Assembly: GCA_021296345.1 (NCBI GenBank)
Contig: JAGWAN010000018.1
Coordinates: 1-38,547 of the forward strand
Reading direction: 5' to 3'
Length of the DNA: 38,547 nucleotides
From: Acidimicrobiia bacterium
Lineage (GTDB): Bacteria > Actinomycetota > Acidimicrobiia > Spongiisociales > Spongiisociaceae
Shown: positions 1 through 38,547 of the stretch, piece by piece
Layout: each line of letters begins with the position of its first letter
Numbering within the stretch: the first letter of the stretch is position 1
Translations under genes and position numbers: made by a program
The notes under the pieces: generated by a model
Databases searched by the model: none
Seen by the model: the letters and a program-made list of their open reading frames with translations, nothing else
Told to the model about the DNA's origin: nothing

Positions 1-203
1 AATCCTGCTTCTATAAGCGCCCGTGTGATGGTGCCGGAACCGGGTCCGATCTCGAGCGCTCTGGACCGCGCCGGATCACCTGCCTGGTCCACCATCTTGG
101 CTACCAGGTTGCGATCGGCCAGAAAGTGCTGTCCTAACCCCCTGCGAGGCGTTACCGCATACCGTCGCAACAGAGCTTCGATCTCGGAACGGGTCTGGCT
201 CAC
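1..203 (-). CDS. rsmA: 16S rRNA dimethyladenosine transferase RsmA/KsgA, N-terminal fragment
   Basis: The first 67 codons are present; the rest lies beyond the window edge. The N-terminus shows the KsgA hallmark GQHFLADRNLV followed by the SAM-binding motif LEIGPGSGTITRAL. The family dimethylates two adjacent adenosines near the 3' end of 16S rRNA during 30S maturation. The GTG start overlaps the stop of the upstream tatD-like gene in a GTGA junction, which implies translational coupling. The rsmI-(metG)-tatD-rsmA neighbourhood is a familiar actinobacterial order and supports the call. Confidence 0.93.
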   Translation of the reverse strand, partial: MSQTRSEIEALLRRYAVTPRRGLGQHFLADRNLVAKMVDQAGDPARSRALEIGPGSGTITRALIEAG

Positions 204-949
204 AGGTCGAAGACGCCGATCGCGCGCTCGCTGGTCAGCCGGGCCACCTCCGTTGCCTCCATCCCCCATATCCGCGCCAGGGCTTCGCCTGTAAAGTTGA
301 CGTAGCGGGGCTCGTTCGGGCCTCGCCGGTGGGGCTCCGGGGCCAGGTAAGGCGCGTCGGTCTCGACCACTACCCGTTCAGGAGGGATGACCGCGGCGCC
401 CCGCCGGATCGTATCGCCCGTGTGGTAGGTGACCGGTCCGGCAAACGAGAAGGTGACGCCCATCTCTAGGAACCGTTTGGACCACTTCGGCCCACCGGTC
501 CAGCAATGAAGTACTACCCACGGACCGGCCCCGTGCTCCTCGAGGACCTCGTAGATCTGTCTAAACGCGTCCCTGCAGTGAACGATCAACGGCTTGGCCA
601 TCTCCACCGCCATCCGGTGATGATCCACAAAGCTCTCCATCTGCGCCTCGGCGGGTGAGAGGTTGCGGTAGAAATCCAGGCCGGTCTCCCCGATGGCTAC
701 CGCCCCCTCCATTAGCGGCAGGAGCCCGTCCCTCTCAGTGTTCCACCGATCCGCTTCGTGCGGGTGCAACCCGGCCGCGTAGAAGGCCCGCCCGGGTGCC
801 ATTTGAGCGATCTCACGGGCAGCGACGCTGGAGGCCAGGTCCACCCCGGGCACCACCACGTGTCGCACATGTCCGGCCCGGTTGAGGAGGATGGCGGGGT
901 CACGGGTATCCATCTGGAGATGGCAGTGCGTGTCAACCCATTCGACCAT
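200..949 (-). CDS. tatD: TatD family metal-dependent hydrolase/DNase
   Basis: 249 aa, the usual length for a TatD/YcfH-type TIM-barrel nuclease. The metal-binding residues are all visible: DTHCH at residues 6-10, GETGLDFYR with Glu88, His124 in IVHCRD, His148 in VLHCWTGG, and VETDAPYLAP with Asp198. Family members are Mg/Mn-dependent 3'-5' exonucleases or deoxyribonucleases, probably acting in DNA repair or nucleic-acid turnover; the substrate is not certain. The stop overlaps the rsmA GTG start. Upstream lies a 350-bp gap where many actinobacteria carry metG. Confidence 0.92.
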   Translation of the reverse strand: MVEWVDTHCHLQMDTRDPAILLNRAGHVRHVVVPGVDLASSVAAREIAQMAPGRAFYAAGLHPHEADRWNTERDGLLPLMEGAVAIGETGLDFYRNLSPAEAQMESFVDHHRMAVEMAKPLIVHCRDAFRQIYEVLEEHGAGPWVVLHCWTGGPKWSKRFLEMGVTFSFAGPVTYHTGDTIRRGAAVIPPERVVVETDAPYLAPEPHRRGPNEPRYVNFTGEALARIWGMEATEVARLTSERAIGVFDL

Positions 950-1299
950 GGCGCGAGGGTAGCTACGAGCCGGAGGTCACCCGATGCCCTGGAACGCCAG
1001 CATGCGGCGCCGTACGGTCGAAGTGAACCGTCGTGTGGTCACTGCGTCACGCTGCCCGGCGCCGCCATTGCCGCCGGACCGCCGCCGTGCGGCTCAGGCT
1101 GTCGGCAGTGCGGCCGGGATCACCGCCACTGAGTCATACCGATTCGACGGCCGTCACCGTACTGAGACGGCGCAGAGAGCGAGATTCAGGCGCAGTTGCC
1201 TGGGCGGGGGTCGCGAGCGACGCGACACGGTGACGACCTCAACACCCCAAGTCGTCCGCGCCACAGTTCCTCCACGAGGGCCGACTGAGCCAAGCCGGA
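950..1299. other. 350-bp non-coding gap between tatD and rsmI
   Basis: No convincing reading frame, tRNA or strong hairpin is visible. Short open frames occur on the plus strand but have low-complexity Arg/Pro-rich translations typical of GC-rich noise. The gap sits where metG is often found in related gene orders, and I see no recognisable methionyl-tRNA synthetase remnant. It probably holds the promoter of the minus-strand tatD-rsmA pair. Confidence 0.5.
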
Positions 1300-2124
1300 T
1301 CACTCCTGCCGGAGCACCGCCTCGTAGAGAGTCCGCCGGGACATCCCCAGCCCGTCCGCTACCCGACGAACCGCCTCCGACATGGGCTCTCCCCCTTCGA
1401 TCCGGGCGTTGATCTCACCAACTGCCCTCTCGATGGGGGTGGCCCGGCCGGGGCTTCCCTGCACCACCAGCGTGAACTCGCCGAGGGGCCGCCTGCGGCT
1501 CCACTCCTCCACCGCCTCTCCGAGCGTGCCCGACCACACTTCTTCGTGCGCCTTGGTCAGTTCCCGGGATATCGTGATGCGACGGTCGTCGCCCAATGCT
1601 CCGGCGAGGGCGGACAGGTCCTGCACCACGCGGGCCTTAGCGGAGAACAGCACGATGGTACGGATCTCGGCCACCAGCGCGGATAGGCGTGCGGAGCGCT
1701 CCTTGCCTCTCCGAGGCAGGAACCCTTCGAACACGAACCGTTCTGACGGGAGCCCGGAAACGGCCAACGCGGCCACCACCGCGCTCGGACCCGGGATGAC
1801 GGACACCTCAGCCCCCACCCGGCGGGCGACCCGAACCGCGGAGAGGCCGGGGTCGGCGACTGCCGGGGTTCCGGCGTCCGAGATAAGCGCCACCGAAGCG
1901 CCTTCTTCGAGGAGCTGCGCCAGCCGGGCGGACCTGTCGGCCTCGTTGCCGGCGTGGTATGACTCGGGACGGGTTCCGACTCCCAGGTGGTCCAGCAGGA
2001 CCCGGGCCCGGCGGGTGTCCTCCGACAGGATGACGTCGGCCTCAGCCAATGCATCCGCCAGCCTCGGAGAGGCGTCACCGAGATGGCCGATCGGTGTCGC
2101 GCACAGGACCAGCCGGCCGGTCAT
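1300..2124 (-). CDS. rsmI: 16S rRNA (cytidine(1402)-2'-O)-methyltransferase RsmI
   Basis: 274 aa, of the TP-methylase fold. Family motifs are in order: CATPIGHLGD near the N-terminus, SEDTRRARVLL, ISDAGTPAVADPG, VIPGPSAVV and GEFTLVV, then the C-terminal helical domain ending MSRRTLYEAVL. RsmI 2'-O-methylates C1402 in the 30S decoding centre. I chose the ATG at 2124 because it is preceded by AGGGGCGG and begins at the conserved core; a longer open frame upstream overlaps the neighbouring gene. Odd point: the family's FYE(S/A)xHR segment reads LFSAKAR here, so two usually conserved residues are gone. The function call remains likely. Confidence 0.9.
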   Translation of the reverse strand: MTGRLVLCATPIGHLGDASPRLADALAEADVILSEDTRRARVLLDHLGVGTRPESYHAGNEADRSARLAQLLEEGASVALISDAGTPAVADPGLSAVRVARRVGAEVSVIPGPSAVVAALAVSGLPSERFVFEGFLPRRGKERSARLSALVAEIRTIVLFSAKARVVQDLSALAGALGDDRRITISRELTKAHEEVWSGTLGEAVEEWSRRRPLGEFTLVVQGSPGRATPIERAVGEINARIEGGEPMSEAVRRVADGLGMSRRTLYEAVLRQE

Positions 2125-2134
2125 TGACCGCCCC

Positions 2135-3565
2135 TCATGCCAGGTTGACCCCGAGCTGGGCGGAGATCTGGCGCCCCACCTCCGTGTCGGAAGCAACCAC
2201 CCAGGTGATCACACCCACGTCCCAGGAGATCATTGCATAGTCGGCGCCTTCCCACTCGGTAGCGGTGTCCACCACCCGGGAGGCGCCCACATCCATGCCC
2301 GTCCTGATCAGGGCCCGGACGGCAGCGTTCACTTCCGACTCGTCCACGAACGAGTCGGCCGCCAGCCGGACGGCGAAAGCCAGTTTCCCGGAGGCCGGCG
2401 CCCACAGCAGCTGGTAGCGATCCCCGCCCCATCCCTCGGCAGCTCGGGCGGCGTTGACCGGATCGCCGTGATGAGCCAGCAGGCCGCGCCAGCGCAGCTC
2501 GCCCCAGGTCCCTTCATCGACCACCTCGTACCCGCTGACCACCAGCCCGAACGGATCCAGTTCCACCGCGGGCTCTAGGGCCTTGTAGCGATCCGGGTGG
2601 AGAACCTGCTCGGTGGTCTCGGGCGGATGGTCGAGAGCCTGATCGAGGGCGGTGAAACCCCCTTGCCGGTACAGGTCGATGACCAGGGACGCACCGGCCC
2701 GGGTGGGGAAGCGAGCCGTTTCCACAATGAGCCGAGGGATCTCCTCCGGAGAGGATCCCGAACCTTCCCCCGAGTCTTCGACTTCCGCGGCCCGGCGCGC
2801 CTGGTCAGCGATGAGTGCTCGCCGCTCCTGTGACAACGACTCGACATACAACGTCTGGACCAAGATCGCCTCGCCCTCCAGCAAGGCGCGGTGGGCAGCC
2901 GAGCGATCCACGTTGCTCCCGTCCGCGGCGATAAGAGCTTCCACCAGGGACGGATGGCGCTGGTGGGACAGGGCCTTGGTCAGTTCTCCGACCAGTACCA
3001 GGCTCTGGTAATCATCCAGCGGGAGCAGATGTTCAGGGATCAACACCTCCATCTCGACCGGGTCGTAGAAAGGACTCGGCGGCGCGTTCTCGTGCCGCGC
3101 GTAGAAGGCCGCCAGGTCGGTGCCAGGGGAAACCATCCCCAGCAGCTCGAAGAAGGCCGACAGATGATTTATCCCGCCCGGGCCGAATCCGGCGCCGCCG
3201 GCGGCCAGGTGCCGGGCCGGGTACTCCACGGCGGTGATGGTCGCCACCCTGGGTCTCTCCTCGAAGGACCGGCCCCTGAGCGCTTCCACGGTGGCGACCA
3301 ATCCTTCGATATAAGCAACCTGGTTGGCGGGAACCTCCCACGGAGCCAGCGTGGTGGTCGTCGTGGGGACCGTGGCGGTGGTCGTGGACGAGGTGGGCGG
3401 GATGGTCGACGTGGTGGTCGCCGGGGGGAGAGTGATCGTAGAGGACGTACTGTCCGGTTCGATCGGAGGTGCGGGTTGCTCAGCGGAACATCCCGCGAGA
3501 CCCACCAACAGCGCCATCCACGCACCCGCGATCGCGATCGTGCGTAGCGCGGCTCCGGTTCTCAT
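2135..3565 (-). CDS. Lipoprotein resembling a gluzincin metallopeptidase with lost zinc-binding histidines
   Basis: 476 aa. A signal peptide ends in the lipobox LAGC (Cys26), followed by a Thr/Ser/Pro-rich linker to about residue 75, so the protein should be tethered outside the membrane. The remaining domain keeps features I associate with actinobacterial lipoproteins carrying HELTHALQDQ: the segment LVGELTKALSHQRH (191-204) aligns with that helix, ALLEGEA (227-233) matches the downstream glutamate helix, and PPETTEQVLHPDRY (314-327) matches the usual PPxSTEQVLHP. Both zinc histidines of HExxH are replaced (Gly193 and Lys197; Glu194 is kept), so I infer a non-catalytic pseudopeptidase. Its role is unknown, perhaps in peptide binding or assembly. 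It ends 10 bp before the rsmI start and may be co-transcribed with it. Confidence 0.72.
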   Translation of the reverse strand: MRTGAALRTIAIAGAWMALLVGLAGCSAEQPAPPIEPDSTSSTITLPPATTTSTIPPTSSTTTATVPTTTTTLAPWEVPANQVAYIEGLVATVEALRGRSFEERPRVATITAVEYPARHLAAGGAGFGPGGINHLSAFFELLGMVSPGTDLAAFYARHENAPPSPFYDPVEMEVLIPEHLLPLDDYQSLVLVGELTKALSHQRHPSLVEALIAADGSNVDRSAAHRALLEGEAILVQTLYVESLSQERRALIADQARRAAEVEDSGEGSGSSPEEIPRLIVETARFPTRAGASLVIDLYRQGGFTALDQALDHPPETTEQVLHPDRYKALEPAVELDPFGLVVSGYEVVDEGTWGELRWRGLLAHHGDPVNAARAAEGWGGDRYQLLWAPASGKLAFAVRLAADSFVDESEVNAAVRALIRTGMDVGASRVVDTATEWEGADYAMISWDVGVITWVVASDTEVGRQISAQLGVNLA

Positions 3566-3625
3566 TCCGGTGGGGAGGGTAGGAGGGTACTCAAAAAAGT
3601 CCAGTTGGCCCGATAGCCGGCAATG

Positions 3626-3827
3626 AACCCTGATTATTCATGTCCCCAGCACACCGATCCGCATCAGGCCACTTCAACCACGTCATTGCTAAGAGGACAC
3701 CCTCACCTTGGCGGTGAAGCCACCTCAGGAAGAAGTGAGGCTCTCCAATGGTTATAACCCCCGGTCAGGCGACCCGAAGTGCCATTGCCTTCTCTCCTGC
3801 AAACCCCGACCATGAATGATCGGGGTT
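3626..3827. mobile_element. MITE-like 202-bp element with terminal inverted repeats (copy 1)
   Basis: The left end AACCCTGATTATTCATG (3626-3642) and the right end CATGAATGATCGGGGTT (3811-3827) are inverted repeats matching at 15 of 17 positions. The interior is non-coding and contains small hairpins (TCACC/GGTGA at 3703-3717; CCTCA/TGAGG at 3723-3740). A diverged copy of almost identical length lies at 31245-31447; both share TCAGGCCACTTCAACC exactly (3664-3679 and 31284-31299). I see no clear target-site duplication and no transposase. It may be a non-autonomous transposon remnant. A structured intergenic repeat or RNA is the alternative. Confidence 0.6.
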
Positions 3828-3964
3828 AAGCCCAGATCGATCTGTGGTCGGCCAAGCCATCCCCGTCTTTTCAGCACCCTCCTAGTGGTTGATCCGCCCC
3901 CCGAATCCTCGCCCGACGGCCCGGCTACACCTTATGGACCGGAGTCCGTCCAGGCGACCTGTGA

Positions 3965-4009
3965 GTGGTCCGTCTGCCAAACAACTGGGCTACTTCACAG
4001 ACAGACCAC
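3965..4009 (-). terminator. Possible terminator hairpin downstream of the SDR gene
   Basis: GTGGTCCGTCTG (3965-3976) and CAGACAGACCAC (3998-4009) form a 12-bp stem with one mismatch and a 21-nt loop, about 50 bp past the stop of the minus-strand SDR gene. There is no T-run, so termination is only a possibility. The 3828-4056 stretch shows nothing else recognisable. Confidence 0.35.
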
Positions 4010-4056
4010 GGACTGGCAAACGGCCGCCCGGCCAGATCGATCAGCGGGGGGCGGTT

Positions 4057-4842
4057 TCAGTTGTCCGGGACGTCGTAGGTCTGGGCGGTCAGGGCGCCGT
4101 CGACGATCAGATTGACACCGCTGACATACTTGGCCGCGTCGGAGGCCAGATAGAGGAAGGCCTCGGCGATGTCTATGTCGTCGGCCAGGCGGTTGGCAGG
4201 TACGGCCGGGAAGCCTTCCCGTCGCCACTTGTCCATCAACTCCTCGCCCACCAGGTCCACCGACTGCTGGGTGTCGGCCGGTCCTGGGCTGACGCAGTTC
4301 GCCCTGATCCCGTACGCGGCGCACTCCACCGCGATGGCCCTGGCCAGCGAAACGAGCCCTGCCTTCGACACGCAATAGGCGGTAAAGCCACGCCCGTGGC
4401 CGAGCGAGACGATCGAGGCGGTGAACAGGATGACGCCGCCTCCGGTGTTCCGCATGGCCCTGGCCGCCTCCCGCGCCAGGACGAAGTAGGCGTCGAGGTT
4501 GACGGCCATGATCCGTCGCCACTCCTCGGTCGACATCTCGATGAACGGCGCGTCCGCCCAGGTGGCGGCGTTCGACACCATCACATCGAGCTTGGGATCG
4601 ACGGCCAGCGCCTGTGCCACGGCGTCTGAGCAATTGTCCATGTCCGACATGTCCAGACAGATCTTGTGGGGCACCGCTCCATGGGCCTCGATGGACGGGG
4701 CCGTAGCGTCCAGCCGTCTCTGGTTGTAGTCCACCAGGTAGACATGGTTGGCGCCTTCTTCGGCAAACCGTTGAGCCGTGCGCCGCCCGAACCCGCTGCC
4801 TGCGCCGGTGACGAAAACGTTCTTGCCCTCGAACCTCCTCAC
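4057..4842 (-). CDS. SDR family NAD(P)-dependent oxidoreductase
   Basis: 261 aa, classical short-chain dehydrogenase length. The cofactor motif TGAGSGFG is near the N-terminus, SNAAT replaces the usual NNAG, the catalytic Ser lies in TASIVS and the YxxxK pair is YCVSK; the C-terminus has the usual YVSGVNLIVDGA. The GTG start at 4842 is preceded by a strong GGAGGAGGG and overlaps the stop of the EthD gene (GTGA), so the two are translationally coupled. An Asp in LVDYNQ after the second strand suggests NAD rather than NADP. The substrate is unknown; pairing with an EthD protein suggests catabolism of an aromatic or alicyclic compound (inference). Confidence 0.87.
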   Translation of the reverse strand: MRRFEGKNVFVTGAGSGFGRRTAQRFAEEGANHVYLVDYNQRRLDATAPSIEAHGAVPHKICLDMSDMDNCSDAVAQALAVDPKLDVMVSNAATWADAPFIEMSTEEWRRIMAVNLDAYFVLAREAARAMRNTGGGVILFTASIVSLGHGRGFTAYCVSKAGLVSLARAIAVECAAYGIRANCVSPGPADTQQSVDLVGEELMDKWRREGFPAVPANRLADDIDIAEAFLYLASDAAKYVSGVNLIVDGALTAQTYDVPDN

Positions 4843-5204
4843 GAGCCCTCCTCCCAAGTCGAGGCCAATCCGGGCCCACGGTCCGGCGGTGGCACGATGA
4901 CATGCTCCTTCACCACCCAGAAGGTGCCGGTGGTCTTGGCGTAGCGGCCGACGTCCTCCCATGCGGCGGCGGCCTGCTCGGTCGCCGAGGCCCGGTCCCA
5001 CGCCGCGTCATCGTCATACCACTGCTCCACGAACGCTTCGGTCTCCAACTCGCCGCCAATCTTTCTCACCACCTCGGACACCACGTAACCACGCAGTCCC
5101 GGAAGCTGGGCGGAGATCGGAGCGTGGACATCGAACCAGTAGTCGAAGAACTGCTCCTTCGTGAAGTCGTCCCGCTTGTAGGCCGTCCCTATGAGTTTGA
5201 TCAC
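4839..5204 (-). CDS. EthD domain-containing protein
   Basis: About 121 aa, a ferredoxin-like (dimeric alpha-beta barrel) fold. The EthD signature is clear: FTKEQFFDYWFDVHAP followed by LPGLRGYVVSEV. EthD-type proteins accompany degradation operons, where some act as small lyases or accessory factors. Two adjacent GTG codons (5207, 5204) could start it; I prefer 5204 because GGAGG then sits 6 nt upstream. The gene is first in a two-gene unit with the SDR. The 210 bp between it and the divergent gene at 5415 must hold promoters for both directions; I could not single one out. Confidence 0.82.
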   Translation of the reverse strand: MIKLIGTAYKRDDFTKEQFFDYWFDVHAPISAQLPGLRGYVVSEVVRKIGGELETEAFVEQWYDDDAAWDRASATEQAAAAWEDVGRYAKTTGTFWVVKEHVIVPPPDRGPGLASTWEEGS

Positions 5205-5414
5205 CACGCACCTCCAGGCTCCCGGCAACTCACTGCCGAATCTATCAAAGCGCCCGGCCCGAGGCGGCGGCGGGGCGGGATATTGATGATTGGCACCATC
5301 CGGCACGGTTTCGCGAATAGGATCGGCCTCCGGATCCCGGAGGCGTCCGAAAGCGGGCACCGAGCGCTTGAACGGTCAACCACGGGGTCGGATTGCTGAT
5401 CGGAGAGGTCGAGT

Positions 5415-6578
5415 ATGAGGAGTCGGGCGCTGGGCCAGGTCATCCTGGGGCTGGTACTCGTGGCGGTTCTGGTATTCGTCATCACCAACCGGGACAGAGG
5501 TGACGACCTCGAGTCCGGCACGACCATCGCATCCACCGTTACAACGGCCGGGACGGCCGGGACCGCCGCCTCCGAGGACACCACCACCCCGCCGACCACG
5601 GCAACTTCCACCACAACCACGCCCACCACAACCGCAGCGTCAGTCGACACCACCGCGGCCACGGCCACAACCGCCGCGGCGACGACCGCCACCCTCGCCG
5701 ATACCGAGAGTCCGGAATACGCCACCGGACTGGCGGAGGCGCGCCGGACCCTCGGGCTCCTGGCCGAGGAAATGGAGGCGACCAACCGGGTCTTCGACAA
5801 CCGCTTTACGACCGGACCGGACCTCGGGATGACTGCTGACGCCATCTCTACCGTTATCGCTGGTGTCCAGGCACTGGCGGGACAGACCGCCGGGCTCCAG
5901 GTTCCGCCTGCCCTGGCGCACCTCCATAGCGAATCGGGAGGCCCCGTCGAGCAGGCCGCCCGCCTGGTCCCCCTGGCCGAGGCGGTCCTGGCCGGCCTCC
6001 GGCTCCCCTTCCCGGAGGACGGCTCCGCCCGTAGGGCCGCCCTCGCCGACTACAACACCGCCTCCGAGGAGTTCAACATCGCTATCAACAGGTTGATCGA
6101 CCGGGTCCGGGACGATGCCGAAAACCTGGGGGTCGCCACCGCGGAGGCGAAATCGGACGGGTTGACGGAGGACGCGGCTCTCTATCTGGAAGAACTGTCG
6201 AGCCTGGCCGGCACAGCCACCCGGCTCCTCGACGACCTCAACGATGCCAACCAGGCCTGGGAGGAGCAGCGGGCTATCGGTGCTTCCTACCGCCAGACCG
6301 AGGCCACCCTCCTCGACATCCTCGACAGGACCCGAGCACTCGAGGCCACGCTCCGGAACCTGACTCCGCCGGACGAACTGGCCGACCTTCACAGCGGACC
6401 GGGCGGCCCGGTCGAGCTGGCCGGTGAGCTGGCTGCTATGGCCGAGGACGTACTGGTGGGCCTTCGCGTCCCCCAACCGGACGACGGCGCCGACCGGCGG
6501 GCGGCCGCCGACGGGTACGCCGCGGTTGCCGAACGGTTGGACGCCATCGCCGACCACCTGATGAGCCAGAGCCGTTAG
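5415..6578 (+). CDS. Membrane-anchored Thr/Ala-rich protein with a duplicated helical domain
   Basis: 387 aa, no family recognised. One membrane segment lies at residues 7-25, followed by a charged stretch and a Thr/Ala/Pro-rich linker (about 36-95), so the rest probably lies outside the cell. The folded part is a tandem duplication: roughly residues 100-225 and 258-385 each end in a similar block, with LHSESGGPVE (170-179) matching LHSGPGGPVE (325-334), each followed by a hydrophobic helix and GLR(L/V)P, then (E/D)DG. The start has GGAGAGG upstream. It may be a cell-surface or envelope protein; no catalytic motif is visible. Confidence 0.75.
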   Translation: MRSRALGQVILGLVLVAVLVFVITNRDRGDDLESGTTIASTVTTAGTAGTAASEDTTTPPTTATSTTTTPTTTAASVDTTAATATTAAATTATLADTESPEYATGLAEARRTLGLLAEEMEATNRVFDNRFTTGPDLGMTADAISTVIAGVQALAGQTAGLQVPPALAHLHSESGGPVEQAARLVPLAEAVLAGLRLPFPEDGSARRAALADYNTASEEFNIAINRLIDRVRDDAENLGVATAEAKSDGLTEDAALYLEELSSLAGTATRLLDDLNDANQAWEEQRAIGASYRQTEATLLDILDRTRALEATLRNLTPPDELADLHSGPGGPVELAGELAAMAEDVLVGLRVPQPDDGADRRAAADGYAAVAERLDAIADHLMSQSR

Positions 6579-6610
6579 CCTCACCAACCGACCGTGCCAC
6601 CCGATCCCCG

Positions 6611-6625
6611 GCCCCTACGTGGGGC
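6611..6625 (+). terminator. Short GC hairpin after the duplicated-domain protein
   Basis: GCCCC-TACGT-GGGGC, a 5-bp stem with a 5-nt loop, lies 33 bp past the stop. No T-run follows, so this is a weak call. The rest of 6579-6732 shows no other structure; it carries the ribosome-binding site AAGGAG for the thiolase. Confidence 0.3.
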
Positions 6626-6732
6626 TAGTGGTCTAGGATCATTGACTGTCCATTCACCCGGTATCCCGGCCGGTCTACCGGCCTGAAACTCTCGCCCGTG
6701 GTGGGTGTTCGCGGTCGTCCAAAGGAGCGGGC

Positions 6733-7908
6733 ATGGTTGATACGGATCACGCGGTAGTAGTCGGGGCAGCTCGGACCGCCATCGGAACGTATGGAGGCTC
6801 GCTTGCCAAGATCGACGCCTACAAGCTCGGTGCCATAACGATCAAGGAGTCGTTGAATCGAGCGGGCGTCGAGGCCGGAGAGGTCGACGAGGTGGTCATG
6901 GGCCAGATCGGTCAGGTGGGCCCGGACGCCTACAACGCCCGGCGGTGTGCCCTCGAAGCGGGCCTTCCAACATCCACTACTGCCATGAACGTCAACCGGC
7001 TCTGCTCGTCAGGTCTGCAGGCGGTCATCACCGGCGCCCAGCAGATCATCCTGGGGGAGGCGGACATCGTTGTCGCCGGGGGCAACGAGAACATGAGCAG
7101 CCAGCCCTTCCTCGACTACCAGGCCCGCGACGGCTGGAGACTGGGGCCGCGGAAGTCCATCGACGGCACCCTGTCGCTGGTGTCGGACCCCTTCGGCGGG
7201 TACCCGATGGGCGTGACCGCCGAGAGGGTGGCCGAACGCTACAACGTCAGCCGCCAGGAGCAGGACCGGTTCGCCGCCGAGAGCCAGTACCGGGCCGCCG
7301 TCGCCATCAAGGAGGGCCAGTTCGATGATCAGATCGTCGGGGTCGACCTGCCCAAGGACGACCCGTTCCTCGTCGACGAGCACCCCAGGCCGAACACCAC
7401 CACCGAAAGCCTGGCCCGGCTCCGTCCGGTGTTCGTAAAGGACGGAACGGTCACGCCGGGGAATTCCTCGGGGATCAACGACGGCGCCGCCTCGGTGGTG
7501 CTCATGAGCGAGAAGGTGGCCGAGGCCCGGGGTAGCGAACCCCGCCTTCGCCTGGTGGCATGGGCGGTCAGCGGCATTGATCCGGAAGTGATGGGCTACG
7601 CGCCGGCGCTCGCCATCCCCAAAGCGCTCGGCAAGGCCAGCCTCACCCTCGACGACATCGACCTGATCGAACTCAACGAGGCGTTCGCCGCCCAGGCTGT
7701 CGCCGTGATACGGGACGCGGGCCTCGATCCCGACAAGACCAACGTCACAGGGGGCGCGATTGCGCTGGGCCACCCGGTCGGGGCCACCGGGACGATCCTC
7801 ACCATCAAGCTCATGCACGGCCTGGAGAGGACCGGAGGCCGGCGCGGAATCGTGACCATGTGCATCGGCGGTGGCCAGGGCATGGCGGCGATCTTCGAGC
7901 GCCCTTGA
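6733..7908 (+). CDS. Thiolase: acetyl-CoA C-acyltransferase
   Basis: 391 aa, the standard length for type II thiolases. The nucleophilic Cys91 is in NRLCSSG, NEAFAAQ marks the second signature, His347 is in GGAIALGHPVGATG and Cys377 in CIGGGQG, so the active site is complete. The enzyme condenses or cleaves acyl-CoA, in acetoacetyl-CoA formation or beta-oxidation. The start follows AAAGGAGCGGGC. It lies just ahead of the MoxR/VWA pair in the same direction with a 14-bp gap, so it is probably co-transcribed, although a functional link to them is not obvious. Confidence 0.93.
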   Translation: MVDTDHAVVVGAARTAIGTYGGSLAKIDAYKLGAITIKESLNRAGVEAGEVDEVVMGQIGQVGPDAYNARRCALEAGLPTSTTAMNVNRLCSSGLQAVITGAQQIILGEADIVVAGGNENMSSQPFLDYQARDGWRLGPRKSIDGTLSLVSDPFGGYPMGVTAERVAERYNVSRQEQDRFAAESQYRAAVAIKEGQFDDQIVGVDLPKDDPFLVDEHPRPNTTTESLARLRPVFVKDGTVTPGNSSGINDGAASVVLMSEKVAEARGSEPRLRLVAWAVSGIDPEVMGYAPALAIPKALGKASLTLDDIDLIELNEAFAAQAVAVIRDAGLDPDKTNVTGGAIALGHPVGATGTILTIKLMHGLERTGGRRGIVTMCIGGGQGMAAIFERP

Positions 7909-7922
7909 CCGTCTTAGACGGT

Positions 7923-8792
7923 ATGTACACCGGCGACATAGCCGGTGTCACGGGGATGCTCGCGGGCCAGACCTACCTGGCCGACCGGGGGCTCTCGACC
8001 GCCATTTACCTCTCCCTGACCCTGCCGCAACCGCTCCTGCTGGAGGGCGAGGCGGGTGTCGGCAAGACGGAGGTGGCGAAGGCCCTGGCAGGCGGGCTAG
8101 GCGTCGATCTCGTCCGGCTCCAGTGCTACGAGGGCATCGACGCCAACCAGGCGCTCTACGAGTGGGACTACCCGCGCCAGCTGCTCTATTTGAGGCAGGC
8201 CGCCGAGGCGCGGGCCGACGATTCAGGGCCGGACGAGCTCTTCGCCGAGCGCTTCCTGGTCGAGCGGCCCCTGCTGAAGGCGATCAGGAGCGGGGCCGGT
8301 TGCGTGCTGCTCATCGACGAGATCGACCGGGCCGACGACGAGTTCGAAGCCTTCCTCCTGGAGATCCTGTCCGAGTTCCAGATCACCATTCCCGAGATCG
8401 GTACCGTGCATGCCCCGCTCCCCCCAACGGTGATCATCACATCCAACCGGACCCGGGAACTCCACGACGCGCTGAAGCGCCGCTGCCTGTATCACTGGAT
8501 CGACTTCCCGAGCCTGGAGAGGGAAGTCGACATCGTGGCAGCCCGCGCCCCGGAAGTACCGGCGCGCCTCGCCCGGAGCACCAGCCGGGTGGTGTCGAGG
8601 CTACGAGGCCTGGAACTGGTCAAGCGGCCGGGCGTGGCCGAGACCATCAATTGGGCTCGCGCGCTGAACCAGCTCGGCGAAGATGGAGTGACCGCACAGA
8701 ACCTCGACCTCAGCCTGGGATCGGTCATCAAGGACCACGACGACCTGGCCACGGTGCGGGGCCGGGCAGCCGAGATCCTGGATGGGACCTGA
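7923..8792 (+). CDS. MoxR-family AAA+ ATPase (CoxD-like)
   Basis: 289 aa. Walker A is GEAGVGKT (42-49), Walker B CVLLIDE (127-133), with a sensor-1 segment IITSN and an arginine-finger-like region ALKRRCLY. MoxR ATPases partner with VWA proteins as chaperone-like maturation machines. In aerobic CO dehydrogenase loci, CoxD is needed to build the [CuSMoO2] cofactor. The reading frame runs 11 nt into the following VWA gene, so the two are coupled. The ATG at 7923 has a poor ribosome-binding site, but upstream codons would run into the thiolase. The client is likely the molybdenum hydroxylase at 18.3-22.1 kb, by analogy only. Confidence 0.88.
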   Translation: MYTGDIAGVTGMLAGQTYLADRGLSTAIYLSLTLPQPLLLEGEAGVGKTEVAKALAGGLGVDLVRLQCYEGIDANQALYEWDYPRQLLYLRQAAEARADDSGPDELFAERFLVERPLLKAIRSGAGCVLLIDEIDRADDEFEAFLLEILSEFQITIPEIGTVHAPLPPTVIITSNRTRELHDALKRRCLYHWIDFPSLEREVDIVAARAPEVPARLARSTSRVVSRLRGLELVKRPGVAETINWARALNQLGEDGVTAQNLDLSLGSVIKDHDDLATVRGRAAEILDGT

Positions 8793-9924
8793 GCCCGGCC
8801 CGACCACGGAGTTGGTCCGTTTCGGACGGTTGCTCCGGACCCACGGCGTCAACGTCGGCGCTGGACAGGTGCTGTCATACACGAGGGCCGTAGCGGACCT
8901 GGATCCGGCGGGCATAGACGACCTGTACTGGGCCGGACGGATAACCCTCATCAACCGGCACCCCGATCTGGCCGCCTACAACGCCGCCTTCGATGCGTTC
9001 TTCGTAGGTTCGGAAGGCGAGTCACCGGCCCCCATGCTGCCGCTGGCCACGGCGGACGGCGACGGTGGGGAACCCGCATCCGTGTCCTTCGGAACCGATC
9101 AGCACGAGATGGAGATCCTGGAGGCCGGCGACGAGGAGCTCCCGGCTGCGGGAGGACCGAGGGCGTCGAGCGCCGAGATACTTCGCACCAAGCACTTCGA
9201 CCGCTGGACCGACGAGGAGTTCCACCAGATGGCGCGCCTTCTCCCCGGTCTCCGCCTTCCCCGCAAGCTGAGCCGCCGCACCCGTCCTGCAACGAGAGGC
9301 CCGCGGATCGACCTGCGCCGGAGCGTGCGCCACTCGCTCCGCCACGGAGGCGACCTCTTCCATCTCCGCCGGCGGCTCCGGGTGGAGCGGCCCCGACCGA
9401 TCGTCCTGATCGTCGACGTCTCCGGATCCATGGCCGGCTTCTCGCGCGCCCTCGTCCAGTTCTCGTACGGGATGAGCCGCGCCTCCCAGCGAGTGGAGGT
9501 GTTCTGCTTCGGGACCCGGCTCACCCGCCTCACCAATGCGATGCGGGTCCGGGATGCCGACGCCGCCCTGGCCGAAGCGACCGAGTTGGTAGTGGACTGG
9601 GACGGGGGTACCAGGATCGGCGAGTCTCTCGCCACCTACGTGGCAAGGTGGGGCAAGTACCGCTTCAACCGGGGGGCGGTCGTGATCATCTGCTCGGACG
9701 GCCTGGAGCGAGGCGAACCCGACCGGCTGGCGTGGGCCATGCAACGCCTGTCACGCCAGGCACACCGCGTCATTTGGGTAAACCCGCTGGCCGGAGACCC
9801 CAAATTCCAACCCCTGGCCCGCGGGCTCGTGGCGGCCCTGCCCTTCGTTGACGAACTCATCGCAGGCCACAGCATCGAAGGCCTGGAAGACCTGGCCAAG
9901 GTCCTGGAAGGGTGGGCGGCTTGA
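8782..9924 (+). CDS. VWA domain-containing CoxE-like protein
   Basis: 380 aa. An N-terminal helical region and a charged middle precede a von Willebrand A domain with the MIDAS motif VDVSGSMAG (Asp212, Ser214, Ser216), a conserved Thr in DWDGGTRIGES, and ICSDGLERGEP as the third metal-coordinating segment. This is the layout of the CoxE/YeaD-like VWA family that works with MoxR ATPases, usually in maturation of molybdenum hydroxylases. The start overlaps the MoxR stop by 11 nt (ATGGGACCTGA). CoxF and CoxG homologues are not seen nearby. Confidence 0.88.
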   Translation: MGPEPGPTTELVRFGRLLRTHGVNVGAGQVLSYTRAVADLDPAGIDDLYWAGRITLINRHPDLAAYNAAFDAFFVGSEGESPAPMLPLATADGDGGEPASVSFGTDQHEMEILEAGDEELPAAGGPRASSAEILRTKHFDRWTDEEFHQMARLLPGLRLPRKLSRRTRPATRGPRIDLRRSVRHSLRHGGDLFHLRRRLRVERPRPIVLIVDVSGSMAGFSRALVQFSYGMSRASQRVEVFCFGTRLTRLTNAMRVRDADAALAEATELVVDWDGGTRIGESLATYVARWGKYRFNRGAVVIICSDGLERGEPDRLAWAMQRLSRQAHRVIWVNPLAGDPKFQPLARGLVAALPFVDELIAGHSIEGLEDLAKVLEGWAA

Positions 9925-9961
9925 CAACACAGTCGGGGACAGTCGGGGCGACCGGTTGGTT

Positions 9962-9986
9962 CAAACCTGTAGAAATTGTCACAGCG
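9962..9986 (+). repeat. Left direct repeat flanking the DUF3800 gene
   Basis: CAAACCTGT (9962-9970) and GAAATTGTCACAGCG (9972-9986). The first block recurs exactly at 10849-10857. The second recurs with 12 of 15 matches at 10880-10894. Both pairs are in the same orientation, on either side of the DUF3800 gene. The blocks are 1 nt apart here and 22 nt apart on the right. Confidence 0.45.
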
Positions 9987-10053
9987 CTGTTGTACAGTAG
10001 GTGTCAGGCTGTCAGTCGCTTTGGACTGCCGAGGCGCAACGGTCTGACCATCG

Positions 10054-10076
10054 CCGGGGCCCTGTATGGGCCCCGG
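10054..10076. terminator. Bidirectional terminator-like hairpin between convergent genes
   Basis: CCGGGGCCC (10054-10062), loop TGTAT, GGGCCCCGG (10068-10076): a perfect 9-bp GC stem. It lies between the end of the plus-strand VWA gene and the end of the minus-strand DUF3800 gene, the expected place for a shared terminator. There is no T-run. Confidence 0.6.
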
Positions 10077-10090
10077 TTGACGCCCAAGGC

Positions 10091-10843
10091 TTAGCCCGGC
10101 GGCCAGGGTTCCTTCCAGGTGGCGCAATGAGGACACAACTGCTGGCGCAACTTTCGTATCGCGTCGTCTGACCGTGGATCCCCGGGCTGGCGCCGAGTCT
10201 TGGCCGCGCGATGAAGGAGAAACGCCACCAGATCGGCCAGTTGGATACCTCGGTTCCGGTCCGAGCGATCGAAGTAGACATTGTCAACAATGTGGTCAAG
10301 CGTGAGGTTCAGCCCGTATCCAGCACCGACCGGTCCACCAGTGGCCTGCATCTCGCGGATAAGATCGAACGAATACTGTTCCTGTTCGTGATTCTGATCC
10401 GCCACCAGCAGTGCCCTTTGGCTGAGTTCATCCGGCCGGCCCCTGAGCCATCGCTCGATCTTTTCTACAAGAAACTGGAGAGCGAACGTGTGCGGATTCG
10501 GATTGGCATAGCTCTTCTCGGCCAACGCCGGCTTGTTGATCGATGCGTAGGCAATGTCTGCGCGCACCTCACCTAATACCGAAATGGCCTTTTCGTACTC
10601 ATCTATCCGTTGACGCGGATAAAGGCCCTCCCAGACTCCTTCACCATGGAACAAGTCATAGCCATGGTATTCCACCAACGGCACACGCAACGGCACTCGT
10701 GCCGCGAGTTCGTCGAGCCGGTCGGTCATTTCACGTACTCGGTCCTCACGGACCATTACCGCGACAACGAAGTGACGCGGCTGATCGGGATCATCCAGTC
10801 GGCGACCTGTGTTTCCTGCTTCGTCCAGGTAACAGATCAGCAT
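10091..10843 (-). CDS. DUF3800 domain-containing protein
   Basis: 250 aa. The N-terminal YLDEAGN and the C-terminal RGIQLADLVAF are the two conserved acidic motifs of DUF3800, a family with a predicted RNase H-like fold that is often seen near mobile or defence genes. A nuclease activity is an inference from fold and carboxylates. The C-terminus has CPHC. The ATG at 10843 has no Shine-Dalgarno sequence; the message may be leaderless. Base composition appears less GC-rich than the neighbours and short direct repeats flank the gene, which suggests it arrived by transfer. It stands alone, unrelated to the catabolic genes on both sides. Confidence 0.85.
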   Translation of the reverse strand: MLICYLDEAGNTGRRLDDPDQPRHFVVAVMVREDRVREMTDRLDELAARVPLRVPLVEYHGYDLFHGEGVWEGLYPRQRIDEYEKAISVLGEVRADIAYASINKPALAEKSYANPNPHTFALQFLVEKIERWLRGRPDELSQRALLVADQNHEQEQYSFDLIREMQATGGPVGAGYGLNLTLDHIVDNVYFDRSDRNRGIQLADLVAFLLHRAAKTRRQPGDPRSDDAIRKLRQQLCPHCATWKEPWPPG

Positions 10844-10848
10844 CTAGC

Positions 10849-10894
10849 CAAACCTGTGCGACACAACACAGATTGGGCAGAATCTGTCGCAGCG
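10849..10894 (+). repeat. Right direct repeat flanking the DUF3800 gene
   Basis: CAAACCTGT (10849-10857) and GAATCTGTCGCAGCG (10880-10894) repeat the blocks found at 9962-9986 in the same order and orientation. This region is also the upstream side of the DUF3800 gene, so part of the similarity could reflect regulatory motifs rather than an insertion scar. Confidence 0.45.
10868..10887. promoter_or_regulatory. Inverted repeat, possible operator of the DUF3800 gene
   Basis: ACAGATT (10868-10874) and AATCTGT (10881-10887) are perfect 7-bp arms with a 6-nt spacer, centred about 35 bp upstream of the DUF3800 start on the minus strand. A further ACAGATT lies at 10911-10917, inside the end of the aminotransferase gene. 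The geometry suits a repressor binding site, but no regulator gene is adjacent. Confidence 0.4.
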
Positions 10895-10908
10895 GGTGCC
10901 GTAAACCG

Positions 10909-12192
10909 TCACAGATTGTGGACCAGGTCCTCGACGGCATTCACCAAACCATCCAGTTCCTCCGTGGTCATGGCAGTGGACAGGCAGCCCATGCCGCGGG
11001 GGGCGAGGAAGTAGCCGCGGTTCATGAGGCCTAGGTGGAGGAGTTCGGTCAGTCCGGGATCGGCGCGTCCCACGGCCCGGCTGTCGGTGATCTCCTCGCC
11101 GGTGGCGTGGAGGTTGAAAAGGGATCCGACACCGGTGACCCCGGCCGGCAGCCCGGAGGCCCCCAGTGCCTTGTCGAGACGTTCCACAAGCTCCTCTCCG
11201 GCCCGGTTCAGCTCGTCTATCACGGGAGGAGTGAGCGCCTCCAGCGTGGCGATACCGGCCGCGGCGCTTACCGGGTTGCCGTTGAAGGTGCCGCCCCACT
11301 GGATGCTCCCCCGCGTGGGGTGGAGCAGCGCCATGACATCCTCCCGGCCCCCGAAACCGCCAATCGGGAAACCTCCGCCGATGATCTTGCCGAAGGTGGT
11401 CAGGTCTGGCCTGATGCCGTAGGTGGCCTGGGCGCCTCCCGCATGCAGGCGAAACGTGATGATCTCATCGAAGATGAGCAGCGCGCCGGCGTGTACGGTC
11501 GCCCGCCTCAAGAAGTCGAGGAACTCCTGATCCGTGGCTATCACCCCGCCCGCGCCCAGTACGGGTTCGATGATCACGGCCGCCAGGGAGTCGCCCGCCT
11601 GCTCGATCGCTCTCTCGCAACCGGGGATGTCGTTGAAAGGGAGGGTGACCATCAGGTCGCCGACCGGGCCCGGTATCCCCGCCCCCGGCGTGGCCGTGTA
11701 GTCGTGCGTGCCGTGGTAGCTGCCTTCGAAGCGGGCCACCCTGGGTCGGCCGGTGAAGGCTCTGGCCAGTCGCATGGCGGCCATCGTGGCCTCGGTTCCG
11801 GAGTTGGTGAGACGGACCTGATCCACGGAGGCGACCCGTTGGACCAGCACCTCGGCCAGCCTCACCTCGTATTCGGTGGGCGACGAGAAGGCGGTCCCCC
11901 GACCGGCCGCCGCCATCGCTCGGGACAGCACTCCGGGATGGGCATGGCCCAGTACCAGCGACGTGTAGTTGTTGAGGTAGTCCACCCGACGGTTGCCGTC
12001 CGCGTCCACGATCTCCGATCCCTCCCCCGCCACTAGGACCGGGGGGAAGGGTGCGAAGAACGTGGTGGTCCGGGTGGTGCCTCCGGGAAGGACCCGGGCG
12101 GCCCTGTGGGCGACCTGCATCGATCGGGGATTCCGAGCCAGGTACTCCTCGCTGACCCGGCGAAGAGCAGCGTCGATATCCATCGCGGTCAT
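10909..12192 (-). CDS. Class III PLP-dependent aminotransferase (glutamate-1-semialdehyde aminomutase-like)
   Basis: 427 aa. Class III/HemL-type features are present: LPGGTTRTT near the N-terminus, TNSGTEATMAAMRLAR for phosphate binding, LIFDEIITFR with Asp242, and TTFGKIIGGGFPIGGFGG with the PLP lysine Lys269. It moves an amino group within or between small substrates. True heme-pathway HemL would usually sit with other hem genes, which are absent here, so a catabolic role is likely. The ATG at 12192 has GGAGGAG 5 nt upstream; the open frame extends further upstream without homology. The 134-bp space to the divergent LLM gene carries both promoters. Confidence 0.88.
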   Translation of the reverse strand: MTAMDIDAALRRVSEEYLARNPRSMQVAHRAARVLPGGTTRTTTFFAPFPPVLVAGEGSEIVDADGNRRVDYLNNYTSLVLGHAHPGVLSRAMAAAGRGTAFSSPTEYEVRLAEVLVQRVASVDQVRLTNSGTEATMAAMRLARAFTGRPRVARFEGSYHGTHDYTATPGAGIPGPVGDLMVTLPFNDIPGCERAIEQAGDSLAAVIIEPVLGAGGVIATDQEFLDFLRRATVHAGALLIFDEIITFRLHAGGAQATYGIRPDLTTFGKIIGGGFPIGGFGGREDVMALLHPTRGSIQWGGTFNGNPVSAAAGIATLEALTPPVIDELNRAGEELVERLDKALGASGLPAGVTGVGSLFNLHATGEEITDSRAVGRADPGLTELLHLGLMNRGYFLAPRGMGCLSTAMTTEELDGLVNAVEDLVHNL

Positions 12193-12326
12193 TTCTCCTC
12201 CAGGTGCTCGGAAGCTCACTAACGATAGAGCGACCGGCGGGTATCCGTGCGGCACCAGAACAGCATCGGAGGCAAGCCTCGGTAAAGTGTCGGTCGGTTG
12301 TCTCTGCTCAGGAAGGATGATCATCT

Positions 12327-13382
12327 ATGACCGGTAGGCGGGTGGGCATGTGTTTTCTGGACCGGCCCGATCCGCGCCGGCAGGTGGCGCTTACCCTACG
12401 GATGGAGGAACTGGGATACGACTCGGTGTGGGTGTGCGAGACACGCACCGCCCGCGATGCGATCTCGGTACTGGGCGCCATCGCCCACACGACCAGCACC
12501 ATCAAGCTCGGAACCGGAGTGGTCAACTCGTGGACCCGCCCGGCCTCTCTGATGGCGCTCACCTTCGCCACCCTTGACGAACTGGCCCCCGGCCGGATGC
12601 TGCTGGGGATCGGCGCCTACTGGGACCCCCTGGCGTGGAAGCAGGGGATCGACCGGCGCAAGCCTGTCAAGCAGATGCGCGAGTACGTCGAGGTCACCCG
12701 CCGGCTGCTGGCGCTCGAAACGGTGACCTACGAAGGCGAGCTGGTGGCGGTGCGCGACCTCCGCCTGGACCTGGGACATGGTGTGGCCCGCGCGCCGAAG
12801 CGAGTACCTATATACATCGGTGCCACAGGCCCGCAGATGCTGGCGGTGTCCGGTGAGTTGGCCGACGGTGTGATGCTCAACGGTTTCACGTCCCTCACCT
12901 ACCTGGCGGACGCTCTCCGGCACATCGAACGGGGCGCTCGGCGGAGCGGCCGGCGGGTGGACGACCTCGACCTCCCCCAGACCATCGTGATCGCCATGGA
13001 CGAGGACGAGGAGAAGGCGCTGGACGTGGCCACCAGGATGACGACCATGTACCTGGGCCAGCAGCCCCACATCGCCCTGGCCAGCGGCGTCGACCAGGAC
13101 CTTCTGGACCGTGTCCGGCACGCCATGGGAGGCTGGCCACCAAGGGACGGAGGAGTCGAGACCGCGATGCCCCTGGTACCGGTACCGGTGGTCCGATCCC
13201 TCACCGCGGCCGGCACTCCGGAGCAGTGCATCGAGCAGGCAGCCGCCTACTCGGTCCGGCCCAACATCTACCCGGCGCTGCTCCCGATCACGGAGAACTA
13301 CGACGAGATCATCGAGGTGTTCTCCCCGGGACGAGAACCCGGTGGCTCGTCCCGTGGCGCTCCCACATCGCCGGTGTCCTGA
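12327..13382 (+). CDS. LLM class flavin-dependent oxidoreductase (luciferase-like, possibly F420-dependent)
   Basis: 351 aa, luciferase-like monooxygenase TIM barrel. The layout resembles the methylene-tetrahydromethanopterin reductase/F420 branch: RMEELGYDSVWVCE, then IKLGTGVVNSWTRPASL, PGRMLLGIGAYW and MREYVEVTRRLL, with IYIGATGPQMLAVSGELADGVML towards the C-terminus. Either FMNH2 or F420 could be the cofactor. It is divergent from the aminotransferase and is followed 7 bp later by the esterase gene. The substrate is unknown. Confidence 0.87.
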   Translation: MTGRRVGMCFLDRPDPRRQVALTLRMEELGYDSVWVCETRTARDAISVLGAIAHTTSTIKLGTGVVNSWTRPASLMALTFATLDELAPGRMLLGIGAYWDPLAWKQGIDRRKPVKQMREYVEVTRRLLALETVTYEGELVAVRDLRLDLGHGVARAPKRVPIYIGATGPQMLAVSGELADGVMLNGFTSLTYLADALRHIERGARRSGRRVDDLDLPQTIVIAMDEDEEKALDVATRMTTMYLGQQPHIALASGVDQDLLDRVRHAMGGWPPRDGGVETAMPLVPVPVVRSLTAAGTPEQCIEQAAAYSVRPNIYPALLPITENYDEIIEVFSPGREPGGSSRGAPTSPVS

Positions 13383-13389
13383 GACTCAG

Positions 13390-14724
13390 GTGGGCTCGCT
13401 GCGATTTCTCGGTAGGTCGGCGGTCTGCCTCCTGGGGGCCGCCATCTCGTTCGCCTGTGCCGGTGCGGGCGAAGCTCCCGCCGGGGACGAGCGGCTGGTC
13501 GCGCTGGAGGCAAAGACGCGTTCGCTGGAGGCGACACTCGAAGCCCTTGCGAGCGAGAACGCCGAACTGAGGAACGAAGTTGCGATCCTCGCCGAACAGG
13601 CCGGTTCCGGGGAGGGGCGGGAGGCCACCGGGTCTGCAGGGGAGCAGGAGGAAGGGATCACAGACTCGGAGGGGCAACCGGCGAAGCAACCAGCCATCCC
13701 GGAGGACGACCGGGCCCACACGGTCGAGCGCTTGAACGATCTGGACGCCCGGGTGCGGGAACTCGAGGACCTCGCCTCCACGGTGGAGTGGGTACTCCTC
13801 GCCGTGGAGCAGTGGGCCCAAGGAGAGGACAAACCGTTGTCACAACTGGAGGGCACCGCTCTGGAAAGGACCGTCCGGCTGGCGGCGGATTCCGGGGGCG
13901 AGGTCCACTTCATCGTCCATCCGGGAAGGGAGGATCCCTCGGTACTGGTGATGCCTCTGGTGGCTGTTGACGGGGAGACTCCGCTCATCGTATCCCTGCA
14001 CGGCTATGGAGGAGATTCCGGCTACCAGACCACCTACGTGCCCCTCCACGAGCGTGTGAACACCCACGGGTTCGCTCTGCTGCTTCCCAACGGGATCCGC
14101 GACAGCGAGGGGAACCGCTTCTGGAACCCCACCGGCCAGGCCGGCGACTCCGCCAAGGCCGGCCAGGATGATGCCGCCTATCTGACCGAATTGGTAGCCA
14201 AGGCAGAGGAGGTCATGGACTTCGGGCCGGTGTACTTCTTCGGCTACTCGAACGGCGGGTTCATGTCATATCAGATCGCCTGCAAAGGCCTGCCGGGCCT
14301 CCGTGCCGTCGCCAGCCTCGCCGGTACGAGCTACGTCGACAACGCTCTATGCGAGGGGGCCTCTCCGGTGTCCGTGTTGCATGTCCACGGCACCGCAGAC
14401 GACGTGATCCGCTTCGTTGGCGACGAGAGCGGCCCTGATCAGCAGGGCGACGGCGAACCGGCCTTCTACGCCGGCGCGCAGGACATGCTGATGCGCTGGA
14501 GCAGGCGGGCCGGATGCGACTGGCCCGAGCAGCCCCAGCCCTATGCCACACTCGATCTGGACGTCCACGTTGCCGGATCCGAAACCCAAGCATTCCGCCT
14601 GGAATCGGGTTGCGCAGACGGAATCGAGATAGAGCTCTGGATGAGCGTGGGAAGCAGCCATGCGCCCGGCTACGGCGATGCCTTCGTGGACGCCCTCGTC
14701 GACTGGCTTCTATCACAGGAGTGA
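13390..14724 (+). CDS. Secreted esterase of the PHB-depolymerase/LpqC type with a coiled-coil stalk
   Basis: 444 aa from the GTG at 13390. A hydrophobic signal (about residues 6-20) ends in SFAC, an imperfect lipobox. Next comes a heptad-rich region (about 30-140, with SLEATLEALASENAELRNEV as the clearest part), then an alpha/beta-hydrolase domain. Catalytic features: oxyanion segment SLHGYGGDSG, nucleophile elbow GYSNGGFMSYQ, acid in HVHGTADDVIRF and histidine in GSSHAPGYGD. The family hydrolyses polyhydroxyalkanoate or aryl esters outside the cell. A longer open frame starting inside the LLM gene is not used because its sequence there is Arg/Pro/Ser noise. The stalk before the hydrolase domain is unusual. 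Confidence 0.82.
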   Translation: MGSLRFLGRSAVCLLGAAISFACAGAGEAPAGDERLVALEAKTRSLEATLEALASENAELRNEVAILAEQAGSGEGREATGSAGEQEEGITDSEGQPAKQPAIPEDDRAHTVERLNDLDARVRELEDLASTVEWVLLAVEQWAQGEDKPLSQLEGTALERTVRLAADSGGEVHFIVHPGREDPSVLVMPLVAVDGETPLIVSLHGYGGDSGYQTTYVPLHERVNTHGFALLLPNGIRDSEGNRFWNPTGQAGDSAKAGQDDAAYLTELVAKAEEVMDFGPVYFFGYSNGGFMSYQIACKGLPGLRAVASLAGTSYVDNALCEGASPVSVLHVHGTADDVIRFVGDESGPDQQGDGEPAFYAGAQDMLMRWSRRAGCDWPEQPQPYATLDLDVHVAGSETQAFRLESGCADGIEIELWMSVGSSHAPGYGDAFVDALVDWLLSQE

Positions 14725-14754
14725 CCGCTCCCCGCCACTCGCGATCTCGTCCGA

Positions 14755-15537
14755 TCAGTCCGCCGTCCAGCCCTCGGCCACCCAGCCGCCGTCGACGAAG
14801 ATGGTCTCGCCGGTGATGTAGCTGGCCGAGTCTCCCGCCAGGAACAGCACCGCGTTGGCCGTCTCGGACGGGTCGGCGAACCTCTTCATCACGATCTGAT
14901 CTCGGATCGACTCGAACAGCCCGCGGTTGTCCGGGTCGGTCCGGAGCTCGTAGTTCATGTAGGACTCGGTCCAGCCGGGAGCGACCGAGTTGGTCCGGAT
15001 GCCAAACTCAGCCCATTCGACCGCCATCACCTTGGTGAGGGCGATCACCCCCGCCTTGGCGGCCGAGTAGGCGCCGATGTTGGCGAACGCCACCGGACCG
15101 GCTATTGATGAGATGTTGACGATCGAACCGGAGCGCTGGTCGATCATCGATGTGGCCGCCGCCCGGGACATGTAGAAGACCGAGGACAGGTTGGCCTCGA
15201 TCCCCATGCGCCACTCCTCAAGCTCCAGGGTGTCCAACCGGCTGAAGTTCTGGCGGCGGCCGGCGTTGTTGACCAGGACGTCGAGGCCCCCGAGTTCGGA
15301 CCGCACCCGGTCGAGGGCCGACACCGCCTGCTCGGGATCGGTCACGTCGCAGGTCACCGCCAGATGGGTTCCGGCGCCACCCGCCATCGTCTCCACGGTG
15401 CGCGCCAGGTCGTCCTCCGTCCGGGCCAGTGCCGCCACCCGGGCACCCTCGTGGGCGAACGCCTGTGCGATCGCCCGTCCGATCCCGCGGCTGGCGCCGG
15501 TGACCGCCACTACCTTGTCCTTCAGGCCCAGGTCCAT
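14755..15537 (-). CDS. SDR family oxidoreductase (FabG-like)
   Basis: 260 aa. It has TGASRGIGRAIA (cofactor), VNNAGRR, the catalytic Ser in NISSIAG, YSAAK and the C-terminal YITGETIFVDGGW. Arg in LARTEDD after the second strand suggests NADP(H). It is the last gene of the minus-strand unit after the nitrilase-type amidohydrolase (25-bp gap), so it may reduce or oxidise a product of the ring-opening reactions, but this is inferred from position only. Confidence 0.9.
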   Translation of the reverse strand: MDLGLKDKVVAVTGASRGIGRAIAQAFAHEGARVAALARTEDDLARTVETMAGGAGTHLAVTCDVTDPEQAVSALDRVRSELGGLDVLVNNAGRRQNFSRLDTLELEEWRMGIEANLSSVFYMSRAAATSMIDQRSGSIVNISSIAGPVAFANIGAYSAAKAGVIALTKVMAVEWAEFGIRTNSVAPGWTESYMNYELRTDPDNRGLFESIRDQIVMKRFADPSETANAVLFLAGDSASYITGETIFVDGGWVAEGWTAD

Positions 15538-15562
15538 CGGTTCGCTCCTTGTATCCGGTGGT

Positions 15563-16399
15563 TCAGGTACTCAACTGCCCGTACAGATCGGGCCGCCGGT
15601 CACGGAAGAAACCCCAGTCGTTGCGGATCTGAGGAATGACCGACAGATCGAGGTCGGCGACCAGCACCTCGTCGTCGTCGTCGCTCGCCTGCGAGATGAT
15701 CCTCCCCTTGGGATCCACCCACATCGACGACCCGTAGAAGTGGGAGTCGGACCCTCCCTGGTCCACCCCCACCCGGTTCACGCCGCCGACGTAGTAGATG
15801 TTGTCGACCGCATGAGCCTGGAGTTCCAGCTCCCACAAGTACCGGCTCATACCGGTGGTGGCCGTGGGAACGTAGACGATCTGTGCTCCGTTGAGCGCCA
15901 GGGTGCGGGCCGCTTCGGGGAAGTGTCGGTCGTAACAGATGAGGATCCCGATCGTGACGCCGTAAGGCGTAGGGAAGGTGATGAACCCGGTGTCACCCGG
16001 CGTGAAGTAGTACTTCTCCACCCCGGTCAGGGTGGGCACCGAGACGATGGGAATGTGGCTCTTGCGGTACACACCTAGGAGATCGCCGTCGGGTCCGATG
16101 ACCGGGGCGCTGTTGTAGAGCAGGCCGTCGAGCGCCTTCTCGTAGATCGGGGCGATCAGGACGATCGCCAACTCTCGGGCCAGCTCGCGCATTCGCACCA
16201 TCGTGGGACCGTCGATCGGTTCGGCCAGATCGAGATGGCGGGCGTTCATCTCGAAGGGGAAATAGACGGTGTGGAAGAGTTCCTGGAGGCAGACGATCCG
16301 GGCGCCCCGGTCCGCCGCTTCGCGAACCAGGTGTTCGGCCCGCTTGACGTTGCTCTCCGTGTCGTACTCCGTACCCATCTGGACGAGTGCGGTCCTCAC
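15563..16399 (-). CDS. Carbon-nitrogen hydrolase, beta-ureidopropionase-like
   Basis: 278 aa, nitrilase superfamily. The catalytic triad is visible: Glu40 in LQELF, Lys113 in YRKSHIP, Cys155 in LICYDRHFPE. The region VPTATTGMSRYLWELELQA and the following NRVG resemble N-carbamoyl-beta-alanine amidohydrolases, which release NH3 and CO2 from N-carbamoyl amino acids. I chose the GTG at 16399, which follows GGGAGG. The alternative ATG at 16414 overlaps the hydantoinase stop (ATGA) and adds five residues. Directly after the hydantoinase it would catalyse the next step of pyrimidine or hydantoin breakdown. Confidence 0.88.
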   Translation of the reverse strand: MRTALVQMGTEYDTESNVKRAEHLVREAADRGARIVCLQELFHTVYFPFEMNARHLDLAEPIDGPTMVRMRELARELAIVLIAPIYEKALDGLLYNSAPVIGPDGDLLGVYRKSHIPIVSVPTLTGVEKYYFTPGDTGFITFPTPYGVTIGILICYDRHFPEAARTLALNGAQIVYVPTATTGMSRYLWELELQAHAVDNIYYVGGVNRVGVDQGGSDSHFYGSSMWVDPKGRIISQASDDDDEVLVADLDLSVIPQIRNDWGFFRDRRPDLYGQLST

Positions 16400-16410
16400 G
16401 ACGCCTCCCT

Positions 16411-17820
16411 TCATGAAACGAGCGTGGAACTGCTGAGAGCGGCGGACTCCGCGCTCCTCACGAAGCTCCCCACCGGCCTTGACGCCACGTAGCGGCCGTC
16501 GCGGACGATAGCCCGGCCGCGCAGGAGCACTGCGCTGATGGCGCCCTGCAGGACCATGCCCTCGTAGGGGTTGTAGTCGCAGTTGGTGACCTGGGTGGCC
16601 AGCGACAGTTCCGTGCTCCCGGCAGGGTCGAAAACCACCAGGTCGGCATCGGATCCGGGAGCGATCTCCCCCTTGCGCGGGTGCAGGCCGAACAGCTTCG
16701 CCGCGTTGGTCGAGGTGATCTCCACGAACCTGTTGAGCGAGAAGCGGCCCTGGGCCACCCCGTAGTGGTAGAGCAGGCCCACGCGCCATTCGATGCCCGG
16801 CAGGCCGTTGGGGATCTTGGTGAAGTCGTCCTTTCCGACCAGGCGCTGCTCGAAGAAGAAGGGAGCGTGGTCGGTTCCCACAGCCTGCAAGTCCCCGGCC
16901 GCCAAGCCGTTCCACAGCGGTTCGTGATGGTCTGCGGGACGGAGCGGAGGGGAGCAGACATACTGGGCGCCCCGGAACCCCGGCTCGGCGAGCCTGTCGT
17001 CGGTGAGCAGGAGGTAGTGCGGGCAGGTCTCCGCATAGGCGCGCACCCCCCGCTCGCGGGCCTCGGCCATTGCCCGGGCCGAACCGGCCGAGGACATGTG
17101 AACTATGTAGAGGGGCACGCCCGCCATCTCAGCCAGCGCGATCCCCCGCCGGGTCGCCTCGTCCTCGGCAAGGGACGGCCGGGTCCGGGCATGGAAGATC
17201 GGATCGGAATCCCCGCGGGCCAGCGACTCCTTGACCAGCGCGTCGATGGCGTAGCCGTTCTCGCAGTGGAGCATGATGAAGCCGCCGTTCTCGGCCGTCC
17301 TCCGCATCGCCTTGAAGATGGCGCCGTCGTCCAGCATCCAGACGTTCGGGTAGGCCATGAAGAGCTTGAAGCTGGTCACGCCCTCGGTGACCAAGCCGTC
17401 GAGAGACGGGAGCAGGCTGTCGGGCAGGTGGGTGATGATCTGGTGGAAGGCGTAGTCCACAGCCGCCTTCCCTTCCGCCATCTCGTGCCATCGCATCAAC
17501 GACGACCGTGGGTCGGCGCCCTTCTCCTGGATGGCGAAGTCGATGATGGTGGTGGTGCCGCCCACGGCGGCGGCGCGGGTCCCCGTGTCGAAGTCGTCGG
17601 AGATCACCGTGCCCGCCACCGGGGTATCCAGGTGGGTATGGGGGTCGATGCCGCCGGGGAACACCACATGACCGGAGGCGTCGATGATCTCGTCGGCCTC
17701 CGTACCCGCCAGGTCGCCGATGGCCCGGATCCGCCCGCCCTCGATGAGGATGTCCGCCACGTAGTCGTCCGTGGCCGTGACGATCCGGCCCCCCTCTACC
17801 AGCGTCGTCACACGACCCAT
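16411..17820 (-). CDS. hydA: Dihydropyrimidinase/D-hydantoinase
   Basis: 469 aa, typical of cyclic-amidohydrolase hydantoinases. Metal ligands: His61 and His63 in GGIDPHTHLD, carboxylated Lys152 in SFKLFMAYP, later histidines in LYIVHMSSA and GTDHAPF with the final Asp. It opens cyclic amides such as dihydrouracil or hydantoins to N-carbamoyl amino acids. It lies between the aspartic protease-like gene (24 bp upstream) and the C-N hydrolase, and the three share one strand and probably one promoter (18259-18287). Pairing with a ureidopropionase-type enzyme is the usual reductive pyrimidine module; dihydropyrimidine dehydrogenase is not in this window. Confidence 0.93.
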   Translation of the reverse strand: MGRVTTLVEGGRIVTATDDYVADILIEGGRIRAIGDLAGTEADEIIDASGHVVFPGGIDPHTHLDTPVAGTVISDDFDTGTRAAAVGGTTTIIDFAIQEKGADPRSSLMRWHEMAEGKAAVDYAFHQIITHLPDSLLPSLDGLVTEGVTSFKLFMAYPNVWMLDDGAIFKAMRRTAENGGFIMLHCENGYAIDALVKESLARGDSDPIFHARTRPSLAEDEATRRGIALAEMAGVPLYIVHMSSAGSARAMAEARERGVRAYAETCPHYLLLTDDRLAEPGFRGAQYVCSPPLRPADHHEPLWNGLAAGDLQAVGTDHAPFFFEQRLVGKDDFTKIPNGLPGIEWRVGLLYHYGVAQGRFSLNRFVEITSTNAAKLFGLHPRKGEIAPGSDADLVVFDPAGSTELSLATQVTNCDYNPYEGMVLQGAISAVLLRGRAIVRDGRYVASRPVGSFVRSAESAALSSSTLVS

Positions 17821-17844
17821 CCGAAGTACCTTCTCACGAAGCTC

Positions 17845-18198
17845 TCATGCCCGAGCGACCAGGGGCACGAGTTCGCCTCGTACCGGGTCGACCCCGAAAC
17901 GCAGGCCTTCCAGCGTATAAGCGCCCAGCAGGACCAGCGTGTCCTCTTCGCCGAAGGCCACGAGGGTTGAAATACTCTTCCCCTCCACAGTGGCCAGAGC
18001 CTCCCCTATGTCACACTCCACACGGCGCCCGTCCGCCAGAGTGAAGTCGAGCCTGTCGATCGGCGACACCCCCAGTTCCTGAAGCAGGCCTGCGGGCACG
18101 ATCGAGAATGCGGCGCCGGTATCCACCATCGCCTCCACCTCTAGCGACCGTTCTCCGTTCATGCTGGTGAGCCGGAGAGTCCGGCTGAACACACCCAT
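17845..18198 (-). CDS. Clan AA retropepsin-like aspartic protease
   Basis: 117 aa, one lobe of an aspartic protease that must dimerise to form a site. The catalytic triplet is VDTGAAFSIVP (Asp26-Thr27-Gly28), and the C-terminal LLGAYTLEGLRFGVDP carries the usual hydrophobic-hydrophobic-Gly signature. The ATG at 18198 is preceded by GAGAGGAG, and an earlier in-frame start is weaker. It is first in the unit leading to the hydantoinase. A small protease at the head of a cyclic-amide operon is not a combination I recognise; it could simply share the promoter. Confidence 0.82.
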   Translation of the reverse strand: MGVFSRTLRLTSMNGERSLEVEAMVDTGAAFSIVPAGLLQELGVSPIDRLDFTLADGRRVECDIGEALATVEGKSISTLVAFGEEDTLVLLGAYTLEGLRFGVDPVRGELVPLVARA

Positions 18199-18258
18199 CG
18201 TTGTGTCTCCTCTCAACGTAGCCACCACCGTACCCGCAGGTACGCGGTATCACGCCAC

Positions 18259-18287
18259 GTTATACCCTGATGGATCAGGAGCTTCAA
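18259..18287 (-). promoter_or_regulatory. Sigma70-type promoter with a palindrome in its spacer, for the protease-hydantoinase unit
   Basis: Read on the minus strand: -35 TTGAAG, a 17-nt spacer, then -10 TATAAC, about 60 bp upstream of the protease start. The spacer contains CCTGATCCATCAGG (18266-18279), a perfect 6-bp inverted repeat, which is a plausible repressor site. A second small inverted repeat (CGTACC/GGTACG, 18229-18244) lies in the leader. Confidence 0.6.
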
Positions 18288-18327
18288 TACCCGCGACGGT
18301 GACCACCACCGAACCGGGACTCGGCAA

Positions 18328-20703
18328 CTAGCCGCCGGCTTGGTCTATCAGCGACCACAGGCGGCTCGGCGTGACCGGCGTCTGGTCCACCTCGACTCCG
18401 AGGTGCGACAGCGCGTCAGCCACCGCGTTGGCCAGCGCCGGTGCGGCCGGGAAGCATCCCGCCTCACCCATGCCCTTGAAACCGCCCTCGGTATGCGGGG
18501 AGGGGGTGACCAGATGATGGATCTCGAAGTCAGGCAGATCCGTGAAGGACGGCACCAGGTAGTCCATGAGGGTCGACGACAGAAGCTGTCCGGTCTCCTC
18601 GTCATACACGAACTCCTCCAGCATCGCGCCCCCAAGCCCGTTGGAAAGAGCCCCTTGGATCTGGCCCTCCACCAGGAGCGGGTTGATGATCGTCCCGGCG
18701 TCGTCCACCACCACGTACTTGACCCAGTCGATCTTGCCGGTGTCGATGTCCACGTCCACCACGGCCACATGGGTCCCGCAGGCGGTCGTGAAGTTGGCCG
18801 GGTCGTAGACGTAGGTCGCTTCGAGGGTCGGTTGCTCTCCTTCCGGCAACTTGTGTGCCCAATAGGCCTGCTGTGCCACGTCAGCCAGGGTGAGAGACCG
18901 CATCTCCTCGGCGCCCTTCACCGATATCCGGCCGTCGGCATAGGCGACGTCGTCCGGATCCGCTTCCAGGAGCCCGGCGCCGATCCGCACCGCTTTGGCC
19001 TTGATCTCCTCGATGGCCTTGATGACCGCCACCGCCGCCACGTTGGAACGGCTCCCCGCGGACCCGAAACCCGTATAGGGGGTCTGGTCGGTATCGCCCC
19101 AGACGACCCGCACGTTGGCGATGTCGATTTCCAGCTGGTCGGCGGCCACCTGGGCAAGCGTGGTCTCGGTGCCCTGACCCATCGGGATCATCCCCGTGTA
19201 CAGGGTGGCCCTGCCATGGGGGTCGATCTTGACGGTCGAGCCCTCGTAGCCGCCGGTGTAGTAGTCGAGGATGCCGAGGATGGCCGAGGGGCCGAAGCCG
19301 GACACGTGGATGTAGGAGGCGATGCCGATCCCGCGGTACACACCCTGCTCCCGCAGGCTCTGCTGCTCCTCCCGCACCTTGTCGTACTCGACCGCCTCGA
19401 GGGCCTTGGCCAGCGCAGCCGGGTAGTTCCCGCTGTCGTAGACGGCGCCGCCAGGGCTGAAGTAAGGGAACTCATCGGCCTGGATCATGTTGCGGCGACG
19501 CAACTCGGCAGGGTCGATCCCCAGCCTGCGCGCCGTCTTGTCCATCATCCGCTCGATGCCGAACATGGCCTCCGGGCCTCCGAAGCCGCGGAAGGTGCTG
19601 TTCGGAGTCTTGTTGGTGGCCACCCCCACCACGTCGCAGTGGTAGTTGGCGATCTTGTACTGGTTGACCGCGGCGGCGCCCGTCACCCAGGCGGGCCCGA
19701 TGCCCACGCTATGCAGGTGGGCGCCCTGGTCGCTCAGCACCCGGCCCTTGAGGCCGAGGACCGTCCCGTCGGAGCTTGCCGCGAGTTGCCACTCCTGGAG
19801 CTGCTCGCGCCCGTGCACCGTGGCCTGAAGCGCCTCCCGGCGATCCTCGATCCACTTGACCGGCCGGCCCAGCTTCATCGACGCCAGCGAGACGAGGATG
19901 TCCTCGGGGTAGCGGTCCCATTGATTGCCGAACGCGCCACCGATGTTGGGAGTGAGGATCCGGACCGACGTCTCGGGGATACCGAGAGCCGCGGCCAACT
20001 CCGTGCGGAGCAGGCTGGCCACCTGGCTCCCGGAGTGAAGGGTGAGCGTCTGGCGCAGATCGTCCCACTCGGCTACGAGACCGCGCGTCTCCAGCGCCAC
20101 GCCCGAGTAGCGACCCACCTTGAACCGTCCGGAGACGATCTCGTCAGCCTCCTCGAAGGCGCCGTCGATGTCACCGGCCACACCGAGGGCGTTGATCCCC
20201 GGAAAGGTGTACTCGATGATGGTGTTGTCGCCTAGGTCCTCGTTGATCACCGGTGCGCCGTCGGCCAGGGCAGCCTCCACGTCGACCACATGGTCGAGGA
20301 TCTCGTAGTCCACGTCCAGCAGGTCGAGGGCGTCCTCGGCCATATAGCGCGAATCGGCCACCACCGCGGCGACCGGCTCGCCGACGTAGCGCGCCTTGCC
20401 GGGGGCGAGGGCGGGGGTGTTGGACTCCTTCTGGCCCGGCAGGCGCCAGATGGTGGGGAAGTCCCCGATGCCCTCAAGGTCAGCAGCTGTCAGCACGCAA
20501 TAGACGCCGTCCAGTGCCTCCGCCGCGGCCGTATCGATACCGTTGATGCGGGCGTGGGCGTACGGGCTGCGGAGGATGGCCATGTGGACCGTCCCGGCCG
20601 GCTCGATGTCGGCAATGTAGCGACCCCGGCCCCGGATCAGCGGAGCATCCTCCCGGCGGGGCGCGGAGACCCCGATCCAGCGGGTTTCCTGGGTGGTGGT
20701 CAT
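18328..20703 (-). CDS. Molybdenum hydroxylase large subunit (xanthine dehydrogenase/CoxL family)
   Basis: 791 aa, the Mo-MCD-binding subunit. It has RGRGRYIADI near the N-terminus, the Mo-cofactor segment PNIGGAFGN (252-260), FRGFGGPEA (371-379) and the catalytic Glu747 in GMGEAG. The motif at 371-379 is not the form I CO dehydrogenase loop (AYxCSFR) nor the form II loop (AYRGAGR). It reads like the FRGFGGP loop of xanthine dehydrogenases, so I do not call it CO dehydrogenase. The enzyme probably hydroxylates a heterocycle or aldehyde; the substrate is unknown. The ATG overlaps the small-subunit stop (ATGA). The MoxR/VWA maturation pair at 7.9-9.9 kb may serve it. Confidence 0.9.
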   Translation of the reverse strand: MTTTQETRWIGVSAPRREDAPLIRGRGRYIADIEPAGTVHMAILRSPYAHARINGIDTAAAEALDGVYCVLTAADLEGIGDFPTIWRLPGQKESNTPALAPGKARYVGEPVAAVVADSRYMAEDALDLLDVDYEILDHVVDVEAALADGAPVINEDLGDNTIIEYTFPGINALGVAGDIDGAFEEADEIVSGRFKVGRYSGVALETRGLVAEWDDLRQTLTLHSGSQVASLLRTELAAALGIPETSVRILTPNIGGAFGNQWDRYPEDILVSLASMKLGRPVKWIEDRREALQATVHGREQLQEWQLAASSDGTVLGLKGRVLSDQGAHLHSVGIGPAWVTGAAAVNQYKIANYHCDVVGVATNKTPNSTFRGFGGPEAMFGIERMMDKTARRLGIDPAELRRRNMIQADEFPYFSPGGAVYDSGNYPAALAKALEAVEYDKVREEQQSLREQGVYRGIGIASYIHVSGFGPSAILGILDYYTGGYEGSTVKIDPHGRATLYTGMIPMGQGTETTLAQVAADQLEIDIANVRVVWGDTDQTPYTGFGSAGSRSNVAAVAVIKAIEEIKAKAVRIGAGLLEADPDDVAYADGRISVKGAEEMRSLTLADVAQQAYWAHKLPEGEQPTLEATYVYDPANFTTACGTHVAVVDVDIDTGKIDWVKYVVVDDAGTIINPLLVEGQIQGALSNGLGGAMLEEFVYDEETGQLLSSTLMDYLVPSFTDLPDFEIHHLVTPSPHTEGGFKGMGEAGCFPAAPALANAVADALSHLGVEVDQTPVTPSRLWSLIDQAGG

Positions 20704-21191
20704 GCGCTCCCCCCTTCCGTGGACATGATGGCGGCTGCCGCCTGGACCGACTCTACGATCTTCTGGTATCCGGTACATCGGCAGATGTTGCCGCCCATCT
20801 CTTCCCGTATCTCCTGCGGACTCGGATCCGGGTTCCGTGATACCACGTCGATCCCGGCCAGGATCATCCCCGGCGTGCAGAAGCCGCACTGCAGGCCGTG
20901 GTACTCGGAGAATGCCCGTTGCATCGGGTGGAGATCGTCACCCGCGCCGATGCCCTCGATGGTGGTTATCTCCGCGCCTCCCGCCTGTACGGCCAACATC
21001 AGGCAGGATCGGACCACCTCGCCGTCCATCAGGACCGTGCAGGCCCCGCACACCCCGTGCTCGCACCCGAGGTGGGTCCCGGTCAGGCCCAGATCCTCAC
21101 GTATGGCATCCGCCAGTGTCTTGCGTGGCTCGACCGAGACCGATCGGCCGGCGCCGTTGACGTTGAGTACGACGCTCATCGTTTCAGCCAT
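20700..21191 (-). CDS. Molybdenum hydroxylase [2Fe-2S] subunit
   Basis: 163 aa. Two clusters are fully ligated: Cys43, Cys48, Cys51 and Cys63 (plant-ferredoxin type) and Cys102, Cys105, Cys137 and Cys139 (CGFCTPG, CRCTGY) in the helical domain next to the molybdenum site. It passes electrons from molybdenum to the FAD subunit. The ATG at 21191 has AGGAGGCGG upstream and overlaps the FAD-subunit stop by 8 nt (ATGGCTGA), so all three subunits are translationally coupled. Confidence 0.93.
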   Translation of the reverse strand: MAETMSVVLNVNGAGRSVSVEPRKTLADAIREDLGLTGTHLGCEHGVCGACTVLMDGEVVRSCLMLAVQAGGAEITTIEGIGAGDDLHPMQRAFSEYHGLQCGFCTPGMILAGIDVVSRNPDPSPQEIREEMGGNICRCTGYQKIVESVQAAAAIMSTEGGSA

Positions 21192-22056
21192 TTCCGCCTC
21201 CTGAATTGCCGGCCGCATCCTGCAAAGCCCGTACCGTCAGCACGTTGATCAGATGACTCCTGTAATCGGCCGTTCCGTGAACATCCGAGGTCGAGGGAAA
21301 GTCCGCAGCCGCCCCGGCGCCGGCCGCCGCGAACGCCGCATCGCCCGTCTCGGCCCCCACCAGAGCGGCCTCCGCCGTGGGTAACCGGGTGGCATGGGTG
21401 CCTCCGAAAGCTGCCAGAGCCGCTTGCGTGATGGTTGACCCGTCGGTCGTGATCACCGCCGCCACCCCGGCCAGCGCGAAGTCGCCATGCCTGCGGGCGA
21501 ATTCCCGGAATCCGAAACTGCTTCCCGCTGCTGCCGCCGGAATCCGGATCTCGGTCAGCAACTCCGTGTCGCCCAGAGTGGTCTCGAACAGGCGATCCTC
21601 GATGAGTTCCTGCATCCCAACGACCCGCTCACCATCCGCCGACCGGGCAGTGACCTCGGCGTCGAGAGCCATCAGCACCGCCGGAAGTTCCGCCGCCGGA
21701 TCGTTGTGGGCCAGCGAGCCGCCGATAGTGCCCCGGTTGCGGATCGCCCGGTGGCCGATCTGGGCGACGGCCGCGGGGATGATCGGATGAGCCCTCGCCA
21801 CGTCCCCCGACTCGCCGAGCGCGGTCAGGCGGGTCATGGAACCGATCCGCAACGCCCCGTTGGCCGAGATGTACGACAGCTCGTCGACCCCGTTGACGTC
21901 GATCAGGTGGGCCGGCCTCGCCAACCTGAAGTTGAGCATCGGGACGAGGCTCTGGCCACCTGCCAGGACTTTCGCCCCCGATCCGTGTTCAGCCAGGAGA
22001 TCGACGGTCTCCGCGATGCTCTCCGGCGCCGAGTAATCAAAGACCGCTGGTTTCAT
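21184..22056 (-). CDS. Molybdenum hydroxylase FAD-binding medium subunit
   Basis: 290 aa. The FAD pyrophosphate motifs AGGQS (32-36) and TIGGSLAHNDPAAE (near residue 110) are intact. This subunit passes electrons from the 2Fe-2S centres to an acceptor. It is the first gene of the M-S-L operon. The start follows a near-perfect AGGAGGTGA. A candidate -10 (TATGAT on the minus strand, 22119-22124) with a weak -35 at 22142-22147 lies upstream, within the 5' end of the divergent transporter frame, which suggests that frame's annotated start is too far upstream. Confidence 0.92.
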   Translation of the reverse strand: MKPAVFDYSAPESIAETVDLLAEHGSGAKVLAGGQSLVPMLNFRLARPAHLIDVNGVDELSYISANGALRIGSMTRLTALGESGDVARAHPIIPAAVAQIGHRAIRNRGTIGGSLAHNDPAAELPAVLMALDAEVTARSADGERVVGMQELIEDRLFETTLGDTELLTEIRIPAAAAGSSFGFREFARRHGDFALAGVAAVITTDGSTITQAALAAFGGTHATRLPTAEAALVGAETGDAAFAAAGAGAAADFPSTSDVHGTADYRSHLINVLTVRALQDAAGNSGGGNG

Positions 22057-22100
22057 AAGCGGTTCACCTCCTGCGTGAACGGCGCTCGCCAGAACGCCGC

Positions 22101-24518
22101 TTGTCCGTCCCCGTCAGGATCATAGACAGCAAGGCCGGGTCGAAGCCGGGCGATTCGCACCCAAATCCCGGTGCCGGTTGGGACTCGCCGGACGGAGGCC
22201 CGGTCGTATCCCCGCGGACCCGCCTGGACCACCTGACCACCCTGGTCGCAGCACCTGAGGAAGGCGGCCCATACGTCTGTGCCGGGTACCGCTCTGACTA
22301 TGATCGGCCGCACCCGGTCTTCGACCGCCGACCACCGCCGAGACTGGGAAAGTGGGTTCGTATTCGCCTCGTCGTCGCTCTGGTAACAGTCACCGGGCTG
22401 ATCCTCGGCCTGGCCGCGTGCGGAGCGGATGAAGGGGCACCGGCCACACCCGACAAAGCGGCGACCGGCGCCTCTTTCGCGGGAACGATAAGGATTGGGG
22501 CAGCCCTAAGCGAGACCGGCAAGTTCGCTGTGGAGGGACGTGACTCGCGCCAGGGCTACGACACCTGGGTGAGGTGGGCGAACGAGGAGTACGGGGGCAT
22601 CGAGATCGACGGCCGCCGGTACGCCGCCGAGATCGTCTACTACGACGACGAGTCCGACGCCGATACGGCGGCCAACCTCGTGCAGAAGCTGATCGACGAC
22701 GACGGCGTCGAGTTCCTGCTCGGTCCTTACTCGAGCGGTCTCACCACCGGCGCCAGCGCCATCGCCGAGGCCAACAACGTCATCATGGTGGAGGGAAACG
22801 GGACCTCCGACACCATGTTCGAGCGCGGCTTCCGCAACCTCTTCCTGGTGGCCACCATCGCCAGCGACTACACGAAGTCCGCCATCGAGATCCTGGCTGC
22901 CCAGGGTGCTCGCACCGCGGTCATCGCCTACGAGGACACGTCCTTCCCGACCGCGGTCGCCGACGGGGCCAGGAGGCACTTGGAAGCCGCCGGGATCGAG
23001 GTCCTGTCTACGGAGACCTACCCCAGGGACATCCAGGACGCGTCGGCCATCATGACGAAGTTCCGCGACCTCGACCCCGACGTTTTCGTGGGAGGCGGCC
23101 ACTACAACGACGCGGTGCTGTTCGTCAACGCCGCCAAGGAACTCGGGTTCGCTCCCGACGGGATGCTCATCACGGTGGGGCCGTCCAATCCCAAGCTGAT
23201 CGACGAACTCGGCGAGGATGTGGACGGTGTGCTGGGCCCCACCCAGTGGGAACCGGTGATGGCCTACGAGGGTCCGTACTTCGGTAGCGCGTCGGACTAC
23301 GCTGCCTACTACGAGAGCCTTTGGGGAGAGCCACCTGTTTACCAGGCGGCCAGCGCCACGGCGGCTGCCCTCGCCCTCCACCTGGCCATAGAAACCGCCG
23401 GGACCACCGACACCGACGCGGTTCGCGAGGCCCTCTACGGGCTGGAGGCCGACACGTTCTACGGTCCCATCTCGTTCGACGAGCGCGGTGTCAACACCTC
23501 CAAGCCGATGGGCACTGTCCAGGTCCAGGATGGGCAGATCCGGGTGGTGGCGCCGGACGCCGCGGCGGTAGCGGGCCTGGTATACCCGCTGGCCGGTGCG
23601 AGCGGTAGCGGGAAGGTCTCCGCCGCCGAGCGGGTGGCGCAGATGCTGATCAACGGTATCGCCCTGGGCGGCATGTACACCCTCCTCGTGCTGGGGTTCT
23701 CGATCATCTGGGGGGTGATGGGCGTCATCAACTTCGCCCACGGCGAGTTCGTCATGATCGGCGCCTACATGGCCTGGCTCGCCAACGACCTCTGGGGCGT
23801 GGACCCGTTCGTGACCGTACCCCTGGTGTTCCTGGTGATGATGTTGCTGGGCTTCGGGATGCAACGGCTGCTGGTCAACCGGGTGATCGATCGGCCCCAT
23901 CTCGTCTCGCTGCTGGTGATGTTCGCGGTGGCGATCATCCTGCAGAACGTCATGAAGGTGGTGTTCTCGGCCGACTTCCGGCGCGCCGACACCGTGCTCG
24001 ACGGCGTCTGGCGGGTAGCGGGTGAGGTGACGGTGCCCGTCACCCGTTTCTGGATCCTGGTGGTGGCGCTGGCCGTCGCGAGCGGCCTCAGCCTGTTCCT
24101 GTCGCGCTCCAGGCTCGGTAAGAGCATCCGTGCGGCAGCCCAGAACCGGGAAGCGGCGCGGATCGTCGGCATCGATGTCGCCAAGGCCTACGCTGTCACG
24201 TTCGCCATCTGCATCGGCATCACCGGCGTGGCCGGCGCGCTCGTGAGCCCGGTGCTGGCGGTTCAACCCTTCCAGGGCCCGCCCCTCACGCTCAAGGCGT
24301 TCGCCATCACCGCCATGGCGGGCCTCGGTTCGGTCAGGGGCGCCCTGGGCGGCGCGATGGTGCTCGGCCTCGTCGAGGCCGGGTTGGCCGTCTACATCCC
24401 CCAGATCGGCACCAACCTTGCGGTGGTGGCCTCGTTCGTGCTCCTGGTGGTGGCGCTGGTGGTGCGACCACAGGGTCTCTTCAAGGGGCTCCGGCCCGTC
24501 GACGCGACCGCGACATGA
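22101..24518 (+). CDS. Fused solute-binding lipoprotein and LivH-type permease of a HAAT ABC importer
   Basis: One uninterrupted frame of 805 codons. Residues about 86-107 form a lipoprotein signal ending LAAC (Cys107); about 128-500 is a Leu/Ile/Val-binding-protein domain (TIRIGAALSETGKFA, then YYDDESDADTAANLVQKLI); about 513-805 is a LivH permease beginning MLINGIALGGMYTLL, with NFAHGEFVMIGAYMAW and the cytoplasmic loop RAAAQNREAARIVGID. No stop or frame change separates the parts; the linker is about 15 residues. The binding domain would be exported and held beside the pore. The start is uncertain: the only standard in-frame start before the signal is the TTG at 22101, which adds about 85 residues without homology. 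A CTG at 22343 would fit the signal peptide better. Genes for LivM, LivG and LivF follow. Confidence 0.85.
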   Translation: MSVPVRIIDSKAGSKPGDSHPNPGAGWDSPDGGPVVSPRTRLDHLTTLVAAPEEGGPYVCAGYRSDYDRPHPVFDRRPPPRLGKWVRIRLVVALVTVTGLILGLAACGADEGAPATPDKAATGASFAGTIRIGAALSETGKFAVEGRDSRQGYDTWVRWANEEYGGIEIDGRRYAAEIVYYDDESDADTAANLVQKLIDDDGVEFLLGPYSSGLTTGASAIAEANNVIMVEGNGTSDTMFERGFRNLFLVATIASDYTKSAIEILAAQGARTAVIAYEDTSFPTAVADGARRHLEAAGIEVLSTETYPRDIQDASAIMTKFRDLDPDVFVGGGHYNDAVLFVNAAKELGFAPDGMLITVGPSNPKLIDELGEDVDGVLGPTQWEPVMAYEGPYFGSASDYAAYYESLWGEPPVYQAASATAAALALHLAIETAGTTDTDAVREALYGLEADTFYGPISFDERGVNTSKPMGTVQVQDGQIRVVAPDAAAVAGLVYPLAGASGSGKVSAAERVAQMLINGIALGGMYTLLVLGFSIIWGVMGVINFAHGEFVMIGAYMAWLANDLWGVDPFVTVPLVFLVMMLLGFGMQRLLVNRVIDRPHLVSLLVMFAVAIILQNVMKVVFSADFRRADTVLDGVWRVAGEVTVPVTRFWILVVALAVASGLSLFLSRSRLGKSIRAAAQNREAARIVGIDVAKAYAVTFAICIGITGVAGALVSPVLAVQPFQGPPLTLKAFAITAMAGLGSVRGALGGAMVLGLVEAGLAVYIPQIGTNLAVVASFVLLVVALVVRPQGLFKGLRPVDATAT

Positions 24519-24579
24519 TCCGGGACTCTTACCCTCCCGGTCCGTTAAGCCTCTCGTCGGGCGCCGGGGGATCGACCTC

Positions 24580-25635
24580 ATGAAGTCCGCGGCCTCCGGC
24601 GAGCCTCGCTCCGGTGCCCGCCTGGCGGATTCCCGGCGCCGGCGGGTTCTCGTCAGGGTCTCGGTCGGGTTGCTGGCCATGCTCGCGTTACTGCCCGCCC
24701 TGCCCGGTGTCAGCAACTCGACGCTGTTCACCCTCACCCTGATGCTCACTTCGGTCGCCGTGGCGGTGAACTGGAACCTCACCGGAGGGTTCACCGGCTA
24801 CGTCGACTTCGGCCATGCGGTCTGGTTCGGGATCGGGGCCTACACCACGGCGATCCTGATGTCGCTCCAGACCAACGGGCCGCAGGTCGGCTGGGCCGCA
24901 CCTCCCGCCATCATCCTGGGTGCTGTGGTCGCCGGAGTCCTGGCCGCGGCCATCGGCAGGGCGACCATGCGTCTGAAGGGGCCCTACTTCTCCATCGCCC
25001 TGCTGGGGACCTTCGTGGCCGTGCGGGAGATCGTGCGCGTGTCCGGAGGGCTCACCGGGGGCGGGGTGGGACTGACGCTGCCTCCCTACCTCAACCGGCC
25101 GCTCTTCTACTACCTCGAGCTGGCGCTCGTAGCCGGCTTGGTCGCCTTCACCTGGTGGCTGCGGAGCACGCGCTTCGGCGCCGCCCTGGTGGCCATCCGG
25201 GAGGACGAGGTGGGGGCGGAGATGCGCGGGATCAACACCACGCGTCTCAAGGTGACCGTGTTCAGCTTCGCCGGATTCTCCACCGGGTTGTTCGGGGGAC
25301 TATGGGCCTACCAGAACACTTTCGTGGACCCCGACATCGCCTTCGTTGAGGTCAGAACCGTCGACGCGGTGATGGGCGCCATGCTGGGCGGCCTCGGCAC
25401 CGTGGCCGGACCGGTCGTGGGAACCGTGGTGCTGTTCTGGCTGCGCGAGCTGCTGTGGGCCCACCTTCTCGACTACCACCTCATCGCGCAGGGGCTGCTC
25501 CTGATCGTGATAGTCCTGTTCCTCCCGAGGGGCCTGGTCGGGATCGTCGACCCGCGCGGCACGTCGGTCACCGCCCTGTGGCGGCGGTGGACCGGGCGAG
25601 GCGCCCGCCCGGATGAGCAGGGGAAGGAACCATGA
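24580..25635 (+). CDS. livM: Branched-chain amino acid-type ABC transporter permease (LivM family)
   Basis: 351 aa with about eight to nine hydrophobic segments. The LivM signature is present: NLTGGFTGYVDFGHAVWFGIGAY near the first helices, the loop STRFGAALVAIREDEVGAEMRGIN that contacts the ATPases, and MLGGLGTVAGPVVG near the C-terminus. It pairs with the permease half of the upstream fusion to form the channel. The ATG at 24580 follows a GGGGGAT stretch; the stop overlaps the next start (ATGA). Confidence 0.9.
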   Translation: MKSAASGEPRSGARLADSRRRRVLVRVSVGLLAMLALLPALPGVSNSTLFTLTLMLTSVAVAVNWNLTGGFTGYVDFGHAVWFGIGAYTTAILMSLQTNGPQVGWAAPPAIILGAVVAGVLAAAIGRATMRLKGPYFSIALLGTFVAVREIVRVSGGLTGGGVGLTLPPYLNRPLFYYLELALVAGLVAFTWWLRSTRFGAALVAIREDEVGAEMRGINTTRLKVTVFSFAGFSTGLFGGLWAYQNTFVDPDIAFVEVRTVDAVMGAMLGGLGTVAGPVVGTVVLFWLRELLWAHLLDYHLIAQGLLLIVIVLFLPRGLVGIVDPRGTSVTALWRRWTGRGARPDEQGKEP

Positions 25636-26378
25636 CCGCGTTGCTGGATGCCCGCGGGGTGCTGAAGCGGTTCGGTGGTCTTACCGCAGTGGACGGAGTG
25701 GACATCGATATCAGCGCCGGCGAGATGGTGGGTCTCATCGGTCCCAACGGCAGCGGGAAGACGACCCTCTTCGACTGCCTGAGCCGGGTGTCGAGCCTCG
25801 ACTCGGGTTCGATCAGGTTCGACGGTGTCGACATCACCCGGCACAGGCCCCATCAGGTGGCCCGGCTCGGGCTGGCACGCACTTTCCAGCTGATCAGGGT
25901 GTACCGCGATCTGACCGTCTCGGAGAACATGGAGTTGAGCATCCAGTGGGGACGGGTCGGAACGGCTCGCCTGTTCGGCCGCACGGATCCGTCAACCCGC
26001 CGGAGGGTGGAGTCCCTGCTGGAGTTCCTGCTACTCACCCGTCTCCGGGACGAACGCGCCGGCGCGCTGTCGGGCGGCCAGCGCCGTCTCCTCGAGATCG
26101 GGATGGCCCTGATGAGCGAGCCGAGGCTGGTGCTGCTGGACGAGGCCACCTCGGGAGTCAATCCCACCCTCGTCGCCGAGATCGCCGACCGGCTGAGGGA
26201 GGTCAACGCGAGCGGCGTGGCCATCCTGCTCGTGGAGCACAACGTGCGGTTCGTGGCCGAGTTGTGCCACAGGGTCGTGGTGCTGGACCGCGGCGCCAAG
26301 TTGGCCGAGGGCACGCCGCGCCAGGTCATGGAGAATCCGGCCGTGATCGAGGCCTACTTCGGGGCGGAGGGGGAATAG
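25632..26378 (+). CDS. livG: HAAT-family ABC transporter ATP-binding protein (LivG)
   Basis: 248 aa. Walker A GPNGSGKT (37-44), Q-loop region LARTFQLIRV, signature LSGGQRRLLEI, Walker B LVLLDEA and switch His in VEHNVRFV. The Walker B ends in TSGVNP where LivG proteins usually have AGLNP. It energises the importer together with the next gene. The start overlaps the LivM stop by 4 nt and the stop overlaps the LivF GTG by one base, so the transporter operon is tightly packed. Confidence 0.93.
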   Translation: MTALLDARGVLKRFGGLTAVDGVDIDISAGEMVGLIGPNGSGKTTLFDCLSRVSSLDSGSIRFDGVDITRHRPHQVARLGLARTFQLIRVYRDLTVSENMELSIQWGRVGTARLFGRTDPSTRRRVESLLEFLLLTRLRDERAGALSGGQRRLLEIGMALMSEPRLVLLDEATSGVNPTLVAEIADRLREVNASGVAILLVEHNVRFVAELCHRVVVLDRGAKLAEGTPRQVMENPAVIEAYFGAEGE

Positions 26379-27133
26379 TGGTGGAGACCACCACGGAACG
26401 CCCGCTGCTCGAGGTCCTGGACATGAGCGCCGGCTACTACGCCGGTCACGACGTCGTCCACCACATCAACCTCGAGGTGGCCGAGGGAGAGATCGTCTGC
26501 GTCATCGGACCCAACGGTGCGGGGAAGTCCACGGTGTTCAGGGCGATCTACGGCTTGGCCGAGGTGCGCTCCGGACAGGTGCTGTGCGACGGCGTGGACA
26601 TCACCAACATCGCCCCCCAGGAGGCCTTGCGCACCGCGCGCATGGCGATAGTGCCGCAACTCCGCAGCGTCTTCCCGCAGATGACGGTCCACGAGAACCT
26701 GGAACTCGGAATGTACCTGGAACCCGACAAGGCGCGGGTACGCGAGAGGATCGACTACATCTACGGCCTCTTCCCGCGCCTCGCCCGGCGCGCCCGGCAG
26801 GATGCCGGAACGATGTCGGGTGGGGAGCAGCGCATGCTCGAGATCGGCCGCTCCCTGATGCACGAGCCCCGCATCGTCCTTATGGACGAACCCTCGGCGG
26901 GGCTGGCGCCGATCATCACCCGCCAGGTGTTCGAGGCCATCCGGCAGTTGAACCACGAGATCGGCCTGACGGTGCTGATGATCGAGCAGAACGCTCGCCA
27001 GGGACTAGAGGCCAGCGACCGGGGCTACGTGCTGGAGGTGGGCCGCAACAGCTACCAGGGATCGGCGAGGGAACTGCTGGCCGACCCAGAGGTACGGAGA
27101 GCCTTTCTGGGAGTGCGCCGAGCCTCCCGATGA
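26378..27133 (+). CDS. livF: HAAT-family ABC transporter ATP-binding protein (LivF)
   Basis: 251 aa from the GTG at 26378 (a second GTG follows at once). Walker A GPNGAGKS (44-51), Q-loop MAIVPQLRSVFP, signature MSGGEQRMLEIGRSL, Walker B IVLMDEPSAGLAP and switch-region IEQNARQGLEASDRGYVLEVG are typical LivF. It forms the second ATPase of the heterodimer. It is the last gene of the importer operon. The next gene runs in the opposite direction after 55 bp, with no strong terminator visible. Confidence 0.93.
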   Translation: MVETTTERPLLEVLDMSAGYYAGHDVVHHINLEVAEGEIVCVIGPNGAGKSTVFRAIYGLAEVRSGQVLCDGVDITNIAPQEALRTARMAIVPQLRSVFPQMTVHENLELGMYLEPDKARVRERIDYIYGLFPRLARRARQDAGTMSGGEQRMLEIGRSLMHEPRIVLMDEPSAGLAPIITRQVFEAIRQLNHEIGLTVLMIEQNARQGLEASDRGYVLEVGRNSYQGSARELLADPEVRRAFLGVRRASR

Positions 27134-27188
27134 TCGTCCCCGCGTCTTGAAAGGCGTCAGGAGTGACCCGGGGGCGCCGGTGCGTTGG

Positions 27189-27815
27189 TCAGTCCGGCCC
27201 CAGGCCAAGGATGTTCGAGGGAAGTGGTGTCCGACCGGCCAGAGCCATCAACAGATCCTCGGCCAGTCCCGAGCGCGCCGCTATATCGGTCGACAGTCCC
27301 AGCGCTACCGACAGAGCCGACTCGGGCGCCCGGTTGGCCCGGCCGACCGCCGCGGCAAGGTCGAGGGTGTGGACCACCAACTCGAAGGTTCTGGTCGGCA
27401 GGTAGTCGGCGAGCCGCATCTCGCCCGCCGTCGTACTTACAGGGTGATCGTCTGGCATCGAATCCACGAAGCGGGACACGCGATCCACGATTCCGGCCAC
27501 GGCCGAGGACGGATCGTGGCCTAGCGCAGCGGCAGCGTCCCTGGCGCGCTCGGCAACAGCGTCATGGATGTCTCTGTCCCTCAACACTTCGCGGAAGTAG
27601 TCGGCCGGCCCGGCCAGCCGGCCCGTGGTGCCGCTCCGGCCCGAATCGTGCTCCACCGTGAGAAGGGCGCGGCAGGTGTGCCCTATCAACTCGCGAACGC
27701 TCCACACCCCCAGCCCCGGATCGTCCAGCGCATCCGGCGGAACCTGGCCCACGGTGTCGACAAAGAAGATCCCGGCCTCCCGGAAAGCCCTTCGATTCTG
27801 ATCAATGTCCGGCAT
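27189..27815 (-). CDS. DinB/MDMPI-like protein (maleylpyruvate isomerase family)
   Basis: 208 aa. The N-terminal four-helix domain shows WSVRELIGHTCRALLTVEHD with putative metal ligands His46 and His56, and ELVVHTLDLAAAVG near the C-terminus supplies a third His, the pattern of mycothiol-dependent maleylpyruvate isomerase N-terminal domains. Such proteins use mycothiol or a metal for isomerisation or thiol transfer, but many have unknown substrates. The ATG at 27815 follows GGGAGGGG; the ATG at 27842 is less likely. It is convergent with livF and stands alone. Confidence 0.78.
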   Translation of the reverse strand: MPDIDQNRRAFREAGIFFVDTVGQVPPDALDDPGLGVWSVRELIGHTCRALLTVEHDSGRSGTTGRLAGPADYFREVLRDRDIHDAVAERARDAAAALGHDPSSAVAGIVDRVSRFVDSMPDDHPVSTTAGEMRLADYLPTRTFELVVHTLDLAAAVGRANRAPESALSVALGLSTDIAARSGLAEDLLMALAGRTPLPSNILGLGPD

Positions 27816-28021
27816 GGCCCCTCCCACGACATCGTAATCCATCGGCCATCGTTCACCGGGTGCCGCGCCTCAGTTAACTAAGGGTGTGGAAACATCGAAT
27901 GGCCTTGCTCCCGGGTCAGGAGCCCGAACTCCCACTCCATCCTCCCGTGAAACCCCGGTCTAGATCTATTAGTTGGGGCTAGATTGGACCGGCAGACCGG
28001 ACACGAGGAAAGGGCGGGAAG

Positions 28022-29347
28022 ATGGCTGCCACGGCACTGGTAGGTGGAAGGGTGATCGACGGCACCGGAAGGGCGCCGATCGACGATGCGGTGGTGCTCA
28101 TCGACGGGGAGCGAATCGATGCCGTGTTCCGCAGGGGCGACATGGAGGTTCCCTCCGGCGCCGAAGTGGTGGACACATCCGGCTCTACGGTGATGCCCGG
28201 CCTGATCGACTGCCACGTCCACGTGGGGGTGCTGGCCGATAACTCGTTTCTGCAGGTGGAGGACCCGGCCTTCCTGGCCGACCAGTTCATGACCACCCTG
28301 CTCAGCCACGGGGTGACGACCGTACGGGACACCGGCAACTTCAACCCTGACGAGGTGTTCCGGACCTTCAAGGAGGGCCGGGACGGCTGGCCCCGCTTCT
28401 TCGGCGCCGGGACGATCCTGGACGGACCCGCCGATCCTCCCGCACCGTGGCGGTGGCTGGCCATTATCGACGACGAGACCTCAGCCCGCGAGGAGACGGC
28501 GCGGCTGGTGGATGCCGGGATGGACTTCATCAAGGTGTACGTGTGGGCCCGGCTCCCGGTGCTGCGGGCGGTGGTCTCCGAAGCCCACCGCCGGGGGGCG
28601 CGGGTCGCCGCCCACGTGGGGCACATGATCACCGTAGAGGAAGCCGTAAAGGTTGGTGTCGACGCCCTCGAGCATGTGCGAGTGGGCCGTGAGTTGGTCC
28701 CCGAGGAGCACCAGGCGGAGCTGGCAGCCCTGCCCGGGCGGATCCTGGACCCCCTGGTCGGCTTCCAGCCGTGGCGTTTCATCGACCCGGAGTCGGACCT
28801 GGCCGACGGCCTGATCGCTCTGATGGCCGAGCGGGGCACCTTCGTCACGCCCACCCTGACGCTGTCCCAGAGCATCCTCGCCGGGAATGCCCCGGCCGGT
28901 ACGTGCCCCTCCGGGCTCGACGAGATGCCGGAGGCGGTCACGGACCAGTGGAACCAGTACGCCTACCCGTTCGACTACAGCGAGACGGACTGGGAGGCGG
29001 CCCCGGTGGAGCTGCGAAACCAGATGGCGTTCATCGGCCGTGCCCAGCGGGGCGGAGTGAACGTGACGGCGGGAACGGACCTCACCAACCCGTTCGTCGT
29101 TCCGGGCCACAGCATGCACGAGGAGTTGCGCCTGCTGGTCGACGGGTGCGGGTTCTCGCCCATGGAGGCGATCGTGGCCGGAACCGGCCGGGCCGCCGAG
29201 TTGCTCGGCCAAGCCGACGAGCTGGGTACGGTCGAGAAGCGCAAGCTGGCCGACCTGGTGGTACTCGACGGCGACCCCCTCGAGGACATCGGCAACACCA
29301 GGCGGATCTCGGCGGTCTACAAGGGCGGCCGGTTGGCCTCCGCCTGA
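28022..29347 (+). CDS. Metal-dependent amidohydrolase (imidazolonepropionase-like)
   Basis: 441 aa. The composite-domain N-terminus leads to MPGLIDCHVHVG (His65, His67), a metal-bridging Lys in FIKVYVW, His in RVAAHVGH and LEHVRV, and the final Asp in TAGTDLTNP; the C-terminal KLADLVVLDGDPLEDI is usual. It hydrolyses an amide or related C-N or C-O bond in a cyclic or dipeptide-like compound; the substrate is unknown. AAGGGCGGGAAG precedes the ATG. The 206-bp divergent gap upstream holds a small TAGATCTA palindrome (27961-27968) but no promoter I can assign. Confidence 0.9.
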   Translation: MAATALVGGRVIDGTGRAPIDDAVVLIDGERIDAVFRRGDMEVPSGAEVVDTSGSTVMPGLIDCHVHVGVLADNSFLQVEDPAFLADQFMTTLLSHGVTTVRDTGNFNPDEVFRTFKEGRDGWPRFFGAGTILDGPADPPAPWRWLAIIDDETSAREETARLVDAGMDFIKVYVWARLPVLRAVVSEAHRRGARVAAHVGHMITVEEAVKVGVDALEHVRVGRELVPEEHQAELAALPGRILDPLVGFQPWRFIDPESDLADGLIALMAERGTFVTPTLTLSQSILAGNAPAGTCPSGLDEMPEAVTDQWNQYAYPFDYSETDWEAAPVELRNQMAFIGRAQRGGVNVTAGTDLTNPFVVPGHSMHEELRLLVDGCGFSPMEAIVAGTGRAAELLGQADELGTVEKRKLADLVVLDGDPLEDIGNTRRISAVYKGGRLASA

Positions 29348-29357
29348 GCCGAAGGTT

Positions 29358-29375
29358 GCCCCCCGATCAGGGGGC
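29358..29375. terminator. Terminator-like hairpin between convergent genes
   Basis: GCCCCC (29358-29363), loop CGATCA, GGGGGC (29370-29375). It lies just past the amidohydrolase stop and overlaps the stop codon of the convergent glyoxalase-like gene, so it could serve both directions. Confidence 0.5.
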
Positions 29376-30221
29376 TGTGATTCTCAGCCGGGCGCCGGCG
29401 GCCGCCTCCGGATCGATATCGATGCCGCCGCGCGACTCCTTGTAGGGCACCCGGTTGCGAGCCAGCGTTCGGGCGGTTCCGGCAAGGTCGGCCGAGGACA
29501 GGACCAGCCGGAACGGGCCTGGTCCCCGCCGCTCCAGTTCGGACGCGACGGCACCGGGGCCAACCGGCTGGTGGATGCCCAGCTGGAAGCCGGACCGTCT
29601 GTAGTGACGGCTCGCAGCACCGGGTAACGGACGACCGTCCCGCGGCTGCATGCCGAAGGCCTGCTCGTAGACGGCTATACCCTCATCAAGGTCTTCGACC
29701 GCGAGATCGATCGCCGCTACCGAGTCGACCGCGCATGCATGGCCGCCCGGAGGATCCCACGCCAGCAACTCGTTCTCCGCGGTAATCCAGTCGATCAGGT
29801 ACGGCCAGGGTTTGCGCCACGGCGAGAACCCTGGCACTACCAGGCGCCACTTCAGCCGGCCGCCGCGGGCATGGATGCGGTCCATCTCGAACGGACCCTC
29901 TACGCCGATACCGAGCCCTCGCAGTCCGGAGACCTCGTCCTCGAGCCCGGTCCCGGCCAGGACGAAGCCCACCAATCCCGAGTCGTGCTCCAGGAAGGAC
30001 AGCAGGTCGGCCCCGAAAGCGCCCCGGGAACGGGCCGTGTCCGGATGCTCCACCGTCAGCAGCTCCAGGTAGTCGAGGCCGAAGCGGATGATGGCATTGC
30101 GGGTGCCCAGCAAGGGATGGCGGCCCCCAACCGCCACCTCGAAACCGAGCCGCCGGAAGGCGTCCATGGCCGACTCGAGGTCGGGCACGCCGATCACCGC
30201 ATGGTCGAAGCGCTTGATCAT
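29367..30221 (-). CDS. Glyoxalase-like domain protein (VOC superfamily)
   Basis: 284 aa. The first half has the vicinal-oxygen-chelate pattern FDHAVIGVPDLESAMDAFRRLGF and FGLDYLELLTVE, and a second related module begins near AIDLAVEDLDEGIAVYEQAFG. This is the layout of the Glyoxalase_3-type fold. A metal site is likely but the reaction is unknown. The ATG at 30221 lies 7 bp past the stop of the LLM oxidoreductase gene, so the two form an operon and may act on the same compound. Confidence 0.83.
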   Translation of the reverse strand: MIKRFDHAVIGVPDLESAMDAFRRLGFEVAVGGRHPLLGTRNAIIRFGLDYLELLTVEHPDTARSRGAFGADLLSFLEHDSGLVGFVLAGTGLEDEVSGLRGLGIGVEGPFEMDRIHARGGRLKWRLVVPGFSPWRKPWPYLIDWITAENELLAWDPPGGHACAVDSVAAIDLAVEDLDEGIAVYEQAFGMQPRDGRPLPGAASRHYRRSGFQLGIHQPVGPGAVASELERRGPGPFRLVLSSADLAGTARTLARNRVPYKESRGGIDIDPEAAAGARLRITAP

Positions 30222-30228
30222 GATCCGC

Positions 30229-31215
30229 TCATCCCGCCAGCTCGGGCAGGACCTCATCCGTGACGCGCCGGAACTGGGTCGCCTCGTCGTACCCCACCAA
30301 CCTGAGGGTGATGGTCGTCGCCCCGGCATCCACGAAGCCTCGGATCTGCTCGATGCACCGCCCGGGATCGCCTACCGCCACCCACCGGTCCAGGAAGGCT
30401 CGGTCGTAGTCCACGCCGTAGTAGGCCTTAAGGTAGGAGGCCACCTCTTCCATACCCCGCTCCCGGTCCTCGGTCACGTGGATGTTGTAGTAGAGGCAGG
30501 CCTCGAAGCTCTCTTCGAGGGGGCGGCCCTCCTCGTCCGCATACCGTCGGATGGCCGCCAGGTTGGTGGCGAGGCTCTGCGGAGTGTTGGCGGTGGTCAT
30601 CCAGCCGTCCCCCATCCGGGCCACCCGCCGCAGGGCCCGCTCGGACAGCTTCGGGAAGGCAGGGTTGGGGTTGGCGGTCACCCAGATCGGCAGGGGTTGC
30701 TGGACAGGGCGAGGCAGCACGGTCACGTTCTCGAACCGGTTGTAGGTCCCCTCGTAGGAGGCGTTCCCGGTCTCGGAGACGAGGCGCAGGACTTCGATCG
30801 CCTCCTCCATCCGGCGGCTCCTCGTTCCCGGATCGATACCGAAGGCGGCGAACTCCTCCTCGAACTTGCCGCCCCCCGCCTCCCGCTGGCCCTGGCATGC
30901 CACGAAGATGGACCGGCCGCCGGACAGGCAGTCGAAGCTGAGCCACTGGTAGGCGAGCAGCAGCGCGTCCCGGAGAGGCATGCTGGCCATGCAACCGACC
31001 CCGAGGCGGACCCGGTCGGTGCGAGCCGCCAGCGCTCCGAGCGCCACGAGGGCGTCGAGGCGGGGCTTGGCGAATATCGAGTCCCCGAGCCAGACCGAAT
31101 CCCACCTCCCGGAGCGGTCCGCCTCCGTAGCCAGGTCAAGCATCTCGGAGACGGTGGACATCCCCAGTAGCACGCTTCGGTTCGACAGCGTGAGGCCGTA
31201 CTTGGCCCGGGTCAT
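30229..31215 (-). CDS. LLM class flavin-dependent oxidoreductase
   Basis: 328 aa, the second luciferase-like monooxygenase in the window and clearly different from the one at 12.3 kb. It has YGLTLSNRSVLLG, WDSVWLGDSIFAKPRLDALVALGALAA as the barrel core, VRLGVGCMASMPLRDALLLA, and PLPIWVTANPN with a later ARMGDGWM. FMN or F420 is the probable cofactor. GAGAGGAGAACGG precedes the ATG. The upstream region contains the copy-2 repeat element. It is followed by the glyoxalase-like gene. Confidence 0.87.
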   Translation of the reverse strand: MTRAKYGLTLSNRSVLLGMSTVSEMLDLATEADRSGRWDSVWLGDSIFAKPRLDALVALGALAARTDRVRLGVGCMASMPLRDALLLAYQWLSFDCLSGGRSIFVACQGQREAGGGKFEEEFAAFGIDPGTRSRRMEEAIEVLRLVSETGNASYEGTYNRFENVTVLPRPVQQPLPIWVTANPNPAFPKLSERALRRVARMGDGWMTTANTPQSLATNLAAIRRYADEEGRPLEESFEACLYYNIHVTEDRERGMEEVASYLKAYYGVDYDRAFLDRWVAVGDPGRCIEQIRGFVDAGATTITLRLVGYDEATQFRRVTDEVLPELAG

Positions 31216-31244
31216 TCCGTTCTCCTCTCCGGCCCGTGAAACCT

Positions 31245-31447
31245 AGCCCTGATTTCAAGTTTCCCAACACACATCGGCGTGCGTCAGGCCACTTCAACCG
31301 CATCATCGCGGAGCGGCCAACCTCTTCACCAGGAGGGAGCAAGTCACACCCAGGGACAGGGCCACAGAAAACCCTAATCCCAGGTCCAAGGACGACAGAT
31401 CACACTCCATCACCGTACAAACCCCCCGATCCATGAAGGACGGGCCG
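31245..31447. mobile_element. MITE-like 203-bp element, diverged copy 2
   Basis: Aligns end to end with 3626-3827: CCTGAT near the left end, TCAGGCCACTTCAACC identical at 31284-31299, TCACC following, and CAAACCCC then CCATGAA at the right end. Its own terminal inverted repeats are worn (about 9 of 15 positions). It fills most of the space between the LLM gene and the SOS promoter. No coding frame is supported. Confidence 0.5.
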
Positions 31448-31469
31448 GCTGTCACTCGCCGATTCTATA

Positions 31470-31498
31470 TTGGCAGCGAACATATGTTCGGGTATAGT
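31470..31498 (+). promoter_or_regulatory. SOS promoter with LexA box, for imuA'-imuB-dnaE2
   Basis: -35 TTGGCA (31470-31475), a 17-nt spacer, -10 TATAGT (31493-31498). The spacer is almost filled by CGAACATATGTTCG (31477-31490), a perfect 14-bp palindrome that fits the Gram-positive/actinobacterial LexA consensus CGAAC-N4-GTTCG. Bound LexA would block RNA polymerase; DNA damage would release it. Confidence 0.9.
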
Positions 31499-31555
31499 CA
31501 TACGCCCTTTCCCGGACGGAGAGCGAAGGAACGACCAGCTCGAAAGCGGGGAGCA

Positions 31556-32200
31556 ATGACCGCAAGCATCTTGACGGCAGCGCCCGATGGGCCGCAGGCG
31601 CCTGCAGATGCCGCCGGCCTGCCGGTGTATCCAGGACGGGTGATCGGTTTGGAAGGCCCCACAGGATTGGGACTGACCCGGATCGGCCTTTCCATGCTGT
31701 CGGCGACCTCGGCGTCCTGCCGGGTGGTGGTGGACGCTCGGGGATGGCTATGCCCGCTGGCGGCATGGGAGGTTGGCATCGATCCCGACCATCTGACGGT
31801 GGTGCGGTGCAGCGACGCCTATCGATGGCCCAGAGTGCTGGCCGTCCTGCTTGACGGGGTAAAAGCGATCTACTCCGAGGTTCCCCGCGGTGTCGAGGAA
31901 GCCCTGCTACGGCGGCTCGGCGCCAAGGCCCGGGCCCGTAATGCCACCGTGATCCTGCGTCCTCTGGCAGGCAGGGTCCCCTCCGGAATGGCTTTTCTGC
32001 GGCTACGGGCGGTCCGGGTCGAGTGGGTCGGCGCACGGGAGGGACACGGCAGCCTGGGCAGGCGCACCCTGGTGGTCGAGCTGTCCGGCAAGGGAGCTGC
32101 AGGTAGGTATCAGGAGGTGGAGGTGGAGGACGATGGCGCGCGTCCTGTGCGTGTGGTTTCCCGATTGGTTACTCCGCAGGTCGGACGCTCCGTCGGATAG
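31556..32200 (+). CDS. imuA: ImuA'-like SOS mutagenesis protein (RecA-like, degenerate P-loop)
   Basis: 214 aa. It is a RecA-fold relative: GRVIGLEGPTGLGLTRIGL occupies the Walker A position but the Lys-Thr pair is replaced by Leu-Thr, so ATP binding is doubtful. Actinobacterial ImuA' proteins are accessory factors that help ImuB and DnaE2 carry out damage-induced mutagenesis. The ATG at 31556 follows GGGGAG; earlier in-frame codons would lie inside the LexA box or the upstream repeat element. It overlaps imuB by 68 nt. The assignment rests mostly on context and weak fold cues. Confidence 0.78.
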   Translation: MTASILTAAPDGPQAPADAAGLPVYPGRVIGLEGPTGLGLTRIGLSMLSATSASCRVVVDARGWLCPLAAWEVGIDPDHLTVVRCSDAYRWPRVLAVLLDGVKAIYSEVPRGVEEALLRRLGAKARARNATVILRPLAGRVPSGMAFLRLRAVRVEWVGAREGHGSLGRRTLVVELSGKGAAGRYQEVEVEDDGARPVRVVSRLVTPQVGRSVG

Positions 32201-33599
32201 GGCGGTCTTCGTTGCGGGGAGCCGGGACGGCCGTCCCCTGGTGGCGGCCGCCAACGATCGGGCGATAAAAGCGGGAATCGAGGTCGGCATGACCCGCCGA
32301 TCGGCTGAAGCCCTCTGCCCTTCGGCCCTGGTCCTGGCGCGCGACCCCGCCGCCGAAGCCACCCGTTTCGAGCCGATCCTCAACGCTATCGAGGATCTGA
32401 TACCCCGGGTGGAGGTGGTCGAGCCGGGCTGGGTGTTCGTTCCTATCGACGGGGCGGTCCGCTATTACGGCGGCGAGCGCGCTCTGGTGGACCGGATAGC
32501 CGCAACGGTGGACCGCTTGGCTCCAGGAGGGCATTTCGGAGTGGCGAATGGTCCGTTCGCTGCCTACTGGGCGGCCCGATCGGGCCGCCCGACGCTGATC
32601 GTGAAGGATGAAAAGGCGTTCCTGTCCGGCCTGGACATCTCCGCTCTGGAAATCGATGAGCTGGTCGCCACGTTTCGCTGGCTGGGGGTGACCACCCTGG
32701 GTGAACTGGCGGCCCTGCCCCGCCATGCGGTGTCCTCCCGGTTCGGTACCCGAGGCTTGGAGGCCCATCGTCTGGCAGGCGGCGAGGATCGGACGGTCCT
32801 GCCGCGCCGGATCCCTGACGATCTGACCGTAGAGGCCGTCTTCGAAGAACCTCTGATGCTGATCGAGCAGGTGGGTTTCATGACCCGCCGCCAGGCCGGG
32901 AACCTCATGGCCTTGCTGGACCGGCATCGGGTCGCCCCCTACCAGGTGGAGGTGGAAGCCGAGGCCGCCGACGGGGTGATCCGGTCACGAGTGTGGCGCA
33001 GTGCCGAGCCGTTCGATACCCGGGCGCTGGCTGAACGGGTGTGGTGGCAACTCCGGGCCTGGATCGAGACCGGAGGGATCACGGATGGGCTGTTCCGTCT
33101 GAAGCTGTCTCCCACCGCCCTGTCCGACCAGGGCTACCAGCCGGGACTGTTCGAGCAGAGGGAAGTCCGGATCGATACCGAACGAGCGCTGGAACAGACC
33201 CGGACCATCCTGGGTCCCGACTCGGTTCTCCGGGCCCGCCCCCAAGGCGGAAGGGATCCGGCGGAGCGGGTGCAGTGGGCCCGATGGGGCGAGGACTTTG
33301 CCGAGCCGACCCGTTCTCTCGCCTCACCATGGCCCGGAAGGGTTCCGGCGCCTTCCCCCAGCCTGGTTCCACCCCGTCCCCGGCGTCTGGAGGTGGAATG
33401 GGATGCCGAGGTTCCCACTCGGGTGCGCCTCTCCACCCGATGGGAGCCGGTGCTGGCATGGGCAGGTCCGTGGCGGAGACTGGGCAAGTGGTGGGCCGAG
33501 GAGAAACCGAGCGCCCTGTACCAGATCGTCACCTCGGCCGGCGCGATGCTATGCCGGACGACCGACGGCCAGACTTTCGTGGTGGGCGTCTATGACTGA
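32133..33599 (+). CDS. imuB: ImuB, catalytically inactive Y-family polymerase homologue
   Basis: 488 aa. Y-family palm, fingers and little-finger layout, but the polymerase carboxylates are missing: the DxDxFF position reads VWFPDW (7-12) and the S-I-D-E position reads PIDG (104-107). QPGLF (336-340) resembles a beta-clamp binding motif. In the mycobacterial system ImuB is the hub that joins DnaE2, ImuA' and the clamp. The ATG at 32133 has GGTGGAGG upstream and lies within the end of imuA'. The stop overlaps the dnaE2 start (ATGACTGA). Confidence 0.93.
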   Translation: MARVLCVWFPDWLLRRSDAPSDRAVFVAGSRDGRPLVAAANDRAIKAGIEVGMTRRSAEALCPSALVLARDPAAEATRFEPILNAIEDLIPRVEVVEPGWVFVPIDGAVRYYGGERALVDRIAATVDRLAPGGHFGVANGPFAAYWAARSGRPTLIVKDEKAFLSGLDISALEIDELVATFRWLGVTTLGELAALPRHAVSSRFGTRGLEAHRLAGGEDRTVLPRRIPDDLTVEAVFEEPLMLIEQVGFMTRRQAGNLMALLDRHRVAPYQVEVEAEAADGVIRSRVWRSAEPFDTRALAERVWWQLRAWIETGGITDGLFRLKLSPTALSDQGYQPGLFEQREVRIDTERALEQTRTILGPDSVLRARPQGGRDPAERVQWARWGEDFAEPTRSLASPWPGRVPAPSPSLVPPRPRRLEVEWDAEVPTRVRLSTRWEPVLAWAGPWRRLGKWWAEEKPSALYQIVTSAGAMLCRTTDGQTFVVGVYD

Positions 33600-36500
33600 G
33601 CACCGCTACGCCGAGATGCATGCCCATTCCAACTTCTCGTTCCTGGACGGTGCTTCACATCCCGAGGCCTTGGTGAAGCGAGCCGCCGAGCTCGGCTACG
33701 AGGCGTTGGCCGTCACCGATCACGACGGTTTCTACGGATTGGTGCGGTTCTGGCAGGCGGCCCGGCAGGCCGGCTTGCCGGCCGTATACGGGGTGGAGCT
33801 TTCGCTATCCCCCCCGGACTACGTGCCCGACGGCGATGAGGGGTCGGTCTCACCCTTCGATAGAGCCGGCCTGCAAGATGCCCGCCGCTGGGAGGCCGGG
33901 AAGCAGGGACGGAAGCGGGTCGGGCGGAGGTACCGCACCCGGACGGGCGCCGGGTTCGAGCCGGAGCACCTGGTGGTGCTGGCCTCGTCGCCCGAGGGAT
34001 ACGCCCGGCTTGCCAACCTGGTCTCCAGAGCGCAATTGCGGGGCGCCAAGGGCCGTCCTCTATACCGGTGGAAGGACCTGGCCGAGGCGGCCGGCCGAGG
34101 AGACCTGGTGGCGCTGAGCGGATGCCGGCAGGGAGCGGTCCCCCGCGCTGTCCGGCAAGGGGATCGGGAAGCGGCTCTGAGGGAGGCTTCCCGCCTGCGG
34201 GAAGCCTTCGGGCAACGTTTCCACATCGAGATCTGGGATCACCGGATGCCGCAGGACGACCGGCGCAACGACCTGTTGTGGGAAGTGGCCAACAGGTTGA
34301 ACCTGCCGGTGGTGGCCACCAACAACGTCCATTATGCCGACCGCCGGGACGCCGACCTATCCGACGTCCTGGCGGCGATCGGAGGGCGGCGGCCGCTCAC
34401 CGAACACAATGGCTTCCGGCCCGACACCGATGAGCGCTACCTGAAATCACCGGCGGAGATGGCCGCACGCTTCCGGGCCTATCCGGGAGCGGTGGAACGG
34501 GCCGCCCACCTGGGACGGGAGCTTGCTTTCGATCTGCAGCTGGTGGCCCCCCGATTGCCCGACTTCCCGCTTCCGGACGGCTTCGCCACCGAGATGGACT
34601 ACCTGCGCCGTCTCACTTTTCGAGGGGCTCGCAAGGCCTATCCCGCCTCCGGGCGGACCGGAGTGATCGACCGGAAAGCGGTCGACCGGCTGGAACACGA
34701 GCTGGACATCATCGAGCGGTTGGGCTTCCCGGGCTACTTCCTAGTTGTGTGGGACATCGTCAACTTCGCTCGATCCCAGGACATCCTGTGCCAGATCCGT
34801 GGTTCCGGAGCCGATTCGGCGGTGTGTCGATGCTTGGGCCTCACTCGGGTCGATCCCCTCCGGCTGGGGCTGCCGTTCGAACGGTTCCTGTCCGAAGAGC
34901 GGGACCGGCCTCCCGACATCGACCTGGACCTCGAATCGGAACGCCGGGAGGAGGTGATCCAGTACTGCTACCGACGGTACGGGCGGGAGCGGGCGGCCAT
35001 GGTCGCCAACGTGATCACCTACCGGGCCCGGTCGGTGCTGCGGGACGTGGCCAAGACCTTCGGTTTCACCTCGGCTCAGACCGATGGCTTGACCAGGTAC
35101 GTGGACACCCACTCCCCGGCGGAACTGCCACTCGAGGAGCCCCTGCCGGCCGGGCTGACCGCCGATCTGGTCTATGACATCTGCCGGCGCCTCGACGGGT
35201 TCCCCAGGCATCTGGGTATCCATTCGGGCGGCATGGTGATAGCCGACCGGCCCCTTTGGAAGGTGGTTCCGATCGAATGGGGGCGCATGGAGGACCGCAC
35301 CGTCCTGCAGTGGGATAAGGACGACTGCGCCGCCATAGGGATCGTCAAGTTCGACCTGCTGGGACTGGGCATGCTGAACGCTCTGCATATGATGGTGGAC
35401 ACCGTGGAGGAAGCCCATGGGCGACGGATCGACCTGGCCGACCTTCCTCAGGAGCCGGCCATCTACGAGATGCTCACCAACGCCGATACCGTGGGCCTTT
35501 TCCAGGTGGAGTCACGGGCGCAGATGGCGACCCTGCCCAGGCTGAAACCCGCCACCTTCTACGACCTGGCTGTAGAGGTGGCATTGATCCGTCCCGGCCC
35601 TATCCAGGGCGCTTCCGTCCACCCCTATCTGCGCCGGCGAAACGGGGAAGAGCCGGTGCGGTATCCCCATCCGCTGGCCGAGCCGATCCTGAAGCGCACT
35701 CTGGGAGTGCCGGTGTTCCAGGAGCAGTTGATGGAACTGGCCCGGGTGTGCGCCGGTTTCGACGGAGGGCAGTCGGATCGACTCCGAGCCGCCATGACCC
35801 ACAAGCGGTCGGACGAGGCGATGGAGAGGCTACGAGTGGAGGTTTTCGAGGGGATGCGGACCAGGGGCGTGACCGGCGCTGCCGCCGATGAGATCTGGGA
35901 GATACTGCAGGGGTTCGCCTCGTTCGGTTTCCCGGAAAGCCACTCGGTGTCGTTCGCCTACATCGTCTACATGTCGGCCTGGTTGCGCTACCACTACCCC
36001 GCCGAGTTCCTGGTCGGGTTGCTCAACGCCCAGCCGATGGGTTTCTACTCCCCCAACAGCCTGGTGCAGGACGCTATCCGTCACGGAGTGGTCGTCCTCG
36101 GTCCGGACGTGAACCTCTCGCTGGAGGAGTGCACCATCGAGCCCTATCCGTGTGACGAGGACGATATCGTGGAGCACTACGGCATGGTCTGGCGCCGGGG
36201 GCGAGGCCCGGTGGATGACCCGATCCGGGCATCGGTAGCGGCCCGGCTGGGCCTGGCGTGCGTGCGAAATCTGGGGGAGGCCCAAGCTCGGAGGATCCTG
36301 GCGGCCCGCCAGGTAGGCGGAAGATTCAATGACCTGTCCGACTTCGCCCACCGTACCGGTTTGCCGGTGGATGCCACGGAGGGACTGGCCGTCGCCGGAG
36401 CCTTCCGATCGTTCGGGGTTTCCACCCGTCAAGGTCTGTGGATGGCAGGCGCCTTAGCCGGTACCGGACCCGAACAGTTGCCGCTGGTGCCCGATCTGGA

Positions 36501-36930
36501 CCCGCCCCCGCTGGCGCCGATGAGCGATCGGGAGGCCCACCAGGCTTCGCTTTGGGCAACCGGGATGTCGGTCCGCCATCCCATGCATTTCGCCCGTCCG
36601 GCCCTGGACCGGGCCGGATGCGTTTCGATAGCCGAGGCGTTGGACATGCGGCGGAACCGTCCCCGGATCAAGGTGGGAGGGGTGGTCACCCACCGGCAGC
36701 GTCCGTCCACCTCCAATGGTGTCATATTTTTCAATCTGGAGGACGAGACCGGCCTGATCAACGTGGTGGTGCTACCCGAAATCTGGAACCGGCGCCACAT
36801 GACCGCCCGCCGCCATCCTGGCCTGATCATCGAAGGCCGGCTCGAATACCGGGACGGGGTGACCAACCTGGTGGCCCGTGACTTCGTCCCGATAGCAACC
36901 GACCCTCTCCGCAGCCGCAACTTCCGGTAA
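33592..36930 (+). CDS. dnaE2: Error-prone DNA polymerase DnaE2
   Basis: 1112 aa, full length. The PHP domain starts MHAHSNFSFLDG (His10, His12) with TDHDGFYG. The polymerase palm carries PDIDLDLES (Asp442, Asp444) and KFDLLGLG (Asp588), the catalytic carboxylates of C-family polymerases. The C-terminal OB domain has IKVGGVVTHRQRPSTSNG. IRGSGADSAVC marks the nucleotide-binding region, with Asp where DnaE2 usually has Asn. It copies past DNA lesions when LexA repression is lifted. It overlaps imuB by 8 nt. An Arg/Lys-rich insertion at about residues 95-125 is notable. Confidence 0.95.
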   Translation: MTEHRYAEMHAHSNFSFLDGASHPEALVKRAAELGYEALAVTDHDGFYGLVRFWQAARQAGLPAVYGVELSLSPPDYVPDGDEGSVSPFDRAGLQDARRWEAGKQGRKRVGRRYRTRTGAGFEPEHLVVLASSPEGYARLANLVSRAQLRGAKGRPLYRWKDLAEAAGRGDLVALSGCRQGAVPRAVRQGDREAALREASRLREAFGQRFHIEIWDHRMPQDDRRNDLLWEVANRLNLPVVATNNVHYADRRDADLSDVLAAIGGRRPLTEHNGFRPDTDERYLKSPAEMAARFRAYPGAVERAAHLGRELAFDLQLVAPRLPDFPLPDGFATEMDYLRRLTFRGARKAYPASGRTGVIDRKAVDRLEHELDIIERLGFPGYFLVVWDIVNFARSQDILCQIRGSGADSAVCRCLGLTRVDPLRLGLPFERFLSEERDRPPDIDLDLESERREEVIQYCYRRYGRERAAMVANVITYRARSVLRDVAKTFGFTSAQTDGLTRYVDTHSPAELPLEEPLPAGLTADLVYDICRRLDGFPRHLGIHSGGMVIADRPLWKVVPIEWGRMEDRTVLQWDKDDCAAIGIVKFDLLGLGMLNALHMMVDTVEEAHGRRIDLADLPQEPAIYEMLTNADTVGLFQVESRAQMATLPRLKPATFYDLAVEVALIRPGPIQGASVHPYLRRRNGEEPVRYPHPLAEPILKRTLGVPVFQEQLMELARVCAGFDGGQSDRLRAAMTHKRSDEAMERLRVEVFEGMRTRGVTGAAADEIWEILQGFASFGFPESHSVSFAYIVYMSAWLRYHYPAEFLVGLLNAQPMGFYSPNSLVQDAIRHGVVVLGPDVNLSLEECTIEPYPCDEDDIVEHYGMVWRRGRGPVDDPIRASVAARLGLACVRNLGEAQARRILAARQVGGRFNDLSDFAHRTGLPVDATEGLAVAGAFRSFGVSTRQGLWMAGALAGTGPEQLPLVPDLDPPPLAPMSDREAHQASLWATGMSVRHPMHFARPALDRAGCVSIAEALDMRRNRPRIKVGGVVTHRQRPSTSNGVIFFNLEDETGLINVVVLPEIWNRRHMTARRHPGLIIEGRLEYRDGVTNLVARDFVPIATDPLRSRNFR

Positions 36931-37038
36931 CGGTAAGGCACCGCAGGGACAGATAGAGCGTCGTAGTCCACCATCAGGATACAGGCCCTCACTTCGCGCC
37001 AGGGCATTCCCGAGCGCCCGGCGTCCCCAGGTCGGCTA

Positions 37039-37067
37039 CGAGGATTCTCTACGTAGAACCATCCTCG
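37039..37067. other. Nested palindrome upstream of the dimethylglycine dehydrogenase-like gene
   Basis: Outer arms CGAGGAT (37039-37045) and ATCCTCG (37061-37067) enclose the perfect palindrome TCTACGTAGA (37048-37057). It lies 109 bp past dnaE2 and 87 bp before the next gene, so it may be a terminator or an operator. There is no T-run. The remainder of 36931-37153 shows only the ribosome-binding site GGAGGG. Confidence 0.4.
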
Positions 37068-37153
37068 TCCGTTCCAGCGATTACCGTAGAGCCCGCAATC
37101 ATGCGATGCGGGTAGGAAACCCACATACACGCCGGATTCGCCGGAGGGCGAGC

Positions 37154-38547
37154 ATGCGAGACGAGGTCCGAGTAGCGATCGTCGGCGGCGGCGCCATGGG
37201 CGTCGGTCTTCTCTACTTCCTCGCCCACGAAGGCTGGACCGACACGATCCTGATCGAGAAGGACGAACTCACCTCCGGGTCCACCTGGCACGCGGCCGGA
37301 CTGATCCCCCACTTCATCGGCGACCTCAACACGGCCAAGGTCCACCGGGACACCGCCGACCTGTACAAGGTGATCGAAAAGGAGACCGGCATGCACTCGG
37401 GCTGGCACGGGTGTGGAGCGGTCCGCCTGGCCCGGTACGACAACGAGGTCGACTGGTTCTACTACGTCAGCGGCATGCTGAAGTCCGTCGGAGTCGAATG
37501 CCACCTCCTCGGGCCGTCGGAGATCACGGAGGTGGCGCCCCTTCTCGATGTCGAGCCCGACATCAAGCTGGGTATATGGACCCCCGGTGACGGCTGGACC
37601 GATCCCTCCGCCGCCACCAACACCATGGCGATCGGCGCCCGCCGGCTCGGCGCCGAGATCAGCCGCAAGAACCGGGTCACCGGCATGAGCCAGCTTCCCG
37701 ACGGACGGTGGGAGGTCATCACCGAGAAGGGCCGGATCGTGGCCGAGCACGTGGTCAACGCAGCCGGCTCTTACACCCCGCAGCTCGGCGCGATGGTGGG
37801 TCTCGACGTGCCCATCGAGTCGGTGATCCACCAGTACCTGGTGACCGAACGGATCGAAGAGGTGGCCGCCCTGGAGACCGAGCACCCGGTGGTGCGCGAT
37901 CCCCGGGCCTCCTGCTACTACCGCCAGGAACACGACGGGCTCATCATCGGACCCTACGAGCGGGCCGACGCAAAGGAGTACGGGGTCGGGGGGATCGACT
38001 GGGACCTAACCTTCCATCTCACCCCGGTGGAGCTGGACCGGTTGCTTCCGTGGCTGGATCTCGCCGCCCAGCGACTCCCCTGCTTCGCCGGCGCAGGCAT
38101 CAAGCAAGTCGTATCGGGACCGATCACGCACACTCCCGACGCCGGCTACCTGATGGGACCGGCGCCGGGGCTGGCCAACTACTGGTACTGCGCGGGCGCC
38201 TCGATCGGTATCACCCAAGGTCCCGGGGCCGGCAAGTACCTGGCCCAGTGGATGGTCCACGGCCAGACCGAGATCAACGTGGCTGCGATGGATCCCCGCC
38301 GGTTCGGTCCGTACGCCCCCGGCCGATACACCCATGAACGATCGATCGACGAGTTCCACGAGATGTACCAGGTGCGGATGCCCAACGAGTACCGGGACGC
38401 AGGACGCCCGATGAAGAAGACCCCCCTCTACGACATCCTGGATGCCAAGGGTGCGCGATGGCAGGAGGTGTGGGGCTGGGAACGGGCCATGTACTTCTCC
38501 CCCGACCCGGAGGTCTACTCCTTCCGCCGTTCCTCCGCCCATGACGA
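37154..38547 (+). CDS. Sarcosine/dimethylglycine dehydrogenase-like FAD oxidoreductase, 3'-truncated
   Basis: 464 codons are present and the frame is still open at the window edge. The N-terminus has the FAD dinucleotide motif VAIVGGGAMGVGLLYFLA, then TSGSTWHAAGL, where His46 corresponds to the histidine that binds FAD covalently in dimethylglycine dehydrogenases. Members of about 800 aa carry a C-terminal GcvT-like folate domain; the visible part reaches the region joining them (RRFGPYAPGRYTHERS). The reaction would be oxidative N-demethylation of sarcosine, dimethylglycine or a related N-methyl amine. The ATG at 37154 follows GGAGGGCGAGC. The gene starts a new unit after dnaE2; its partners are outside the window. 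Confidence 0.88.
   Translation, partial: MRDEVRVAIVGGGAMGVGLLYFLAHEGWTDTILIEKDELTSGSTWHAAGLIPHFIGDLNTAKVHRDTADLYKVIEKETGMHSGWHGCGAVRLARYDNEVDWFYYVSGMLKSVGVECHLLGPSEITEVAPLLDVEPDIKLGIWTPGDGWTDPSAATNTMAIGARRLGAEISRKNRVTGMSQLPDGRWEVITEKGRIVAEHVVNAAGSYTPQLGAMVGLDVPIESVIHQYLVTERIEEVAALETEHPVVRDPRASCYYRQEHDGLIIGPYERADAKEYGVGGIDWDLTFHLTPVELDRLLPWLDLAAQRLPCFAGAGIKQVVSGPITHTPDAGYLMGPAPGLANYWYCAGASIGITQGPGAGKYLAQWMVHGQTEINVAAMDPRRFGPYAPGRYTHERSIDEFHEMYQVRMPNEYRDAGRPMKKTPLYDILDAKGARWQEVWGWERAMYFSPDPEVYSFRRSSAHD

Follow-up and report, generated by a model that had tools for sequence, protein, structure and literature searches.

Can the receptor and the LivH-type permease of a LIV-type (HAAT) ABC importer be made as a single protein, and if so, how many receptors would the transporter carry? 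The question is raised by a locus in a 38,547-nucleotide stretch of a draft genome of an Acidimicrobiia bacterium (the whole stretch is hereafter called the window). An earlier note, made from the letters of the DNA alone, had described one frame at 22101-24518 that runs from a lipobox through a receptor domain into a LivH-type permease. Here we examine the gene and its operon, its occurrence among relatives and beyond, its probable origin and the kind of importer that it would encode.

Results

One frame holds a complete receptor and a complete permease

The region from 22101 to 24518 on the forward strand is one open frame of 805 amino acids. Pfam places Peripla_BP_6 at residues 129-478 of this frame (profile positions 1-342 of 343, E 4.8e-57) and BPD_transp_2 at residues 515-786 (profile positions 1-269 of 269, E 7e-36), and the receptor and LivH-type permease domains are thus both complete within it. 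The profile matches and the open frame agree with the earlier description of a complete Peripla_BP_6-type domain, preceded by a lipobox, that passes into a complete LivH-type permease with no stop. Five Peripla_BP_6 matches occur in the window's own genome, and the fused gene is the only one in so long a frame.

The TTG codon at 22101 is an unlikely start for the gene, because its nearest relatives start at the position equivalent to 22362; judged from this comparison, the probable start is ATT 22362, which would give a product of 718 amino acids plus stop (22362..24518, forward strand; stop codon 24516-24518). Among nine loci compared, this position holds ATG in three (L039, L040 and L041) and ATT in six (the window, L010, L012, L015, L037 and L052), the latter being probably an overcount by one, since L012 and L052 share the same junction sequence and presumably represent a single genome. 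In all nine, GGGAAAG or GGGAG lies 9 bases 5' of the start, with TATGAT further 5'. ATT would be an unusual start codon. A promoter and terminator scan of 21900-22480 found nothing.

From this start, the chain would begin with a signal peptide (22362..22421, forward) ending in the putative lipobox LGLAAC, with the Cys codon at 22419-22421; a lipobox-like stretch ending in Cys was present in the fused loci whose N-termini were examined. On the same strand follow the receptor (solute-binding) domain (22476..23555; Pfam match proper 22485-23534), a linker and the permease domain (23637..24515), with nine predicted membrane helices or half-helices.

The operon encodes the remaining parts of a LIV-type importer

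Three further forward-strand genes follow the fusion: a LivM-type permease (24580..25635), in which Pfam finds BPD_transp_2 and a receptor domain is absent; a LivG-type ATPase (25632..26378) with ABC_tran and BCA_ABC_TP_C; and a LivF-type ATPase (26372..27133, its exact start being approximate). Both ATPases were assigned with Pfam and NCBIfam, although their scores against the LivG and LivF models of NCBIfam fall short of the cut-offs. LivM, LivG and LivF lie in that order 3' of the fusion in the fused loci compared, as far as each locus extends.

The operon therefore holds a Peripla_BP_6-type receptor (PF13458, E value as above), two BPD_transp_2 permeases (PF02653, in the fusion and in the LivM gene) and two ATPases, one of LivG type with BCA_ABC_TP_C and one of LivF type, as a HAAT importer does. 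The usual, though not strictly defining, trait of a separate receptor polypeptide is replaced by a single open frame, whose encoded product has the receptor and a permease subunit in one covalent chain. In NCBIfam, the LivH part matches UrtB and LivH models and the receptor part matches branched-chain and UrtA receptor models, all below their curated cut-offs. Assignment as a urea importer (Urt) is not supported by these scores (UrtB 193.8 against 250.3 bits; UrtA 55.6 against 492.75 bits). On sequence grounds, the operon very probably encodes a LIV/HAAT-type ABC importer with receptor and LivH as one polypeptide, and the reading of the gene as a lipoprotein receptor fused to a HAAT permease stands, with domains, lipobox and partner genes behind it.

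Among proteins of solved structure, those closest in sequence to the receptor are SAR11_0655 (8wch), Atu2422 (3ip5), UrtA and leucine-binding proteins; L-pyroglutamate co-purified in the 8wch structure. No NCBIfam model exceeded its cut-off for the receptor. Divergent from the operon are three genes of a CO-dehydrogenase/glyceraldehyde-dehydrogenase-like molybdenum hydroxylase (18328-22056, reverse strand), and an amidohydrolase gene (28022-29347) comes after it; among the loci compared, both neighbours occur only in the window's own genus and so say little about the clade. Elsewhere, the window holds a gene for an IMS-family polymerase and, after it, one for a DnaE-type polymerase (32133-36930), a pair that resembles an ImuB-DnaE2 mutagenesis cassette, and two luciferase-like monooxygenases (12327-13382 and 30229-31215 (-)).

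The fusion is kept throughout a group of Acidimicrobiia

Matches were found in 24 of 99 genomes searched, 14 of them with both domains in one stop-free frame: nine of the ten genomes of the genus (the window's own included), two of the same family and three of the same order. G009, of the same genus, gave no match in this set. A class survey of 395 genomes, which overlaps with the 99, returned 33 matching genomes, comprising 19 fused members of the window's family, one further fusion at 38% identity (G262) and 13 that were unfused in the rows shown. Among the genome_contigs loci, which partly overlap the surveyed genomes as identical junctions show, 26 of 55 were fused, contrary to the possibility that homologues are always split at this point. 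All 26 are labelled Acidimicrobiia, Acidimicrobiaceae, Candidatus Poriferisocius or just 'bacterium', and many of the source organisms may be sponge-associated, as such isolate names suggest. Relatives at 75-94% identity keep the frame open, so its openness is not due to chance. From these comparisons we regard the fusion as genuine and clade-wide in a group of uncultured Acidimicrobiia.

Two loci show additional receptor sequence. L053 (3539-4822) has another receptor copy, immediately 5' of the fusion, with an in-frame stop in its first part. In L120 (3766-6102, reverse strand), a single frame at the end of a contig encodes two receptor domains that are nearly identical, which may be an assembly repeat.

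A second receptor-LivH fusion, with 38% identity and both domains confirmed by Pfam, was found in L119 (67-2253); its contig is 3.2 kb long, and the genome shows 8% contamination. No lipobox was seen in its N-terminal region, and in its order one of 58 genomes matched, namely itself, with no fused relative. This fusion may be an independent event or lie on a foreign contig. Searches further afield scored two to four candidates per genome at strict E-values, so that unlike fusions could be missed; within that scope, matches were obtained in 8 of 396 genomes of other Actinomycetota besides the window's own, none fused, in 39 of 251 Chloroflexota genomes, with no fusion seen, and, with the L119 protein as query, in 4 of 398 Pseudomonadota genomes, all with a stop inside. 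The Chloroflexota rows spanning both domains all contained at least one stop, and seven stop-free receptor-only rows that had no separate permease row beside them were all split when their sequences were fetched. A single-piece match on a Bradyrhizobium plasmid (H1) was checked and found to be split; besides H1 there were 108 further plasmid records, and most of the 25 listed hold two separate genes.

Split sister loci point to a probable loss of a stop codon

A tree was built from the joined receptor and permease parts of 64 rows, for which possession of both parts, not a fusion, was required; same-genome duplicates, partial loci (including L025, L028, L030 and L085) and loci without both parts were left out. 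The fused rows formed two clades, of 14 and 15 rows, in which every row is open and no member is broken; those Acidimicrobiia rows that are split (L051, L055, L064, L069 and L071) fell outside both. For the origin count, eight distant or long rows (L031, L032 and L086-L091) were dropped; the best tree joins the 29 fused rows in one clade with a single change, but with support of 62/8, so that two origins or a re-split of the fusion may apply instead.

The split sisters L055 and L064 (permease 77-78% identical) each contain exactly one in-frame TGA, at a position common to both, which is followed 33 bases later by a GTG start. The junction of L071 is out of frame, and the spacers of L051 and L069 are longer. 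Because two close relatives are split by a single in-frame stop, the simplest origin of the fusion is probably the loss of the receptor stop codon in an ancestor with an in-frame spacer, whereupon the short spacer would have become a linker. The linker of the window corresponds to the receptor C-terminal tail plus the intergenic spacer of the split relatives. With split and fused sisters about 80% identical, the locus would offer a readable case of a two-gene arrangement turning into one protein.

The linker is probably translated but weakly constrained

If it is taken to begin after the conserved VxAP of the receptor and to stop five residues short of the Asn-Gly in the first permease helix, the linker comprises 27 codons in the window (23556..23636, forward; Ala/Gly/Ser-rich and stop-free) and 27-32 codons across 24 distinct fused loci, which is longer than the about 15 residues first estimated. 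Its final few codons already lie within the first permease helix as modelled by AF2, a helix that starts at about residue 421 and leaves about 22 residues after VxAP.

In the window clade, substitutions at codon positions 1, 2 and 3 numbered 92, 88 and 230 in the linker and 317, 212 and 1532 in the permease, where the third-position bias is far sharper. Codon differences were 178 synonymous and 167 nonsynonymous in the linker, against 1473 and 387 in the permease. Because a third-position bias is present but far below that of the permease, the linker is probably translated and under weak constraint. No in-frame stop occurs in the 686 linker codons of the 24 loci, which is weak evidence given that these loci were selected as fused. 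The other two frames of this GC-rich DNA have only four stops each, in three and four of the 24 loci. For this reason, linker lengths that differ by whole codons prove little either.

The permease N-terminus is predicted to lie outside

The AF2 model of the permease has a mean pLDDT of 86.5, and that of the full chain a mean pLDDT of 84.9 and a pTM of 0.78. Permease residues 164-181, with the conserved basic segment, are taken to be the coupling helices, which in ABC importers face the cytoplasm and would here meet LivG and LivF. Counting back from them in the model, the first helix starts outside, and the C-terminus lies inside if the half-helix 219-233 is counted as crossing. Lys and Arg residues per sequence number 4.6 on the N-terminal side versus 10.9 on the coupling-helix side (n=35, split relatives included); the TM4-5 loop, placed outside, holds 3.8 and runs against the assignment. 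Helix order in the model and charge bias together support a permease N-terminus that lies outside and would permit the fusion, and neither points to a cytoplasmic N-terminus. The orientation given in the earlier note is accordingly supported, but the fusion does not seem to impose it: since the charge count included split relatives, permeases of this family seem to have an outward N-terminus as a rule.

In this family, LivH pairs with LivM. As the LivM protein of the operon has only BPD_transp_2 and no receptor domain, one tethered receptor is expected per LivH-LivM heterodimer, that is, one per whole transporter and not one per permease half as previously suggested.

Discussion

We propose, with a probability of roughly 0.6, that this clade runs an obligate, doubly anchored, single-receptor LIV-type importer with fixed 1:1 stoichiometry, which would be the first HAAT receptor-permease fusion described and would have arisen by a stop loss still readable in the split sisters. 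The signal peptide would export the chain, and the Cys after LGLAA would be lipidated. The receptor would then fold outside, the chain would enter the membrane from outside as the first helix of LivH, LivH would pair with LivM, and LivG and LivF would drive transport. The receptor would be tethered twice by flexible linkers, to lipid at one end and to the permease at the other, and each transporter would have a single copy of it. Delivery to the channel would become intramolecular, with a high effective concentration of receptor and a fixed 1:1 ratio; the cost of the tether would be the loss of the usual receptor excess.

This fixed ratio would not hold if free receptors also dock. In L070 (9607-10977) and L072 (7362-8732), a stand-alone receptor gene directly follows LivF of the fused operon, the two being 79% identical over the receptor, and L122 (3007-4377, reverse strand), which is probably the same record as L072, their contigs being equally long, has the same arrangement. 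Such genes would suit an importer in which the tethered receptor serves its own permease while free paralogues dock too, so that the tether supplies a default receptor and leaves the stoichiometry unfixed. However, no free receptor gene lies beside the window operon, and the genome's four remaining Peripla_BP_6 matches are on other contigs; we consider this reading unlikely.

An obligate fusion would also fail if an internal start (GTG 23634 or ATG 23643) yielded free LivH in addition to the fused chain. The window retains both codons, in frame, near the old LivH start, an in-frame GTG and/or ATG lies near the ancestral start in all eight window-clade loci compared, and an in-frame ATG, GTG or TTG is present no more than 16 codons before the conserved NG in 18 of the 24 fused loci. 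Those 18 loci, however, differ in the codon and its place, and in the other six the 16 codons before NG contain none. The split LivH of L055 starts with a GTG behind GGAG; by eye, the window has no counterpart and no Shine-Dalgarno-like sequence at canonical spacing. Production of two proteins is therefore rated as quite improbable, and the fusion is likely the sole product, although some free LivH may be made.

A third scheme, in which cleavage within the linker, once the chain is inserted, releases a normal lipoprotein receptor and a normal LivH, would be in keeping with the Ala/Gly/Ser-rich, poorly conserved linker, but by eye the 24 linkers have no motif in common and the fusion would then bring no evident gain, which makes such processing very improbable. 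Finally, although the draft genome that contains the window is in 82 contigs, a stop lost or a frame shifted through an error of sequencing or assembly, which the earlier note named as a possible refutation, is ruled out by fused relatives in many other assemblies, which share the open junction and have different linkers.

The single-receptor importer that we favour can be set beside known systems. The LIV-I/HAAT importer (LivJ/K-LivH-LivM-LivG-LivF) and the urea importer UrtABCDE likewise combine, within an operon, a receptor, two permeases and two ATPases of these families, and differ from the window operon in that receptor and LivH form one chain in the latter. By structure, the best Foldseek matches of the LivH model are PsaB (7kyp, E 7.1e-4) and BtuC (1l7v, E 0.046), of the type II importer fold; the likeness is weak (TM-score by query length 0.42-0.51), and the BtuC and PsaB permeases have separate receptors. 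Sequence searches of the PDB returned no credible match to a solved LivH-type permease, so the docking of LIV-type receptors on LivH-LivM is without a direct structural answer there. A natural one-receptor fusion, with receptor and permease kept together in one chain, would make docking, stoichiometry and the question whether one receptor suffices directly accessible to cryo-EM or single-molecule methods.

Receptor-permease fusions exist in other ABC families, those of OpuA and GlnPQ among them. A search of open-licence papers found no such fusion in a HAAT importer, and the present case appears to be new as far as the searched literature goes. The earlier note's mention of fusions elsewhere is borne out for OpuA, in which, as described in PMC11065425, the receptor is covalently linked to the permease subunit, as in the window. 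OpuA, according to the same paper, uses two receptor domains; the window importer would have one, its LivM partner being a different protein without a receptor. Closer in number is a MalE-MalF fusion that, to judge from the title of the study (Licht et al. 2019, cited in PMC9045158), has a single solute-binding domain: like the window fusion, it would place one receptor on one of two unlike permease subunits, and hence one per transporter, but it belongs to a maltose-family importer and not to the HAAT family.
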